From contig NZ_CP039690.1 of NCBI RefSeq assembly GCF_005144885.1, forward strand, positions 1,997,001 to 2,061,000: a stretch of DNA of 64,000 nt. Reading direction: 5' to 3'. Of this stretch, positions 1-64,000 are shown piece by piece. The position numbers and the translations under genes are program-made. Below the pieces are notes generated by a model, which saw only the letters and a list, made by a program, of their open reading frames with translations, had not been told where the DNA came from and searched no databases. The stretch is from Phreatobacter stygius (lineage in GTDB: Bacteria > Pseudomonadota > Alphaproteobacteria > Rhizobiales > Phreatobacteraceae). Positions within the stretch are counted from its first letter, which is position 1. Every line of letters starts with the position of its first letter.

Positions 1-2
1 AG

Positions 3-1400
3 GGCATCCGGCGCGGCGACCGGGTGGCGCTGGTCCTGGCGCAGGGAGCCGCCGCCGCCATCACCCATATCGCCATCTACAAGATGGGCGCCATTGCGGT
101 GCCGCTCGCCGCCCTGTTCGGCATCGACGCCCTGGCCTTCCGGCTGAAGGATTCAGGCGCCCGGGCGCTGATCACCAATGGCGAGGGCCTGGCCAAGGTC
201 GCCCAGATCCGCGACCAGCTCGGCGAGCTCGCTGTGCTGCTGTCGACCGACGGCCCGGCCGGCGCCGGCATTGGTGGCTTCTACGAGACGCTGGCCGAAG
301 GTTCCGCGTCTTTTGCGGCGATCGACACCTCGGCCGATGATCCCGCCATGATGATCTATACCTCCGGCACCACCGGCCAGCCCAAGGGCGCGCTGCACGC
401 CCATCGCGTCTTGCTCGGCCATTTGCCGGGGGTCGAGATGCCGCACGAATTCTTCCCCCAGCCGGGTGACCGCATGTGGACGCCGGCCGACTGGGCCTGG
501 GCCGGCGGCCTGCTCAACGTGCTCCTGCCGTCGCTCCATTTCGGCGTGCCGGTGGTGGCGCGGAAGTTCGAGAAATTCGATGCCGACGAAGCCTTCGCGC
601 TGATGGCCGAAATGGAGGTGCGCAACACTTTCGTGCCACCGACCGCGCTGCGCATGCTGCGCTCGGTCGAAAATCCGCGCTCCAAACATGCCTTCAATCT
701 GCGCACGCTCGGCTCCGGCGGCGAGGCCTTGGGCGCCGAGACCTATGACTGGGGCCAGGCGGCGCTCGGCCTCACCATCAACGAGTTCTACGGCCAGACC
801 GAATGCAACCTGGTGATCGCCTCCTGCGCCGCCATCGGCATCTCGAAACCGGGCGCCATCGGCAAACCGGTGCCCGGCCATGCGATCGGCGTCATCCGGG
901 CCGACGGATCGCCCTGCGATATCGGCGAACAGGGCCAGATCGCGGTGAAACGGCCGGACCCGGTCATGTTCCTGGAATATTGGAACCGGCCTGAGGCGAC
1001 CCGCGAGAAATTCATCGGCGACTGGATGACCACCGGCGACCAAGGCATCCGCGACGACGAGGGTTATGTCCATTTCTTCGGCCGCGACGACGATGTCATC
1101 ACCTCGGCCGGCTACCGCATTGGCCCCGGCGAGATCGAGGACTGCCTGCTGAAGCACCCGGCGGTGTCGCTGGCCGCGGCCGTCGGCAAGCCCGACGCGC
1201 TGCGGACCGAAATCGTCAAGGCCTTTGTCGTTCTGAAGCGTGGCGTCGCGCCGTCGGATGCGCTGGCCGCCGACATCCGGGACTTCGTCAGGACGCGCAT
1301 GTCGGCGCATTCTTACCCGCGTGAGATCGCCTTCATCGATGAATTGCCGATGACCACCACCGGCAAGGTCATCCGCCGGCTGTTGCGCGAACGCGCCTGA
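3..1400 (+). CDS. AMP-dependent acyl-CoA synthetase, 5' end outside the window
   Basis: This is an ANL-superfamily acyl-CoA synthetase that activates a carboxylic acid to acyl-AMP and then acyl-CoA. The reading frame is open from base 3, so the N-terminus lies outside the window; the GTG at base 24 is internal. Visible motifs are the P-loop YTSGTTGQPKG (about residues 119-129), the GQTE core motif, TTGDQG, the hinge region FGRDDDVI and the C-terminal lysine in TTGKVIRR. The whole fits the AcsA-like acetyl/medium-chain synthetase branch, but the substrate cannot be told. Its last 32 bases overlap the convergent acyltransferase gene. Confidence 0.9.
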   Translation, partial: GIRRGDRVALVLAQGAAAAITHIAIYKMGAIAVPLAALFGIDALAFRLKDSGARALITNGEGLAKVAQIRDQLGELAVLLSTDGPAGAGIGGFYETLAEGSASFAAIDTSADDPAMMIYTSGTTGQPKGALHAHRVLLGHLPGVEMPHEFFPQPGDRMWTPADWAWAGGLLNVLLPSLHFGVPVVARKFEKFDADEAFALMAEMEVRNTFVPPTALRMLRSVENPRSKHAFNLRTLGSGGEALGAETYDWGQAALGLTINEFYGQTECNLVIASCAAIGISKPGAIGKPVPGHAIGVIRADGSPCDIGEQGQIAVKRPDPVMFLEYWNRPEATREKFIGDWMTTGDQGIRDDEGYVHFFGRDDDVITSAGYRIGPGEIEDCLLKHPAVSLAAAVGKPDALRTEIVKAFVVLKRGVAPSDALAADIRDFVRTRMSAHSYPREIAFIDELPMTTTGKVIRRLLRERA

Positions 1401-2610
1401 GCCGGGCAACCAGGGCCTTGGCCCCGGCCTTGGCGGAGCGCCTGGCCGCGATGACGGCAAGCACCAGGCGGTAACGCAGCCCGGCGCGGCCGGGCCGCAG
1501 CGCCACCAGCCGGCTGGTGATGCCGAGCCGGCCGGTCCAGATCCGGTCGATCATCGGATGGCCGGCGATGGCGCAGGAATCGACAAGCCGGATGGCCGGA
1601 TCGGCGCATAGCCTCTCGGTGAGTTCGAGCGTCATCAGCGCCCCCGGCGAATAACGGGCATGAGCTTCGCCATAGGCCGTCTTCCAGTACCAGGCGCGAT
1701 CGCCCGCCCGCAGCACGACGGCGCCGGCGACCGCCTTACCGTCCAGCAGCATGAGGTCGATCTGGGCCTGGCCGGAGGCAGCAAGCCCGCTCATCGCCTC
1801 ATCGAAAAACCGCCGGCTGTCGGCCGAAACCGCCAGCGCGCTGCCCTTCCGGCCCTTCCAGCCTTCGGCCTCGAGCCTGAGGAAAGCCTCGGTGGCGTCA
1901 GCCAGCGCAAGGCCGCTGGCCGTCGAAACGACGACGAGTTCGCCCTGTTCGGCAAGCCGGCGACCGAGCCGGCGCAGCTCCTTGGAGGGACGCGGCGGAT
2001 CGGCGGTGATCAGTGCTGCACGCCGGTGCGCCTCCAGCACATCGACGCGATGCTGCGACGGCCCGGCGAGAACGCCGAGCGCGGCCGTCAGCGGCGAGCC
2101 GTCGTCGAGCAGGGGCCAGTCGAGCGCCACGGCGCCGGCGGCACGGAGATAGTCGACGAGCCGGGCCAGAACCGGTCGTTCGGCGCCGGGCAGGACAAGC
2201 GGCGCGCCATAGGGTGCGTAGGGGTGCGTCCAGAGCGCAAAAACCGCTCCCCCGAGCATGAACCGGCCAGGCGCGAAACCGACGAGCCGGCCGCCCTCCT
2301 CCATCACGACGGCGCCAAGCCCCGACGCCGGGTCGATGCCGCGGGCGGCAAGCGCGAAGCCAGGCTCCAGAAAGACATTCGGACCGGCGGCCTGCGCCAG
2401 CACCGACCAGGCCTCGGCCATATCGGGCCATTGTCCGGCCGGGACCCAGCGAATAGTTGCGCCACCGGTCAATCCGCCGGTCGCGATATCAGGCTGGAGC
2501 GGCGGACTGCCGATTGCGCCATCGGCCTCTCGCCGCGGGCCTTGGGTCAGAGGGCCTTGGGTCAGAGGGCCTTGGGTCAGAGGGCCTTGGGTCAGAACAT
2601 CGGCCGCCAT
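1369..2610 (-). CDS. GNAT-fold acyltransferase, CelD/BcsL-like (Acetyltransf_6 type)
   Basis: A 413-residue protein with the C-terminal GNAT-like domain of the CelD/BcsL/FemAB-related family. The motif FLRLEAEGWKGRKGSAL (about residues 240-256), followed by an FFDEAM segment and a C-terminal half containing DRAWYWKTAY, is characteristic. Members usually acylate sugars or act in exopolysaccharide or cell-envelope assembly. It starts at ATG 2610 with GAGGAG upstream and lies 15 bp after a flippase gene, consistent with a two-gene envelope-polysaccharide operon. The N-terminus carries four LTQGP pentapeptides from a 15-bp tandem repeat. The acceptor is unknown. The 3' end overlaps the convergent synthetase by 32 bp. 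Confidence 0.8.
   Translation of the reverse strand: MAADVLTQGPLTQGPLTQGPLTQGPRREADGAIGSPPLQPDIATGGLTGGATIRWVPAGQWPDMAEAWSVLAQAAGPNVFLEPGFALAARGIDPASGLGAVVMEEGGRLVGFAPGRFMLGGAVFALWTHPYAPYGAPLVLPGAERPVLARLVDYLRAAGAVALDWPLLDDGSPLTAALGVLAGPSQHRVDVLEAHRRAALITADPPRPSKELRRLGRRLAEQGELVVVSTASGLALADATEAFLRLEAEGWKGRKGSALAVSADSRRFFDEAMSGLAASGQAQIDLMLLDGKAVAGAVVLRAGDRAWYWKTAYGEAHARYSPGALMTLELTERLCADPAIRLVDSCAIAGHPMIDRIWTGRLGITSRLVALRPGRAGLRYRLVLAVIAARRSAKAGAKALVARLRRVRATAGG
2536..2595 (-). repeat. 4 x 15-bp in-frame tandem repeat encoding LTQGP
   Basis: Four consecutive 15-bp units (plus-strand unit AGGGCCTTGGGTCAG, first unit with one mismatch) lie at codons 6-25 of the acyltransferase gene. The period is a multiple of three, so loss or gain of units would keep the frame. 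Confidence 0.95.
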
Positions 2611-2625
2611 CGCCCGCTCCTCGCC

Positions 2626-4035
2626 TCACGCCGCCGAAACCGGCCTGTGCTTCGCCCAGAACGATACCGCCAGGCCGAGCCGGCGCCGGGTGATCCAGAA
2701 CAGGAGCACCGATTCAAGCGTCAGCGCGATGGCGGTGGCGGTGGCAGCGCCCATCATGCCGAAACGCGGGATCAGCACCAGGCAGAGGATCACGGCGGTG
2801 GCGAAGGCCGCGCCATAGATCAGCGCGCAGACGCCCTGATGGCCGGACATCGACAACAGCCGTTCCACCGGCCCGACCGCGGCGCGGGCGAGAAGACCGG
2901 CCGACACGACGAACATGGCCGGATAGCCTTTGACGAAATCCGGGCCGAACAGCATCAGGAACGGCTTGCCGAGTGCCAGGATCAGGATGGTGGCGGCAAG
3001 CGAGGGGAAGAAGGTCCAGCGGATCGACGCCTGCAGGAAGGCGGCAAGCTTCTCGCGGTCGCCGGCGACATGATATTCGCTGAAGCGGTGGGCGGCGGCC
3101 GCCGCTACGGAAAAATAGATGAAGGCAACCAGCGCCAGCGTCTTGACCGCGGCCCAATAGATCGCGACCTCCTCGGCCGAGCTGAGCTGCTTCAGCAGGA
3201 TCACGTCGGTATAGGTCAGTGCCATGTAGAAGGCCTCGACCAGGAAGATCGCCGCCGAGGTCCTGAGCCAGAACCCGGCCTCGACCCGCTTGGGGCCGGC
3301 CGGCACCTGGCCTGCGAGGCGGCGCTGGATCAGCCAGAACTGGATGATCGCAGTGGTCCAGGTGGCGATGACGGCGCAGGCCATGGCGGTGACCGCGTCG
3401 GCGACCAGGCCGAGCCCATAGCCGACCACCATGCCGGCGAGCAGCAGGACCGGCCGGATCAGATAAGGCGGCCCGAGGGCCAGGTCGGTCCAGTTATACG
3501 ACCGGGCAATGCCGTCCTGGATGTCGGTCAGCACGTAGAGCGGCAGGCAGATCGCCGCCAGCACCAGCGGCATCAGCATCGGCTGTGCGACCAGATGGCC
3601 GAAGCGCCAGAGCACCAGCAGGCCGAGGCCGGCAACGATGGTTGCCGCCAGGACGCCGATGATGCGCGAGCCGGCAATGAAGCCGCGCAGCCCGTCCTGA
3701 TCGGCCTTTTCGCCATATTCCGGAATGAAGCGCTGGGCGGCCGAAGCGAGGCCCGCATTGGAAATATGGCCGAGCAGCAGCACCCAGACCCAGACGGAAA
3801 TATAGGTTCCGAACTCGTTGCTGCCCATCCAGCGCGCCATCAGCACCTGGCTGACATAGGCGATCGCGGCGCTCATCACCCGGATGACGAAGGCCGTGCC
3901 GGCGACACGCTGGGCGATCGACTGGTGGCTTGAATCGGTCAGCACCGCACGAAACCGCTCGACGATGCCCTTCGGCGACAGCAACGTCTTTGCGTCGCGC
4001 CCCATCTGCGCTTCGTCAGATCCCATTACCGACAC
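2626..4035 (-). CDS. Polysaccharide flippase / MATE-like membrane protein (Wzx family)
   Basis: An integral membrane protein of about 469 residues with around twelve to fourteen hydrophobic segments, resembling the oligosaccharide flippase (polysaccharide_synt, MviN/MATE superfamily) group. It probably moves lipid-linked glycans across the inner membrane. The open frame continues to 4161, but that extension runs into the terminator of the upstream foldase gene. A GTG at 4035 has GAGGA seven bases upstream and is the preferred start; ATG 4026 is the alternative. The next gene, an acyltransferase, starts 15 bp downstream. No glycosyltransferases are nearby, so the cargo is unknown. Confidence 0.8.
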   Translation of the reverse strand: MSVMGSDEAQMGRDAKTLLSPKGIVERFRAVLTDSSHQSIAQRVAGTAFVIRVMSAAIAYVSQVLMARWMGSNEFGTYISVWVWVLLLGHISNAGLASAAQRFIPEYGEKADQDGLRGFIAGSRIIGVLAATIVAGLGLLVLWRFGHLVAQPMLMPLVLAAICLPLYVLTDIQDGIARSYNWTDLALGPPYLIRPVLLLAGMVVGYGLGLVADAVTAMACAVIATWTTAIIQFWLIQRRLAGQVPAGPKRVEAGFWLRTSAAIFLVEAFYMALTYTDVILLKQLSSAEEVAIYWAAVKTLALVAFIYFSVAAAAAHRFSEYHVAGDREKLAAFLQASIRWTFFPSLAATILILALGKPFLMLFGPDFVKGYPAMFVVSAGLLARAAVGPVERLLSMSGHQGVCALIYGAAFATAVILCLVLIPRFGMMGAATATAIALTLESVLLFWITRRRLGLAVSFWAKHRPVSAA

Positions 4036-4142
4036 GAGCAGATCCTCGAGCTCAAGGACCGGCGATCCGGCTGAGCTTCGGCCCAGGCATAGCCGAAGCG
4101 CTGTTAAGAAACGGTTCGAGCCGGAGGGGGCGTTTGTCGATG

Positions 4143-4175
4143 AAAAAAGGGCCGGCCGCACGAGGCGGCCGGCCC
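4143..4175 (-). terminator. Rho-independent terminator of the foldase gene
   Basis: A perfect 11-bp stem (4149-4159 with 4165-4175, GGGCCGGCCGC) closes a 5-base loop and is followed, read on the minus strand, by six T. It lies 38 bp past the foldase stop codon. Confidence 0.9.
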
Positions 4176-4213
4176 GAAATCTCGACGCGTGCTGCGCCCA
4201 AGGCGCCTGGGCT

Positions 4214-5188
4214 TCAGGGCCTGGGTGTCGCCGGCGCGGCAGGCGCCGGCGCAGCCCCCGGGGTTGCCGGCGCGCCCGGGATCACCGGCATGGCCGGCGC
4301 CGCCGGCGGCACCAGCCGCTCGACCTGGGCCTCGGCGCGCAGCTTCTGGACCAGATCGGCCTGGGCGCGACGGGTGAGGAAGTCCTCGATCTGGCCCTTG
4401 ACCTGCTCGAAGGTCGGAATGGCACGCGGCCGGCGCTCTTCCAGCTTGATGATATGCCAGCCGAACTGGCTCTTGACCGGATCGGTCGAGACATCACCCG
4501 GCTTCATGGCGAAGGCCGCATTGGCGAATTCCGGCACCATCTGGGCCTTGGTGAAGAAGCCGAGGTCGCCGCCCTCGGCGCCGCCCGGATCTTTCGACTT
4601 CTCCTTGGCGAGCGCCGCGAAGTCGGCTCCGCCGCGCAGCTGCGCGATGATGGCGCGGGCTTCCTCCTCGGTCTCGACCAGGATGTGGCGAGCGCGCACC
4701 TCTTCTTCGGGGGTGATGCGGGCACGCTGCTCGTCATAGATCTTGCGCATCTCGGCTTCGGTCACCCGCGCCGCGGTTTCCGCGGCCAGCAGCGACTCGA
4801 CCAGAAGCTTGTTGCGGTAATAGACCATCTTGCGCGCGAAATCGGGACCGTTCTGGATGCCGCGACCTTCTGCTGCCCTGGCCGCAATGGTCAGGTCGAT
4901 GACGAAGCCGAGCAGATAGTCGCGCTTCTGGTCGGGATTCATCTGGGCCGTGGCCTGGCCGCCGATATCCTCTTCGGCCGCATCGAGATCGGCCTGCCGG
5001 ATCTCGATGCCCTGGACACGCGCCAGCACCCGGTCCGGGGACGGCGCGGCGGCGGCTGGAGCCGCGGGCGTGGCTGGAGCCGAGGGCGCGGGACGCGCCG
5101 GTGCCGCCGGCGCGGGAGCCTGGGCGGCCACGGGTCCGGCGAGCGCCATCGACAGGGCGACGAGGACAATGGGCAGACGAACGGTCAT
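4214..5188 (-). CDS. Secreted peptidyl-prolyl cis-trans isomerase (PpiC/parvulin, SurA-PrsA-like)
   Basis: A periplasmic foldase of 324 residues. The start at ATG 5188 gives a clean signal peptide (about 1-22, cleavage after AAQA) followed by a Pro/Ala-rich linker to about residue 50. A SurA-N-like helical region follows, then one parvulin domain from about 165 to 258 with the hallmarks RARHIL, DPGGAEGGDLGFF and FGWHIIKLEERR. The C-terminus is again Pro/Ala-rich. Such proteins help outer-membrane proteins to fold after Sec export. The longer frame to 5344 has no signal peptide at its start and is rejected. The gene is divergent from secA. Confidence 0.92.
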   Translation of the reverse strand: MTVRLPIVLVALSMALAGPVAAQAPAPAAPARPAPSAPATPAAPAAAAPSPDRVLARVQGIEIRQADLDAAEEDIGGQATAQMNPDQKRDYLLGFVIDLTIAARAAEGRGIQNGPDFARKMVYYRNKLLVESLLAAETAARVTEAEMRKIYDEQRARITPEEEVRARHILVETEEEARAIIAQLRGGADFAALAKEKSKDPGGAEGGDLGFFTKAQMVPEFANAAFAMKPGDVSTDPVKSQFGWHIIKLEERRPRAIPTFEQVKGQIEDFLTRRAQADLVQKLRAEAQVERLVPPAAPAMPVIPGAPATPGAAPAPAAPATPRP

Positions 5189-5540
5189 CGGAAAGCAGCC
5201 TCTGTCTGGGAAACGACGCGTCTTCGCGGGCTCGCGTGGCGCATTTAGGGCAAGGACCCTAGGGAACATAACGCGAGAGCAGTCCGCAGGTTGCGGCAGG
5301 AATGCCCGGTTCCCGCCGAATTGACAACCCATGCCCCCGTCCATATCTGTCGCACGTCTCCGTTAGAGCGTGGCTTTGCACGCTCCCGGGGATATATCCC
5401 GCCGGGAAACGACGACGGGGCGCACGGGGCGTCCCTCAACCTGCCTTGTGGGGCCGATGCAATGAACCGGAAGGCGGGGCGCTGCGACCCATCTGTTCGG
5501 CCGGAACCTGTCAGCATCGGCTTCAAGCGAAGGATTACTC
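5189..5540 (+). other. Divergent promoter region and structured secA leader
   Basis: This 352-bp region has no gene. It holds a sigma70-like promoter facing secA, followed by about 190 bases of leader. The leader contains a 7-bp perfect hairpin (5366-5372 with 5379-5385, GAGCGTG/CACGCTC) and directly after it a GGGATATATCCC palindrome flanked by CCCGG/CCGGG. The secA ribosome binding site (AAGGA) is about 10 bases before the ATG. Confidence 0.6.
5321..5349 (+). promoter_or_regulatory. Putative secA promoter
   Basis: A consensus -35 TTGACA (5321-5326) is followed 17 bp later by TATCTG (5344-5349), a weak -10 of the kind common in alphaproteobacteria. No other good match lies closer to secA. 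Confidence 0.5.
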
Positions 5541-8333
5541 ATGTTCGGTCCGATCTTCCGCAAGATTTTCGGCAATAGCAGTGACCGTCGGGTCAAGGGC
5601 TACCGGCCTCAGGTCGACGCGATCAACAAGCTGGAGCCGGAGCTGGAAAAGCTGTCCGACGAGGCGTTGCGCGCGCGCACCGACGAATTCAAGGCTCAAC
5701 TTGCCGCTGGCAAGACTGTCGACGACATCCTGGTGCCGGCCTTTGCCACCGTCCGGGAGGCCGCCAAGCGCGTGCTGAAGCAGCGCCACTACGACGTCCA
5801 GCTGATCGGCGGCATGGTGCTGCACGAGGGCGCCATCGCGGAAATGAAGACCGGCGAAGGCAAGACCCTGGTCGCGACGCTGGCGGTTTATCTGAACGCG
5901 CTCGCCGGCAAGGGCGTCCATGTCGTCACGGTGAACGACTATCTGGCCAAGCGCGACTCCGAATGGATGGGCCGGATCTACAAGTTCCTCGGCCTGACCA
6001 CCGGCGTCATCGTCCATGGCCTCGACGATGCCCAGCGTCACGATGCCTATGCCTGCGACATCACCTACGGCACCAACAACGAGTACGGTTTCGACTATCT
6101 CCGCGACAACATGAAATATTCGGTCGCCGAGATGGTGCAGCGCGGCCACGCCTACGCCATCGTTGACGAGGTGGACAGTATCCTGATCGACGAGGCGCGC
6201 ACGCCGCTGATCATTTCCGGCCCGCTCGACGACCGCTCCGACTTCTACGCGACCATCGACAAGTTCATTCCGCTGCTCGCCAAGGAAGATTACGAGATCG
6301 ACGAGAAGCAGCGCACCTGCGCGCTGACCGAGACCGGCAACGAGAAGATCGAGAAACTGCTGGCCGAGGCCGGCATCCTGAAGGGCGAGCTCTACGACGT
6401 CGAGAATGTCTCGACCGTCCACCACGTCAATCAGGCGCTCAAGGCCCACCGGCTGTTCCAGCGCGACAAGGACTATATCGTCCGCAACGGCGAAGTGGTG
6501 ATCATCGACGAATTCACCGGCCGCATGATGCCGGGCCGGCGCTATTCGGAAGGCCTGCACCAGGCGCTGGAGGCCAAGGAGCGCGTCCAGGTTCAGCCCG
6601 AGAACCAGACGCTGGCCTCGATCACCTTCCAGAACTATTTCCGCATGTACAAGAAGCTCGCCGGCATGACCGGCACGGCCTCCACCGAGGCCGACGAGTT
6701 CATGGACATCTACAAGCTGGAAGTGGTCGAGATCCCGACCAACCGGGGCCTGGCGCGTATCGACGAGGACGACGAGGTCTACAAATCGGTCGAGGAGAAG
6801 TTCCAGTCGATCATCACCGAGGTCGGCCTGGCACGCGCCAAGGGCCAGCCCGTGCTGGTCGGCACCACCTCGATCGAAAAATCCGAGACGCTCGCCGAGA
6901 TGCTGAAGCAGCATGGCTTCCGCCAGGTCGATCTCGACGACCCCGCCGCCTTCGCACCGCTTTATGACGGCGACCAGGGCAGCGCCGGCGAAAAGGTCTT
7001 CGCCGTGCTGAACGCCCGCTATCACGAGCAGGAGGCCTTCATCGTCTCCCAGGCCGGCGTCCCCGGCGCCATCACCATTGCCACCAACATGGCTGGCCGC
7101 GGCACCGACATCCAGCTCGGCGGCAATGCCGACATGCGCATCCAGGTCGAGCTCGCAGCACTCGAAGACGGCCCGGACAAGGATGCCAAGGCCGAGGCGA
7201 TCCGCCAACAGGTCGGCCAACTGAAGCAGCGCGCGCTCGACGCCGGCGGCCTCTACATCATGGGCACCGAGCGCCACGAGAGCCGGCGCATCGACAACCA
7301 GCTGCGCGGCCGTTCCGGCCGGCAGGGCGATCCCGGCCGTTCGAAATTCTACCTGTCCCTGCAGGACGACCTGATGCGCATCTTCGGGTCCGACCGCATG
7401 GAGGGCATGCTGACCAAGCTCGGCCTGAAGGAAGGCGAGGCGATCGTCCATCCCTGGATCAATCGCGCGCTGGAAAAAGCCCAGCAGAAGGTCGAAGCCC
7501 GCAACTTCGACCTGCGCAAGAACGTGCTGAAATATGACGACGTCGCCAATGATCAGCGCAAGGTGATCTTCGAGCAGCGCATCGACCTGATGAGCCAGGA
7601 AGACCTGTCCGAAATGGTCGGTGACATGCGCCATGGCGTGATCGAGGACCTGGTCCACCAGCATATCCCGCCGGATGCCTATGCCGAGCAATGGGACACC
7701 GCCAAGCTGAAGGACGAGGTCTACCGGGTGCTCAATCTCGACCTGCCGGTCCAGGACTGGGCCAAGGAAGAGGGCATTGCCGACGAAGAGGTGATCGAGC
7801 GCATCAAGACCGCCGCCGACGAGATGATGGCCTCGAAGGCCGCGCGTTTCGGGCCGGACATCCTGCGCCAGATCGAAAAGGCCGTGGTCATGCAGGTGCT
7901 CGACCACCTGTGGCGCGAGCATATCGTCCAGCTCGACCACCTGCGCCAGGTGGTGGGCCTGCGCGGTTATGCCCAGCGCGATCCGCTGAACGAGTTCAAG
8001 TCGGAAGCCTTCCAGCTGTTCGAGAGCCTGATGGAGCGGCTGCGCGAGATGACCACCCAGCAGCTCGCTTTGGTCGAGCTGCAGGAGCCGCCGCCGATGC
8101 CGGACCTGCCGCCGATGAGCGCGCACCATATCGACCCGATGACCGGGCTTGATGAATTCGCCTCCATGGGCGCACCCTCGGGCGGCTTCCAGGCGCTCGC
8201 CGCCGGCGATGCGGTGGCGGCGATCGACCGCAACCCGAACGACCCTTCGACTTGGGGCAAAGTCGGCCGGAACGAAGCCTGCCCCTGCGGCTCGGGCAAG
8301 AAGTTCAAGCATTGCCACGGACAGAACATGTGA
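5541..8333 (+). CDS. secA: Preprotein translocase ATPase SecA
   Basis: The motor ATPase of the Sec pathway, which pushes unfolded preproteins through SecYEG. The 930 residues match the usual length. Walker A (MKTGEGKT) is at residues 102-109, the Walker B region reads [17 protein letters not shown], and helicase motifs [14 protein letters not shown] and [11 protein letters not shown] are intact. The C-terminus has the zinc/SecB-binding tail [14 protein letters not shown]. The ATG at 5541 is preceded by AAGGA. The gene is monocistronic in this window, divergent from the foldase gene and followed by tRNA-Ala. Confidence 0.99.
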
Positions 8334-8339
8334 CCGGCC

Positions 8340-8361
8340 GGGCGGCCTCATCCGGCCGCCC
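8340..8361 (+). terminator. Hairpin after secA, possible terminator
   Basis: GGGCGGCC (8340-8347) and GGCCGCCC (8354-8361) form an 8-bp perfect stem six bases past the secA stop codon. No T-run follows, so intrinsic termination is uncertain. Confidence 0.4.
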
Positions 8362-8393
8362 AAACTTCCCGCGCCGAGCCGTGAGAACGGTCC

Positions 8394-8422
8394 TTGACCA
8401 GGACAACGGCTCACCCTAAAAA
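8394..8422 (+). promoter_or_regulatory. Putative tRNA-Ala promoter
   Basis: TTGACC (8394-8399) and CTAAAA (8417-8422) are separated by 17 bp and sit 17 bp before the mature tRNA 5' end. Confidence 0.6.
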
Positions 8423-8438
8423 GCGCGCTCGCGGGCCG

Positions 8439-8514
8439 GGGCTGTAGCTCAGATGGGAGAGCGCTGCAATCGCACTGCAGAGGTCGGGGGTTCGAATCCC
8501 CCCAGCTCCACCAG
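8439..8514 (+). tRNA. tRNA-Ala, anticodon CGC
   Basis: A full cloverleaf: acceptor GGGGCTG/CAGCTCC (one G-U pair), D-arm GCTC/GAGC, anticodon stem CTGCA/TGCAG around the loop ATCGCAC, T-arm GGGGG-TTCGAAT-CCCCC, discriminator A and encoded CCA. The anticodon CGC reads GCG (alanine). Confidence 0.97.
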
Positions 8515-8574
8515 CCCGCACTGACGTCCGCCAGGCGGACGGAGTTTCCCAGGATCGATGCGCGGCATCCACCG

Positions 8575-9858
8575 TCAGCAGCTGATCAGCCGCGCCGCGC
8601 CGCCGTCCACCAGCACTTCCCGCGGCAGCGGGTGGCCGAGGAAGTTCACCGGGCTGGCGCTGAGGCCATAGGCGCCCGACTGCAGCACCGCGACGAGATC
8701 GCCCTCCCGCAGGTCGGGCAGCTCGGCTTTGCGGGCGATCATGTCGAGCGGCGTGCAGAGCGGTCCGGCGAGGCTCGCCGTCACGGTTGCCGGTTCGCCC
8801 ATGCGGGCCGGCGCCAGCACCGGGTAGTCGCGCTTGATGATCTGGCCGAGATTGCCCGATGCCGCGAGGTGATGATGCATGCCGCCATCGGTCACCAGGA
8901 AGCGTGATCCGCGGGAGGTCTTGGCCGCCAGCACGCATGCCACATAGACACCGGCAGGGCCGACCAGGAACCGCCCGGGCTCGACCACGACCTGCGCGTC
9001 GCGGGTCAGCGGATCGGCCGCGAGCGCCTCTGCAAGCGCCGGGATATGGGTGGCCAATCGTTCGAGGTCGAGCGCGGCCTCGCCGATATAATAGGGAATG
9101 CCGAGCCCGCCGCCGAGATCGATGGTCTTGAGCGGCCGGCCGATGCGTGCCGCGACCCGGCGGGCGACAGCCAGACCGTGAGCCCATTGCCCCGCCAGCA
9201 TGTCGGCATCGAGGATCTGGGTGCCGGCGAACATGTGCACGCCCCTGAGATCGAACGCGGCGCTCGCCTCGACCTGGTCGACCACTCCGTCGAGCTCTTC
9301 CTCGTCGAAACCGAAGGGCGCCGGGCGGCCGCCCATACGCATGGCGCCGCCTTGCACCTCGGCGACCGGGTTGAAGCGGATGGCCACCGGCGCGGGCACG
9401 CCCCCGGCCTCGATCAGCCGTTCGATACGGGCGATCTCTTCCAGGCTTTCCAGGTGGATTTCACCGATCCCCTCGCGCAGCACGACGGCGAGCTCCTCGG
9501 CGCGCTTGCCCGGCCCGGCGAACAGGATGCGGCTTGGATCGGCGCCGGCCGATCGGGCCAGGCGATATTCGCCGAGCGAGGCGATTTCGACGCCCGCGCC
9601 TTGCCCGATGAGGACGCCGATCACCCCGGGGTTCGGGTTGGCTTTGATCGAATAGTGAATGCTGGCGAAGCCGGACAGGACTTCGGCGAGCTTGCCATAG
9701 GCCCGGCGCATGACGGCGGCGTCATAGACATAAAGCGGCGTGCCGTAGCGCTCAGCGAGCTCGCGCACCGCGAGATCGCCGACCAGCAAGTCCTGCCCGC
9801 GCACCGCGAATGCCGCTGCGGCCAGGCGTGCGGCATGCGTCGGATCACTGCGCGCCAC
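8575..9858 (-). CDS. PLP-dependent fold-type III decarboxylase (diaminopimelate/ornithine decarboxylase-like)
   Basis: A 427-residue member of the alanine-racemase-fold decarboxylases. The PLP lysine is K72 in SIKANPNP, the glycine loop GGGLGIP is at 249-255, EPGR at 293-296 binds phosphate, and the active-site cysteine is C368 in GPLCTPLD. It resembles decarboxylases found beside AMP ligases and acyl carrier proteins in exosortase-A-associated loci more than LysA itself. Its first 14 bases overlap the ligase gene, so the two are translationally coupled. It probably decarboxylates an amino acid or a carrier-bound derivative; the substrate is not known. No lysine genes are nearby. Confidence 0.85.
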   Translation of the reverse strand: MARSDPTHAARLAAAAFAVRGQDLLVGDLAVRELAERYGTPLYVYDAAVMRRAYGKLAEVLSGFASIHYSIKANPNPGVIGVLIGQGAGVEIASLGEYRLARSAGADPSRILFAGPGKRAEELAVVLREGIGEIHLESLEEIARIERLIEAGGVPAPVAIRFNPVAEVQGGAMRMGGRPAPFGFDEEELDGVVDQVEASAAFDLRGVHMFAGTQILDADMLAGQWAHGLAVARRVAARIGRPLKTIDLGGGLGIPYYIGEAALDLERLATHIPALAEALAADPLTRDAQVVVEPGRFLVGPAGVYVACVLAAKTSRGSRFLVTDGGMHHHLAASGNLGQIIKRDYPVLAPARMGEPATVTASLAGPLCTPLDMIARKAELPDLREGDLVAVLQSGAYGLSASPVNFLGHPLPREVLVDGGAARLISC

Positions 9859-11407
9859 GGCTGCGCTCCGCCACCAGGCCGCGATAGTCGACCTTGCCGT
9901 TCGGCGTCACCGGCAGGGCATCGACCCAGTCGATCGCGCGCGGCACCATGTAGGGCGGCAGATGCAGCGCAGCCGTCCGCAGGATGTCCTCGGCATCGGC
10001 TTCGGCCGCCTTGGCCACCCCGACCGCATGCACCTTCTGCCCGGCGAAAGGATCGGGCAGCCCGACGACCGCCACCTGGACGAAGGCGCCGGTCGCCATC
10101 AGCACCTCCTCGACCTCGGTCGGGCTGATCCGATAGCCGGCTGATTTGATCATGGCGTCGCGGCGCCCGACGAAATGAAAGAAGCCCTCGTCATCCTCGA
10201 AGACGAGGTCGCCGGAATAACAGACCGTTTCGCCGCCTTGTTCCGCGGCGACGAAGGGATGCGGCTTCAAGACCTCGGCAGTATCATCAGGCCGGTTCCA
10301 ATAGCCGAGCGACACGGTTGGGCCGCGATGCACCAGAATGCCCGGCTCGCCCGGCTTGGTCCGCCGGCCCTCGGCGGTCACCGCGAAGATTTCCGTCTCG
10401 GGAATCGCCCGGCCGATCGAGGTTGGCCGGCGATCGATCTCGTCCGGCGGCAGGTAGGTCGAGCGGAATGCTTCGGTCAGCCCGTACATCAGGTAGATGC
10501 GCGTCTCCGGCAGCCTTGTCCTCAACCGCTTGACCGTTTCGGATGGTACCGCGCCGCCGGAATTGGTGATGTAGCGCAGCGACGGCAAGGCCGTGCGCGC
10601 CAGCGAGGGGCTGGCGCGCGTCAGGATCGCCCAGATCGTCGGCACGCCAGCAAGGCCGGTCACCGCCTGGTCGCGGATCGTCGCGACGATCTCGTCGCCG
10701 AACCGGAAGGTCAGCAGGATCAGCACCGCGCCCTGCTCGACCGCGGTGAGCAACTGGTTCAGGCCGTAGTCGAAGCTGAACGGTAGGATCGACAGGATGC
10801 GGTCGTCCGCGGTCAGCTTGAGATAGGTGCGGACGATGCGTGTGCCGGCGATCAGGTTGCGATGGCTCAGCATGACGCCCTTGGGGCGGCCGGTGGAGCC
10901 GGAGGTATAGAGGATGGCGGCGAGATCTTCGCCGATCGCCTGATCGCGCGGCGGCGGTGGAACCATGCCGGCGGCCGCGGCCTGATCGGGCTTGGGCGTC
11001 CAGAGCGGGGCATCGACCAGATAGAGGGACGGGCCGTCGAGATCCGCCAGGGCCTCGCGCAGCCGCGGCGCCAGCGCCTGGTTGGTCAGCACGATGCGGG
11101 CGCCGCAATCCGCGACGATGTGCTGGATCTGCGCGGCCTGCAGCAGGCTGTTGACCGGCACGAAGACGCCGCCGGCGCGGCTGGTGGCGAAGATCGCCCA
11201 GCATTCCTCGATGGATTTCGGCAGCACGATCGCCACCCGATCGCCGCGCCCGAGACCGAGCTGCCGCAGGACGCCGGCGCCGTGTTCCACCTGCGCCCGC
11301 AAGGCGCCATAAGACATCGACCTGATGCCATCGATCAGCGCCACGCGGTCCGCGGCACCGGCCGGCCCGGCGCCGATCAGATGATGCACGAGGAAGGGCG
11401 GCGACAT
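9845..11407 (-). CDS. AMP-forming acyl/amino-acid ligase acting with an adjacent carrier protein
   Basis: An ANL-superfamily adenylating enzyme of about 520 residues, with the P-loop YTSGSTGRPKG, the MYGLTEAF core, YSGDLV and the C-terminal lysine in TPNGKVDYRG. It adenylates a carboxylate and probably loads it on the acyl carrier protein encoded just upstream. The ATG at 11407 overlaps the carrier stop codon by one base (TGATG); a GTG at 11410 is the alternative. The sequence type and neighbours match the exosortase-A-associated ligase group, but no exosortase or PEP-CTERM gene is visible here. Confidence 0.85.
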   Translation of the reverse strand: MSPPFLVHHLIGAGPAGAADRVALIDGIRSMSYGALRAQVEHGAGVLRQLGLGRGDRVAIVLPKSIEECWAIFATSRAGGVFVPVNSLLQAAQIQHIVADCGARIVLTNQALAPRLREALADLDGPSLYLVDAPLWTPKPDQAAAAGMVPPPPRDQAIGEDLAAILYTSGSTGRPKGVMLSHRNLIAGTRIVRTYLKLTADDRILSILPFSFDYGLNQLLTAVEQGAVLILLTFRFGDEIVATIRDQAVTGLAGVPTIWAILTRASPSLARTALPSLRYITNSGGAVPSETVKRLRTRLPETRIYLMYGLTEAFRSTYLPPDEIDRRPTSIGRAIPETEIFAVTAEGRRTKPGEPGILVHRGPTVSLGYWNRPDDTAEVLKPHPFVAAEQGGETVCYSGDLVFEDDEGFFHFVGRRDAMIKSAGYRISPTEVEEVLMATGAFVQVAVVGLPDPFAGQKVHAVGVAKAAEADAEDILRTAALHLPPYMVPRAIDWVDALPVTPNGKVDYRGLVAERSRGAQ

Positions 11408-11667
11408 CACCGCCGCGCTTGCCCGACGAAGCGTGCGAGTTGCTCCACCGTCTCGAAATTATCGGGGTCGAAATCCTGATCCGAAATCTCGATGCCGAAA
11501 CGTTCCTCGATGAAGCCCATGAGGTCGAGCACGCCGAGCGAGTCGACCGCCCCGCTGGTCAGCACCGAAGTCGCATCGTCGAAAGGACGTGAGCCGAGGC
11601 CGGGAAAACGCTTCAGCAGGAAATCCCGGATGACCGCCTTGGCATCAACAGTGTCGATCTCGGACAT
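11407..11667 (-). CDS. Acyl carrier protein (phosphopantetheine attachment)
   Basis: A small acidic carrier of 86 residues. The motif VDSLGVLDLM holds the phosphopantetheine serine at about residue 43. The start at ATG 11667 (MSEIDTVDAK) gives the normal ACP length; an upstream ATG at 11706 adds a tail unlike the family. It lies between the GNAT-like gene and the ligase, so it is a dedicated carrier and not the fatty-acid ACP, which normally sits between fabG and fabF. Confidence 0.88.
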   Translation of the reverse strand: MSEIDTVDAKAVIRDFLLKRFPGLGSRPFDDATSVLTSGAVDSLGVLDLMGFIEERFGIEISDQDFDPDNFETVEQLARFVGQARR

Positions 11668-11709
11668 CGTATTCGGGCTCGCGTGGCACATGGATCGGAC
11701 TTGCACGGG

Positions 11710-12561
11710 TCAGTATCGAAGCAGGACAAACTCGGAATAGGCGTGATCGATGGTGTCGGGGTCCATCGTCCCGCGGGCGAAGGTCGGCCGCATGCCGCGG
11801 CTGAACCGTGACGCGGTCAGATGTTCGCCGTGCCGGGCCGGGATTTCCAGCGACACGATGCCGCGCAACAGCAGGAACCGTGAGACGGCACCGATCGCCG
11901 TCTTCAGGTCGCTCTTGCTGTCGGCATAGATGACCCGTGCGGCGGGCAGGCCCTTGCGACGGGTCCGCGCGAAAATCAGCGGCCGGAGCCTGCCGTCGAG
12001 ATCGAGCGCCGCGGTGATGCAGCCCATCGCGGCGTGGTCCTCGAGCATGGTCCAGCTCGCGCCGGAGAGACGATCCCGCGGCAATTGCTCGAGACCGACG
12101 AGGCGCGCGCCGGCCTTGTCCCGATGCAGCGCCGAGAACGGCAAGGCGACCAGAAGCACGCCGTCGTTCCACAGGGTCAAGCCGAGGCGCGCGTTCAATC
12201 GCTCCACGCTGTCACTGGGGGTCAAGTCGGTATAGATCGTCTCCGGCTCGCTCAGCACCGCCTTCAGCATGCTCGGCGCCAGCCATCGATGCACTTCATC
12301 GACATACCAGCTCGACAGATTGACGATCTTGCGTTGCCGGCCATCCGGATCGGCGCGGCGGCTGCGCATGGTCAGGATCACCCCGACATCGGCGCCGCGT
12401 ACACGCAGGATCTGCCCCACCGGGCCGGCCTGGATCCGGGCGTGATGATCCGCCTGCCGCTTGAGGCCGTCGACCCAGAATGAGGGGTGGCGAGACGGAA
12501 AGCCGCGCGCAAGCAAAGCATGCACGCTCTCCATATTTGTCTCGTCAATCGGAACCAGCAT
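11710..12561 (-). CDS. GNAT-like protein, first gene of the carrier/ligase operon
   Basis: A 283-residue protein whose N-terminal third (FPSRHPSFW, then GVILTMRSRR, NLSSWYVDEVHR) resembles a GNAT acyl-transfer domain. The second half has a related pattern, so a double GNAT fold is possible. No full catalytic motif can be named. It is the first gene of a four-gene minus-strand set with a 42-bp gap to the carrier gene. A role in transferring or acylating the carrier-bound product is inferred from position only. Confidence 0.65.
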   Translation of the reverse strand: MLVPIDETNMESVHALLARGFPSRHPSFWVDGLKRQADHHARIQAGPVGQILRVRGADVGVILTMRSRRADPDGRQRKIVNLSSWYVDEVHRWLAPSMLKAVLSEPETIYTDLTPSDSVERLNARLGLTLWNDGVLLVALPFSALHRDKAGARLVGLEQLPRDRLSGASWTMLEDHAAMGCITAALDLDGRLRPLIFARTRRKGLPAARVIYADSKSDLKTAIGAVSRFLLLRGIVSLEIPARHGEHLTASRFSRGMRPTFARGTMDPDTIDHAYSEFVLLRY

Positions 12562-12629
12562 GGCGGCAGATCTAGCGCGGAATATCTACTTTTAAAGGCA
12601 AACGACGATTCATTCTTAATATCAAGCCG

Positions 12630-13604
12630 TTAACTTTGCCTGTCTCGCTTGCCCGGCGCGGCGATCGGCCACACCATGGCCGAGGCCGATTTCAATGAGC
12701 CGGGTTCGATCGCCGGCGGCAATTCCTTGAGCAGGAATTCGACCAGCGCGCGCACCCCTGGAAGCGCGCCGCGCCGCGACGGCGTCAGCAAGGTCAGCGA
12801 GGCCTGGTCGCCCCGCCAGTCCGGCAACAGCCGAACCAGGGCTCCCGACGCCAGCTCCGCCCGGCAGGCATGGGCCGGAATGGCAGCGACCCCGAAGCCG
12901 GCCACGGCCATCTTCTGCAGGACCAGCCAGTCATTGCTGTAGAAGACCGGCTGGAACGGCACCAGCACCTCGCGGCCGTCGTCGTGCCGCAACCGCCAGT
13001 CCGGTTCGTCGAGCGCCGCATCGCGGGCCAGACCCGCCACGCCACGAAGATCGTCGGGGCCGTCCAGGCGGCCGAGACCCGCAACGAAGCCGGGGCTTGC
13101 CACCAGCACCTGCTGCACCCGACAGACGGTGCGCTGGATCAGTCCAGAACTGGCCAGCGGCGGACCGTGCACACGCAGGGCCACGTCGAACCCCTCATTG
13201 ATCAGATCGGAACCGGCCGTGGCCAGCCGCTGGACCACCCGGACCTTCGGATAGCTGCGCATGAAGCCCGGCAGGATCTCGGCCAGCACGTGCTGCCCGA
13301 ACACCACCGGGCAGCTCAGCCGCACCAGGCCCGCCGGCTCGGCCAGCCGGCGGTTGACCGCATGCTCCGCCTCTTCAGCCTCGATGCTGACCGCCCGGCA
13401 ATGCTGATAGAATTCCTGGCCGATCTCGGTCACCACGAAGTGGCGCGAGGTTCGCTGGATCAACCGGACGCCGAGTTGCTGCTCCAGCCTGATGATCCGG
13501 CGGCTCAGGTTGGATTTCGGCACGCCCAGTGTCCGGCTGGCCGCCGTGAAGCCTTTGCACTCGACGATCCGCGCGAAAAAATGGAGATCGTTGAGATCGA
13601 GCAT
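12630..13604 (-). CDS. LysR-family transcriptional regulator
   Basis: A 324-residue LysR regulator. The N-terminal winged helix (LNDLHFFARIVECKGFTAASRTLGVPK) is followed by the periplasmic-binding-like effector domain with VRLSCPVVFGQHVLAEILPGF. ATG 13604 gives the canonical N-terminus; ATG 13616 adds four residues. It is divergent from the GlcG/HbpS-like gene at 13782 and is its probable regulator. Confidence 0.88.
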   Translation of the reverse strand: MLDLNDLHFFARIVECKGFTAASRTLGVPKSNLSRRIIRLEQQLGVRLIQRTSRHFVVTEIGQEFYQHCRAVSIEAEEAEHAVNRRLAEPAGLVRLSCPVVFGQHVLAEILPGFMRSYPKVRVVQRLATAGSDLINEGFDVALRVHGPPLASSGLIQRTVCRVQQVLVASPGFVAGLGRLDGPDDLRGVAGLARDAALDEPDWRLRHDDGREVLVPFQPVFYSNDWLVLQKMAVAGFGVAAIPAHACRAELASGALVRLLPDWRGDQASLTLLTPSRRGALPGVRALVEFLLKELPPAIEPGSLKSASAMVWPIAAPGKRDRQS

Positions 13605-13634
13605 TGGCTCCTGCACCCTCTGCGCATGCGGGTC

Positions 13635-13659
13635 ATCATCGTCCCGAATATGGGATGAT
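13635..13659. promoter_or_regulatory. Imperfect palindrome between lysR and the GlcG-like gene
   Basis: ATCATCGTCCC and GGGATGAT face each other around GAATAT, about 30 bp upstream of the LysR start. The position and dyad suit a LysR autoregulatory site. The arms are unequal, so support is modest. Confidence 0.35.
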
Positions 13660-13781
13660 ATATCTCATTTTCCCAGAATTGTGCAGTCATTCGTCCCGGA
13701 TTAGCGTCCATTCAGCGCCAAACCGAGGGTCGGTTTGGACATCCGCAGCGCGACGGCCGCGCTGTCCCGGGAGACCAGACG

Positions 13782-14267
13782 ATGAATACCAAACTGCTGG
13801 CATTCGGCATGCTTGCCGCGTCCACTTTCGCCGCCCCCGCCCAGGCGCAGGTGCAGCGCTCGCCTTACGGTCCGCCGATCACCCTGGACCAGGCCAAACG
13901 TGTGGTCGCTGCCGCGGAAGCGGAAGCGCGCAAGAACAACTGGACGGTTTCGATCGCCGTGGTCGATTCCGGCTGCAACCTCGTCCTGCTGCACCGGATC
14001 GACAATTCCAACCTCGGTGGCATCGCGGTCTCGCAGGACAAGGCCAATTCGGCCTGCCTCTATCGCGCCTCGACACGTGGCGCCGAACAGGCGCTCGCCC
14101 AGGGCGGCCTGAACATCCGCTTGCTGGCGCTGCGCGGCATGGTGCCGCTGGAAGCCGGCATCCCGATCGTCGTCAACGGCCAGCAGATCGGTTCGATCGG
14201 CGTCTCGGGCGTCCAGTCGAACGAGGACGGCCTGATCGCCCAGGCCGGCGCCGACGCACTCAAATAG
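13782..14267 (+). CDS. Exported GlcG/HbpS-like (DUF336) protein
   Basis: A 161-residue secreted protein. A signal peptide covers about residues 1-22 (cleavage after AQA), then comes a GlcG/HbpS domain with ITLDQAKRVVAAAEAEA, VSIAVVDSGCNLVLLHR and VNGQQIGSIGVSG. Relatives bind haem or small ligands or sit next to glycolate and aromatic catabolism genes. The ATG at 13782 is preceded by GGGAG. It is transcribed away from the LysR gene and ends just before the convergent Bug-receptor gene. Confidence 0.85.
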   Translation: MNTKLLAFGMLAASTFAAPAQAQVQRSPYGPPITLDQAKRVVAAAEAEARKNNWTVSIAVVDSGCNLVLLHRIDNSNLGGIAVSQDKANSACLYRASTRGAEQALAQGGLNIRLLALRGMVPLEAGIPIVVNGQQIGSIGVSGVQSNEDGLIAQAGADALK

Positions 14268-14286
14268 CGCGCCGGCCAGTCCGCCG

Positions 14287-15273
14287 TCAGTCGAGCTGGG
14301 CGCCCGATGTCGCCACGACCGTCCGCCATTTGGCGATTTCACGCTGCATGACCTGGGTGAGCCGCTGGGGCGTGACGTCCTTGTCACGGATGATGCCCTG
14401 GGTTTCCAGCACCCGCGCCAGCGCCGGATCGGCCATCGACGCCACGAAAGCCCGGTTCAACGCCGTTATGACCGCCGGCGGCGTGTTTTTTGGCGCCACG
14501 ATGCCGAAGAACACGCTGACGTCGAAACCCGGCAGTCCCTGTTCGGCGAGTGTCGGCACCTGGGGCATGGCGCCGGAGCGCTCCAGCGTCGTCACGCCGA
14601 TGGCATTGATCGTGCCGGCCTGGATATGTGGTCCGGCGGTCAGCACATCGGTGAAGGTCATCTGGACATGGCCGGCGATCAGGTCGTTCAGCGCCGGGCC
14701 GGTGCCGCGATAGGGCACGTGTTTGATCTCGGTACCGGCGACGCCATTGAACAGCACGCCGGCGAGATGCGACGACGCGCCATTGCCGGACGAAGCGAAA
14801 AACAGCTGGCCCGGCCGCGCCTTGGCGTAAGCGATGAGCTCGGCGAGGCTGCGCGCCGGCACCTTCGGGTTCACCGCCAGGACATTGGGCAGCGCACCGA
14901 TCATGATGACCGGCTCGAAACTCGTCAGCGGGTCGTAGCTCAGGTTGCGATAGAGGCTGACATTGATGGCCAGTGGTCCGGACGTGCCGAACAGGATCGT
15001 CGTGCCGTCGGGCTCGGCCCGCGCCACCTCGATCGCGCCGAGATTGCCGCCGGCGCCGGCCTTGTTCTCGACCACCACCGCGCGGCCGAGCCGGGCACGC
15101 AAGCCTTCGGCCAGATGGCGGGCGAGCGCGTCGGTCGGCCCGCCCGCGGCAAACGGCACGACCAGCCGGACCGGACCATCGGCGGCGGCCAGTGGAGCGG
15201 CGAGCCCGACGATCGCAACGACAGGCATGGCGACGACAAGCGCCGCGGCAATGAGACGGGCAAACAACGTCAT
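14287..15273 (-). CDS. Bug-family tripartite tricarboxylate transporter (TctC-like) solute receptor
   Basis: A periplasmic binding protein of 328 residues with a signal peptide (about 1-30) and the Bug signatures VRLVVPFAAGGPTDALAR, VVENKAGAGGNLGA and ALNRAF. Bug proteins bind carboxylates. No TctA/TctB membrane partners are present nearby, as is common for orphan Bug genes. It is last in a three-gene set with a CoA-transferase and an acyl-CoA dehydrogenase, which suggests that the ligand is an organic acid handled by those enzymes. Confidence 0.9.
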   Translation of the reverse strand: MTLFARLIAAALVVAMPVVAIVGLAAPLAAADGPVRLVVPFAAGGPTDALARHLAEGLRARLGRAVVVENKAGAGGNLGAIEVARAEPDGTTILFGTSGPLAINVSLYRNLSYDPLTSFEPVIMIGALPNVLAVNPKVPARSLAELIAYAKARPGQLFFASSGNGASSHLAGVLFNGVAGTEIKHVPYRGTGPALNDLIAGHVQMTFTDVLTAGPHIQAGTINAIGVTTLERSGAMPQVPTLAEQGLPGFDVSVFFGIVAPKNTPPAVITALNRAFVASMADPALARVLETQGIIRDKDVTPQRLTQVMQREIAKWRTVVATSGAQLD

Positions 15274-15329
15274 GGGTCTTCCTCCTCGGCCGGGCTCTTG
15301 CCCTTGGCTTTATTGGTTCATCGGTCCTG

Positions 15330-16577
15330 TCATGCGGCTGGACCCGGCACGGCCCGGCTGGCGACCAGCTGGTCGATTTCGGTTTGTGTGAAGCCGGCTT
15401 CGTCGAGGATCGCCAGGCTGTCGGCACCGAAGGCCGGCGGCGTCCGGCGGTAGCTCGCCGGCGTCTCCGACAGCTTCACCGGCGCCCCGACGCCGCGATA
15501 GCCATCCTGCGAGACGACCATCTGGCGGTGCTGCGCGTGGGGATGCGCCAGCGCCTCGTCAACGCCGAGCACCGGCCCCGCCGGCACACCGGCCTGGATC
15601 AGCCGCGCGGCGAGTTCGGCGCCGTCATGGCCCGCCAGCGCGGCTTCGAGCGCCATGCGCAGGGCATCGCGGTTGGCCACCCGCGCGCCATTGCTCAGGA
15701 AACGCCGGTCGGTGGCGATCCCGGCCGCACCGATCGCTGCGCAGAGCCTGGCGAATTGCCGGTCATTGCCGACCGCCAGGAAGATCGGCTGGCCGCCTGT
15801 CGCAAACACCGAATAGGGCGCGATATTGGGATGATCATTGCCGGTGCGGCGCGAGGCGCGCCCGGACAGGAAAAAGTTCGCGGCATGCGGATGCAGCAAT
15901 GACAGGCCGCTGTCGAACAACGCCGCTTCGACGAACTGCCCGCGTCCGGTGCTCTTGCGATGATTGAGCGCCAGAAGGATGCCGATCACCGCATTGAGCC
16001 CGGTGACCATGTCGACGACCGGCAGCCCGACCCGCAGCGGCGCGCCATCCGCCTCGCCATTGACCGACATCAGCCCGGCCATCGCCTGGATCACCGCGTC
16101 ATATCCAGCCAGTCCGCCGAGCGGGCCGTCGGCGCCGAAGCCGCTGACCCGGCAATGGATGAGCCGCGGGAAACGATCCGCCAGCACATCGGCATAACCC
16201 AGGCCCCATTTCTCCAGCGTGCCGGTCTTGAAGTTCTCGACCAGCACGTCGGCGTCCTCGAGCAGCCGCAGCAGCACCTCGCGGGCCACCGGCTGGCCGA
16301 GATCCAGTGCGAGCCCGCGCTTGTTGCGATTGACGCCAAGGAAATAGGAGGCGGTCTCGTCCTGAAACGGCGGCCCCCAGGCGCGCGTCTCGTCACCGCC
16401 GGGTGGCTCGATCTTGATCACCTCGGCACCGTGGTCGCCAAGGATCTGGGTTGCGAACGGCCCGCCGAGTACCCGCGACAGGTCGATCACCTTGACGCCG
16501 GCCAATGCGCCCGGCCCGGGCGGCGCGCCGGTGCCGGCCGCGTCCCTGCCCGTGGCCGGCCTGACGCCCGGGCTCAC
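15330..16577 (-). CDS. Class III CoA-transferase (CaiB/BaiF family)
   Basis: A 415-residue formyl-CoA-transferase-fold enzyme that moves CoA between carboxylic acids. Key stretches are VIDLSRVLGGPFATQILGDHGAEVIKIE, NRNKRGLALDL and DVLVENFKTGTLEKWGLGY, where D186-like catalytic Asp positions of the family lie in DADVLVENF. The gene overlaps the upstream acyl-CoA dehydrogenase by 4 bp and is followed by a Bug receptor, giving an acid uptake, CoA activation and oxidation set. Confidence 0.9.
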   Translation of the reverse strand: MSPGVRPATGRDAAGTGAPPGPGALAGVKVIDLSRVLGGPFATQILGDHGAEVIKIEPPGGDETRAWGPPFQDETASYFLGVNRNKRGLALDLGQPVAREVLLRLLEDADVLVENFKTGTLEKWGLGYADVLADRFPRLIHCRVSGFGADGPLGGLAGYDAVIQAMAGLMSVNGEADGAPLRVGLPVVDMVTGLNAVIGILLALNHRKSTGRGQFVEAALFDSGLSLLHPHAANFFLSGRASRRTGNDHPNIAPYSVFATGGQPIFLAVGNDRQFARLCAAIGAAGIATDRRFLSNGARVANRDALRMALEAALAGHDGAELAARLIQAGVPAGPVLGVDEALAHPHAQHRQMVVSQDGYRGVGAPVKLSETPASYRRTPPAFGADSLAILDEAGFTQTEIDQLVASRAVPGPAA

Positions 16578-18340
16578 GACGCAGCCCCTGGCGCGAGGCT
16601 GAGAGCCAGCGTCGCGTCGATCGGCGCCTGGCTGAGCAGGGCATCGCAGACATCGGCGTCATCGTCATCGGGTGCCAGCGGATCGCGGGCGGACAGGCGA
16701 TGCCGCAGCACCAGATGGGCCAGTGCCAGGCGGCGCATGTCGGAGCCGATCCTGGCCGCCTCATAGGCGAGCACGATGGCCGAGGCGGCATGATAAAGGC
16801 CGCTCGCCATGCGCCGCGTCTCGGCCTCCCGGGCCGGATCGGCCGCCACCTCGGCGGCGAAAGCCGCGGCCCGGTCGAGCGCCCGGCCGAGCGCCCGCTT
16901 CGATACCGCCGGGATGCCCGGCGCCTCCAGCAGACGGCCGAGATAGGCCTTGAGCACGCCGAGCGTCTGTTCGCGCCGGATCGAACGGGCGACATCGAGC
17001 GCGACGATATTGCTGGTGCCTTCCCAGATCGAGCCGAGATGGGCGTCGCGCAGCACGCGGGCGTCCGACCATTCCTCGATATAGCCGGAGCCGCCACGCA
17101 CCTCCATGCCGTCGCCGGTGACCTTGCGGGCGTCGCGGCAGGTGCGGAACTTCATCAGGGGCGTGAGGATGCGCAGAAGCTTGGCCGCCTCGGCATCGCC
17201 GGCATCGGCGCGCCTCAGGCAATCCGCCGTGTGCAGGGCGAGCGACCGGCCCTGCTCGGCCGAGACCATCAGCTTGACCAGTTGCCGGCGCATCAGCGGC
17301 AGCGCGACGAGCTTACCGCCGAAGGCCCGGCGGTGGCGGGCGATGAACAGCGCCTCCTGCGCGGCGCGCAACATCAGGCCGGCCGAGCGCACCGCATTGG
17401 AGAGCCTGGACATGTTGATCATGTCGGTCATCTGCTTGAAGCCAGCGCCCGGCTCGCCGACCAGGTAGGCGGTGGCGCCGTCGAGCACGATCTCGCCGCT
17501 TGCCATCGACCGTGTGCCGAGCTTGTCCTTCAGGCGGACGATGCGATAGCTGTTGCGCTGCCCATCGGCCAGAACCCGCGGCAGCAGGAACAGCGACAAT
17601 CCGCGCGTGCCGGCCGCACCGCCTTCCGGACGGGCCAGCACCATGGCCAGATCGGCGTCGGCATTGGAGCAGAACCACTTGTCGCCGGTCAGCCGCCAGG
17701 TGCCGTCGCCGGCAGGCCTGGCCGCGGTCGTGATCGCGCCGACGTCGGAACCGGCATCCTGCTCGGTCATGAACATCGCGCCCTGGAACAGCTCCGCGAA
17801 ATCCTGCGTGATCAGCCGGTCGCGAAAGCGCGCGACGAGCTCGGCCGAGCCGAACTTGGTCAGCGTCCGGGTCAGCGCGTCGGTCATGCTGACCGGGCAG
17901 CAGAGCCCGAACTCGGCCTGCACGAACAGCATGGTCAGGCCATATTTGATTACCGGCGGCAATGGCGCGGGCCAGCCGAAGACGCCGCCGCGATGCGACA
18001 TGGCGGCAAGCCCGAACCCGGAAAAGGCATGGCGCTCGAGGGCGACATAGCTCGGATGCTTGTCGATCGACTGCCAGTCGGCGCCGCTGCGCGTGCGGCT
18101 CTTCAGCACCGGCGGATGGCTGTCGGCGGCCAGCGCCAGCTGGTCGAGATCCGCCCGCACCAACTGCCCGAGCCGGATGAAATGCGGCTCGACCGCCGCC
18201 ACCAGGTCCGGCGCGCCATAGACCCTGAGCAGCCGGGCAAAATCCGGGTCGCTGAGATAGGCGTTGGTGCCGAAACTGTCGGGAATATTGCGATGGATCA
18301 GCACGGTCTCGGCGCTCATCGGCAGCTCCTCGTCTGCCAT
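16574..18340 (-). CDS. Acyl-CoA dehydrogenase, AidB-like
   Basis: A 588-residue FAD-dependent dehydrogenase, longer than the roughly 380 of the usual family and close to the AidB/DNA-alkylation-response subgroup. Motifs are MTEQDAGSDVGAI, TGDKWFCSNADAD, GTRSMASGEI and the C-terminal SIWEGTSNIVALDVARS, which carries the candidate catalytic glutamate. With a CoA-transferase and a Bug receptor downstream it probably oxidises the activated acid. It is divergent from a LysR gene 96 bp away, the likely regulator. Confidence 0.88.
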   Translation of the reverse strand: MADEELPMSAETVLIHRNIPDSFGTNAYLSDPDFARLLRVYGAPDLVAAVEPHFIRLGQLVRADLDQLALAADSHPPVLKSRTRSGADWQSIDKHPSYVALERHAFSGFGLAAMSHRGGVFGWPAPLPPVIKYGLTMLFVQAEFGLCCPVSMTDALTRTLTKFGSAELVARFRDRLITQDFAELFQGAMFMTEQDAGSDVGAITTAARPAGDGTWRLTGDKWFCSNADADLAMVLARPEGGAAGTRGLSLFLLPRVLADGQRNSYRIVRLKDKLGTRSMASGEIVLDGATAYLVGEPGAGFKQMTDMINMSRLSNAVRSAGLMLRAAQEALFIARHRRAFGGKLVALPLMRRQLVKLMVSAEQGRSLALHTADCLRRADAGDAEAAKLLRILTPLMKFRTCRDARKVTGDGMEVRGGSGYIEEWSDARVLRDAHLGSIWEGTSNIVALDVARSIRREQTLGVLKAYLGRLLEAPGIPAVSKRALGRALDRAAAFAAEVAADPAREAETRRMASGLYHAASAIVLAYEAARIGSDMRRLALAHLVLRHRLSARDPLAPDDDDADVCDALLSQAPIDATLALSLAPGAAS

Positions 18341-18436
18341 GAGCGTTAACAGCGGGGCTTTACCGGCTCCAATATTGAATTAGCATCCGGCAATAGCGAA
18401 AAGACTATCGATGCGGCCACGGGAGGGCCCAGGCCA

Positions 18437-19354
18437 ATGGCTCCGACCTTTCGTCAATTGCGCTATTTCGCCGTGCTGGCGGAGGAGCTGCATTTCGGCC
18501 GGGCGGCACGCCGCCTCAACATGTCACAGCCGCCGCTGAGCACCGGCATCCGCCAGCTGGAGGAAGACCTGCAGGTCCGGCTGGTCGAACGCTCCAGCCG
18601 GCGGGTCACCTTGACGAGGGCTGGAGAAACCTTCGCGGTGCGGGCCCGCATGCTGCTGGGGCAATTGTCGGAGGCCGAGGCCCTGACGCGCAAGATCGCC
18701 GCAAGCCCCGGCGGGGTGGTCCGCGTCGGTCTCGTCCCGTCGATGATCTTTCGCGGCCTGCCCGGCATGCTGCATGCCTTCCGCGAGCGCCACGCCGGCT
18801 ATACCGTGGAGATCCGCGAGATGAATTCGGCGACCCAGCTCGCGGCGATCTTCGAGAGCAAGATCGATATCGGTTTCGTTCACGGCATGCCGCTGCCGCC
18901 TGGCGTCGCCTCGCTGCTGATCATGGACGAGCCCTTCGTCTGCTGCCTGCCGGCATCCCATCCGCTGGCAGCCTTGAAACAGGTGTCGTTGCGCGCCCTG
19001 GCGCTCGAGCCGCTGATCATCTTCGCGCGGCCGCTGGCGCCGCATTACCACGACCACATCATCGCCCTGTTCCGCGACGCCGGTGTCGAGCCGCGCATCA
19101 TGCACGAGGTCAGCCACTGGCTGACCGTGGTCGCGCTGGTTGCCCATGAGCTCGGTATTGCCTTGGTGCCGCGCTCGCTCAGCCATGCCGGTATCGCGCG
19201 CACGGTCTTTCTGCCGCTCGAGGAGGCGGCCGGCCTGCACGAGGCCCGCGCCATCTGGTCGTCGGAAGAGCAGCATGACGGCCGCGACCGGTTGATCGCC
19301 TGCGTGCGCGAGGTGCTGGACCGCACCGCGCCGGGGACCATTGGTCCGGCTTGA
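18437..19354 (+). CDS. LysR-family transcriptional regulator (BenM/CatM-like type)
   Basis: A 305-residue LysR regulator beginning MAPTFRQLRYFAVLAEELHFGRAARRLNMSQ, the N-terminus typical of the BenM/CatM/CbnR branch that senses aromatic or organic acids. The effector domain follows from about residue 90. It is divergent from the dehydrogenase/CoA-transferase/Bug operon and is its likely activator. ATG 18437 follows GGGAGG. Confidence 0.88.
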   Translation: MAPTFRQLRYFAVLAEELHFGRAARRLNMSQPPLSTGIRQLEEDLQVRLVERSSRRVTLTRAGETFAVRARMLLGQLSEAEALTRKIAASPGGVVRVGLVPSMIFRGLPGMLHAFRERHAGYTVEIREMNSATQLAAIFESKIDIGFVHGMPLPPGVASLLIMDEPFVCCLPASHPLAALKQVSLRALALEPLIIFARPLAPHYHDHIIALFRDAGVEPRIMHEVSHWLTVVALVAHELGIALVPRSLSHAGIARTVFLPLEEAAGLHEARAIWSSEEQHDGRDRLIACVREVLDRTAPGTIGPA

Positions 19355-19364
19355 GCGCGGCGCG

Positions 19365-20552
19365 TTACGTCTGCGGCGTGTCGCGGACCAGGATGCCGAG
19401 CGCCACCAGCCGGCGGCAGAAGGCAAGCGCGGCTTCGCCGCCGAGCGACCGGGGCGTCGCGCCGTCTTCCAGCGCGGCAAGCCAGTCGAGTTCGGCGCCG
19501 CTCAGCTTCTCCGGCTCGCCCGCCCAGCGCAGCTCGGCACCTTCGCCGACCGGCACGACATAGTGGTGCACCGAGTCCGCCAGGATCAGCCGGTCGTCGG
19601 CATCCGGCGCCGGCGCCAGCAGCCCGCGGCCGGACATCGGCATGCGGTCGGCGGCCAATTGCTGCAGGAACTGCATCGATGCGAGGTCGAGCCCGGCTTC
19701 GGTGGCGACCAGGGCCAGCCGTTCGGCGGCCGCCGCCGGCAGTTTCCCGCGCGCCGCCTCGTCATTCAGCCGCCAGGTGCGGAACGACTGGCGCAAGGCC
19801 GGCTCACGCGCCTCCATCTGGTCGAGCGCCGCGCGCAGGGCGTCCGCCCAGCTCGGCTCGAGCAATCCGATCGTCGCATGCAGCGAGGGTTCGCCGCCGC
19901 CCTGGACCGAGGCGTCGTGCAGCACGCCGCGCGGCACGAACAGCACGTCGCCGGCGCGCAGCACCACCTCGCGCCCGCCGTCCGGGTCGTGGTCGCGCGG
20001 CGCCGTATCCCATGGCGTCTTGCGGGTCGCGTGCGGCACCGCCGCTTCGCCCCAGACGCGCCAGCGCTTTTCGCCCGCGACCTGCAGCACCAATACGTCA
20101 TGGGTATCGAAATGGGTGCGGAAGCCCTGCGCGCCCGGCGGGGTCAGGTAGATATTGGCCTGGACCGCATGCAGGAAGACCCGTTCCAATCCGCGGCAGA
20201 AGCGCGCCAGGGGCGGGTGGAACTCGTGGAACTGCGACACGACAAGCGTCGCGCCGCCGTCGAACAGCGGGAACAGCCGGGACGGGTCGATCTTGCCGTC
20301 GGAGAAGGTGAAGAGCTCATCGGGAACGCCGGCGCTGCCGCTGCGCCCGCTGTCGGCCATGCTGACACGCGGGATCTGCGCCGCCTCGGTCTTCAGGAAG
20401 GCATCGAGATCGGCGATCGACAGCAGCCTGTCGAAGCGGCGGCGATCGGTCGCCGCGAAATGCCGCATGGTCGCGGCCTCGCGCAGCTTCAGACCGTCCT
20501 CGATGGACAGGTCACCGAAGGCAAGCGCGAAGGCTTCCGCGGCCAGCGTCAT
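19365..20552 (-). CDS. Cupin-4 / JmjC-type Fe(II) 2-oxoglutarate oxygenase
   Basis: A 395-residue cupin-4 protein related to the ribosomal oxygenases RoxA/YcfD and MINA/NO66, which hydroxylate arginine or histidine side chains. The iron triad is H147-x-D149 in THFDTHD and H212 in RGVLHDAS. The family sequence VLQVAGEKRWRVW and AGDVLFVPRG are intact, and a helical C-terminal domain follows. AGAGGA-like Shine-Dalgarno bases precede ATG 20552. It is 32 bp downstream of a Tat-exported repeat protein, so a peptide or protein substrate next door is a reasonable guess. 2-oxoglutarate use is inferred from the family. Confidence 0.85.
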   Translation of the reverse strand: MTLAAEAFALAFGDLSIEDGLKLREAATMRHFAATDRRRFDRLLSIADLDAFLKTEAAQIPRVSMADSGRSGSAGVPDELFTFSDGKIDPSRLFPLFDGGATLVVSQFHEFHPPLARFCRGLERVFLHAVQANIYLTPPGAQGFRTHFDTHDVLVLQVAGEKRWRVWGEAAVPHATRKTPWDTAPRDHDPDGGREVVLRAGDVLFVPRGVLHDASVQGGGEPSLHATIGLLEPSWADALRAALDQMEAREPALRQSFRTWRLNDEAARGKLPAAAAERLALVATEAGLDLASMQFLQQLAADRMPMSGRGLLAPAPDADDRLILADSVHHYVVPVGEGAELRWAGEPEKLSGAELDWLAALEDGATPRSLGGEAALAFCRRLVALGILVRDTPQT

Positions 20553-20584
20553 GTCGATCCTCTGATGCGGCTGAGCTAACCGGC

Positions 20585-20950
20585 TTACCAGCCGCGACCA
20601 CCGCCGCGCGGATCGCGCGGGTCGTTGTCGGTGACGCGGGCCCGACGGCGATAGGTCCGGACGCGTCCGCGGCCCTCGGCATCATAGGGGTCGTTGTCGG
20701 TGCCGCGCCGGCGGATATAGCGGCCACGCCCGCGGCCCTCGGCGTCATAAGGATCGCTGTCGGTGACGCGCAACCGCTGGGCCTCGGCGGTGGTTGGAGC
20801 CGCCACCGTTCCGACCGCCGCGAGCGCCGCGGCGCCGAGCGCCGTCTTGAACATGAACAACCGACGGCTCAGCGCCTTGTCCGACGGCGCTGCCGTTTCC
20901 GGCGTCACGGCATCCCCAGGCATCGCCTTGTCGTTGCTGGCATCGGTCAT
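20585..20950 (-). CDS. Small Tat-exported repeat protein, possible oxygenase substrate
   Basis: A 121-residue protein of unknown function. Residues 28-30 (SRR, then LFMFKTALGAAALAAVG) form a twin-arginine signal, ending at AEAQ near residue 58. The mature part is about 63 residues and is almost wholly three repeats: TDSDPYDAEGRGR (63-75), TDNDPYDAEGRGR (84-96) and TDNDPRDPRGGGRG (107-120), joined by Arg/Tyr-rich linkers and ending in W. The D-x-D-P-x-D core could bind cations. ATG 20950 has GGGAG seven bases upstream. The downstream cupin-4 oxygenase is probably co-transcribed. Confidence 0.75.
   Translation of the reverse strand: MTDASNDKAMPGDAVTPETAAPSDKALSRRLFMFKTALGAAALAAVGTVAAPTTAEAQRLRVTDSDPYDAEGRGRGRYIRRRGTDNDPYDAEGRGRVRTYRRRARVTDNDPRDPRGGGRGW
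20600..20770 (-). repeat. Three imperfect coding repeats (about 39 bp)
   Basis: Copies at 20669-20707 and 20732-20770 differ at few positions (period 63 bp). A third, more diverged copy ends at 20638 (period 69 bp). They encode the TD-x-DP motifs of the small Tat protein. Confidence 0.9.
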
Positions 20951-21064
20951 GGTGCACTCCCACATCACGTCCGATCAGGCGGCGAACGTGAAATTAGAAC
21001 CAATCGAATCTTGCCACAGCTTGACGCCTCGGCCAACCGAAAAATTGACCTTGCGTCAAGGCAC

Positions 21065-21087
21065 GACCTGACGTTGCACGTCAGGTC
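21065..21087. promoter_or_regulatory. Perfect 10-bp dyad with 3-base centre
   Basis: GACCTGACGT and ACGTCAGGTC are exact inverted copies around TGC. The dyad lies 115 bp upstream of the Tat-repeat start and 510 bp before typA. It has no T-run and looks more like an operator than a terminator; the regulator is unknown. Confidence 0.5.
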
Positions 21088-21537
21088 AACGGTTTGGACT
21101 GATTGAGGAAAATGCGGGCAAGGCCGCGGCCGAAGTGCCGGTTATCGTGTGTCCGGCGCGGCGTTGGATTGGAGGGGAGGAGACCACGTTCAAGGGGTCG
21201 CAGATTGCGGTCCCCTCCCGTCCGAGCCAGTGAGCCGGCGACGCAATACCAGATGCCGGTTCAGCTTTGTTTGTGCAGGACCGGTGCCAAAGCGATCGAC
21301 GAGCGGGCCAATCAACATGATGTGGCCGTCCGGGCAACCTGCCGCTAAATGTCGGCTCGGTGTCGCCGAGCCCTCAACATCTCTCGCGGAATGCGCTTGC
21401 AAAATGCGAGACCCCTCGCAGAATGGGAGGATCGGTGGCCGGTATCGGGCCGGTTAAGTACCGGTTTGGAGGTCGGCTCTGCGCTCTTGCCGTTGCGCCG
21501 GGCGCGGGCCTCCTATATGTGCACCGCAGCAAGGCAT

Positions 21538-21569
21538 GCGGGCCCACGGTTCACGGGGGCCCGCTTTTT
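21538..21569 (+). terminator. Terminator-like hairpin in the typA leader
   Basis: GCGGGCCC (21538-21545) pairs with GGGCCCGC (21557-21564) and is followed by TTTTT. It ends 26 bp before the typA start codon, so it either stops an upstream transcript or acts as an attenuator. Confidence 0.65.
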
Positions 21570-21595
21570 CGCTTTCCGCGACGGACGTCCGCACC

Positions 21596-23422
21596 ATGAA
21601 CATGCGCAATATCGCCATCATCGCCCACGTCGACCATGGCAAGACCACGCTGGTCGACAAGTTGCTCCAGCAATCGGGCTCGTTCCGCGAGAACCAGCGT
21701 GTGGCTGAGCGCGTGATGGATTCGAACGACCTGGAGAAGGAACGCGGCATCACCATCCTGGCCAAGGCGACCTCGGTCGTCTGGAAGGATACCCGCATCA
21801 ATATCGTCGACACCCCCGGCCACGCCGATTTCGGCGGCGAGGTCGAGCGCATCCTGTCGATGGTCGACGGTGCGATCGTGCTGGTCGACGCCGCCGAGGG
21901 CCCGATGCCGCAGACCAAGTTCGTGGTCGGCAAGGCGCTGAAGATCGGCCTCCGGCCGATCGTCGCGATCAACAAGATCGACCGGCCCGACGCCCGCCAC
22001 GTCGAGGTCGTCAACGAGGTGTTCGACCTGTTCGCGGCGCTCGACGCCACCGACGACCAGCTCGACTTTCCGATCCTCTACGGCTCCGGCCGCGAAGGCT
22101 GGATGGCCACCAAGCCCGAAGGCCCGATCGACCAGGGCCTGGCGCCGCTGTTCGACCTGGTGCTCGCCCATGTGCCGCCGGCCAAGGTCGAGCCCGGCGG
22201 CTTCCGCATGCTCGGAACGCTCCTGGAAGCCAATCCCTTCCTCGGCCGCATGATCACCGGCCGGATCTCATCCGGCTCGGTCAAGCCGAACCAGCCGATC
22301 AAGGTTCTGGCACGCGACGGCTCGCTGGTCGAAACCGGCCGCGTCTCGAAAATCCTCGCCTTCCGCGGCATCGAGCGCCAGCCGATCGACGAAGGTGTCG
22401 CCGGCGACATCGTCGCGATTGCCGGCCTGTCCAAGGGGTCGGTGGCCGACACCTTCTGCGCGATGGAGGTCGACACCCCGATCCAGGCCCAGCCGATCGA
22501 TCCGCCGACCGTCACCATGAGCTTCATCGTCAACGACTCGCCGCTCGCCGGCACCGAGGGCGACAAGGTGACCAGCCGGATGATCCGCGACCGTCTGCTC
22601 AAGGAGGCCGAGGGCAATGTCACGCTGAAGATCGAGGAGAGCCCGGACAAGGACTCCTTCTTCGTCTCCGGCCGTGGCGAATTGCAGCTCGCCATCCTGA
22701 TCGAGACCATGCGTCGCGAAGGCTTCGAGATCGCCGTGTCGCGGCCGCGCGTCGTCCTGCAGAAGGGCGAGAACGGCGAGACCCTGGAGCCGATCGAGGA
22801 AGTGCTGATCGACGTCGACGAGGAACATTCCGGCGTCGTCGTGCAGAAGATGAGCGAGCGCAAGGCCGAGATGATCGAGATGCGGCCTTCGGGCGGCAAT
22901 CGCCTGAGGCTGGTGTTCCACGCCCCGACCCGCGGCCTGATCGGCTATCAGGGCGAGTTGATGACCGATACGCGCGGCACGGCGATCATGAACCGCCTGT
23001 TCCACGCCTATGAGCCCTATCGCGGCGAGATCGCGGGCCGCATCAACGGCGTGCTGATCTCCAACGACATTGGCGAGGCCGTCGCTTATGCCATGTGGAA
23101 CCTGGAAGATCGCGGCCCGATGGTCATCGATCCCGGCATCCGCGTCTATCGCGGCATGATCATCGGCATCCACAATCGCGACAACGACCTCGAAGTGAAC
23201 GTGCTGAAGGGCAAGAAGCTCACCAATATCCGCACCACCTCGAAGGATGAGGCGGTGCGCCTGACCCCGCCGATCCGCATGACCCTGGAGAAGGCGCTGG
23301 CCTGGATCCAGGACGACGAACTGGTCGAGGTGACGCCGAAATCCATCCGGCTGCGCAAGACCCATCTCGACCCCAACGACCGCAAGCGCTTCGAGCGGTC
23401 GTCCAAGGAAGCGGTCGGCTGA
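21596..23422 (+). CDS. typA: Ribosome-associated translational GTPase TypA/BipA
   Basis: A 608-residue GTPase of the EF-G family that acts on the ribosome in stress and 50S assembly. The P-loop AHVDHGKT is at residues 10-17, switch II reads DTPGHADFGGEVER, and NKIDRPDAR is the G4 motif. The C-terminal TypA-specific domain (RLFHAYEPYRGEIAGRINGV) is complete. The start at ATG 21596 (MNMRNIAIIAH) is chosen over the in-frame codon at 21536, which lies inside the leader hairpin. The IS481 element sits 90 bp downstream. Confidence 0.98.
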   Translation: MNMRNIAIIAHVDHGKTTLVDKLLQQSGSFRENQRVAERVMDSNDLEKERGITILAKATSVVWKDTRINIVDTPGHADFGGEVERILSMVDGAIVLVDAAEGPMPQTKFVVGKALKIGLRPIVAINKIDRPDARHVEVVNEVFDLFAALDATDDQLDFPILYGSGREGWMATKPEGPIDQGLAPLFDLVLAHVPPAKVEPGGFRMLGTLLEANPFLGRMITGRISSGSVKPNQPIKVLARDGSLVETGRVSKILAFRGIERQPIDEGVAGDIVAIAGLSKGSVADTFCAMEVDTPIQAQPIDPPTVTMSFIVNDSPLAGTEGDKVTSRMIRDRLLKEAEGNVTLKIEESPDKDSFFVSGRGELQLAILIETMRREGFEIAVSRPRVVLQKGENGETLEPIEEVLIDVDEEHSGVVVQKMSERKAEMIEMRPSGGNRLRLVFHAPTRGLIGYQGELMTDTRGTAIMNRLFHAYEPYRGEIAGRINGVLISNDIGEAVAYAMWNLEDRGPMVIDPGIRVYRGMIIGIHNRDNDLEVNVLKGKKLTNIRTTSKDEAVRLTPPIRMTLEKALAWIQDDELVEVTPKSIRLRKTHLDPNDRKRFERSSKEAVG

Positions 23423-23439
23423 AGCTGGCCCGCGTTTCT

Positions 23440-23457
23440 CGGCGCGCCCGCGCGCCG
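23440..23457 (+). terminator. GC-rich hairpin after typA, possible terminator
   Basis: CGGCGCGC and GCGCGCCG are exact inverted copies around two bases, 18 bp past the typA stop codon. No T-run follows. Confidence 0.3.
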
Positions 23458-23506
23458 GGAATGGCGGCTGCGCCGAGTTGTGAATTGTGGTCGGTCGCAT
23501 CGGTTC

Positions 23507-23512
23507 ACTAGA
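23507..23512. repeat. Left target-site duplication ACTAGA
   Basis: An exact copy is found at 24530-24535, directly after the right IS end. Confidence 0.85.
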
Positions 23513-24529
23513 TGTTTGATCCCGGGCTTTGATGGTGCAATCTCGATGCAGGAATCGAGGGACGCGCTATGGGCCAGGTTCTCCACGGGAGCGCCACGAC
23601 GACTGAGGCGGTCCGTCGAGCGATACAACATAGTCAAGAGAGCCTGAGGGCTCTGTCTAAGCGCTACGGGATTAACCAGAAGACGGTCGCGAAGTGGAAG
23701 AAGCGGACCTCGGTGACCGATGTGCCGACCGGGCCGAAGAACCCGACTTCGACAGTGCTGACGATTGAGGAAGAGGCCGTGATCGTCGCCTTCCGGAAGC
23801 ATACTTTGCTGCCGCTCGACGACTGCCTCTATGCGCTACAGCCGACGATCCCGACGCTGACGCGGTCATCCCTGCACCGCTGCCTGCAGCGTCACGGGAT
23901 CAGCCGCCTGCCCGAGGTCGAAGGCGAGAAGCCGGCGAAGACGAAGTTCAAATCCTATCCGATCGGCTTCTTCCACATCGATATCGCCGAGGTGCAGACC
24001 GCTGAGGGCAAGCTGTACCTCTATGTCGCCATCGATCGCACGAGCAAATTCGCCGTCGTACAGATCGTCAGGAAGACGGGGCGGACCTCCGCGTCAGCCT
24101 TCCTCTCGGCCTTGATCGAGGCCGTCCCCTACAAGATCCATACCGTTCTCACCGACAACGGCATCCAGTTCACCTTCCCGCCACGGTATGCCGATGGTCC
24201 GACGGCGCGCTACGTGACGCACATGTTCGGCATGCGCTGCCAGGAGAACGGCATCGAGCACCGCCTCACCAAGGTGAAGCACCCTTGGACTAACGGCCAG
24301 GTCGAGCGCATGAACCGCACCATCAAAGAAGCCACCGTCAAGCGTTACCACTACGACAGCCACCGGCAGTTCGAAGCGCATCTCGCCGACTTCGTCAGCG
24401 CCTACAATTTCGGGCGGAGGCTGAAGACCCTCAAGGGCCTCACACCCTACGAATTCATCTGCAAACTCTGGACAACAGAGCCTCAACGATTCAGGCTCGA
24501 TCCACTCCATCAAATGCCGGGACTAAACA
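23513..24529 (+). mobile_element. IS481-family insertion sequence, complete, 1,017 bp
   Basis: The ends are 23-bp imperfect inverted repeats (23513-23535 and 24507-24529): TGTTT-GA/AG-TCCCGG-GC/CA-TTTGATGG, 19 of 23 positions identical. A 6-bp direct repeat ACTAGA flanks the element on both sides (23507-23512 and 24530-24535), the expected target duplication. One uninterrupted transposase gene fills the element. The intact ends, intact gene and exact duplication suggest a recent, possibly still active insertion. Confidence 0.93.
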
Positions 24530-24534
24530 ACTAG
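23569..24534 (+). CDS. IS481-family DDE transposase
   Basis: A 321-residue transposase. The N-terminal helix-turn-helix (SLRALSKRYGINQKTVAKWKK) recognises the IS ends. The rve integrase core follows from about residue 130, with catalytic D in FFHIDIAEV, D in LTDNGIQF and E in NGQVERMNR. The C-terminus keeps the family's AYNFGRRLKTLKGLTPYE. The stop codon TAG at 24532-24534 lies outside the element, within the duplicated target sequence, so the insertion site itself ends the protein. Confidence 0.95.
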   Translation: MGQVLHGSATTTEAVRRAIQHSQESLRALSKRYGINQKTVAKWKKRTSVTDVPTGPKNPTSTVLTIEEEAVIVAFRKHTLLPLDDCLYALQPTIPTLTRSSLHRCLQRHGISRLPEVEGEKPAKTKFKSYPIGFFHIDIAEVQTAEGKLYLYVAIDRTSKFAVVQIVRKTGRTSASAFLSALIEAVPYKIHTVLTDNGIQFTFPPRYADGPTARYVTHMFGMRCQENGIEHRLTKVKHPWTNGQVERMNRTIKEATVKRYHYDSHRQFEAHLADFVSAYNFGRRLKTLKGLTPYEFICKLWTTEPQRFRLDPLHQMPGLNN

Positions 24535-24535
24535 A
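24530..24535. repeat. Right target-site duplication ACTAGA
   Basis: Identical to 23507-23512. It contains the transposase stop codon TAG. Confidence 0.85.
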
Positions 24536-24589
24536 ATGGGTATAGAGTGGCTGGCGCCCATCGCCGGACATGCTCATCAGAGGAACGCC

Positions 24590-24991
24590 ATGCGCAACCT
24601 GCTCGCCATTGCAGCCTTTTCCGCTTTCATTGCCGCGCCGCAGCTCGCCTCCGCCCAGGATGCCGCCGCGGGCCAGCGCGTCTTCGCCCAGTGCAGGGCA
24701 TGCCACCAGGTCGGCGAGACCGCCCGCAATGGCGTCGGGCCGCAGTTGAACGGCCTGTTCGGGCGGACCGCCGGCACGGTCGCCGGCTTCAACTATTCCG
24801 ATGCCTATAAGCGGCCGGACGTCGCCTCGAAGGTCTGGAGCGAAGAGAATTTCGGCGTCTATATCCGCGATCCGCGCGGCGTCACGCCGGGCACCCGCAT
24901 GGTCTTCGCCGGGTTGCGCAACGATCAACAGGTCGCCGACCTGACCGCCTATCTCAAGACCTTCGGCCCGGACGGCAAGCCGCGCCCCTGA
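24590..24991 (+). CDS. Periplasmic class I c-type cytochrome
   Basis: A 133-residue cytochrome c. A signal peptide covers about residues 1-22 (SAFIAAPQLASA), the haem-binding CRACH is at 35-39, and M104 in GTRMVFAG is the sixth ligand. It resembles the soluble cytochrome c2/c550 group and probably carries electrons between periplasmic complexes. The start at ATG 24590 has AGAGGA upstream; the open frame back to 24536 lacks signal-peptide character. The IS element ends only 60 bp upstream and may have displaced the native promoter. Confidence 0.93.
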   Translation: MRNLLAIAAFSAFIAAPQLASAQDAAAGQRVFAQCRACHQVGETARNGVGPQLNGLFGRTAGTVAGFNYSDAYKRPDVASKVWSEENFGVYIRDPRGVTPGTRMVFAGLRNDQQVADLTAYLKTFGPDGKPRP

Positions 24992-25017
24992 CGTCGGGCA
25001 CCGGTCGACGGTTCACG

Positions 25018-25046
25018 GGGCGGCCCGACGGCCGCCCTTGGCTTTT
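25018..25046 (+). terminator. Terminator after the cytochrome c gene
   Basis: GGGCGGCC (25018-25025) and GGCCGCCC (25030-25037) form an 8-bp stem with a CGAC loop, followed by TTGGCTTTT. Confidence 0.65.
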
Positions 25047-25100
25047 CCGCGCTGGTTACCCTCGCCGCCATGGGATGAGCCACGCCGCCATCGGCGATGA

Positions 25101-27026
25101 TCACTGGATCGCGACGTCCAGCACCGGAGCCTCGCGCTCACGTCGCGCCGCCGCCTTCTGAAGCCGGAACAGCGCGACGGCGATCGCGGTCGCCGCCGCG
25201 ACGCGGCCCCAGACCGGCAGGGCATCGGCAAGCGCCAGAAAGATCCCCAAGGGGATCAGCGGCAGGCGGACCCACAAGGGCAGCGGCGCCCGGAAGAAAC
25301 CGAAGAAGCCGGCGGCGACCAGTGACAGTGAAATGGCGTTGGCGAGGAACTCGCCAATGATCTCCGACCAGGTGTCCTGCAGCAGCAGGGCTCCGGAGTG
25401 CAGGTAGGAGAAGCCGACGACGAAGCCCGCGATCGACAGCCGGAAGGCCACGACGCCAGCCGCCATCGGGCTGCAACGGGCGATCGAGGCGGCCGCGTAG
25501 GACGCCACCGACACCGGCGGCGTCGCGTCCGCCAGGATCGAGAAATAGAACACGAACATATGGGCCGACAGCTCGGGAACACCGAATTTCTGCAGGATCG
25601 GCGCACCGATGGCGGCGCCGATAATATAGGCGGCGGTGGTCGGCACGCCCATGCCGAGAATCAGCACGGTGATCGCGATGAGGATGCCGGCAAGGTAGAG
25701 ATTGCTGCCGGCAAGGCTCGTCACCACGGTCGAGAACGAGATGACCATGCCGGTCACGGTCAGGCAGGCGACGAACATGCCGGCGCCGGCGCAGGCCAGC
25801 GCGACGACCACCATGTTGCGGCCGCCGGTCGCCAGCATGCGCAGGACATCGGCGGGATAGAGCCGCGTATGGCCGCGCAGCCAGGACGACGGCACCATGG
25901 CGACGATACCCCAGAAGGCCGAAAAGGCCGGCGAGTAGCCGAGCGCCATGGCACCGATCATCACAAAAACCGGGACCAGCAGATGGACGTCCTTGAGCAC
26001 CTCGGTCCATTGCGGGATGTCCTCGGGATCGCAGCCCACCAGACGCAGCCGCTTCGCCTCGAAATGCACGCTGACCAGGATCATGAAGAAATAGAGCAGC
26101 GAACCCGCGATCGCGGCGAGCGCGATGGTCTGGTAGGCAATGCTGGTGATCTCGGCCATGACGAAGGCGCCGGCGCCCATGACCGGCGGCATGATCTGCC
26201 CGCCGACCGAGGATGACGCCTCCACTCCAGCGGCGAAATGGCGGCGGTAGCCGAGCTTGATCATCGCCGGAATGGTGAAGGAGCCGGTGGCGAAGACATT
26301 GGCGACCGACGACCCGGATATCGTGCCGAACAGCGCAGACGACACCACCTCGACTTTGGCCGGCCCACCCGACTGCCGCCCCGCGACCTTCATGCCGAGA
26401 TTGTGGAACAGCCGGCCGACGCCGGAGCCTTCGATGAAGGCGCCGAAGATGATGAACACGGCCACCATGGTGGCCGAAATGCCGGTGATCGAGCCGTAGA
26501 TGCCGAGTCCGTTGAACAGATACATCGTCTCGACGATCTGGCTCGCCGGAATATCCCGGAAATAGAGGATTCCCGGCATATGCTCGGTGACGAAGAGATA
26601 ACCGATGCCAAGCGCGACCAGGCCGGCGAGCACCGGCGTCACCGCCCGTCGCAAGGCCTCGAGGACCAGCACGATGGCGATCGCGCCGAGCCCCAGTTCG
26701 ACCGGAAAGACCGGATCGACCGTCTCGAAGCGCAGGTTGATCACCGAGGCGCAGAACGGCCCGCCATTGGCGCATTGATAAGAATAGAGGTTCGGCAGGA
26801 TGGCCAGGAAAGACAGGCCCCAGTCGATCGCGCTTGGCCTGTCCTTGGGCGACGACCCGGTGGCGGGATAGAGGATGAAAGCGAGCGGCAGCAGCAGCAG
26901 CAGATGGATCGACCGCTGCTCGCGCGGCTCGAAAATGCCGAGCCCGCCGGTCCACAGATGATAGATCGAGGCGGCCACCGCGACGCTCGCCGCCAGCCAG
27001 AAGGTCCAACCCTTGAGGTCGCGCAT
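25101..27026 (-). CDS. TRAP transporter fused permease (DctQM type, TAXI-associated)
   Basis: A 641-residue membrane protein with a small DctQ-like part at the N-terminus and a DctM-like part thereafter, some 16-18 hydrophobic segments in all. Landmarks are the early GLGIFEPREQR, FGAFIEGSGVGRLFHNLG and SGSSVANVFATGSFTIP, with GMGVPTTAAYII later. It uses the ion gradient to import the ligand of the TAXI receptor encoded 92 bp upstream. A TAXI receptor followed by a fused permease is the normal arrangement. The substrate is unknown. Confidence 0.92.
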   Translation of the reverse strand: MRDLKGWTFWLAASVAVAASIYHLWTGGLGIFEPREQRSIHLLLLLPLAFILYPATGSSPKDRPSAIDWGLSFLAILPNLYSYQCANGGPFCASVINLRFETVDPVFPVELGLGAIAIVLVLEALRRAVTPVLAGLVALGIGYLFVTEHMPGILYFRDIPASQIVETMYLFNGLGIYGSITGISATMVAVFIIFGAFIEGSGVGRLFHNLGMKVAGRQSGGPAKVEVVSSALFGTISGSSVANVFATGSFTIPAMIKLGYRRHFAAGVEASSSVGGQIMPPVMGAGAFVMAEITSIAYQTIALAAIAGSLLYFFMILVSVHFEAKRLRLVGCDPEDIPQWTEVLKDVHLLVPVFVMIGAMALGYSPAFSAFWGIVAMVPSSWLRGHTRLYPADVLRMLATGGRNMVVVALACAGAGMFVACLTVTGMVISFSTVVTSLAGSNLYLAGILIAITVLILGMGVPTTAAYIIGAAIGAPILQKFGVPELSAHMFVFYFSILADATPPVSVASYAAASIARCSPMAAGVVAFRLSIAGFVVGFSYLHSGALLLQDTWSEIIGEFLANAISLSLVAAGFFGFFRAPLPLWVRLPLIPLGIFLALADALPVWGRVAAATAIAVALFRLQKAAARREREAPVLDVAIQ

Positions 27027-27118
27027 GATGCATCCAAAGGGCTGACCGGTGAGGCGCCTGGCCGCATCCGGCGGGAAGGACTGAGGCCCGGGTCTTGTGG
27101 CGCCGGGCCTCGTTCAAC

Positions 27119-28108
27119 TCAGTTCTGGGCGATGCCCCGCTCGCGATAATAGCGCAAGGCGCCGGGATGAACCGGCACCGGCCGGCTCAACACCGCGGTC
27201 TCGCAGCGATAGTCCTTGAGCGAACCGTGGATCCGCGGCAGGTCCGCGACATTTTCGCAGATCGCCTTGGTGATGCGATAGACGACATCCTCGGCCACAT
27301 CGCTCGACGTCACCAATGTCGTCGCCATGACCAGGGTGCGGACGTCCCGCGTCCCGTGGAAACGCGGATAGGTGCCGCCCGGAATAACGCCAGAACCCAT
27401 GCCGTAGCGCTGTTTGAAGCCGTCGAGCACGTCCTGCGGGATGTCGAGGAGCTCGCCGTCGCGCCCGGTCGCCATGTCGATGACGGCCGAACCCGGCAAT
27501 CCCAGCGCAAAAAAGGCGTAGTCGATCTGGTTGTCGCGATAGGCGGCGGCGACATCGGCATAGGCCGCCAGCGTGAACCGCCAGCCTCGCGCCCTGAGGC
27601 TGTCATAGGTGTGGCCATAATGGGCCAGCAGCCAGCGCAGGGCGATCTCGTCGGTCGCGCCATTGTTGGCCCCGCCGAAGCGGATGTTGCGGCCCTCGCG
27701 GAACAGCGTCGCCATGTCCATGGTCTGGCCCGACGCCCGGATGAAATGATAGGGCGTGTCGCCGAAGGACTGGCCGATCATCCGGAGCTTGTCGGCCGCC
27801 GGGCGCCCCTGATAGGTGCCCGTCGCACCAGCCGCCATGGCCGCGAAGATGTCGATCGACAAGGCGAGCTGGGCCTGCCCCTGCTGCACCGCCACCGGGT
27901 TCGCCGCGCCGCCGCCCGGCACCGCCTTGACGGTCAGGCCCGGAACCTTGTCCTCGAGCAGCTTCGCCGCACCCGAGACAATCGTGTACCAGCCGCCGCC
28001 AATCGATCCGCCGCGCCATTCGATGGTCTGGGCCGAGGCTTGCGCAACCATGGCTCCGGTCGCAACCACGGCGGCGAGCGCGAAGCCCGCGATGATCCGC
28101 TTCAACAT
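27119..28108 (-). CDS. TAXI-family TRAP transporter solute receptor
   Basis: A 329-residue periplasmic binding protein with a signal peptide (about 1-26, MVAQASAQ). TAXI features include IEWRGGSIGGGWYTIVSGAAKLLEDKVPG, AVPGGGAANPVAVQQGQAQLALS and the C-terminal HPGALRYYRERG. TAXI proteins are reported to bind acidic ligands such as glutamate or 2-oxoglutarate, but this one cannot be assigned. It follows an oxidoreductase and peptidase pair on the same strand (102-bp gap), so its ligand may be an amino acid or keto acid. Confidence 0.92.
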   Translation of the reverse strand: MLKRIIAGFALAAVVATGAMVAQASAQTIEWRGGSIGGGWYTIVSGAAKLLEDKVPGLTVKAVPGGGAANPVAVQQGQAQLALSIDIFAAMAAGATGTYQGRPAADKLRMIGQSFGDTPYHFIRASGQTMDMATLFREGRNIRFGGANNGATDEIALRWLLAHYGHTYDSLRARGWRFTLAAYADVAAAYRDNQIDYAFFALGLPGSAVIDMATGRDGELLDIPQDVLDGFKQRYGMGSGVIPGGTYPRFHGTRDVRTLVMATTLVTSSDVAEDVVYRITKAICENVADLPRIHGSLKDYRCETAVLSRPVPVHPGALRYYRERGIAQN

Positions 28109-28210
28109 CGTGCCCCACCTTCCGAAACGCAGGTCGTTCGCCCGCTTTGTCGAGGCAGTGTATCCGGCCGGCGAGTGCTGGCAACGGCGTTCTGCCGCCG
28201 CCCGGTCGGG

Positions 28211-29461
28211 TCAGAACCGTTCCGCGGCGAACGGCGCGAGCGGCACCGAGGGCACTTGGCCAGTGATCAGTTCGGCCACCAGCTTGCCGGTGACCGGTCC
28301 GGTCGACAGGCCGATATGACCATGGCCGAAGGCAAAGACGACATGGCCGTGGCGCGGCGCCCGGCCGATCACCGGCAGCCCGTCCGGGGTCGATGGCCGC
28401 GCTCCACCCCAGGGCATCGGCTCGACCGGCTCGCCGATCGACAGGGTAGCCCGCGCCTCGGGCTCGACCTCCCTCAGCTGGGCCGGATTGAGCGGGGCAT
28501 CGCGCCTGGCGAGTTCGACGCCGGAGAGCAGCCGCAAGCCGATGTTCATCGGCGCGACGACATAAGCCCCGCCCGTGTCGTAGATCGGCCGTGACAGCTT
28601 GTGCTCGCCGGCATCGGCGAAATGACGGTGATAGCCGCGCTCGGCGGCCAGCGGCAGGCGATAGCCCATGGTCCTGGTCAGGCTCTCGGCCGCGGCGCCT
28701 GCCGCCAGCACCACGGTTCGCGCGCGCACATCGCCGCCGCCCTCGAGCCGGACCAGGGCGCCCTCGCCGTCCTCGGTGATGACCGCGGCCTTGGCTTGCC
28801 GGAACTGGCCGCCGCGCGCCCGGACCGCCTCGGCATAGGTCAGCACCAGTCCGCCGGGATCGCGCACCGAGCCGGTGGTCTTGTGCCACAGCCCCTTGGC
28901 GAAACGACGCTTGAGCGCCGGTTCGAACTGAATGAGTTCGGGTCCGTCGATGACCTCGGCCTCGACCTTGTGCTGGGCGAGGATCTCCCGCTCGAGCGCC
29001 GACCCGGCAAAGGCCTGATCGCTGCGATAGAGCTTCAGCCAGCCGCGCCGCTCGATCAGTGAGCGGGCGCCGATCTCGCCGGCGATCCGCCAATGCTCGT
29101 CGTAAGACGCCGCGCAGAGCGGATCGAGCGCTGCCGCGGCAGCGCGCCAGGACGCCTCGTTGCAGCGTCTGACGAAGCCGAGGAGCCAGGGCGCGACCGC
29201 GGCAAGCGACCGGTAGTCGATGCGGATCGCCGGATCGCGGTTGAGCGCATAGCGCGGCAGTTTGCCGAGCACGCCAGGCCCCGCCACCGGAAACAGCGAG
29301 CCGCGCGAAATGACCCCGGCATTGCCATAGCTGGCGGCCTCGCGGATCACGCCAGGATCGACCACAACGACCGTCAGTCCCCGCTCCAGGCAAGCCAGAG
29401 CGGTCGCCATGCCGACCATGCCGCCGCCGACGACAGCGACATCGACCGGGAGCTGGCTCAC
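28211..29461 (-). CDS. FAD-dependent oxidoreductase, D-amino-acid dehydrogenase (DadA)-like
   Basis: A 416-residue DAO-family flavoenzyme that probably deaminates an amino acid oxidatively and passes electrons to the respiratory chain. The FAD fingerprint VAVVGGGMVGMATALACLERG starts near residue 8. The C-terminal GARPSTPDGLPVIGRAP and FGHGHIGLSTGPVTGKLVAELI match DadA. The start is a GTG at 29461 that overlaps the stop codon of the peptidase gene by 4 bp (GTGA). The much longer open frame to 30184 is only a shadow of the peptidase gene. Confidence 0.9.
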   Translation of the reverse strand: MSQLPVDVAVVGGGMVGMATALACLERGLTVVVVDPGVIREAASYGNAGVISRGSLFPVAGPGVLGKLPRYALNRDPAIRIDYRSLAAVAPWLLGFVRRCNEASWRAAAAALDPLCAASYDEHWRIAGEIGARSLIERRGWLKLYRSDQAFAGSALEREILAQHKVEAEVIDGPELIQFEPALKRRFAKGLWHKTTGSVRDPGGLVLTYAEAVRARGGQFRQAKAAVITEDGEGALVRLEGGGDVRARTVVLAAGAAAESLTRTMGYRLPLAAERGYHRHFADAGEHKLSRPIYDTGGAYVVAPMNIGLRLLSGVELARRDAPLNPAQLREVEPEARATLSIGEPVEPMPWGGARPSTPDGLPVIGRAPRHGHVVFAFGHGHIGLSTGPVTGKLVAELITGQVPSVPLAPFAAERF

Positions 29462-30852
29462 CTGGCGACCTTGGGATGGGTGCCCTCGCCAAGGTCCCAA
29501 TAGAGCCCCGCCATGAGGCTGATCGCCTCGCGCACCAGCGCCGAGGGCACGTGCTCGTTCGGCGCATGCTGCGAACAGCCCGGATAGGAATGCGGGACCC
29601 AGATGGTCGGCATGCCCAGGATCTCGGCGAAGACATCGTTGGGCAGCGAGCCGCCGGCATTGGGAATGACCGCCGGCTTCTTGCCGGTCGTCTGGGCGAT
29701 CGAGGCTGCCACCCATTGCACCCAGGGGTGGTCGGGATCGGTGCGCGTCGCCTTGAACGCGGCATCGCGGCCGCTCGTCACCTCGACATCCGGAAAACCG
29801 TGGCGCACGAGATGACGCTTGATCGCCGGTATGAAGCCATCCGGATTCGAGCCCACCACGGTGCGGATCTGGCAGGCGGCCTTGGCGGCCGGCGGCACGG
29901 CGTTCTGCGGATTGGCGATATCGCCGGCGCCGAAGGCCAGCACCTCGAAGGTGTTCCAGCCATAGACCTTCTCGGCCGGCGTGAAGCCCGCCTCGCCCCA
30001 CCAGGGTTCGATCTGCGGTCCGCCGGGAATGCTTGCCGGCTCGATGTCGGCGAGCGCCCGCTTGACCGATGCCGGCAACTCGTCCGGCAGCAGCTCGTGC
30101 ACCAGCACCTGGCCGGTCGGCCCGATAATGGTCGAGATCGCATGGGCCAGGCGCACCGCCGGGTTCGACAGGAGCCCGCCCCAATTGCCGGAATGGTGGC
30201 CGCCCTCACGCGCATTGATGGTCAGGTCGATGCGATAGCCGCCGCGCGCGCCGAGGCAGAGCGTCGGCCGCTCCGCGGTCATGCGCGGCCCGTCCGAGCC
30301 GATCAGCAGGTCGGCCCTGAACAGGTCGCGGTGCTCGCGGGCGAGATCGTGCAGGCCGGCCGAGCCGACCTCTTCGCCCATCTCGATGAGATAGCGCACG
30401 TTGAAGCCGAGCTTGCCGCGGGTTTCCAGGACGCAGCGCAGCGCCTCGATATTGATCGTGTGCTGGCCCTTGTTGTCGACCACGCCGCGGCCGTACCAGC
30501 GCGTGCCGGTATCATCCAGCGTCCAGGGATCGCGACCCTCCTGCCACTGGCCCTCGAGGCCACGGATGACATCGCCATGGCCATAGCCGAGAACCGTGAC
30601 CAGCGCCGGATCCTCGATCCGCTCGGCCAGCAGGAACGGCCCCTTGGCCTTGGGGTGGGTGAGGATCTTGCAGGTGAAGCCGAGCGCCTCGAGCGAGGGC
30701 TGCATCTCGTCGGTCAGGTAGCGCGCCAGATCGGCGGCGCGATCAGGGTTTTGGCTTTCGGTTGGAATGGCGATGCGGCGGGCGAAGATGGCCTTGAGGC
30801 GGCCATCGTCGAAGGTCTTTTCAGCGGCGGTTACGGCAGCAGCGCGGGTCAT
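29458..30852 (-). CDS. M20-family metallopeptidase (ArgE/DapE/CPG2-like)
   Basis: A 464-residue zinc peptidase or deacylase. Metal-site landmarks are GYGHGDVI, TRWYGRGVVDNKGQH, the general-base pair in IEMGEEVGSAG, LIGSDGPR and the C-terminal HAPNEHVP. It has no signal peptide, so it acts in the cytosol, probably on a dipeptide or N-acyl amino acid. ATG 30852 (MTRAAAVTAAEKTF) is chosen; the extension to 31023 crosses the promoter of the divergent small gene. Four-base overlap with the dehydrogenase suggests hydrolysis followed by oxidation of the released amino acid. Confidence 0.9.
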   Translation of the reverse strand: MTRAAAVTAAEKTFDDGRLKAIFARRIAIPTESQNPDRAADLARYLTDEMQPSLEALGFTCKILTHPKAKGPFLLAERIEDPALVTVLGYGHGDVIRGLEGQWQEGRDPWTLDDTGTRWYGRGVVDNKGQHTINIEALRCVLETRGKLGFNVRYLIEMGEEVGSAGLHDLAREHRDLFRADLLIGSDGPRMTAERPTLCLGARGGYRIDLTINAREGGHHSGNWGGLLSNPAVRLAHAISTIIGPTGQVLVHELLPDELPASVKRALADIEPASIPGGPQIEPWWGEAGFTPAEKVYGWNTFEVLAFGAGDIANPQNAVPPAAKAACQIRTVVGSNPDGFIPAIKRHLVRHGFPDVEVTSGRDAAFKATRTDPDHPWVQWVAASIAQTTGKKPAVIPNAGGSLPNDVFAEILGMPTIWVPHSYPGCSQHAPNEHVPSALVREAISLMAGLYWDLGEGTHPKVAR

Positions 30853-31015
30853 CGGAAACTCGATTCGGGACAGCGGGACGAGCGGATTGCACGGGTGGGC
30901 CACGCTAGCGCAGCCACGGCCCGCCGCCCAGGACGCCGGACGCATTCGAGACCGTCGGTTGCAGGGAACCTTCGGCTTGGCTTGGCGTTGATTTGCGACC
31001 GAAGGGAGAACGGCC

Positions 31016-31258
31016 ATGGCCACGAAGGATCAGGAGGAATTGGCGCAAAAGCTGCTGGACCATATCGCGGTAGGTCACTTCCACGTGGGCTCGCCGGCCT
31101 ACTTTCTGGCCAAGCAGGTCGCCGACGAGGGCATGGGCTCCCTGCTGCCCCATCAGCGAAGTGCCTGGGACACACTGATCAAGCCGATCCTGGATGCCTC
31201 GCCCGACGAATTGCGCAAGATCGAAGAGGCCCATGCGCGCGCCAGGGCCGGCCACTGA
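31016..31258 (+). CDS. Conserved-looking small protein of unknown function
   Basis: An 80-residue soluble, mostly helical protein starting MATKDQEELAQKLLDHIAVG, with the central FLAKQVADEGMGSLLPHQRSA and a charged C-terminus (ELRKIEEAHARARAGH). GGGAG precedes the ATG. No family is recognised. It is divergent from the peptidase gene and convergent with the MBL-fold gene. Codon use matches its neighbours and both frame and ribosome binding site look real. Confidence 0.6.
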   Translation: MATKDQEELAQKLLDHIAVGHFHVGSPAYFLAKQVADEGMGSLLPHQRSAWDTLIKPILDASPDELRKIEEAHARARAGH

Positions 31259-31341
31259 GGTTGTCGATCGCAGCGCCTCCGAGGTACGTGGCTTCCACAT
31301 GCGCTCGCTCCGGATCGTTGCGATCGCATGCGACGCGGCCG

Positions 31342-32361
31342 CTACCGTCCCTCTCCCTGCGCGGCGCGCGCCGGCGGCAGGTCGGCGAACGGATCGGTGG
31401 TGGTCCAGGCCTCCATCAGCTTGAGGTCGATGCCGGCGGCCTGGCTGCGCTGCCGCAGGAAAGCCATGACGACGTCGAAGCCGCCGAGGTGGCGCGGCAC
31501 CGGTTCGAGCGGCTGGTCCAGCGGCAGGAAGAAATTGTCCCAGTGGATCGGAACGATCCGGCGTGCGCCGGTCATCGCGACCGTCTCGTCCCAGTAGCGC
31601 GCGAGATAGTCCTGGCTCGGCCGGCCGAGCGTGCCGACACCCAGGAACACGACGTCCGCCCGCCGGCCGCGCAGCATGCCCGGCACAAAACCCGCGCTGG
31701 CATTGACCAGCAGCGTCCGCTCGCCATGGTCGATCAGCAAGGCATAGCTGGTCCCTTCGAGATAGGCGCTGGCCCGCGCGGGCGGCGTCAGGGGCTGGCG
31801 GATCTCGCCGCCGGTGAACGGCGTCGGCGCGTGCCGCCCGGCGATGAAGCGCACGCGGAAGCGTCCGAAACGCAAGGTGTCGCCGTCGGCGGCCAGCTTG
31901 ATCTGGCTCTCCGGCAGGCCCCAGCCGCGACCGATATTGGCGGTTGATTCCGAACCGACCAGCAGGGCTCCGGTCAAGCGCGCGACCTCGGGCGCATCCA
32001 TCGCGTGGTCGTAGTGGGAATGGACCGGAATGACCGCCGCGAGCCTGGCAACACCTGCCCGTTGCAGGCTTTTCGCGATGATCGCGCGATCCGGTTCGAC
32101 CTTGCCGAGAAACACCTCCCGGCCGCCTGGTCTCGTGAAGAAGCCATCGGTCATGATGGCGGTCTCGCCATCATCGATCAGCAGGGTCGAGACGCCGAGA
32201 AAGGTGACACGGATGCCCGGCTGGAGCACCGGGCCGCCGCGCTGGAACAGCATGCTGAACTGCCTTGGATCCGGCATGTCGTTCAGCACATAGACCACCG
32301 CGCCACCGGCGATCAGGACCAGCGCCAGGACGATGCCGGCGAGCCACCGCAGGATCCGCAA
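31342..32361 (-). CDS. Membrane-anchored MBL-fold metallohydrolase
   Basis: A 339-residue metallo-beta-lactamase-fold enzyme. Residues 1-27 form one membrane anchor or uncleaved signal. The zinc motif HSHYDH is at 114-119, with GRHAPTPF and IPIHWDNFF as later ligand regions; it resembles the UlaG/NAPE-PLD-like branch. It lies 39 bp downstream of the last ABC transporter gene on the same strand and may belong to that operon. Reaction unknown. Confidence 0.82.
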   Translation of the reverse strand: MRILRWLAGIVLALVLIAGGAVVYVLNDMPDPRQFSMLFQRGGPVLQPGIRVTFLGVSTLLIDDGETAIMTDGFFTRPGGREVFLGKVEPDRAIIAKSLQRAGVARLAAVIPVHSHYDHAMDAPEVARLTGALLVGSESTANIGRGWGLPESQIKLAADGDTLRFGRFRVRFIAGRHAPTPFTGGEIRQPLTPPARASAYLEGTSYALLIDHGERTLLVNASAGFVPGMLRGRRADVVFLGVGTLGRPSQDYLARYWDETVAMTGARRIVPIHWDNFFLPLDQPLEPVPRHLGGFDVVMAFLRQRSQAAGIDLKLMEAWTTTDPFADLPPARAAQGEGR

Positions 32362-32400
32362 TCGACCTCTCCCCGCCCCTGTGCGACGGGAGAGCTTAGC

Positions 32401-33374
32401 TCAAGCCGCGGCGGCCTGCGCGATCTGGGGATCGTGGAGATGGCAGGCGACCAGGCCTGCCGGGTCCTTCACCGTCCGTGGCGTCACCGTCCGGCAGGTC
32501 GCGAAAGCGTTCGGGCAACGCGGATGGAAGGCGCAGCCTGCCGGCGGATTGAGCGGATCGGGAAAGGCCAGGCCAAGGCCGGTCTCGGGAATGCCGCGGC
32601 CGGGTTCCGGCGTCAGCACCGATTGCAGCAGCGCCTTGGTGTAGGGATGACGTGGCGCCTTGAACAGGGTCGCGGTGTCGGCGAGCTCGACCACCCGGCC
32701 GAGATACATCACCGCGACACGCGTCGCGATGTGCTCGACGACAGCCAGGTTGTGCGAGATGAACACATAGGTCAGGCCGAGGTCGCGCCTGAGATCCATC
32801 AGGAGATTGAGGATCTGCGACTGCACGGAAACGTCGAGCGCGGAGGTCGGTTCGTCGCAGACCACCAGCTCCGGCTCCATGACCAGGGCGCGCGCGATCG
32901 CCACGCGCTGGCGCTGGCCGCCGGACAGCTGATTGGGGTAGCGGTCGGCGAAACGCTTGGGCAGGCCGACCTTGTCGAGAATGGCCAGCGCCTTGTCGCG
33001 CCGCGCCTCGCCATTGCCGAAACCGTGCACCAAAAGCGGGAAGGCGACGATGGAAGCGATGGTCTTGCGCGGATTGAGCGACGAATAGGGATCCTGGAAC
33101 ACCGGCTGGATGCGCCGCGCCACCGCCTTGCGGTCAAGCCCGCGCATGTCGGCGCCTTCGAGCGCGATGTCGCCCGAGGTCGCCGGCAGCAGGCCGAGCA
33201 CCATCTTGGCAAGGGTCGACTTGCCGCAGCCGCTCTCGCCGACGATGCCGAGCACCTCGCCCTTCTCGACCGTCAGGTCGATGCCGTTGACCGCATGCAG
33301 CGTCTTTTTCCTGGCGAACAGCCCCTGGCTGACCTGGAAGGTGCGCGAGACGTTGGAAATGGTCAGAAGCGTGC

Positions 33375-33378
<4 letters not shown>
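32401..33378 (-). CDS. Oligopeptide/dipeptide ABC transporter ATP-binding protein (DppF/OppF type)
   Basis: A 325-residue ATPase with Walker A GESGCGKST, signature LSGGQRQRVAIARAL, Walker B ELVVCDEPTSALD and the C-terminal oligopeptide-transport extension with HPRCP cysteines. The start ATG 33378 overlaps the preceding ATPase gene by 4 bp. The open frame continues upstream to 34230 but that part is an out-of-frame shadow. It is the second ATPase of a five-gene Dpp/Opp system. Confidence 0.95.
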
Positions 33379-34336
<958 letters not shown>

Positions 34337-34340
<4 letters not shown>

Positions 34341-35236
34341 GAGCGGCCCTCCGGCGCGGTCACGTCACGCAAGCCATCGCCCATCATGTTGATGGCGAGC
34401 ACAAGGAGCGCCAGCGCGCTGCCGGGAATGGCGATCAGCCAGAACGAGAAGAACATGAAATTTTTGGCCTCGGAGATCATCAGGCCCCAGGACGGCAGGG
34501 GCGGCTGCACGCCGAGACCCAGGAACGACAGGGCAGCTTCGAGCAGGATGGCGCTGGCCGCCTCGACGGTTGCCACCACGATCAGCTGGGGCGCGACATT
34601 AGGCAGGATCTCGCCGAAGATGATGCGTGCCTTGGAGGCGCCGGCAGCCTCGGCCGCGGCGACATAGTCGAGCGAACGGACCTGCTGGGTCGCCGAGCGC
34701 ATGACCACGGCGAAGCGATCCCATTTGAGGAAGCCGAGCACGGCGATGACGATGCCGAGCGTGCCGCCGACCATGGCGACGACCGCGAGCGCCACCAGCA
34801 CCACCGGCAGCGCCAGGCGCGTGGTGATCAGGAAGGTGATGGCCATGTCGACGCGGCCGCCGAAATAGCCGGCCGACAGGCCGAGCGACGTGCCGATGGT
34901 GCCGGAAATCATCATCACGGCAAAGCCGATCAAGAGCGAAATCTGGGCGCCGTAGAGCAGCCGCGAGAGATAGTCCCGGCCGAGATTGTCGGTGCCGAGC
35001 GGATGCGCCCAGGTGCCGCGCTCGTACCAGATCGGCGGCACCAGCCGGTTCATCAGGTCCTGGGCATAGGGATCGTGCGGTGCCGCCAGCGGCGCGGTCA
35101 GCGCCATCATCAGGATCACCAGGAACAGGCCGGAACCGAACAGGAGGCCCTTGTGGCCCTTGACCCGCCGCCACAGGCGGACGGCCCCGGACGGCTCCTT
35201 GACGTCGAACACATTGGCTTGGGTCGTATCCGTCAT
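34337..35236 (-). CDS. Oligopeptide/dipeptide ABC transporter permease (DppC/OppC type)
   Basis: A 299-residue inner-membrane permease with about six membrane segments. The N-terminal segment before GSGLFLVILMMALTAPLAAP is typical of DppC. The EAA loop that contacts the ATPases reads AAEAAGASKARIIFGEILPN. The start at ATG 35236 is one base past the stop of the DppB-like gene; the in-frame codon at 35272 overlaps that gene and is less likely. Confidence 0.93.
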
Positions 35237-35237
35237 C

Positions 35238-36155
35238 TCATGCCACCCTGATGCGCGGATCGAGCCAGGCATTGACCAGGTCGGCGGCGAGCGTCAGCCC
35301 GACATAACCGACCGACAACAGCATCAGCACCGCCTGGATCACCGGAAAATCCTTCTGGCTGATCGCCTGATAGGCGAGATAGCCGAGCCCATCGAGGGCA
35401 AATACGGTTTCGACCACGATCGAGCCGCCGAGCAGGAAGCCCATCTGCACCGCGGTCAGCGCCACCACCGGCACCAGCGCATTGCGCAGCGCGTGTTTGA
35501 TCACCACGGTCGACGACGGCAGGCCCTTGGCGCGGGCCGTGCGCACATAGTCGGAGGCGAGCACGTCGATCATGCCGGCGCGCACCAGCCGCATGAACGG
35601 CGGCGTCACGTAATAACCGAGCGCGATGGTCGGCATGACGAAGTTTTCCCAGCCGTCGGCACCGGAGACCGGCAGCCAGCGCAGGCCAATGGCAAAGACC
35701 ATGATCAGGCACAGCGCGAAGAAGAAGTTCGGCAGGGCCTGGCCGACCACGGCAACCGCGAGGCAGAGCCGGTCGACCCAGGAATTCTGCCAGATCGCCG
35801 CCATCACCCCGAGCGGGATCGAGACGACCAGCGCGAAACCGATCGACAGCAGGCCGAGAATGAGGGTCGTGCCGATCTTCTCGCCGATCAGGTTGACCAC
35901 CGGCGACTTGAAATAGAGCGATTGGCCGAGATCGCCGGTCACCGTGCGGCCGAGCCATTCGAGATATTGCAGCAGCAAAGGCCGGTCGAGGCCATATTGC
36001 TGGCGGATCATGGCAATGTCCTCGGCGCGCGCGCCTTCGCCGGCGATCGCGATGGCGACGTCGCCCGACAGCCGCAGCAAGAGGAAGGCGAGCGCCGAGA
36101 CCGCAAACGCGACCAGCGCGGCGAGCCCCAAACGCTTCAACGTGTAGATCAACAT
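35238..36155 (-). CDS. Oligopeptide/dipeptide ABC transporter permease (DppB/OppB type)
   Basis: A 305-residue permease beginning MLIYTLKRLGLAALVAFAVSALAFLLLRLSGD, the standard DppB start, with six membrane segments and the EAA loop TARAKGLPSSTVVIKHALRNAL. It follows the binding-protein gene across a 225-bp gap that holds a strong terminator. Confidence 0.93.
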   Translation of the reverse strand: MLIYTLKRLGLAALVAFAVSALAFLLLRLSGDVAIAIAGEGARAEDIAMIRQQYGLDRPLLLQYLEWLGRTVTGDLGQSLYFKSPVVNLIGEKIGTTLILGLLSIGFALVVSIPLGVMAAIWQNSWVDRLCLAVAVVGQALPNFFFALCLIMVFAIGLRWLPVSGADGWENFVMPTIALGYYVTPPFMRLVRAGMIDVLASDYVRTARAKGLPSSTVVIKHALRNALVPVVALTAVQMGFLLGGSIVVETVFALDGLGYLAYQAISQKDFPVIQAVLMLLSVGYVGLTLAADLVNAWLDPRIRVA

Positions 36156-36248
36156 CGGTTCAGTCGTCCTGACTTCTCAAGCCGCGCGGGCCGCGCGCCG
36201 ATCTCATCCAAGCAGGCGTCAGTCCGTTCATCCCGGACCACAAGCTTG

Positions 36249-36288
36249 AAAAGCAGCACCTGGAGCGGTGATCCCGCCCCAGGTGCTG
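36249..36288 (-). terminator. Intra-operon terminator after the binding-protein gene
   Basis: A 10-bp stem CAGCACCTGG/CCAGGTGCTG (36254-36263 with 36279-36288), extended by an inner GCGG/CCGC pair, is followed by TTTT on the minus strand. It lies between the binding protein and its permeases. Confidence 0.8.
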
Positions 36289-36380
36289 TCCTGCCATTTC
36301 AGGCCCGCCATTGTCACGGGCGCTCGAGCTGGTCAACCGCCCATCAGCCCGCGGCGCAGGCTGGCGATGGGCGGCGGTGG

Positions 36381-37904
36381 TTACCTCCAGCGCATCTCCC
36401 AGAACCGCGGCATCTCGTCCGGATAGGGCGTGAATTCGAGGTCCTTGGTCGCCGCGTAGAAGGTGACGAGCGAATAGAGCGGCACCGAAAAAGCCTGTTC
36501 CGAAATACGCGCGAGCGCATCGCGATAGGCAACCTTGCGCAGTTCCGGATCGGTCACCGTGTCGCCGCGCGACAAGAGCGCGATCAGCTCGGGATCGCGG
36601 GTCGTGTCGTCGTCGACACCCTTGTAGAACACCGAGGTCGACGCCGAGGTGTCGTTGACCGAGAACGAACCCCAGGTCTGATGCGCCAGCCCGACGCGGT
36701 TGGCGCGGTTCTGCTCGCGGAATGTCGCATACTGGCCGAAACGCAGGGTGGCGCGGATGCCGACCGCACGCAGGTAGTTGATCATCGCCTCGGCCTGGTT
36801 GCGCTCGCGATAGGAGTGCAGCTCCAGCTCGAAACCATTGGGGAAGCCGGCTTCGGCGAGCAGCTGGCGCGCCTTGGCCGGGTCATAGGCGAATTGCGTC
36901 GCCTTCGAGTCGTCGCAGCCGAACTGGGTGCGGAAGCAGATCGCGTTCAGCACCTGCGAACCCGGGCCGACGAGTTGCGACGCCATGGTCTGGCGGTCGA
37001 TGGCGTGATTGATCGCCCGGCGAACCCGGACGTCGCGCAAGGCCGGCGTTGGCGACTGCTCGGATGTCGCCATCTGCAGGAAGGCAATGCGCATGGTCTC
37101 GCCCGAGACGATCTGCAGGGTCGGCACCGCACGCATCTGCGTCGCCTGGTCGGGCGCGATGTTCATGATGAAGTCGAGCCCGCCGGCGAGCATTTCGGCG
37201 ACCTGGGTCTGGCGGTCGGGAATGAAGCGGATGACCACGCTCTCGATCGTCGGCTGCGGCTTCGGGCTGTCACGGAAATAGTCGGGATTGCGCCGGAGCG
37301 TGATCTGCTTGCCGATCTGGTGCTCGGTTACCCGATAGGGGCCGGTGCCGATCGGCTTCTCGTTCATGCCGCGCGGGCCGACCTGGGCATAATATTCGTT
37401 CGGATGGATGACGATCGGACCGGCGAGATATTCGATTGCCGCCGGGAACGGCCGGCGGGTGACGATGCGGACCTTGAACTTGTCGATCTTGTCGACCCGC
37501 TGGATCCAGCTGACATTCTGCTGGGTCACCGACTTGTTGGCCGGATCGGACACGTAGTTCAGCGTGAACACCACGTCGTCGGCGTCGAATTCCTCGCCAT
37601 TGTGGAACTTCACGCCCTGGCGCAGGTCGAGCTCCAGCGTGCGTTCGTCGATCCAGCGCCAGGCGGTGGCGAGCTGGCCGCGATATTCATTGGTCTTCGG
37701 GTCGCGGAAGATCAGGGTGTCCCAGACCTGCTGGCCAAGGATCACGCCGATGCGGACGCTGTTGTAATAGGGGTCGACGTTCTCCGGCACCTGATCATAG
37801 CCGAACCGCACCGTATTGGCGCGCTTCTGCGCCTCCGCCGGCATGGCCAGCCCCATGAAAACGGCCGCGCCAAGCACCAGCCCCCAAAAACGCCTCATCG
37901 CCAC
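36381..37904 (-). CDS. Periplasmic oligopeptide-type (SBP_bac_5) solute-binding protein
   Basis: A 507-residue extracytoplasmic binding protein with a signal peptide (MGLAMPAEA, about 1-26). Family landmarks are NTVRFGYDQVPENVDPYYNS, LELDLRQGVKFHNGEEFDADDVVFTL and GTGPYRVTEHQIG. It binds peptides or a similar compound (nickel, opines and glycosides also occur in this family) and feeds the two permeases downstream. Start codons at 37904 and 37898 are both possible. Confidence 0.93.
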   Translation of the reverse strand: MAMRRFWGLVLGAAVFMGLAMPAEAQKRANTVRFGYDQVPENVDPYYNSVRIGVILGQQVWDTLIFRDPKTNEYRGQLATAWRWIDERTLELDLRQGVKFHNGEEFDADDVVFTLNYVSDPANKSVTQQNVSWIQRVDKIDKFKVRIVTRRPFPAAIEYLAGPIVIHPNEYYAQVGPRGMNEKPIGTGPYRVTEHQIGKQITLRRNPDYFRDSPKPQPTIESVVIRFIPDRQTQVAEMLAGGLDFIMNIAPDQATQMRAVPTLQIVSGETMRIAFLQMATSEQSPTPALRDVRVRRAINHAIDRQTMASQLVGPGSQVLNAICFRTQFGCDDSKATQFAYDPAKARQLLAEAGFPNGFELELHSYRERNQAEAMINYLRAVGIRATLRFGQYATFREQNRANRVGLAHQTWGSFSVNDTSASTSVFYKGVDDDTTRDPELIALLSRGDTVTDPELRKVAYRDALARISEQAFSVPLYSLVTFYAATKDLEFTPYPDEMPRFWEMRWR

Positions 37905-37933
37905 CCTCGTCCTGTCTTACCCTGTAGTCAGGG

Positions 37934-37961
37934 ATTATCCTGATCCTGTCGGTCCGCACAA
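37934..37961 (-). promoter_or_regulatory. Putative promoter of the peptide ABC operon
   Basis: On the minus strand TTGTGC (-35) and GATAAT (-10) are 16 bp apart, about 30 bp before the binding-protein start. Confidence 0.4.
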
Positions 37962-37988
37962 AAAATTGTCAAGGCGACAACCTGTGCA

Positions 37989-38906
37989 TCAGACCTGCCG
38001 AAAGGCAATAAAATGGGCGGCCTCGCCCAGGATCGCGGCCTTGGGCCCGAACGGCGCGAGATGGCGGCCGGCCGCGGCAACCAGCCGGTCGAGTTCGGCG
38101 CGCGCCCAGGCCGGACCGTAGAGCGAGACCAGCGTGCCCTTGCCGCGTTCGGCATCCTTGCCGGTCGCCTTGCCGGCGCTCGCCGCATCGCCCTCGTGAT
38201 CGATCAGGTCGTCGGCGATCTGGAAGGCGAGGCCAATGGTCGCACCATAGGCCTCCAGCGCGCTGCGCTCTTCCGGGCTCGCCCCGCCCAGCACCGCGCC
38301 GGCAAGGCAGGCAAAGCGGATCAGCGCGCCGGTTTTCATCGCCTGCAACTGGCGGATCTCGGTTTCGGCGAGCGCCAGCGGCGCGCCACCGGCAAACCGC
38401 CCTTCGGCCTCGAGGTCGAGCATCTGACCGCCGGCCATGCCGCCGAGCCCGGAGGCGCGCGCCAGCAGCAGCAGCAGTTCGGCGCGGACCCGCGGGTCGG
38501 GGTGGACGGCGTCACCGGCCATCACCTCGAAGGCGAGTGTCAGCAAGGCATCGCCGGCGAGGATCGCGGTCGCCTCGTCATAAGCCCGGTGCACCGTCGG
38601 CTGGCCGCGCCGCAGGTCGTCGTCGTCCATCGCCGGCAGGTCGTCATGGACGAGCGAATAGCAGTGAATGAGCTCGAGCGCGGCCCCGGCGCGCACCGCC
38701 CGGGGTTGCGGCACGCCGAACAGGTGCGCCGTCTCGGCCACCAGAAACGGCCTCAGGCGCTTGCCGCCGGCCAGAACGCCATGGCGCATGGCGCCAAGAA
38801 GCCGGGGCGGGCGGGCGGTCTCGCCGGCGCGCGCGGCTTCGGACAGGATATCGTGAAGGACTGCTTCGACCAGGGAAGCAGCCTGGGCCAGGCGGGTCTC
38901 GAACAT
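37989..38906 (-). CDS. ispA: Polyprenyl (farnesyl/geranylgeranyl) diphosphate synthase
   Basis: A 305-residue trans-prenyltransferase that condenses isopentenyl diphosphate with allylic diphosphates. The first Asp-rich motif DDLPAMDDDD is at 88-97, with the two-residue insertion of bacterial short-chain synthases; the second reads QIADDLIDHEGD. GGKRLRPF, near the N-terminus, binds diphosphate. Product length (C15 or C20) cannot be told. No dxs or xseB lies beside it, unlike the common ispA locus. Confidence 0.9.
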   Translation of the reverse strand: MFETRLAQAASLVEAVLHDILSEAARAGETARPPRLLGAMRHGVLAGGKRLRPFLVAETAHLFGVPQPRAVRAGAALELIHCYSLVHDDLPAMDDDDLRRGQPTVHRAYDEATAILAGDALLTLAFEVMAGDAVHPDPRVRAELLLLLARASGLGGMAGGQMLDLEAEGRFAGGAPLALAETEIRQLQAMKTGALIRFACLAGAVLGGASPEERSALEAYGATIGLAFQIADDLIDHEGDAASAGKATGKDAERGKGTLVSLYGPAWARAELDRLVAAAGRHLAPFGPKAAILGEAAHFIAFRQV

Positions 38907-38924
38907 CGTCGAGGCGTGGCCGAG

Positions 38925-38956
38925 GATGGCGCGCGCGTCAAGCCCCGCGCGCCATC
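38925..38956. repeat. 11-bp perfect inverted repeat
   Basis: GATGGCGCGCG (38925-38935) and CGCGCGCCATC (38946-38956) enclose ten bases between the prenyl synthase start and the small gene's stop. It has no T-run on either strand, so its role is unclear. Confidence 0.6.
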
Positions 38957-38966
38957 GCGGCGCGCG

Positions 38967-39170
38967 TCAATTGAGCCGGTAGAGCACGCGGAACTGCGCC
39001 GGCGCGGCGTTGATCAGGGTCTGGCCGGTCATCGGCAGGATCGAGATGATGCGGTCGGCGGCAATGCCGCGATCGGACAGGGCGCTGTTCAGCGCCTCGA
39101 TGCGGGCATCGGTGACGAACTCGCTGACCGCATCGGCACGGTTCGAGGCGGCATGCTGGGCGATGGTCAT
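38967..39170 (-). CDS. Small protein of unknown function downstream of catalase
   Basis: A 67-residue protein (MTIAQHAASNRADAVSEF...) without membrane segment or cysteine. The central IEALNSALSDRGIAADRIISILPM and the final FRVLYRLN suggest an alpha/beta mini-fold. ATG 39170 is preferred to 39209. It lies 87 bp downstream of the catalase gene on the same strand. No family is recognised. Confidence 0.5.
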   Translation of the reverse strand: MTIAQHAASNRADAVSEFVTDARIEALNSALSDRGIAADRIISILPMTGQTLINAAPAQFRVLYRLN

Positions 39171-39212
39171 GGCAATGATCCTTGGAACAGAGGGAAATGT
39201 GGCAGGCAAGAC

Positions 39213-39238
39213 GGCCCGCCGGCCGCGGCCGGCGGGCC
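39213..39238. repeat. 26-bp GC-rich palindrome after the catalase gene
   Basis: GGCCCGCCGGCC and GGCCGGCGGGCC are exact inverted copies around GC, 20 bp past the catalase stop. It may slow or end transcription but lacks a T-run. Confidence 0.5.
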
Positions 39239-39257
39239 CGACGTCGTCAGGATGACG

Positions 39258-40736
39258 TCATTCGGCGGCCAGGCTGCGCGGCAGGTCGGTGACGCCGAGG
39301 CCCATGCGGGAGGCGACGCCAATGCCGTAATCCGGATCGCAGCGATAGAAGTGGCCGACCTGGCGCTTGACGATCTCGACCGGCACGCCCTGCATGGCCT
39401 CGGCGATATTGTCCATCAGCCGGTTGCGCTCGGCCGGGGTCATCAGCCGGAACAGGTTGCCGGGCTGGCTATAGTCGTCATTGCCGGCACGGTGATCGTA
39501 GCGATCGGCATCACCGGAAATCGCCAGCGGCGGTTCGCGATATTCAGGCGCCTCGGCCGGCCCGTTGACCGAGTTCGGCTCGTAATAGGCATCGGGATTG
39601 CCGGTGTCGTTGCGGAAGAATCGCATCGCCCCGTCCTTGTGATAGTGATGCACCGGGCAGCGCGGGGCATTCACCGGCAGCGCCTCGTAATGGGTGCCGA
39701 GCCGGTAGCGATGGGCGTCGGCATAAGAGAAGATGCGCGCCTGCAGCATCTTGTCGGGCGAGAAGCCGATGCCCGGCACGACGTTGGACGGCGAGAAGGC
39801 AACCTGTTCGACCTCGGCGAAATAATTGTCCGGGTTGCGATTGAGCTCGAGCACGCCGACCTCGATCAACGGATAGTCGGCATGCGGCCAGACCTTGGTC
39901 AGGTCGAAGGGGTTGTAGGCGGTCTTTTCGGCATCGGCCTCCGGCATGATCTGGATCGCCATCGTCCAGCGCGGGGACTGGCCCCGCTCGATGGCGCCGA
40001 ACAGTTCCTCCTGATAGCTCTCGCGCGACCGCGCGATGACCTGGCCGCCCTCGGCATTGGTGTGGAACTTGTGGCCCTGCTGGGTCTTGAAGTGGAACTT
40101 GACCCAGAACCGCTCGTTCTTGGCATTGATCATCGAATAGGTATGCGAGCCGTAGCCGTTCATGAACATCGGCGCCACCGGCAGACCGCGGTCCGACATC
40201 AGGATGGTCACCTGGTGCAGGCTTTCCGGCGACAGCGACCAGAAATCCCACATCGCGGTCGGCGAGCGCAGATTGGTGCGCGGATGACGCTTCTGGGTGT
40301 GGATGAAGTCCGGGAACTTCAACGGGTCGCGGACGAAGAACACCGGCGTATTGTTGCCGACCAGGTCCCAATTGCCTTCGTCTGTATAAAACTTGACGGC
40401 GAAACCGCGGACGTCGCGCTCGGCATCGGCCGCGCCGAGCTCGCCCGCAACGGTCGAGAAGCGCAGCATCAGGTCGGTCTTCTGGCCGACCTTGGCGAAC
40501 AGGCCGGCACGCGAATAGCGGCTGATGTCCTGGGTGACGGTCAGCGAGCCATGGGCGCCCCAGCCCTTGGCATGAACCACCCGCTCCGGGATCCGCTCGC
40601 GGTTCTGGTGCGCGAGCTTCTCGAGCAGTTGATAGTCCTGCATCAGCAGCGGCCCGCGCGGCCCGGCGCTCAGCGAGTTCTGATTGTCGGAAACCGGCGC
40701 GCCGGCGGAGGTGGTCAGGGTCGGCCTGTGGGGCAT
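39258..40736 (-). CDS. Monofunctional haem catalase, small-subunit clade
   Basis: A 492-residue catalase that disproportionates hydrogen peroxide. The distal histidine is H55 (ERVVHAKG), the distal asparagine N128 or N129 ([11 protein letters not shown]), and the proximal haem tyrosine Y338 ([15 protein letters not shown]). The length fits the roughly 55-kDa small-subunit group. No signal peptide. It is divergent from oxyR, 101 bp apart, so peroxide induction through OxyR is very likely. Confidence 0.96.
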
Positions 40737-40798
40737 GGCGATCTTCCATCGGGGTTGGATGGAACCGTTCTAGGCCGCGCTTGTCGATCAAGACCAAT

Positions 40799-40809
40799 AG
40801 GATTATCCT
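40799..40809. promoter_or_regulatory. Palindrome in the catalase-oxyR intergenic region
   Basis: AGGAT-T-ATCCT is centred about 65 bp before the catalase start and 34 bp before oxyR. With the adjacent ATAG it is a candidate part of an OxyR site and also overlaps a GATAAT -10 on the minus strand. Confidence 0.4.
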
Positions 40810-40837
40810 GACGTTCCAATCAGAAAAACTGATCGTC

Positions 40838-41758
40838 ATGGTTTCCTTCAAACAACTCCGCTACTTCGACGCGGTGGCCCGGCTGAAACATTTCGGCCAG
40901 GCCGCCGAGCACTGCGCGATCACCCAGCCGGCGCTCTCCATGCAGATCCAGGATCTGGAGCAGGAGCTGAAACTTCAGCTCATCGAGCGGCGGCGCAAGG
41001 GCATCCAGTTGACCGAGGACGGCCGCGAGATCGCGCGGCGCGCCCAGCGCATCCTGGCCGACATCCGCGACCTCAGGGATTATGCCCATCATCGCGGCGC
41101 GGGGCTGTCGGGCACCTTGCATCTGGGCGTCATCCCTTCGGTCGCGCCCTATATCCTGCCGCGGTTTTTGCCGCTGTTGCGCGACGCCTTTCCCGATCTC
41201 GAGGTGCATATCCGGGAAACCCAGACCCGCCAGCTGACCCGCGAATTGCTCGATGGCGGGCTCGATCTCCTGCTCGCCGCCCTGCCGGTCGAGCATCCCG
41301 ACATCGAGACCATCAGGCTGTTCGAGGATCGTTTCCTGCTGGCGCTGCCGGCCTCGCGCCAGATGCACGGGCGGGTCCAGGCCACTCCCGACCTGTTGAA
41401 GGACGACCGCCTGCTGCTGCTCGAGGAAGGCCATTGCCTGCGCGACCAGGCCTTGACCTTCTGCAGCCTGCGCAAGGTCGAGAATATCGACACATTCGGC
41501 GCCTCCAGCCTGTCGACCCTGGTGCAGATGGTGGCCAACGGCCTCGGCCTGACGCTGCTGCCGGAGATCTGCGTCGAGGTCGAAGCCCGCCACGGCCCGC
41601 TGAAGCTGATGCGCTTCGCCGATCCCGAACCGAACCGGGTGCTGGGCCTCGCCTGGCGGGCGAGCTCACCGCGCAAGCGCGACTTCGTCGAGCTCGGCCG
41701 GATGATCGTCGCGGCCCGGCCGGAATTCCCGGCGCGCGCGGATGCAACCAAAGGCTAG
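40838..41758 (+). CDS. oxyR: Peroxide-sensing LysR regulator OxyR
   Basis: A 306-residue LysR protein. The helix-turn-helix region (FKQLRYFDAVARLKHFGQAAEHCAITQ) is typical of OxyR. The redox pair is C200 and C209 in EEGHCLRDQALTFC, matching C199/C208 of the E. coli protein. ATG 40838 (MVSFKQLRYF) is chosen over the open frame to 40781, which runs through the operator region. It is divergent from catalase, its probable target. Confidence 0.95.
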   Translation: MVSFKQLRYFDAVARLKHFGQAAEHCAITQPALSMQIQDLEQELKLQLIERRRKGIQLTEDGREIARRAQRILADIRDLRDYAHHRGAGLSGTLHLGVIPSVAPYILPRFLPLLRDAFPDLEVHIRETQTRQLTRELLDGGLDLLLAALPVEHPDIETIRLFEDRFLLALPASRQMHGRVQATPDLLKDDRLLLLEEGHCLRDQALTFCSLRKVENIDTFGASSLSTLVQMVANGLGLTLLPEICVEVEARHGPLKLMRFADPEPNRVLGLAWRASSPRKRDFVELGRMIVAARPEFPARADATKG

Positions 41759-41768
41759 CGCCGGCCTC

Positions 41769-42362
41769 TCACATCGGCTGGCGCCAGGCCTCATACTGCT
41801 CGATCTGCCCGATATAGTTGATCGTGAAATCAATCTCGTCGAGGCCTTCCAGCAGGCAGTGCTTGCGAAAGGCATCGATCGGGAAGTCGAAGGCTGCGCC
41901 GCCGGATGTCGCGACGGTCTGGCCCGCAAGATCGATCTCGACCGTCATGCCCAATTCATCTCGCAGTCCTGCCAGCAGCAGTTGCATCTGTCCGGCCGGC
42001 AAATGGATCGGCAACAGACCGTTGATCAGGGCGTTCTGATAGAAGATGTCGCCGAAGCTCTCGGCAATGACCGCTCGGACGCCAATATCCTGCAGCGCAT
42101 AGACCGCGCCCTCGCGGGACGAGCCGCAGCCGAAATTCGATCCGGCGATCAGCACTTGCGCGCCGCGATAAGGGTCCTGGTTCAGCACGAAATCCGGCCG
42201 CTCGGCCCCATCGGCCTGATAGCGCAGATCGCGAAAACAATAGGGTCCGTAACCGAGCTCGCGTTTTTGCGCCAGAAAGCGCGCCGGCAGGATCTGATCG
42301 GTGTCGACATTGTCCAGGGCCAGGGGCACTGCGACCGACTGCAGGCGGGTGAATGCCAGCAT
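41769..42362 (-). CDS. leuD: Aconitase-family hydratase small subunit (LeuD-like), last gene of the catabolic cluster
   Basis: A 197-residue swivel-domain subunit. The substrate-recognition loop reads SNFGCGSSREGAVYALQD, and the N-terminal LDNVDTDQILPARFL is typical of LeuD. It starts two bases after the LeuC-like gene, so both form one enzyme. Family members dehydrate and rehydrate isopropylmalate, citraconate, homoaconitate or dimethylmaleate. The leuB gene is absent and the neighbours are catabolic, so leucine synthesis is not the likely job. It ends 10 bp from the convergent oxyR gene. Confidence 0.85.
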   Translation of the reverse strand: MLAFTRLQSVAVPLALDNVDTDQILPARFLAQKRELGYGPYCFRDLRYQADGAERPDFVLNQDPYRGAQVLIAGSNFGCGSSREGAVYALQDIGVRAVIAESFGDIFYQNALINGLLPIHLPAGQMQLLLAGLRDELGMTVEIDLAGQTVATSGGAAFDFPIDAFRKHCLLEGLDEIDFTINYIGQIEQYEAWRQPM

Positions 42363-42364
42363 GT

Positions 42365-43789
42365 TCAGGACCTCGTGACGTCGACCGCGTGCCCGTGCAA
42401 GGCCACCACCGCGGCCATGGCAGGGCTCATCAGATGGGTTCGCACGCTGGCGCCTTGCCGGCCGACGAAATTGCGGTTCGACGTCGCGGCGCAGCGCTCA
42501 CCTGCCTTTGCCAGATCGCCGTTCATGCCGACACACATCGAGCATCCCGACATCCGCCATTCGAGGCCGGCGTCCTTGAAGACACGATCCAGTCCTTCGG
42601 ATTCAGCAACCTCGCGCACGGCCATCGAGCCAGGCACGACCAGTGCCGGAAGCACGGCCCGGCGGCCGCGCAAGACCTCGGCTGCGGCGCGAAGATCCTC
42701 GATGCGCCCATTGGTGCAGGAGCCGATGAAGACCCGGTCGAACCGGATGTCGGCCATCGGCATGCCGGCCGACAGGCCCATATAGTCGAGCGCCTCCTGT
42801 TTGCTGGCGCGGCGCGACGGGTCGGCGATCGCGGTGGGGTCCGGCACACAGCCGTTGACCGACACGCTGTCCTCCGGGCTGGTGCCCCAGGTGACCATCG
42901 GCTCGACCGTGCCGGCATCGATTTCAATCTCCTGGTCGAAGCGGGCATCGTTCTCGCTCGCCAGCGCGCGCCAGGAGGCAACCGCCTGATGCCACTGGTC
43001 GCCGGTGGGGCTGAAGGGGCGCCCCTTCACGTAGTCGAAGGTCTTCTCGTCCGGCGCGACGAGGCCGAATTTCGCGCCCGCCTCGATGGTCATGTTGCAC
43101 AGGGTCAGGCGCCCTTCGATCGAAAGCGCTTCAACCGCTGCACCACAATATTCGATGGCAAATCCGGTGCCGCCGGCGGCCCCGATCCGGGCGATGATCG
43201 CCAGGATCAAGTCCTTGGCCGCAACCCTCGGCCGAAGCTGGCCGGTCAGGTGGATCCGCATCTGCTTCGGCTTCTTCTGCCAAAGCGTCTGGGTCGCCAG
43301 CGCGTGGGCGACCTGCGAGGCGCCGACCCCGAAGGCAAGCGCGCCCAGGGCACCATGGGTCGCGGTGTGGCTGTCGCCGCAAATCACCGTCAAGCCGGGC
43401 AAGCTCAGGCCGAGCTCCGGCCCGATGACATGGACGATGCCCTGCCGCGGATGCGCAAGGTCGAACAGCTTGATCCCGGCCGCGGATGTGTTGGCGCTCA
43501 GGTCGGATATGATCTCGCGGCGCGAACGAACATCGATCGTCTCGACGCTGCGGTTGTCGGTCGGAGCGTAGTGGTCGGCGGTGGCCGTGGTCAGATCAGG
43601 ACGCCGGACCGGCAGGCCCTTGCGCTTGAGCAGCGCAAAGCCGTTGCGGGACCCCTCATGCAGCAAGTGCCTGTCGATATAGAGCAGCGTGCCGGCGATC
43701 GGGTGCTCCATCACGGAATGTCGCGCCCACAGCTTGTCGAACAGCGAGCGCGGCACTGTCTCGCCTGGCGGCATCGGGTCAGGCGACAT
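42365..43789 (-). CDS. leuC: Aconitase-family hydratase large subunit (LeuC-like)
   Basis: A 474-residue iron-sulfur hydratase. The 4Fe-4S ligands are C358 (IGSCTNGR), C416 and C419 (GCSMCVG); VICGDSHTATHGALG is conserved. The start ATG 43789 overlaps the FMN-reductase gene by 11 bp. The open frame continues to 44041 only as a shadow. With the isocitrate-lyase-family gene upstream, a pair like dimethylmaleate hydratase plus dimethylmalate lyase of nicotinate fermentation is a fitting model; the exact substrate is inferred only. Confidence 0.85.
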   Translation of the reverse strand: MSPDPMPPGETVPRSLFDKLWARHSVMEHPIAGTLLYIDRHLLHEGSRNGFALLKRKGLPVRRPDLTTATADHYAPTDNRSVETIDVRSRREIISDLSANTSAAGIKLFDLAHPRQGIVHVIGPELGLSLPGLTVICGDSHTATHGALGALAFGVGASQVAHALATQTLWQKKPKQMRIHLTGQLRPRVAAKDLILAIIARIGAAGGTGFAIEYCGAAVEALSIEGRLTLCNMTIEAGAKFGLVAPDEKTFDYVKGRPFSPTGDQWHQAVASWRALASENDARFDQEIEIDAGTVEPMVTWGTSPEDSVSVNGCVPDPTAIADPSRRASKQEALDYMGLSAGMPMADIRFDRVFIGSCTNGRIEDLRAAAEVLRGRRAVLPALVVPGSMAVREVAESEGLDRVFKDAGLEWRMSGCSMCVGMNGDLAKAGERCAATSNRNFVGRQGASVRTHLMSPAMAAVVALHGHAVDVTRS

Positions 43790-44348
43790 GAGAGAACCTC
43801 GCGAAACCGAGCGTCTGCTGCGCCAGCAGCTTGAGGCGCGCATCGATGTCGGGATTGGAACAGCGGCCCTCGGCGTCGAACCGGCACTCGCTCGAATTGA
43901 TCGCGACGCCCATCGGGGTGGGCCAGCCGCGCAGGGCATGGATGACCGCGCGCAGGCTGGCGAGCGTCGTCCCCATCGCCTGGTCGCCATAGGCACAGAC
44001 GATGGTGCCGATCGCCCGGCCATCGAGATAGGGCCGCGCATCGCCGCGCAGCTCTTCGACGCAGTCCAGGGCGTTCTTGATCATGCCGGACATGATGCCG
44101 TGATAGGCGGGCGTCGAGATGATCAGGCCGTCACAGCGGCGGACCGCGTCGATCAGCCGGATGGCCCTGCCGTCCGACAGCCTGCCGGCGCCATAATTGG
44201 GAAAATCCAGGTCCGCCGAAACGAAGGCGGCGATATCAGCACCGTCGGCCTCCGCGTGGCGCAGGGCGGTCATCAGCGCCTTCTCGCTCGAGGAATTGCC
44301 GGAGGTCGTGCCGCCGATGCCGATAATATAGGGACGATACCGAGCCAT
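43779..44348 (-). CDS. NAD(P)H-dependent FMN reductase, flavodoxin fold
   Basis: A 189-residue NADPH_FMN_red protein. Flavin-binding landmarks are GIGGTTSGNSSSEKAL near the N-terminus and STPAYHGIMSGMIKNALD in the middle. Relatives such as SsuE and MsuE supply reduced FMN to two-component monooxygenases. The luciferase-like monooxygenase in the same cluster (51925 to 50807) is the natural partner. Confidence 0.85.
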   Translation of the reverse strand: MARYRPYIIGIGGTTSGNSSSEKALMTALRHAEADGADIAAFVSADLDFPNYGAGRLSDGRAIRLIDAVRRCDGLIISTPAYHGIMSGMIKNALDCVEELRGDARPYLDGRAIGTIVCAYGDQAMGTTLASLRAVIHALRGWPTPMGVAINSSECRFDAEGRCSNPDIDARLKLLAQQTLGFARFSHVA

Positions 44349-44419
44349 GGCTGTTCAACTCCCTCGTGCGGTTGATCCGAAGGCAGGCCGATGCGGCCGC
44401 GCCGACCTGTGATGACACC

Positions 44420-45268
44420 TCAAGGCGCACACGCGCGCAGGCGTTTCCATTCTTCGCCGCCGGCACGGACCGCCCCGTCCTGGATGCCGATATCGCCTGG
44501 AGGCACCGGATGGCGTCCCGTCAGCCGCGCGGCCTGAAGAACCTCGTCCGAGATTCCCATGACCGATTTCAACAGGATGCTCGGCAGGATCGCGATCCGA
44601 TAACCCATGGACGCGGCATCTTCGAACGAGACGTCAGGGGTCTTGCCGCGCCAGACGATGTTCAGGAGACAGGGTCCCTGAACCCGTCGTGGAATCGCGG
44701 CCATTTCGTCGAGGTCTTGCGGCGCCTCGACAAAGGCGACGTCCGCGCCGGCCTCCAGCGCCCGGTTGGCACGGTCGATCGCGGCGTCCAGGCCCTCGAC
44801 CGAACGCGCATCGGTGCGGGCGATCAGGACGAAATTGCCGGTCTCGCGCGCCATGGCCGCGGCCCTGATCTTCGCGATGAACTCGCCGGCCGGAACGATC
44901 GCCTTGTTGTCGAAGTGACCACATTGCTTCGGAAACACCTGGTCTTCGATATGCATGGCGCCGACGCCTGCCCGCTCGTATTCGCGAACCGCCCGCGCGG
45001 CGTTGAGTTCATTGCCGAAACCGGTATCGCCATCGGCGATCAGCGGTATCGACAAGGACCGGGCGACCCGGCCGGCCACGGCCACCATCTCGGTCATGGT
45101 CAGCAGGCCAAAATCCGGAAAGCCATGTGACGCGGCAACCCCGGCGCCGGTCATATAGGCGGCCTTGAAACCGGCGCGCGCGATCGCCCCCGCGGTCAGG
45201 CAGTCATAGGCTCCCGGCGCCAGGATCAGCTCGCCTGTCTGAAGCAGTTCTCGCATCGATGAAGCCAT
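44420..45268 (-). CDS. Isocitrate lyase / PEP mutase family C-C lyase
   Basis: A 282-residue TIM-barrel enzyme. The metal-binding ADGDTGFG has D79 and D81, and the catalytic cysteine is C116 in KQCGH, the mark of true lyases (isocitrate, methylisocitrate and 2,3-dimethylmalate lyases) that PEP mutases lack. ATG 45268 has GAGGA just upstream; ATG 45280 is embedded in that ribosome binding site and is less likely. It probably splits the 2-hydroxy dicarboxylate made by the LeuCD-like hydratase, giving pyruvate or glyoxylate plus another acid. Confidence 0.85.
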   Translation of the reverse strand: MASSMRELLQTGELILAPGAYDCLTAGAIARAGFKAAYMTGAGVAASHGFPDFGLLTMTEMVAVAGRVARSLSIPLIADGDTGFGNELNAARAVREYERAGVGAMHIEDQVFPKQCGHFDNKAIVPAGEFIAKIRAAAMARETGNFVLIARTDARSVEGLDAAIDRANRALEAGADVAFVEAPQDLDEMAAIPRRVQGPCLLNIVWRGKTPDVSFEDAASMGYRIAILPSILLKSVMGISDEVLQAARLTGRHPVPPGDIGIQDGAVRAGGEEWKRLRACAP

Positions 45269-45298
45269 TGCCGTCCTCATTTGACCCGTGATTTGGCG

Positions 45299-46024
45299 TC
45301 AAACGCCCAGATAGGATTTGATTTCGGACTGCCTTGCCGTGATTTCGTCGCCCCGGATCATGTCGACGATGCGCCCGTTCGCCATGACGTAATGACGGTC
45401 GGCAACGGCGGCGGCGAAGCGATAGTTCTGCTCCACCAGGAGGATGGTGTAACGCCGGGCGCGCAGCCGCCTCAGGATGTGGCCGATCTCCTGGACGACC
45501 ACCGGAGCAAGTCCTTCGGTCGGTTCGTCCAGCAGCAGAATGCGCGACCCTGTGCGGAGGATCCTGGCAATGGCCAGCATCTGCTGCTCGCCACCGGACA
45601 GCTTGGTGCCCTGGCTGTTCAGCCGCGCTCGCAGGTTCGGAAAGAGGCCGAGGACGTCGTCCATCGACAGTCCGTCCGGCTGCAGGACCGGTGGAAGAAG
45701 CAGGTTTTCCAGAACCGTCAGCGACGAGAATATGCCGCGGTTCTCGGGACAATAGGCAACGCCCATGCGGGCGATCCGCCGCGCCGGCAATCCGATGGTC
45801 TCGGCACCCGCGATCTCGATCGAACCGGCTCGACCGGGCAGCATGCCCATGATCGCCTTGAGCGTGGTCGATTTGCCCGCGCCGTTGCGGCCCAGAAGCG
45901 TCACCACCTCGCCATCCGCCAAGTCGAGATCGACGCCGTGCAGGACATGACTTTCATCGTACCAGGCATTCAGGTCGCGAACCCTGAGGAGGCAGTCGCG
46001 TCGATCGGCAGCGCTGTCAGTCAT
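45299..46024 (-). CDS. livF: Branched-chain amino-acid-type ABC transporter ATPase LivF
   Basis: A 241-residue ATPase with Walker A GRNGAGKST, signature LSGGEQQMLAIARIL, Walker B RILLLDEPTEGLAP and the short LivF C-terminus. It overlaps livG by 8 bp. It belongs to the Liv-type uptake system of the cluster, whose ligand is probably the pathway substrate. Confidence 0.94.
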   Translation of the reverse strand: MTDSAADRRDCLLRVRDLNAWYDESHVLHGVDLDLADGEVVTLLGRNGAGKSTTLKAIMGMLPGRAGSIEIAGAETIGLPARRIARMGVAYCPENRGIFSSLTVLENLLLPPVLQPDGLSMDDVLGLFPNLRARLNSQGTKLSGGEQQMLAIARILRTGSRILLLDEPTEGLAPVVVQEIGHILRRLRARRYTILLVEQNYRFAAAVADRHYVMANGRIVDMIRGDEITARQSEIKSYLGV

Positions 46025-46805
46025 GGTCGGATCCGATATAGGCTTCCTGAACCTCGGGATTGCTGGAAACAGCCGAATAGTCGCCCTCGGCCAGCACGCG
46101 CCCGCGCGCCAGCACGGTAATCCGGTCGCAAAGAGCGGCCACGACCGGCAGATTGTGTTCGACCATCAGGATGGTGCGGCCCTTCCGGATGCGCATGATG
46201 AGCTGCGAGACGCGCTCGACATCCGCAGCCGACATGCCGGCCATCGGTTCGTCGAGCAGCAGGACCCGCGGCGCCAGGGCCAGTGTCGTCGCCAGTTCGA
46301 GCGCGCGTTTGCGGCCATAGGGCAAGAGCGCCGCATTGACGTTACGGAACTCGACCAGGCCGACCTGTTCGAGAATGGCATCGGCCTCCGCCTCCAGGTC
46401 GGCAAGCGATCGATCGCTTTTCCAGAACTGGAAGATGCGCCGGGTTCGGCTCTGCAGCGCGACACAGACGTTCTGCACGGCGCTCAGGCCCGGAAAGACC
46501 GCCGAGATCTGGAACGATCGGACGAGACCGCGTCGCGCGATATCGGCCGGATCGAGCCTCGTGATCTCGTGCCCGTCGAAAAAGATCTGCCCCGCGGTCG
46601 GCGTGAGAAATTTCGTGATCAGGTTGAAACAGGTCGTCTTGCCGGCGCCGTTCGGGCCGATCAGCGCATGGATGCTGCCTTCCATCACCTGCAGATCCAC
46701 CGCGTCGACGGCGCGGAAGCCCGAAAACTCCATCGCGAGCTGACGGGTCTCGATCATCACCCGGGACGTCGGCCGGCTATCCTTGATCGTCGGCTGCGCG
46801 GACAT
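46017..46805 (-). CDS. livG: Branched-chain amino-acid-type ABC transporter ATPase LivG
   Basis: A 262-residue ATPase with Walker A GPNGAGKTT, a family insertion including FDGHEITRLDPADIARRGLVRSFQ, and Walker B RVLLLDEPMAGM. The signature region reads LLPYGRKRALELATTLAL, lacking the exact LSGGQ, as in some LivG proteins. ATG 46805 overlaps the LivM stop codon by one base. Confidence 0.94.
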   Translation of the reverse strand: MSAQPTIKDSRPTSRVMIETRQLAMEFSGFRAVDAVDLQVMEGSIHALIGPNGAGKTTCFNLITKFLTPTAGQIFFDGHEITRLDPADIARRGLVRSFQISAVFPGLSAVQNVCVALQSRTRRIFQFWKSDRSLADLEAEADAILEQVGLVEFRNVNAALLPYGRKRALELATTLALAPRVLLLDEPMAGMSAADVERVSQLIMRIRKGRTILMVEHNLPVVAALCDRITVLARGRVLAEGDYSAVSSNPEVQEAYIGSDHD

Positions 46806-47794
46806 CACAGCGGCCTTCCGATCTTGCGCGAAATGACGCCGACGATGCCATCCCGGAACAGCAGAACCGAGATCACGAAGATCAGTCCCTGCAGGAAGAC
46901 GACCCATTCGCCGAAACCCGCCAGATAGTTCTGGCTGACCACGATGACGGCCGCACCCACGATCGGGCCGAGGATCGTGCCGACCCCGCCGACCAGCGTC
47001 ATCAGCACGACTTCGCCCGACGTCGAGATGTGGACATCGACAAGCGAGGCGATCTGAAAAACGACCGCCTTCATGGACCCGGCAAGCCCGGAAAGGCCGG
47101 CGGAAATGATGAAGACGGCCAGCTTGTAGAACCTCACATTGAGCCCGAGCGATATCGCGCGGGGCTCATTGCCGCGGATCGCCCGGAGCACCTGCCCGAA
47201 CGGCGAAAATGCCAGCCGGTAGGTGAGCAGCAGCGTGACCAGGAAGACCGTCGCGATGACGAAATACAGGCTCACGTCGTTCTTCAGGTCGATCATCCCG
47301 AAGAGAGTGCCGCGCGGCACATTCTGGATGCCGTCCTCGGCACCGGTGAACGGCGAACGCAGGGCGACGAAATAGATGAGTTGGGCAAGGCCCAGCGTCA
47401 CCATCGTCAAGTAGATGCCCTGTCGGCGGATCGCCAAGGCGCCGAAGACAGCGCCGAGCACAACACCGGTCATCGTTCCCAGTGCGACCGCGGCCTCGGG
47501 CGGCAGACGCCAGACCAAGGCTGCATAAGCCGCGACATAACCGCCTGCGCCGAAAAAGGCGGCGTGGCCGAAGGACAGCAAGCCGCAATGACCAAGCAGA
47601 AGATTGAATGCGATCGCGAACAGGGCGAAGCACAACAGCTTCATCAGGAAGATCGGATAGACGAAGGCGGGCAGGACGATCAGCGCCACGGCCAGCGCCA
47701 GGAATATCCAGCGGAAATGCCGACGGTCCCGGGCCGGATCGGAGATGGCCGCGCGTTGGGGCGCCTCGGTGACGAATGGCGACGAGATGGACAT
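46805..47794 (-). CDS. livM: Branched-chain amino-acid-type ABC transporter permease LivM
   Basis: A 329-residue permease with about nine to ten membrane segments. NLLLGHCGLLSFGHAAFFGAGGYVAAY and RAIRGNEPRAISLGLNVRFYKLAVFIISA are strong LivM markers. It is between LivH and LivG with short gaps. Confidence 0.94.
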   Translation of the reverse strand: MSISSPFVTEAPQRAAISDPARDRRHFRWIFLALAVALIVLPAFVYPIFLMKLLCFALFAIAFNLLLGHCGLLSFGHAAFFGAGGYVAAYAALVWRLPPEAAVALGTMTGVVLGAVFGALAIRRQGIYLTMVTLGLAQLIYFVALRSPFTGAEDGIQNVPRGTLFGMIDLKNDVSLYFVIATVFLVTLLLTYRLAFSPFGQVLRAIRGNEPRAISLGLNVRFYKLAVFIISAGLSGLAGSMKAVVFQIASLVDVHISTSGEVVLMTLVGGVGTILGPIVGAAVIVVSQNYLAGFGEWVVFLQGLIFVISVLLFRDGIVGVISRKIGRPL

Positions 47795-47801
47795 GACTGT
47801 C

Positions 47802-48677
47802 TCAGTACTTTCCCAACAGGCCTGAGGGGCGGATCGTGATGACCACGATCATCGCGACAAAAATGACGACGGAAGACGCCTCCGGATAAAAGATCTTGGT
47901 CAGGCCTTCGAGAATCCCGAGAGAGAACCCGCTGATGATCGAGCCCAGGATCGAGCCCATGCCGCCAATGACCACGACGGCGAAGACGACGCTGAGCATT
48001 TCCACGCCCATTTGCGGACTGATCGTGTAGATCGGCCCGGCGAGCACGCCGGCAAAGCCGGCCAGGGCTGCCCCGGCGCCGAATGTCAGCGTCACCAGCA
48101 TCGGCACATTGACGCCAAAAGCCGAGACCAGGTCCGGGTCTTCGTTGGTGGCCCGCAGGTAAGAACCCAACCGTGTCTTCTCGATCGCATACCAGACCGA
48201 AAAGCAGATCAGGATCGACACCACGATGATCCAGGCGCGATATTTCGGCAGGAAGACGAAGCCGAGGTTCCATCCGCCGCGGAGCTCCGCCGGAATGCCG
48301 TAGGGCAGGCCGGAAGACCCGAACAATCCCTGGAACAGGGACTGCATCATGAGCGCGATGCCGAAGGTCAGAAGCAGGCCGTAGATCGGATCGAGATTGC
48401 GCAGGCGCGAGATCAACAGCCGATCCAGCACCATGCCGAATGCGCCGACGATCAGCGGCGACAGCAGCAGGGCCCACCAGTAGCCGATGCCGAGATGGGC
48501 CAGCAGCAGCCACGCGCACATGGCTCCGAGCATGTAGATCGCGCCATGGGCGAAGTTGATGATGTGCAGGAGACCGAAGATGATCGCCAGGCCAAGGCTC
48601 ATCAGCGCATAGAACGAACCGTTGATCAGGCCGATCAACAATTGCCCGCTGAGAACCTGCGCTGAAATTCCGAACAT
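47802..48677 (-). CDS. livH: Branched-chain amino-acid-type ABC transporter permease LivH
   Basis: A 291-residue permease of about eight membrane segments, starting MFGISAQVLSGQLLIGLINGSFYALMSLGLAIIFG. The motif RATNEDPDLVSAFGVNV and the final GLLGKY are typical of LivH. ATG 48677 gives the usual N-terminus; the in-frame codon at 48725 is not supported. Confidence 0.94.
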   Translation of the reverse strand: MFGISAQVLSGQLLIGLINGSFYALMSLGLAIIFGLLHIINFAHGAIYMLGAMCAWLLLAHLGIGYWWALLLSPLIVGAFGMVLDRLLISRLRNLDPIYGLLLTFGIALMMQSLFQGLFGSSGLPYGIPAELRGGWNLGFVFLPKYRAWIIVVSILICFSVWYAIEKTRLGSYLRATNEDPDLVSAFGVNVPMLVTLTFGAGAALAGFAGVLAGPIYTISPQMGVEMLSVVFAVVVIGGMGSILGSIISGFSLGILEGLTKIFYPEASSVVIFVAMIVVITIRPSGLLGKY

Positions 48678-48758
48678 GATTGCTACGCGCGCTCCTGGAT
48701 CGCTGGTCGGCAGGGCCGGCGGCACCGCCGGCCCTCGCTTCGGTGTTGGCTGGGCGGA

Positions 48759-49967
48759 CTACCGCAGCAAGGGGCAGGCGCTTTCGGCCAGCGGCCGGAA
48801 GGCGTCGTCGGCAGCCACCCTGGTGACCAGGCTGACCGCGTCCCACGGCGCCGTGCTCGGATCCGCCGGCCCCTTGGCGCGCATGAGATACATCTCGTGC
48901 ATCATGCGGCCGTCGCGGCGAACCCGCCCCGACGGGGTGAAATTGTCCGAGATCGTCATCTCGTGGAGGTTCTTCAGCACGGCCGCCGCGCTGTCGGTCT
49001 TGGCCGCCTCGATCGCCTTCAGATAGGACCGGACCGCGGAATAGACGCCGGCATGCGCCTGGCCCGGATTGGAGCCGCGGCGACGGTTGAATTCACGCGC
49101 CAGCTGGCGCGTGCCGTCGTTCAGGTCCCAATAGAAGGCGTCGATATAGTGAAGGCCTTCGGCATCCTCGCGACCGAGCGCCAGGATGTCGACCATGGTG
49201 ATGGCGGGGCCGACGATGCGCAGCGTGTCGCCTTTGATGCCGAACTCCCTGGCCTGCTTGACGGCGCGGACGAAGTCGGTCCCGGAATTGGCAAAGACCA
49301 GCACATTGGCGCCGGAGGCCTGCGCCTGCATGATGAAGGACGAATAGTCATTGTTGCCGGTGGGATGCCAGATGGTGCCGACGACCTGTCCGCCGCGCGT
49401 GGCAATCGTCTTGGTCATCACCTCGACCAGCGAGCGGCCGAAGGCGCTGTCCATGCCGATGAAGAACCATTTCGTGCCGCCGCTGGCACTGACCGCGTTC
49501 GCCATGGAACGGCCGGTGGCATAGGTGTCATAGGTCCAATGGATGCCGTTGGGCGAGCAGCTGTCATTGGTCAGCCGGTCGGTTCCGGGCCCGGAGAACA
49601 GGACGACCCGGTTCTTTTCCTTGACCAATTCCTGTACGGCCAATGCAACCGCCGAACTTCCGAGGTCGACGATGGCGTCGACCTGTTCGACGTCAAGCCA
49701 TCGACGCGCGATGTTCAGGCCGACATCCGGCTTGTTCTGGTGATCGGCGGAGACCAGCACGATCGGGACGCCGCCGATATTGCCACCGAATTCGTCGATG
49801 GCCATTTGTGCCGCGGCGACCGAGCCGGCGCCGGTCTGATGCGAGAACGGCCCGGACATGTCGGTGAGAACGCCGATCTTGATGACGTTGTCGGACATCT
49901 GGGCCGAGGCGACCCCGGCCAGCAGGGTGCCGAACGCCAGGACGCAGGTTCGAAGAATTCTTTTCAT
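48759..49967 (-). CDS. Liv-type periplasmic substrate-binding protein
   Basis: A 402-residue receptor (Peripla_BP_6). The signal peptide is about 1-23 (cleavage after VASAQ). IKIGVLTDMSGPFSHQTGAGSVAAAQMAIDEFGG is the family opening. The start at 49967 is preceded by GGGAGG. It delivers the substrate to LivHMGF. Receptors of this family bind amino acids, amides, urea and aromatic acids, so the name does not fix the ligand. Confidence 0.93.
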   Translation of the reverse strand: MKRILRTCVLAFGTLLAGVASAQMSDNVIKIGVLTDMSGPFSHQTGAGSVAAAQMAIDEFGGNIGGVPIVLVSADHQNKPDVGLNIARRWLDVEQVDAIVDLGSSAVALAVQELVKEKNRVVLFSGPGTDRLTNDSCSPNGIHWTYDTYATGRSMANAVSASGGTKWFFIGMDSAFGRSLVEVMTKTIATRGGQVVGTIWHPTGNNDYSSFIMQAQASGANVLVFANSGTDFVRAVKQAREFGIKGDTLRIVGPAITMVDILALGREDAEGLHYIDAFYWDLNDGTRQLAREFNRRRGSNPGQAHAGVYSAVRSYLKAIEAAKTDSAAAVLKNLHEMTISDNFTPSGRVRRDGRMMHEMYLMRAKGPADPSTAPWDAVSLVTRVAADDAFRPLAESACPLLR

Positions 49968-50022
49968 TGTTTCCTCCCGAGATGAATGGCTGGATGCCGC
50001 CGCGAGCCGGATGGCGCGCCGG

Positions 50023-50793
50023 CTACAGGCGGCCTCCGTCGATGACAAAATCCGCGCCGGTCACGAACGCCGCCTCGTCCGAGGCCAGATACAGGGTCAA
50101 GGCAGCGACTTCCTCGGGCCGGCCAAGACGCTTCGCCACCCGGCCCTCGCTCAGTCCGGCCATGACCTTGTCCTGCTGCGGCCGCGACATGTTTGAAATG
50201 AAGGCGCGCGGCATCGGCGTATCGATCGCGCCCGGCAAGATCGAGTTCACCCGGATCGGCGCGAGCTCGATCGCCGCAACCCGCGACATCATCTGGACCG
50301 CCGCCTTGGAGGCGGAATAGGCGCTCATATTGGCCGTCGGCTTGGTCGCCGCCCCCGACGACATGTTGATGATCGCGCCGCCATCGGTCATCAGCGGCGC
50401 CAAGGCCCGCATCAGCAGAAACGGACCGGTGACATTGACCGCCATCAGACGGTCGAGATCGGCGCGGCTCGTCTCCATGAGCGGTTTGCCGATCATCACT
50501 CCGGCATTGTTGACCAGGATGTCGAGCCGCCCCCAAGTCTCCCTGAGGTGGTCGCCGAAACCGGCGACAGCGGTCTCCGAGGTCACGTCCAGGTCATAGC
50601 CCCGGCAGCGCCTTGCCGCGTCGTCATGACCGTCGCCGGCCCAGTCGCTGAACATCCCCTCGTCGGCGCCGATATCCGCGCCGACCACCCTCGCCCCCTC
50701 GAGGGCGAAGCGTTTGCAGATTGCCATTCCGATGCCACCGCGGGCACCGGTCACGACAACGGTCTTGCCACTGAGGGCCTGGCTCATCCGCAT
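50023..50793 (-). CDS. Short-chain dehydrogenase/reductase (SDR)
   Basis: A classical SDR of about 256 residues. The cofactor site is VTGARGGIGMAI, followed by NNAGV. The active site is S (NMSSGAATKPTA), then Y-x-x-x-K in AYSASKAA. The C-terminal YLASDEAAFVTGADFVIDGG is standard. GGGGA sits six bases before ATG 50793, which is preferred to 50799 and 50787. It probably oxidises an alcohol or reduces a carbonyl in the cluster's pathway. Confidence 0.9.
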   Translation of the reverse strand: MRMSQALSGKTVVVTGARGGIGMAICKRFALEGARVVGADIGADEGMFSDWAGDGHDDAARRCRGYDLDVTSETAVAGFGDHLRETWGRLDILVNNAGVMIGKPLMETSRADLDRLMAVNVTGPFLLMRALAPLMTDGGAIINMSSGAATKPTANMSAYSASKAAVQMMSRVAAIELAPIRVNSILPGAIDTPMPRAFISNMSRPQQDKVMAGLSEGRVAKRLGRPEEVAALTLYLASDEAAFVTGADFVIDGGRL

Positions 50794-50806
50794 CACCATT
50801 CCCCGC

Positions 50807-51925
50807 TCAATGTCTCAATCCGCTTTGCTTCAGCAAGGGCATCACCTTGTCGCGGAAATAGGTGAGCTCGGATGCGTAGTCGACGAAGTACATGACCAGG
50901 CCATGCACGCCGCGCCCGGCATAGTCGTTCATCTGATCGACGATCTGCTCCGGCGTGCCGATCAGCGGGTGCGTGCCGTAACCCGCCACGAACCTGCGCG
51001 CGCGCTCCTCGAAACCCTGTTTGAACGAGCCGCTTTCGATGCCGAGCGTCGCCATCATGCTGCGCGCGGCCTCCCAATCGCCGTGATCGAGAATGCTCTG
51101 AAACGCCGCCTGGGCCTCCGCCTCGGTGTCGCGACAGACCACCAGCGCCGAGCACATCAGGGCGACATCGCGGTCATATTCCTTGTCGGCGCGCGCCTTG
51201 ACGCTCAACAGGCGCTCGATGTCGTCAGGCCGCGACGGCGAGCCGAAGCTGATGTCGACATTGCGCGCGGTGAATTCGATGCCGGCCGGCGAGGTGCCGG
51301 CATTGACCAGAACCGGACCGGGCCGCTGCAGCGGCTTGGGGCTCGATTCCAGTCCCGCCAGATCGAAATATTGGCCCTTGAAATCGAACTCACCCGGGTC
51401 GGTCCACAGCCGCTTGACCACCTCCAGCCATTCCTCGCCGTAGCGATAGCGATCGTCGTGTTCACGCAGGCCGGTGCCGAACATTGCCATTTCGGAACGA
51501 AACCAGCCCATCACCACGTTGAGGCCGAACCGCCCGTTCGAAATGTGATCGATGGTTGCCGCCTGTTTGGCCGCCACGACGGGATGCGTGAGGCCAACGT
51601 GGGAGGTCGCGAAGCACATGATCCTGTCGGTTGCCTCCGCCATCCCGGCCGCCCAGGTGTAGACGTCGAAATTTGTGCCGTTGTGGTTGGACTGGCCGCC
51701 CTGGCCCTTCCATCGGCCGATCGGCAAGGCCACTTCCAGGCCCATCCTGTCGGCAAGCTGGATGATGTTGCGGTTCTGCTGCCAGGACATCTGATGCTCG
51801 GTCGGCAAGGTCGTAATGACGCTGCCGCCGCTGCAGTTCATGGCGAACACGCCCAGCTTGAGCTTTTGATCATTGAAGATCGGAATGTTCTGGCGCCGGT
51901 ATTCGCGCAATTCTTCGCGGTTCAT
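50807..51925 (-). CDS. Luciferase-like flavin monooxygenase, RutA-like
   Basis: A 372-residue class C two-component monooxygenase. Its pattern (QAATIDHISNGRFGLNVVMGWFRSEM, then DDRYRYGEEW, and FDFKGQYFDLAG with NAGTSPAG) follows the RutA/SsuD/DszA type. RutA opens the uracil ring at an amide bond with an FMN peroxide, so ring or amide opening is a fair guess. Reduced FMN would come from the reductase at 43779-44348. It sits between the isochorismatase-like gene and the SDR. Confidence 0.88.
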   Translation of the reverse strand: MNREELREYRRQNIPIFNDQKLKLGVFAMNCSGGSVITTLPTEHQMSWQQNRNIIQLADRMGLEVALPIGRWKGQGGQSNHNGTNFDVYTWAAGMAEATDRIMCFATSHVGLTHPVVAAKQAATIDHISNGRFGLNVVMGWFRSEMAMFGTGLREHDDRYRYGEEWLEVVKRLWTDPGEFDFKGQYFDLAGLESSPKPLQRPGPVLVNAGTSPAGIEFTARNVDISFGSPSRPDDIERLLSVKARADKEYDRDVALMCSALVVCRDTEAEAQAAFQSILDHGDWEAARSMMATLGIESGSFKQGFEERARRFVAGYGTHPLIGTPEQIVDQMNDYAGRGVHGLVMYFVDYASELTYFRDKVMPLLKQSGLRH

Positions 51926-51977
51926 GATTTTGGCTCCGTGCCATCCGTCGTGACGCTGGAAGGCCGTGACGGGAACA

Positions 51978-52556
51978 TCAGCCGAACGACACGGCGTCGG
52001 AGGTGGTGATCGCGCAGAACCGGCCGAGCATCGCGATCGAGTCCTCGTGTTCCTTCGCCGTCGCCGCCGCGCAGCAATCCTCGACCACGACGCAGTGGTA
52101 ATCGCGGTCGTGAGCCTCGCGAATGCCGGCCTGGACGACCGCGGCCGTCGACACGCCCGACATCACGAGGCGCGTCATGCCATGGGCGCGCAGGAAGACT
52201 TCGAGGTTCGTGCCGTAGAACGGGCTGACCCGGTGCTTGGTCACCAGGAGATCGGTCTCGCGACGGTCGAGATCGGGATGAATCTCGGTTCCCCAGGAGT
52301 CCAGCTTGAGAATCCCGTATGTCTTGATCGCGTTGAACATCGGCGAGGTCGACGAGCATTCGCGGTAGTCGCTGGAGAAGCCGACCCGCACAAAGACAAC
52401 GGGAGCCTCAGCCGCTCGCGCCTTTTCGATCACGGCCGCCGTATTGGCGAGCACATTGCGACCGCGGACCTGCTCACCGAGCGGTCCGGCGCCGTTCGGC
52501 CCGTCCTTGTGGACCAGATCGTTCTGCAGATCGAGAACGAGATATGCTGACGACAT
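51978..52556 (-). CDS. Isochorismatase-fold protein lacking the catalytic cysteine
   Basis: A 192-residue protein, first gene of the twelve-gene cluster. Of the family triad, D9 (LVLDLQNDL) and K107 (VTKHRVSPFYGT) are present. The position usually held by cysteine (G-x-x-T-x-x-C) reads GVSTAAV, so V140 replaces it. Amidohydrolase relatives such as RutB and NicF need that cysteine, while true isochorismatases do without. It may therefore catalyse a non-amidase hydrolysis or be inactive. ATG 52556 directs the divergent transcript away from the IclR gene. Confidence 0.85.
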   Translation of the reverse strand: MSSAYLVLDLQNDLVHKDGPNGAGPLGEQVRGRNVLANTAAVIEKARAAEAPVVFVRVGFSSDYRECSSTSPMFNAIKTYGILKLDSWGTEIHPDLDRRETDLLVTKHRVSPFYGTNLEVFLRAHGMTRLVMSGVSTAAVVQAGIREAHDRDYHCVVVEDCCAAATAKEHEDSIAMLGRFCAITTSDAVSFG

Positions 52557-52778
52557 CGGATTACTTCCTTCACGGGACAGCCGGCCACGCCGCGCCTGTT
52601 GCGCGGTCAGCGGAGCTGACGGTTTGTGGTGGGCCGTGCGAGCACGGCGAGCGGTGGTGCGGGGTTACGGCACGCGCCTGGAGCGACGGCGCGGCCGGCC
52701 GGCTGTCGCGACCTGCAGGTCTTGCTGATGGCCCTGAACGGCGTTTCCCGAGTGAGGAGTCATTGAGCTCTCTTTTTT

Positions 52779-52793
52779 TGGAATTGATTTCCA
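52779..52793. promoter_or_regulatory. Putative IclR operator 1
   Basis: TGGAA-TTGAT-TTCCA within TTGGAATTGATTTCCAT. It lies 223 bp before the first cluster gene and shares 15 of 17 bases with operator 2. Confidence 0.7.
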
Positions 52794-52962
52794 TTATTTC
52801 TGATGGCGAGCGGCGACATTGTCAACCCCTGCGACAGGAAACTTCGGCGCCGCAACCGCTGGCCCGACGATCCGTTCGAATTAGCCATCTAATATCAAAT
52901 AGATAACCGATCGACGGCGCGCCGGGCCGGTCGTGGCAAAAGCCTGGATTTGCGCCAGGTAT

Positions 52963-52977
52963 TGGAATACATTTCCA
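52963..52977. promoter_or_regulatory. Putative IclR operator 2
   Basis: TGGAA-TACAT-TTCCA within TTGGAATACATTTCCAT, 48 bp before the iclR start codon. Its position suits autorepression. Confidence 0.7.
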
Positions 52978-53024
52978 TCGCGCCGGGCCTTGTGCCCCGC
53001 TTTTGCCAACCGCAAGATCACGTC

Positions 53025-53867
53025 ATGGCCATCAAGAGCAGCACGCCGCCCGCCACGAGATCGAAGGTCCGCCAGGGCGGGAGCGGCAACGATCTGACCG
53101 GTGACAATGCGGATGACAGCCAGGTCATTGCCGCTTTGGCCCGCGGGCTGGAGGTCCTGGGCGCCTTTCATCTGGGCGACCGCCAGCTCGGCAATCACGA
53201 GCTTGCGACCCGAACCGGATTGCCCAAGGCGACCGTCTCGCGGATCACCTTCACCCTCGCCAAAAGCGGCTTCCTGTCGTTCGACCAGCGGCAGCGGATG
53301 TATCATTTGGGTCCCAAGGCGCTGAACCTCGGATTCGTGGCGCGGGCCGACGCGGATATTCGCGGCAATCTCCGGCCGATGATGCAGCAGTTCGCCAACG
53401 AAACCGGGCTGAACATCGGGCTCGGCGTTCGCGACAAGGATTCGATGCTTTACATCGACACCTGGGAGGGAACCGCGCTGGTCGGCCTGAAGGTCTATCC
53501 GGGCTTCCGGATTCCCTTTTTCACCACGGCCATGGGGCGAGCCTATCTGGCCGCCCTCACCCAGGGCGAGCTGCAGCTTCAGTTGGGTGAGCTTGCCCGG
53601 CAGATGGTCAATGACGGCCTGTCCAGAGAGGACGTCGACAAGCAGATCGACCACTACCAGCAGTATGGCTTCGCGATAAGCCTCGGTGATTGGGTCGAGG
53701 ACATCGGAACCATCGCAGTGCCGTTCAGCCGCCCCGATCGGCGGCAGATCTATGTCATCAGCGTCGGCGGCCCGATCTATCGCATGACGAGGTCGGTGAT
53801 ATATGACGAGCTCGGCCCCAGGCTGATCGCGTTTCGCAACAGCATTGAGAGCAGTACGATATTCTAG
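53025..53867 (+). CDS. IclR-family transcriptional regulator
   Basis: A 280-residue IclR regulator. The winged helix spans about residues 35-90 (ALARGLEVLGAFHLGDRQLGNHELATRTGLPKATVSRI), and the effector domain follows, with IGLGVRDKDSMLYIDTWEG and GFAISLGDWVEDIGTIAVPF. ATG 53025 is preferred; the open frame to 52950 crosses operator 2. It is divergent from the twelve-gene catabolic cluster and probably controls it by sensing a pathway compound. Confidence 0.9.
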   Translation: MAIKSSTPPATRSKVRQGGSGNDLTGDNADDSQVIAALARGLEVLGAFHLGDRQLGNHELATRTGLPKATVSRITFTLAKSGFLSFDQRQRMYHLGPKALNLGFVARADADIRGNLRPMMQQFANETGLNIGLGVRDKDSMLYIDTWEGTALVGLKVYPGFRIPFFTTAMGRAYLAALTQGELQLQLGELARQMVNDGLSREDVDKQIDHYQQYGFAISLGDWVEDIGTIAVPFSRPDRRQIYVISVGGPIYRMTRSVIYDELGPRLIAFRNSIESSTIF

Positions 53868-53876
53868 GTCGTGTCC

Positions 53877-54236
53877 TCAGCCTCGCCCGGCATGCACGAG
53901 AATGTTGACGAGCTTGCCGAAGGGGTCGCGGACGTAGAAACGCCTGACGCCCCAGGGCTCGTCCGCCGGCCCATATGCGATCGGAAAACCGGCGTCCTTC
54001 ATGCCTTGGAGCGCGGCGTCGAGATCGTCGACTTCGATCGACAGATCCGGCGTCGGCGTGCCCGAGCCGCCCTGCGAGGCGATGCTGACCTGGACACTCA
54101 TCGCCTGGTCCGAGCCATAGGTTGCGATCCAGCCGTGATCCATCAGGAGATCGAGGCCGAGCACATCCTGGTAGAAGCGTTTAGCCACCGAAACATCCGC
54201 CGCACCAAGATTGGCGACGATCCGCTTGACCCTCAT
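53877..54236 (-). CDS. VOC-superfamily protein (glyoxalase/bleomycin-resistance fold)
   Basis: A 119-residue single-chain VOC protein, normally a dimer around a metal site. AAD-x-SVAKRFYQDVLGLDLLMDHG and VRRFYVRDPFGKLVNILVHAG mark the paired beta-alpha-beta-beta-beta units. ATG 54236 has GAGG upstream; 54254 is the alternative. It is convergent with iclR and 45 bp from the antiporter gene. Substrate unknown. Confidence 0.85.
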   Translation of the reverse strand: MRVKRIVANLGAADVSVAKRFYQDVLGLDLLMDHGWIATYGSDQAMSVQVSIASQGGSGTPTPDLSIEVDDLDAALQGMKDAGFPIAYGPADEPWGVRRFYVRDPFGKLVNILVHAGRG

Positions 54237-54281
54237 GTCCGACCTCTTGGCCATGCTCCGCCGCGCTTGCCGGCACCCCGG

Positions 54282-56042
54282 TCACGCCGCCTGCGGGGTC
54301 GCGCCGCCATCGGCCGGGGCCCTCCCGGCGTGATCGAGAATGCCCTTGGCGATCTCGCGCTCGCCCATGATTACCACATCGGCGCCAAGCCCGGTCAGGT
54401 GTTCGACCTCGGCATCGGAATGGGCCCGCGCGATCACCCTGATGCCGGGATTGGCGGCCTTGCTCTTGTCGATGATCTGGCCCGCCTCGAAGGCGTTCGG
54501 GATAGCCAGGATGAGCCGGCTCGCGCCGGCGACATTGGCGGCCTTGAGGATGTCGCCGCGTGCGGCATTGCCGGTGATCGTCTCGATCGCCTCGGCATGC
54601 AGCTGCGCCACCAGCTTGTCGGCATCCTCGATGACCAGAAACGGCTGGCCTTGCTGCTTCAGGCCGGCGCCGACCAGGCTGCCGACCCGGCCATAACCGA
54701 CCAGCACGGTATGTCCGGTCAGGGCCGTCGCCTCCGGTAGGTCATCATCGTCATGCGCGGCCGGCACCGCGGCCGGAACAGGCCCGCCGGCCGAGGCCGC
54801 GGCATCCGGCGGGGCGGGTTCCTTGCGGTCGGCCAGCCGCTTCAGCCAGCCGACCGCCGCGAAGGCCAGCGGATTGACCAGGATCGACAGGATGGCGCCG
54901 GCCAGGATCAGGTCGCGCCCGCGTTCCGGCAACAAGGACAACTGAACCCCAAGCTCGGCCAGGATGAACGAGAACTCGCCGATCTGCGCCAGGCTCGCCG
55001 AAATGATCAGCGCGGTCGCCAGCGGATAGCCGAAGGCAAGCACGATCAGGAAGGCCGCGACCGACTTGCCGATCACGATGATGAACAGGGTCGCCATGAC
55101 CGCGCCGGAGTCGTTGATCAGGCTGACCGGCGAGACCAGCATGCCGACCGACACGAAGAACAGCACCGAGAAGGCATCGCGCAGCGGCAGCGATTCCTCC
55201 GCCGCCCGGTGGCTGAGCTGCGACTCGCTCATGATCATGCCGGCGAAAAAGGCACCGAGCGCGAATGACACGCCGAACAGCTTGGCCGCGCCGAAGGCGA
55301 CGCCGAGCGCGATCGACAAGACGGCGAGCCGGAACAATTCGCGCGAGCCGGTATGGGCGACATAGTGGAGGATCCAGGGGATGACCCGCCGTCCGACCAC
55401 CAGCATGAGGCCGACGAAACCAGCGACCTTGACGACGGTCAGCGCAATGGCACCGCCGACGCCGAGGCCGAGATAAGCGACCAGCGGATCGGCCGCGGCC
55501 ATCTGGCTGGTGCCGCCGAGCAGGCCGGAGAGCGCCGGCAGTAGCACCAGCGCCAGCACCATGGCCAGATCCTCGACGATCAGCCAGCCGACCGCGATGC
55601 GGCCGCGCTCGGTGTCGATCAGCCGCCGCTCCTGCATGGCGCGCAACAGCACGACCGTGCTGGCGACCGACAGGGCCAGGCCGAAGACCAGCCCCGCCCC
55701 GAAGCTCCAGCCCAGCGCCCAGGCAAGGCCGGCTCCCATGGCGGTCGCCACCGCGATCTGCACGACGGCCCCCGGCAGCGCGATGGTGCGCACCGACAAC
55801 AGGTCCTTCAGCGAGAAATGCAGCCCGACGCCGAACATCAGCAGGATGACACCCATCTCGGCGAGTTCGGGCGCCAGCTTCTGATCGGCGACGAAGCCAG
55901 GCGTGTGCGGCCCGACCAGGACGCCGGCCAGGAGGTAGCCGACCAGCGGCGGCACCCGGAACCGGTTGGCGATGGCGCCGAAAACGAAGGCCAGTCCGAG
56001 CCCCGCGACAATGGTGGCGATCAGCGGCGTGTCATGATGCAT
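54282..56042 (-). CDS. ybaL: CPA2 cation:proton antiporter with RCK domain (YbaL/KefB-like)
   Basis: A 586-residue membrane protein: about twelve membrane segments over residues 1-385, then a linker and a TrkA-N (RCK) domain with the nucleotide site VLVGYGRVGSLVG near residue 440. The N-terminus MHHDTPLIATIVAGLGLAFVFG matches E. coli YbaL closely, which fixes the start at ATG 56042. It probably exchanges K+ or Na+ for protons. It is divergent from a small XRE regulator that may control it. Confidence 0.92.
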   Translation of the reverse strand: MHHDTPLIATIVAGLGLAFVFGAIANRFRVPPLVGYLLAGVLVGPHTPGFVADQKLAPELAEMGVILLMFGVGLHFSLKDLLSVRTIALPGAVVQIAVATAMGAGLAWALGWSFGAGLVFGLALSVASTVVLLRAMQERRLIDTERGRIAVGWLIVEDLAMVLALVLLPALSGLLGGTSQMAAADPLVAYLGLGVGGAIALTVVKVAGFVGLMLVVGRRVIPWILHYVAHTGSRELFRLAVLSIALGVAFGAAKLFGVSFALGAFFAGMIMSESQLSHRAAEESLPLRDAFSVLFFVSVGMLVSPVSLINDSGAVMATLFIIVIGKSVAAFLIVLAFGYPLATALIISASLAQIGEFSFILAELGVQLSLLPERGRDLILAGAILSILVNPLAFAAVGWLKRLADRKEPAPPDAAASAGGPVPAAVPAAHDDDDLPEATALTGHTVLVGYGRVGSLVGAGLKQQGQPFLVIEDADKLVAQLHAEAIETITGNAARGDILKAANVAGASRLILAIPNAFEAGQIIDKSKAANPGIRVIARAHSDAEVEHLTGLGADVVIMGEREIAKGILDHAGRAPADGGATPQAA

Positions 56043-56093
56043 GGGCTGGGAATGGCCTTTCAAACAATCGGGCGGGTGGAGGGCGCTTGCTCT

Positions 56094-56116
56094 ATTTCAA
56101 CCAATATGGTTGAAAT
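56094..56116. promoter_or_regulatory. Perfect palindrome between the antiporter and XRE genes
   Basis: ATTTCAACC and GGTTGAAAT are exact 9-bp inverted copies around AATAT, 52 bp before the antiporter start and 39 bp before the XRE start. Likely an XRE operator. Confidence 0.7.
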
Positions 56117-56154
56117 TATCCGATCCATGCAAGGCCAACGGTGTTCACGGTCTG

Positions 56155-56397
56155 ATGATTTTGCTGCCTGAACAGTGCCGGGCCGCCCGCGCCCTGCTCG
56201 ACTGGTCCCAGGAACGTCTCGCGGGCCTCGCCGACGTCTCGCGCAGCACCATTCGCGGCTTCGAGGGCGGCCATCACGACCTGCACGCCGCCACCGAAGC
56301 GCAGATCGTCCAGGCCTTCCAGGCCGCCGGAATCTGCCTGCTTCCCGACGGCGAGGACGGTCTCGGCGTCCGGCTCAAGCGGTCCAAGCCTTCTTAG
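56155..56397 (+). CDS. Small XRE-family DNA-binding regulator
   Basis: An 80-residue protein that is nearly all helix-turn-helix: EQCRAARALLDWSQERLAGLADVSRSTIRGFEGGHHD (about residues 5-42), then a short tail ending GVRLKRS. The start at ATG 56155 (MILLPEQC) fits homologous short XRE proteins; the frame open to 56041 runs through the palindrome. Divergent from the antiporter and probably a local repressor. Followed by the Mn transporter gene. Confidence 0.85.
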   Translation: MILLPEQCRAARALLDWSQERLAGLADVSRSTIRGFEGGHHDLHAATEAQIVQAFQAAGICLLPDGEDGLGVRLKRSKPS

Positions 56398-56501
56398 GAC
56401 AAACCCGATGCCCGGGGATGACGGCCGCCCTTGGCGACTGCGCCACGGCCGCGCCGATCGGCCGTCGGCACCGGCCATGACCGAGGCGCGCGGGAGGCTT
56501 G

Positions 56502-56518
56502 TTGCAAATGATTTGCAA
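56502..56518. promoter_or_regulatory. Mur/Fur-type box upstream of mntH
   Basis: TTGCAAA-TGA-TTTGCAA is a perfect 17-bp palindrome 59 bp before the mntH start. It resembles the manganese-responsive (Mur) sites known upstream of Mn uptake genes in rhizobia. Confidence 0.65.
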
Positions 56519-56576
56519 AAACCTTGACGCCATCCGGCGGCCATGGGACCACAAGCAGCCATGAAAGATCACGACC

Positions 56577-57941
56577 TTGGATGACCGACTGACCGTAGCC
56601 CGCACGAAGGACTGCGACGCTGCTCCGGAAGGCTGGCGGCGGGCGCGCGGCGGACCATCGCTGGTCGAAGTGTTCCGCACGATCCGTGTTCCGACGAAGG
56701 GCACGCCCTGGCGCAAGTTTGTTGCCTTTCTCGGTCCCGGCTACCTCGTCGCGGTCGGTTACATGGACCCGGGCAACTGGGCGACCTCGCTCGCCGGCGG
56801 CTCCAAGTTCGGCTACGCGCTGCTGTTCGTCGCCCTGCTCTCCAACATCATGGCGATCATCCTGCAGTCGCTTTGCGCCCGGCTTGCCATTGCGACCGGG
56901 CGCGATCTCGCCCAGGCCTGCCGCGACGCCTATCCGCGCTGGACCGCCTGGCCGCTCTGGGTGCTGGCCGAGGTCGCGGTCATCGCCACCGACCTCGCCG
57001 AGGTGATCGGCACCGCCATTGGCCTCAACCTCCTGTTCGGCATCCCCTTGGAAATCGGCGTGGTCATCACCGCGCTCGACGTGTTCCTGATCCTCTGGCT
57101 GCAGACCAAGGGTTTCCGCTGGATCGAGGCCTTCATCATCACGCTGATCGGCGTCATCGCGCTCTGCTTCCTGGTCCAGATCGCCATGGCCAATCCCGAC
57201 TGGAGCGAGGTGATCAAGGGCTTCGCGCCGACCACCCGGATCGTCACCAATCCCGACATGCTCTATCTGGCGCTCGGCATTATCGGCGCGACCGTCATGC
57301 CGCATAATCTCTATCTGCACTCGTCCATCGTGCAGACGCGCGCCTTTGGCGAAGGCGTCCCGGAAAAACGCGAAGCGCTGAAATATGCGACGCTGGATTC
57401 GACCTTCGCGCTGATGTTCGCGCTGACCATCAATGCCTCATTGCTGATCCTGGCGGCCGCCGCGTTCAACAAGACGGGCAATACCGGCGTCGAGGAATTG
57501 CAGCAGGCCCATTCCCTGCTCACCCCGCTGCTCGGCTCGGCGATCGCGCCAAGCCTGTTCGGCATCGCGCTCCTGTGCTGCGGCCTGAACTCGACGGTGA
57601 CCGCCACCATGGCCGGCCAGATCATCATGGAAGGCTTCATCGACATCCGCATCGCGGCCTGGCTCAGGCGCCTGGTCACCCGCTCGATCGCCATCGTGCC
57701 GGCGATCGTCGTGACCATCCTCTATGGCGAAGGCCAGACCGCCAAGCTCCTGATCCTCAGCCAGGTCATCCTGTCGCTGCAATTGCCCTTCGCCATCGTG
57801 CCGCTGATCCATCTCAGCGCGTCGCGCCGGCGGATGGGCGAGCTGGTCTCGCCCCGCTGGCTGACCGCGATCGCGGTGCTGATCGCGGTGACCCTGATCG
57901 TGCTGAACATCAAGATCATCATCGATTTCGCCACCGGCTGA
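56577..57941 (+). CDS. mntH: Nramp-family Mn(II)/H+ symporter MntH
   Basis: A 454-residue transporter of eleven to twelve membrane segments. TM1 has the metal motif DPGNWAT (D64-T70), TM6 has [15 protein letters not shown], and the family transport signature is intact. The only in-frame start giving a normal N-terminus is TTG 56577. A seven-codon frame (56561-56584) overlaps it in another phase. Manganese control is likely through the palindrome upstream. Confidence 0.93.
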
Positions 57942-57986
57942 GGCGGGCGGCTGTCACGCTGGCGGCTTCCGGCCCCCAGCGGCCGG

Positions 57987-58412
57987 TCACGGTCCGCTGG
58001 CCTGGACGAGATAGCTGGTCCGGGCCTCGGTCACCGCGGCCAGGCAATTGATGGCATAAAGCGTTGCCGCCGTTCCGCCGCGCAGCCGGTCCTGTTCCCA
58101 GGCGCAGGTGGCATCACGATAGGCGAGCCAGACCCGCTGGGCGCCAAGCAGCAGATCGCGATTCTGGGTGTCGCCCGCAAGCTCCCGATAGACCCGGTTG
58201 AGTTCGGCATCGGCGCTCCTGAAGCGCGCCACCGCGCAGAGCTCCAGGTCGATGCGGTTGCCGCTGTCGCAATTGGCCGGCTTGGCCTGGGCCGGCTGCG
58301 CCAGGATGCGATCGGCCAGTCCCTTCTGCTGGGCGGCGAGCGGCGGGATCGCCGTCATCATGGCCAGCAGGACAGCGATCGTGAGGCCGGTCGGGTGATG
58401 GCGTCGGTGCAT
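57987..58412 (-). CDS. Exported LprI-domain (DUF1311) protein
   Basis: A 141-residue secreted protein with a signal peptide (about 1-27) and an LprI-type domain. Cysteines at CDSGNRIDLELC and later DATCAWEQ plus AINC, with GAQRVWLAYRDATC, match the pattern. LprI of mycobacteria inhibits lysozyme; others are of unknown role. It is divergent from the exported protein gene at 58535. Confidence 0.82.
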   Translation of the reverse strand: MHRRHHPTGLTIAVLLAMMTAIPPLAAQQKGLADRILAQPAQAKPANCDSGNRIDLELCAVARFRSADAELNRVYRELAGDTQNRDLLLGAQRVWLAYRDATCAWEQDRLRGGTAATLYAINCLAAVTEARTSYLVQASGP

Positions 58413-58534
58413 GCGGTCTCCTGTTCTCCCGTAAGGCCAAATCTACCAGCCGAGGCCAGCCGCCGATAGCATTGCCCGGCTCGCCGGATCGGCTAGGGTC
58501 GAGCGCACAAAGCGCGATTCCCCAGCAGACTGCC

Positions 58535-58957
58535 ATGCCGCCGCATCGTCTCCGCAGCCTCATCATTGCCGCCCTGTCGCTGGTGGCCATCGGTCTTGCC
58601 GGCGCACCGGCCCGGGCCCAGAGCCAGGGCACCTATCGGCTGGACATGCTGACAGCGGGCCAGAAGGACCAGCTGTTCCAGCGGGTCGACCGTTACGCCC
58701 TGGTCGAGAGCTTCCTCACCGCCTGCGGCCGGCCACCGGCCCTGGAGCTCAGGGTCCGCCGGATCGTGCGGGGCTGCGTCGCGCCGAATTCGCTCGAGGT
58801 CGTCGCTGCCCATTTCCGCCGGTCGCTCGCTGCCCGCTCGGCCGCCCGGTGGAACTGCGAGACCGACGAGGCGCGCCGGATGATCGCCCGGTCGGAACAG
58901 ACGCTGCGGCTCGCCTTCGACGATCTGGCGCGTGCCTGCAGCCGGCCGGAGAGCTGA
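58535..58957 (+). CDS. Exported protein of unknown function
   Basis: A 140-residue protein with a signal peptide (about 1-28, cleavage after ARAQ). The mature part has four cysteines (CGRPP, RGCVAP, WNCETD, RACSRP), perhaps two disulfides, and is helical. ATG 58535 is chosen since the signal peptide begins there. No family is recognised. Its stop codon lies inside the loop of the terminator. Confidence 0.65.
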   Translation: MPPHRLRSLIIAALSLVAIGLAGAPARAQSQGTYRLDMLTAGQKDQLFQRVDRYALVESFLTACGRPPALELRVRRIVRGCVAPNSLEVVAAHFRRSLAARSAARWNCETDEARRMIARSEQTLRLAFDDLARACSRPES

Positions 58958-58983
58958 GATCGGCGCGCTCCGGCCGGCTTTTT
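58941..58983 (+). terminator. Terminator overlapping the end of the preceding gene
   Basis: GCCGGCCGGAG (58941-58951) pairs with CTCCGGCCGGC (58968-58978) and TTTTT follows. The left arm is coding and the stop codon is in the loop. Confidence 0.85.
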
Positions 58984-58984
58984 C

Positions 58985-59013
58985 TTGACTCACCGGCCCT
59001 TTGGCTCTATCCG
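58985..59013 (+). promoter_or_regulatory. Putative promoter of the ffh-rplS operon
   Basis: TTGACT and TATCCG are 17 bp apart, directly after the terminator, leaving a leader of about 155 bases before ffh. Confidence 0.5.
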
Positions 59014-59177
59014 CCCAACCACTCTCGTTCATCCGAGACCTGCCTTCGCCGACCGGGACCCTGATCCCGGAGGTTCCCGCCCGACAGCGCTGAGCGCCCT
59101 CGGGCGTGTTCGGCGTTGCGGTTTGCGACGGACGTGACCATTTCCGGGCGATCCCGGTGATGAACTTTGGAGCGACC

Positions 59178-60725
59178 ATGTTCGAAGGCCTGTCGACGCG
59201 ACTGTCCGGCATCCTCGATCGTCTCAAAGGGCGCGGCGCGCTGAGCGAAGCCGATGTCCAGGAGGCGATGCGCGAGGTGCGCCGCGCGCTGCTCGAAGCC
59301 GACGTGGCGCTGGAAGTCGTCCGCTCCTTCACCGACAAGGTGCGCGACCGCGCCGTCGGTGCCGAGGTGCTGAAATCGGTCACGCCCGGCCAGATGGTCG
59401 TCAAGATCGTCCACGACACGCTGGTCGACACGCTCGGCACCGATGGCGTCGCCATCGACCTCGTCGCCGTGCCGCCGGTGCCGATCATGATGGTCGGCCT
59501 GCAGGGCTCGGGCAAGACCACCACCACCGCCAAGATCGCCAAGCGCCTCTTCGAAAAGCAGAAGAAAAAGGTGCTGATGGCCTCGCTCGACACCCGTCGA
59601 CCGGCGGCCATGGAACAGCTTGCCAGCCTCGGCAAGCAGATCGGCGTCGATACCCTGCCGATCGTCACGGGCCAGTCGCCGGTCCAGATCGCCCGGCGCG
59701 CCATCGAGGCCGGCAGGCTCGGCGGTTACGACGTGGTGATGCTCGACACCGCCGGCCGCACCCATGTCGACGAAGCCATGATGATGGAGGTCGCCGAGGT
59801 CGAGCGCGCCGCCAAGCCGCATGAGACGCTGCTGGTGGTCGACAGCCTGACCGGCCAGGACGCGGTCAATGTCGCGCGCTCCTTCACCGGCCGGGTCAAT
59901 GTGACCGGCGTCGTGTTGACCCGCGTCGACGGCGATGGCCGCGGCGGCGCCGCCTTGTCCATGCGTGCGGTCACCGGCAAGCCGATCAAGCTGCTCGGCA
60001 CCGGCGAAAAGATGGACGGGCTGGAGGATTTCCACCCCTCGCGCGTGGCCAACCGCATCCTCGGCATGGGCGACATCGTTTCGCTGGTCGAGAAAGCCGC
60101 TGAAAGCATCGATGCCGAACAGGGCATGGCCATTGCCCGCAAGATGCAGCAGGGCAAGTTCGATCTCGACGATCTCGGCCAGCAGCTCGACCAGATGCTG
60201 AAGATCGGCGGCATGCAGGGCCTGATGGGCATGTTGCCCGGCATGAAACAGGCCAAGCAGCAGCTCGCCAGCGCCAATATGGATGACAAGGTCATCAAGC
60301 GTCAGCGCGCGGTCATCCAGGCGATGACCCGCTGGGAGCGGCGCAATCCGAAAGAAATCGACGGCAAGCGCCGCCGCCGCATCGCCAAGGGCTCGGGCAC
60401 CTCGCCGGAAGAGGTCAACAAGCTGCTGAAGATGCATCGCGGCATGGCCGACATGATGAAGTCCATGGGCGGCGCCCAGGGCAAGCGTGGCCCGATGGCC
60501 GGCCTTGCCAACATGTTCGGGCTGGGTGGCGGCGGCGGCATGCCGCAGCCGACCCCGGAAATGCTCGCCGACATGGCCAAGAAACTGCCCGGCGGCATGC
60601 CGGGCGGCCTGCCCGACAAGATGCCAACCCTGCCATCAGGCGGCGGCCTGCCTCCGGGTTTCCCGGGGTTCGGCGGCAAGCTTCCGGGGCTTCCCGGTTT
60701 TCCCTTCGGCGGCAAGAAGAAATGA
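59178..60725 (+). CDS. ffh: Signal recognition particle protein Ffh
   Basis: A 515-residue SRP GTPase that brings membrane-protein-synthesising ribosomes to FtsY. The N domain is followed by the G domain with GLQGSGKTT (107-115), [16 protein letters not shown] and [12 protein letters not shown]. The M domain has methionine-rich helices ([13 protein letters not shown]) and [15 protein letters not shown] for 4.5S RNA binding. The tail (about 440-515) is an unusually long Gly/Pro/Met-rich segment. ATG 59178 (MFEGLSTRL) is the family start. Confidence 0.98.
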
Positions 60726-60789
60726 GCCGCCGGACCCACGACATCGCATTCACCTGACATCACGAACGACAGTTACAAGGAGACACCCC

Positions 60790-61149
60790 ATGTCGCTCAA
60801 GATCCGCCTCGCCCGTCGCGGCACCAAGAAGCGCCCGTTCTACCAGATCGTCGTCGCCGACTCGCGCTCGCCGCGCGACGGCCGCTTCATCGAGAAGCTC
60901 GGCACCTACAATCCGATCCTCGACAAGGACAAGAAGCGTTACGAGATCAATCTCGAGGCCGCCAAGGCCTGGCTTGCCAAGGGCGCGACCCCGACCGATC
61001 GCGTCGCCCGCTTCTTCGATGCCGAAGGCCTGATGAAGCGCGAAGCCCGCAGCAATCCGGAGAAGGCCAAGCCCGGCAAGAAGGCCGAGGAGCGCGCCGC
61101 GTCGCGCGCCGCCAAGACCGCCGCAGCCGAAGCCCCGGCCGAGGGCTGA
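60790..61149 (+). CDS. rpsP: 30S ribosomal protein S16
   Basis: A 119-residue S16. The core [21 protein letters not shown] and [13 protein letters not shown] is standard; the lysine/alanine-rich C-terminal extension is common in alphaproteobacteria. AAGGAGA precedes ATG 60790. Second gene of the ffh operon. The longer frame from 60487 is a shadow of ffh. Confidence 0.98.
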
Positions 61150-61211
61150 GCCTGATCCGGCCGTGGGCGCCCCCGGCGCCTCGCCACGGCCGGCCAGGAC
61201 ACATCAATCGC

Positions 61212-61303
61212 CCACCTCCCCTGACCGGGAGGTGGCGGGCAAGACCCTTCGCCGGACCGCCGGCTCGGCCAGGGCCATGCCGGCGGCAACGGCCGGCATG
61301 GCC
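61212..61303 (+). promoter_or_regulatory. Two stable stem-loops in the rpsP-rimM spacer
   Basis: CCACCTCCC/GGGAGGTGG (61212-61220 with 61227-61235) and GGCCATGCCGGC/GCCGGCATGGCC (61273-61284 with 61292-61303) form perfect stems. The second ends 21 bases before the rimM start, close to its ribosome binding site. Neither has a T-run, so lowered rimM translation or RNA processing is more likely than termination. Confidence 0.6.
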
Positions 61304-61324
61304 AGATTCCTGGAGAGAGGCATC

Positions 61325-61849
61325 ATGCCCTCCGATCTCGTCCTCGTCGCGAAATTCGGTGCCGCCCACGGCATCAAGGGCGAGGTGCGTCTGAAGTCCT
61401 ACACCCAGGACCCGACCGCCATCCTCGGCTATTCGCCGCTGACCACCCGTGACGGCCGGACCTTCACGCTCGAAACGGTGCGCCCGGCCGGCGAAGTGCT
61501 GGTCGCGCGGGTCACGGAGCTGAGGGATCGCAATGCCGCCGAGGCGGTCACCAATCTCGACCTGCTGGTGCCGCGCGAGCGGCTCGCCGGACCGATGGAC
61601 GAGGATGAATTCCTGCATTCCGACCTGATCGGCCTGACCGCCGTGACCACTGCCGGCGAGACCATCGGCACGGTCACCGCGGTGTTCGATTTCGGCGCCG
61701 GCGACATCATCGACGTGGCGCGCCGTGGCCGCAAGGCCGTGATGATCCCGTTCACCAAGGCGGTGGTGCCCTCCGTCGACATTGCCGGCGGCAAGCTGGT
61801 CGTCGATCCGCCGCCGGGCCTGCTCGAGGACGAGGAGGAGCCGCAATGA
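61325..61849 (+). CDS. rimM: Ribosome maturation factor RimM
   Basis: A 174-residue 16S processing factor that binds S19 and helps 30S head assembly. [22 protein letters not shown] opens the RimM domain, and the PRC-barrel follows ([50 protein letters not shown]). GGAGAGAGG precedes ATG 61325. The end overlaps the HAD gene by 4 bp. Confidence 0.97.
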
Positions 61850-62511
61850 GCGATCCGGTCCGCGCGCTGATCTTCGACATGGACGGCACCATTGTCGACA
61901 ACATGCGCTTTCACGACGACGCCTGGGAAATCTTTCACCGGCGCCACGGCCTGCCCTTCGACCGCGACCAGCATTTCGTCCAGACCGCCGGCCGTTCGCT
62001 GCCCGAGATCTTCGCGGGCCTTTTCCCCGGGCTCACCGAAGAGCGCCGCGCGGCGCTGGCCGAGGAGAAGGAAGAGCTCTACCGCGCCGCCTACAAACCC
62101 CATGCCCAACCGCTGGCCGGCCTGACCGCGCTGCTCGACGCCGCCGACGCGCTCCACCTGCCTTCGGCGGTCGCCACTGCCGCGCCACCCGACAATATCG
62201 CCGTGGTGCTCGATACGCTCGACCTCAGGCGCCGGTTCAAGGCCATCGCCTCGCCCGCCATGGGGCTGCGCGGCAAGCCCAATCCCGACATCTTCCTGAA
62301 GAGCGCCGAGCTGCTCGGCGTGCCGCCCGAAAGCTGCCTGGTGTTCGAGGATGCGCCGCTCGGCGTCGAGGCCGCCCGGCGCGCCGGCATGCGGGCGGTG
62401 GCGGTCACCACCATGCTGGCGCCGGAAGCCTTCGCCGAATTTCCCAACCGGATCGCCACGATCACCGATTTCACCGGTTTCGACCTTCAAGGCCTGACGG
62501 TACCCGCCTGA
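61846..62511 (+). CDS. HAD-superfamily phosphatase between rimM and trmD
   Basis: A 221-residue HAD hydrolase of the beta-phosphoglucomutase/CbbY-like group. The nucleophile motif is DMDGTIVDN (D11, D13), motif II lies around SAVATAAPP, and motif III/IV is [15 protein letters not shown] and [17 protein letters not shown]. It overlaps rimM by 4 bp (ATGA) and trmD by one base, so it is fully embedded in the ribosomal operon. The substrate is not known. Confidence 0.93.
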
Positions 62512-63206
62512 TGTTCCGCGCGACCGTTCTCACCCTCTATCCGGAGATGTTCCCGGGACCGCTGGGGGCAAGCCTCGCCGGCAAAGCCATGGGCGAGGCC
62601 TGGTCGCTCGACACCGTGTTCATTCGCGATTTCACCCGGGACCGCCACCGCACCGCCGACGACACGCCGGCCGGCGGCGGACCGGGCATGGTGATGAAGG
62701 CCGATGTGCTGGCGCGCGCCATCGACGCCGCCTCGCCATCGGACGATCCGCGCCCGCGCCTGCTGATGTCGCCGCGCGGCCGGCCTTTGACCCAAGGCCG
62801 TGTCCGCGAGCTCGCCGCCGGCCCGGGTGCGATGATCCTCTGTGGCCGGTTCGAAGGGGTCGACGAACGCATCATCGAAGCCCGCGGTCTCGAAGAGGTA
62901 TCGGTCGGCGATTATGTGCTGTCAGGCGGCGAGATCGCCGCGCTGGTCTTGCTCGATGCGGTGGTGCGGCTTCTGCCGGGCGTCATGGGCCACGACCAGT
63001 CCGGCACGGAGGAGAGCTTCGAGGCCGGCCTGCTCGAATACCCCCATTACACCCGGCCGCAGCTGTTCGAAGGCCGGGAGATCCCCGCCATTCTGACCTC
63101 CGGCGACCACGGCAAGATCGCCAAATGGCGGCGCGCCGAAGCCGAACGGATCACCCGCGAGCGGCGACCGGATCTTTGGTCGGCGATTTCAGCCAAGAAG
63201 GGGTGA
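62511..63206 (+). CDS. trmD: tRNA (guanine-N1)-methyltransferase TrmD
   Basis: A 231-residue SPOUT methylase making m1G37. The trefoil knot reads [14 protein letters not shown] and [31 protein letters not shown]-like [14 protein letters not shown] and the C-terminal YPHYTRP are standard. ATG 62511 shares a base with the HAD stop codon. The frame open to 61782 is a shadow. Confidence 0.98.
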
Positions 63207-63358
63207 CAACTACGCCATTTTGGCGTATCGAGCCGCCTCCGATGGCACCAGGGGTGAAAGCCCCTCAGCCGAGGAACAACCGGGCGCTCGCGCCCACCCT
63301 TCGAATCAAGACCAAAAACATGCCGGACCGCTGTCGGCCGGCCACAAGGACGAGACCC
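63207..63358 (+). promoter_or_regulatory. Structured leader between trmD and rplS
   Basis: Three small stems occur: TACGCC-ATTTT-GGCGTA (63212-63228), AGGGG/CCCCT around TGAAAG (63250-63265) and GGGCG-CTCG-CGCCC (63282-63295). The region could set rplS expression apart from trmD. Confidence 0.5.
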
Positions 63359-63742
63359 ATGAATCTGATCCAGACCATCGAGGCCGAAGAGGCCGTTCGC
63401 GTTCTCGGCGAGAAGACCATCCCGACCTTCGCTCCCGGCGACACCGTGATCGTCAACGTGAAGGTTCGCGAAGGCGACCGCAGCCGCGTCCAGGCCTATG
63501 AAGGCGTGTGCATCGCGCGTTCCGGCGGCGGCCTGATGGAGAGCTTCACCGTTCGCAAGATTTCTTATGGCGAGGGCGTCGAGCGCGTCTTCCCGGTCTA
63601 TTCGCCGTCGATCGACTCGATCAAGGTGGTGCGCCGCGGCAAGGTCCGTCGCGCCAAGCTTTATTACCTGCGTGATCGTCGCGGCAAGTCGGCCCGTATC
63701 GCCGAGCGCGCCGACAACAAGCCGAACGCCAAGGCCAAGTGA
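63359..63742 (+). CDS. rplS: 50S ribosomal protein L19
   Basis: A 127-residue L19: [31 protein letters not shown] and [42 protein letters not shown] are conserved. ATG 63359 gives the standard start MNLIQTIE. Last gene of the operon; a strong terminator follows. Confidence 0.98.
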
Positions 63743-63795
63743 TCGCCAAGGCAGTGATCGCCGTTTCGGCGACCGGCATTTGCTGAGAATTTCGA

Positions 63796-63818
63796 CGGGG
63801 CCTTCGGGCCCCGTTTTT
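63796..63818 (+). terminator. Rho-independent terminator of the ffh-rplS operon
   Basis: CGGGGCC-TTCG-GGCCCCG (63796-63813) with a UUCG tetraloop, followed by TTTTT. Confidence 0.93.
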
Positions 63819-63945
63819 ATTGGCCGGCAAGGCATCGACCGGGATGACGGTCCAGACGCGGCTGCACCGTCGCATTTCAGAAATTAGTTATCGCAAAACA
63901 ATAATTAAATATGCTAAGGCAATGCCTCCATAACGGAGAGCATTG

Positions 63946-64000
63946 ATGCCCGGCCATCCTTCCATGCCCGTCTCCCCGCGCCGGCGCGCCGGCGCGGTCC
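63946..64000 (+). CDS. Start of a gene cut by the window edge
   Basis: ATG 63946 with GGAGAG upstream opens a frame (MPGHPSMPVSPRRRAGAV...) to the end of the window. The arginine cluster near the N-terminus would suit a signal or membrane-anchor sequence, but too little is visible to name it. An AT-rich stretch at 63880-63920 before it probably holds its promoter. Confidence 0.5.
   Translation, partial: MPGHPSMPVSPRRRAGAV

Follow-up and report, generated by a model that had tools for sequence, protein, structure and literature searches.

What is the function of a twelve-gene string that lies beside a divergent IclR-family gene in Phreatobacter stygius, and do its genes serve one pathway? A sequence-only reading of the 64,000-nt stretch analyzed here (the window; all coordinates are positions within it, not within the whole contig) had described a twelve-gene cluster on the (−) strand with a divergent IclR gene, and had taken it for a single unit. 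Using Pfam, we confirmed that all thirteen genes are present, each in the family that had been named. The twelve (−) strand genes span 41769-52556, as listed below.

51978..52556, (−) strand: ISO, an isochorismatase-fold protein, YecD-like, 192 aa (PF00857, 140 bits)
50807..51925, (−) strand: LLM, a luciferase-like monooxygenase, 372 aa (PF00296)
50023..50799, (−) strand: SDR oxidoreductase, 258 aa (PF13561, 209 bits)
48759..49967, (−) strand: LivK-type periplasmic binding protein, 402 aa (PF13458, Peripla_BP_6, 345 bits)
47802..48725, (−) strand: LivH permease (PF02653, BPD_transp_2)
46805..47794, (−) strand: LivM permease (PF02653, BPD_transp_2)
46017..46757, (−) strand: LivG ATPase (PF00005, ABC_tran, and PF12399)
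45299..46024, (−) strand: LivF ATPase (PF00005, ABC_tran)
44420..45280, (−) strand: ICL, an isocitrate-lyase/PEP-mutase family protein with KQCGH, 286 aa (PF13714, 160 bits)
43779..44348, (−) strand: FMN-reductase-family protein (FMN_red), 189 aa (PF03358, 68 bits)
42365..43789, (−) strand: LeuC-like hydro-lyase large subunit (Aconitase), 474 aa (PF00330)
41769..42362, (−) strand: LeuD-like small subunit (Aconitase_C), 197 aa (TIGR00171)
53025..53867, (+) strand: IclR-family regulator, divergent (PF01614, PF09339)

Four starts were refined, those of LeuC (43789; the listed open reading frame from 44041 is overlong), IclR (53025), LivG (46757) and LivK (49967). The eleven junctions between the twelve genes range from −11 to 71 bp, so that the genes form an operon-like string beside their own IclR gene, in line with a single unit. 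Promoter and terminator scans gave results at chance level. When an empty site was sought in genus mates, an antiporter gene was the sole match in the three genomes read. The closest solved chains to the LivK-type binding protein were 3i09 and 3n0w, both listed without a ligand. As a whole, the locus is best explained as a dedicated catabolic operon with an importer, a ring-opening step and a hydratase/lyase end, a reading to which we give a probability of roughly 45%.

We found two palindromes in the gap between the IclR and ISO genes, both candidate IclR operators.

52778..52794, no strand assigned: palindrome TTGGAATTGATTTCCAT, about 220 bp before ISO
52962..52978, no strand assigned: palindrome TTGGAATACATTTCCAT, 46 bp before the IclR start

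The palindrome pattern occurs twice in the window against 0.01 expected, the pattern itself being derived from these two sites. When the 7.35 Mb genome was searched for exact matches to the 15-bp core, these two sites were the only ones. A sister species carries the exact core only at the equivalent place, and the spacing is 184 bp in both genomes. Against the PcaR/PcaU/PobR model, the IclR protein scored 123/285 bits. The operon is probably controlled by its own IclR-type regulator, which would bind the palindromes and sense the substrate or an intermediate.

To follow the gene neighborhood beyond this genome, we searched for the set elsewhere, and it recurs. The sister species, represented by MAG SCN18_10_11_15_R5_B_67_21 (found under two search labels and counted once), carries 13/13 genes in identical order at 81-98% identity. 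Plasmid 2 of Variovorax sp. RA8 holds LLM, SDR, ISO, ICL, LeuC and LeuD together with a flavin reductase, with identities to the window proteins of 57.5% for LLM, 48% for SDR and 42% for ISO. Its transporter and regulator differ from those of the window, and its flavin reductase belongs to PF01613 rather than PF03358. A clade joining the RA8 and window ICL was rejected (AU p 9e-15), as was one joining the two LeuC proteins (AU p 0.0088), the groups for AU testing having been named only after identities and trees were known. The same activities were therefore put together twice around one front end, and a core that persists with another transporter, regulator, reductase, lyase clade and LeuC clade argues for one pathway. 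Chance adjacency is rejected by this reassembly and by the 13-gene synteny in the sister species.

The full set was found in two lineages only, RA8 and the pair of sister species. Searches at class and phylum level for further full clusters yielded none, no ISO, ICL or LeuCD lying in the stretches covered. Of eleven LLM relatives from one of these searches, five (L078-L082, including one at a contig end) were covered over 10.9-20 kb and the other six over only about 1.5 kb on each side. Likewise, the stretches seen around the LLM relatives L006-L009 and L025-L028 held no ISO, ICL or LeuCD, and a search of the order of one genome, guessed as possible Burkholderiales, returned 0/244 at the cut-off. 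There is overlap among the samples drawn for relatives, order, class and phylum.

LLM had been called RutA-like, and this stood in part. Alignment places RutA Thr105 and Asn134, residues of the dioxygen pocket, at T107 and N136 of LLM, and the RutA Thr is kept in 25/26 LLM loci, the remaining one having Ser. The roles of both residues in RutA are described in PMC10005588. By curated cut-off, membership is rejected, LLM scoring 160 bits against the RutA model TIGR03612 (cut-off 498). By the same measure LLM is not SfnG, with 211 bits against TIGR04021 (cut-off 383). SfnG nonetheless ranks first among curated models, solved chains and fold matches, and is nearer to LLM than RutA is by score and by fold search. 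Structure prediction in the cluster analysis reached a mean pLDDT of 75, with several active-site loops below 50. LLM would be expected to depend on FMNH2, with the FMN-reductase-family protein as its partner.

The Asp and Lys of the catalytic triad in isochorismatase-fold amidases such as RutB and biuret hydrolase align with Asp9 and Lys107 of ISO, both kept. At the position of the catalytic Cys of biuret hydrolase 6xix, however, ISO has Val140; the RA8 protein has Ala there, and Gly is found in the ISO proteins of six HyuA/HyuB-type clusters. Because the nucleophilic Cys is replaced, thiol amidase chemistry is unlikely, ISO is rejected as an ordinary thiol amidase, and amide hydrolysis by it is doubtful. 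This leaves no clear amidase anywhere in the operon, which counts against the pathway proposed below. Against PRK11440, ISO reached 100 bits (cut-off 195).

A hydratase/lyase pair, consisting of an isocitrate-lyase-family enzyme with KQCGH and LeuCD-like subunits, had been proposed and is present. ICL belongs to the isocitrate-lyase/PEP-mutase superfamily by its PF13714/PF00463 match and KxCGH loop. It falls short of the PrpB model TIGR02317 (254 bits, cut-off 354), which rejects it as the methylisocitrate lyase PrpB, and it would act as a C-C lyase. Its matches to solved chains were 185 bits (4iqd), 180 bits (1zlp) and 177 bits (3fa3). The last of these, the chain used for the comparison with 2,3-dimethylmalate lyase, ranks slightly below the other two. 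The dimethylmalate suggested earlier as lyase substrate is one option among others. One row (L130), lacking a long uninterrupted match, was dropped from the ICL tree.

LeuC scored 650 bits against TIGR00170 (cut-off 560) and LeuD 191 bits against TIGR00171 (cut-off 116), whereas the HacA and LeuD/DmdB models were not passed. The pair is a putative aconitase-family hydratase. It is not the only LeuC-type copy, as the genome has three such matches, and the copy at C1:1890064 is nearest to E. coli LeuC (65% identity vs 54% for the window LeuC). In the best tree, the window LeuC falls outside the biosynthetic clade (31 rows grouping with E. coli LeuC at 100/100), but a clade joining it with biosynthetic LeuC was not rejected (AU p 0.27). 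This tree lacks L105, dropped for want of a long uninterrupted match, and omits L083, L113 and L114, the first two of which duplicate rows present. The window LeuD reads SSREGA instead of SSREHA, and SSRE-G/A-A occurs in 9/9 aligned rows besides E. coli, which has His.

We propose that the Liv system would import a small ring compound. From FMNH2 and O2, LLM would form an N5-(hydro)peroxyflavin; its attack on a carbonyl of the ring, most likely that of a cyclic amide or imide, would open the ring. ISO, by acid-base rather than thiol hydrolysis, and SDR would process the product further to an alkylmaleate-type cis-ene-diacid. LeuCD would hydrate this to an alkylmalate, from which ICL would release a 2-oxoacid, either pyruvate or glyoxylate, together with a short saturated acid. 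The earlier claim of uptake, opening, oxidation, hydration and splitting of an N-containing ring or amide is backed at its hydratase/lyase end; the nitrogen in the ring is an inference. Two observations speak for a cyclic amide: in six clusters seen in full (L062, L063, L134, L135, L136 and one in the own genome, L029/L141), HyuA/HyuB are neighbors of ICL, LeuCD and a Cys-less ISO, and the own-genome HyuA/B are nearest to caprolactamase, below its cut-off. A new oxidative cyclic imide or lactam route, with a RutA-type N5-peroxyflavin opener, acid-base hydrolysis by a Cys-less ISO and disposal of a substituted maleate by LeuCD and ICL, is put forward tentatively, as a possibility that we consider somewhat unlikely in this specific form.

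The same genes could instead degrade an alicyclic compound without nitrogen: SDR would convert an alcohol to a ketone, LLM would act as an FMN-dependent Baeyer-Villiger enzyme, ISO would act hydrolytically on an enol-ether-like product, and LeuCD and ICL would act on the diacid. SDR adjoins LLM in both the window and RA8, and a Sphingobium LLM relative (49%) lies among ALDH, ADH, SDR, SnoaL_4 and FAD_binding_2 genes, which suggests an alicyclic substrate. True isochorismatases hydrolyze a vinyl ether, and the Cys-less ISO resembles them more than amidases. Yet lactamase-like HyuA/HyuB accompany a similar back end in the parallel clusters, and RutA, according to PMC7662398, turns over only with an intact amide, catalysis not being supported by 1,3-cyclohexanedione. 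We regard this cyclic-ketone scheme as unlikely. Cleavage of a C-S or C-N bond is more improbable still; here the substrate would be a substituted succinate with an open chain, attacked by LLM in the manner of SfnG or the nitrilotriacetate/EDTA monooxygenases, and the other enzymes would degrade the carbon skeleton. The ranking of SfnG above RutA fits such a role, as does the NtaA/DmoA model in third place (157 bits), but SfnG (8t0u) has Ala at the position of the conserved Thr, and neither the Pfam hits in the thirteen genes nor the annotated RA8 neighbors include a sulfur-assimilation gene.

Could the LeuCD-like pair merely be spare leucine biosynthesis enzymes, and ICL a spare methylisocitrate lyase, beside an unrelated monooxygenase operon? 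Scores above the curated IPMI cut-offs and the tolerated placement of LeuC in the biosynthetic clade would allow it. Against this stand the separate copy closer to E. coli LeuC, the best tree, the altered LeuD signature, the PrpB score, the adjacency of ICL and LeuCD in several other clusters and the renewed assembly of the set in RA8, which together make it very improbable.

The gene combination appears undescribed, as had been supposed; among the literature matches listed, we found RutA mechanism papers and no pathway with the exact gene set. If the cyclic imide/lactam route holds, it would be an undescribed catabolic pathway and the O2-dependent counterpart of the HyuA/HyuB route, which recurs and likewise has no name. 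Candidate substrates would be substituted maleimides or succinimides, such as those derived from tetrapyrroles. It would give RutA-type flavin chemistry a new role and Cys-less isochorismatase-fold proteins a function. Some genes annotated leuC/leuD and some methylisocitrate-lyase-like lyases would then be members of catabolic cassettes, so that leucine-pathway annotation drawn from such copies can mislead. The occurrence of HyuA/HyuB clusters in genera such as Azospirillum and Sulfitobacter makes the question testable in named genera.

Among the systems compared, the HyuA/HyuB clusters, for which no name was found, share with the window a Cys-less ISO, ICL and LeuCD, and in several cases a Liv-type or TRAP transporter. 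Unlike the window, they have caprolactamase-like HyuA/HyuB in place of LLM as the ring opener, so that the ring would be opened by a relative of an ATP-dependent lactamase ahead of a back end of the same kind. The parallel is loose, since their ISO is only 29% identical to that of the window. A TcuA-like FAD protein occurs in 3/6 (own, L062, L063), MmgE/PrpD in 2/6 (own, L136) and GntR in 3/6 (own, L063, L134), the latter two also in L137. This type was met in six clusters vs two lineages for the LLM type, which is not a census. With the Rut pathway, the window cluster shares the Thr/Asn pocket, a flavin reductase and a partner protein of the isochorismatase fold, but LLM lies far under the cut-off for RutA, the thiol nucleophile is missing from ISO, the reductase is FMN_red whereas RutF is of the Flavin_Reduct type, no RutC, RutD, RutE or RutG type is among the cluster Pfam matches, and SDR, hydratase and lyase are added. 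In the 2-methylcitrate cycle, PrpB shares the lyase family and KxCGH loop with ICL, but the PrpB cut-off is missed and no citrate-synthase-type gene is among the cluster Pfam matches. Anaerobic nicotinate breakdown employs an aconitase-family dimethylmaleate hydratase, followed by an isocitrate-lyase-family 2,3-dimethylmalate lyase, and the window cluster has a pair of the same two families; it differs in its monooxygenase front end and in a hydratase that passes the bacterial LeuC/LeuD models instead of HacA or LeuD/DmdB.

The window (C1:1997001-2061000, from a genome of 7.35 Mb in a single contig) contains the following genes, called from open reading frames, Pfam and NCBIfam with refined starts, and two palindromes:

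52556 down to 41769, minus strand: genes, in order, for an isochorismatase-fold protein (ISO), a luciferase-like monooxygenase (LLM), an oxidoreductase (SDR), the ABC importer LivK, LivH, LivM, LivG and LivF, an isocitrate-lyase-family lyase (ICL), an FMN reductase, and LeuC-like and LeuD-like proteins
53025-53867, plus strand: IclR gene
52778-52794: palindrome TTGGAATTGATTTCCAT in the ISO/IclR gap
52962-52978: palindrome TTGGAATACATTTCCAT in the ISO/IclR gap

The minus-strand string is operon-like, its eleven junctions lying between an overlap of 11 bp and a gap of 71 bp, and the GC content is 0.639 for the cluster versus 0.670 for the remaining window. All 13 genes are conserved in order, with 81-98% identity, in the sister-species MAG SCN18_10_11_15_R5_B_67_21 (G003; locus L005), where the match runs on into both flanks (40828-57944, 86%). 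Catalase, antiporter (with a TrkA_N domain) and Nramp genes (39258-40736, 54282-56063, 56577-57941) lie on these flanks; the right flank matches the MAG, and the antiporter is the sole flank match in the three genus mates read. The window also holds a tRNA-Ala (cgc) at 8438-8513 and an Rfam match to 'ffh sRNA' (RF01793, 45.5 bits) at 59063-59114.

ISO and IclR are separated by 468 bp, and both palindromes lie in this gap. A search pattern derived from these same two sites found, with up to 2 mismatches, zero further matches elsewhere in the window; 0.01 matches are expected there, and two were reached in 0 of 100 shuffles. The exact 15-bp core is present in 2 copies in the whole own genome and 2 in the MAG, spaced 184 bp apart in both and confined to the ISO/IclR gap, and its reversed control pattern gave 0 matches. 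Both palindromes are unbroken in the MAG. This placement of the exact core fits a private pair of candidate operators to which IclR would bind.

LLM matches at E 1e-95 or better were found in 12 of 385 Alphaproteobacteria (own genome counted), and a phylum-wide sample of 398 genomes gave 5 at 1e-90 (own one included). Around the other 11 alphaproteobacterial loci, ISO, ICL and LeuCD were not found in the DNA examined, which spanned 10.9-20 kb for five and about 1.5 kb per side for six. A plasmid search at 1e-40 gave 285 records with an LLM match, 0 of them reaching 60% identity. The closest, at 57.5%, is on Variovorax sp. RA8 plasmid 2, in a run of MFS, LLM, SDR, ISO, ICL, LeuC, LeuD, RibBA, flavin reductase, TTT binding protein and GntR genes.

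The other RA8 proteins share 48% (SDR), 42% (ISO), 58% (LeuC), 45% (LeuD) and 47% (ICL) identity with those of the window. In a 35-row ICL tree, the window ICL belongs to a 15-row clade (support 100/97) together with lyases adjoining LeuCD on Paraburkholderia, Methylobacterium and V. paradoxus plasmids. The RA8 ICL belongs to an 8-row clade (99/95), whose remaining seven rows all come from clusters with HyuA/HyuB in place of the LLM. A single clade for window and RA8 was rejected for ICL (AU p 9e-15) and for LeuC (AU p 0.0088), and the two flavin reductases are from separate Pfam families. Given these different clades and families, the front end (LLM, SDR, ISO) was joined twice to the same activities from different sources. 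We take this double assembly as the strongest evidence that hydratase, lyase and monooxygenase serve one pathway.

Other plasmids carry related cassettes. Three (L058, L059, L060) combine an ICL-like lyase and LeuCD with GntR and MmgE/PrpD, PrpF or various transporters, with no monooxygenase in the stretch seen. A Bacillota counterpart that follows the same logic but depends on CoA may lie on Peribacillus frigoritolerans plasmid NZ_CP084540.1 (L053), which carries IclR, two LLMs, a flavin reductase, a riboflavin kinase, a CoA-transferase, a LeuCD-like pair and a gene resembling HMG-CoA lyase.

LeuC-type matches numbered three in 2 of the 12 genus genomes, two in 8, one in 1 and none at the cut-off in 1, which is 85% complete. 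Identity to E. coli LeuC is 54% for the window copy and 65% for another own copy, at C1:1890064. In a tree of 55 rows, the copy at C1:1890064 falls in a 31-row clade (100/100) that we infer to be biosynthetic because E. coli LeuC is among its rows. The window LeuC and its MAG counterpart fall outside (branch 0.91), although one clade of this pair with the 31 rows was not rejected (AU p 0.27) and the tree tool flagged that long branches join at the window row. One 19-row group (96/90) holds this pair, the third own copy and rows from RA8, Azospirillum, Sulfitobacter and Neorhizobium. In LeuD, SSREHA of E. coli, the sole ordinary biosynthetic copy aligned, is SSREGA or SSREAA in 9/9 other rows.

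Against curated families, the LLM scored below cut-off for both SfnG (211 of 383 bits) and RutA (160 of 498). The nearest solved chains were SfnG 8t0u, then 3rao and RutA, and a fold search with a predicted model (mean pLDDT 75) ranked SfnG 1 and RutA 9. According to PMC10005588, RutA Thr105 and Asn134 hold O2; with numbering matched via the 29-residue spacing, they align with T107 and N136 of the LLM. SfnG has Ala at the Thr position, and PMC8234197 describes the RutA dioxygen motif as incompletely conserved in SfnG. Across the 26 loci read, the pocket has Thr in 25, Ser in 1 and Asn in all 26. These kept residues make RutA-type oxygen chemistry plausible; they do not tell the substrate. RibBA genes near LLMs in RA8 (L052:23618-24850) and Rhizobium etli p42d (L054:15001-16281) suggest additional flavin supply. 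The MAG also has a second LLM (29%) next to Liv genes and a gene resembling ISO (30%), possibly a rut-type cluster (L030:367-10068).

The sequence-only reading had proposed an N-containing ring or amide as substrate, and its amide inference is weakened at the ISO step. Asp9 and Lys107 of ISO align with the family, and Val140 replaces the catalytic Cys of biuret hydrolase 6xix. This position is Val in the MAG, Ala in RA8 and Gly in six HyuA/HyuB-type clusters; Cys is present in one Methylobacterium protein with a different gene arrangement, so that 9 of 10 distinct ISO proteins are missing it. The close match YecD (1j2r) has Gly there, and true isochorismatases are likewise not known to carry the Cys. 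Thiol-based amide hydrolysis by ISO is therefore unlikely.

The sequence itself shows the gene content, operon-like layout, private palindromes, conservation and residues. The proposed route would comprise import into the cell, peroxyflavin opening of a possibly nitrogen-containing ring, trimming of the product by ISO and SDR in either order to a putative diacid, hydration and C-C cleavage. No paper describing this gene combination was among the matches listed in the open-access literature searched, and a described pathway could be missed, as subscription journals were mostly outside it. PMC12746152 describes riboflavin breakdown via other enzymes. We also drew on PMC7662398, with nicotinate breakdown enzymes and isochorismatase chemistry as background.

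Six clusters combine LeuCD of the RA8 clade with HyuA, HyuB, ISO and ICL (Azospirillum L062, Sulfitobacter L063, L134, L135, L136 and the own genome), and L137 holds the beginning of a seventh, cut by the locus edge. The own copy is:

about C1:5911.7-5927.6 kb: HyuA/HyuB-type cluster (loci L029 and L141) with LeuCD, GntR, a Liv system, MmgE/PrpD, an ICL-like lyase, HyuB, HyuA, an ISO lacking the Cys and an FAD protein resembling TcuA

Genus mates also have LeuC of the same clade as this cluster. In L136, an LLM (39%; 19117-19977) lies about 8 kb from LeuD, with TRAP genes between. MmgE/PrpD is found in the own and L136 clusters and in L137, and the FAD protein family in 3 of the six (own, L062, L063). 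The own FAD protein is closest to flavocytochrome c (230 of 285), then tricarballylate dehydrogenase (160 of 369), which fits formation of a cis-ene-diacid from a substituted succinate. The ISO groups of the two cluster types share only 29-30% identity. The own HyuA and HyuB are closest to caprolactamase, under cut-off (492 and 299 of 1000 bits). If the ring that HyuA/HyuB opens in those clusters is a lactam or imide, the window LLM may by analogy open such a ring too.
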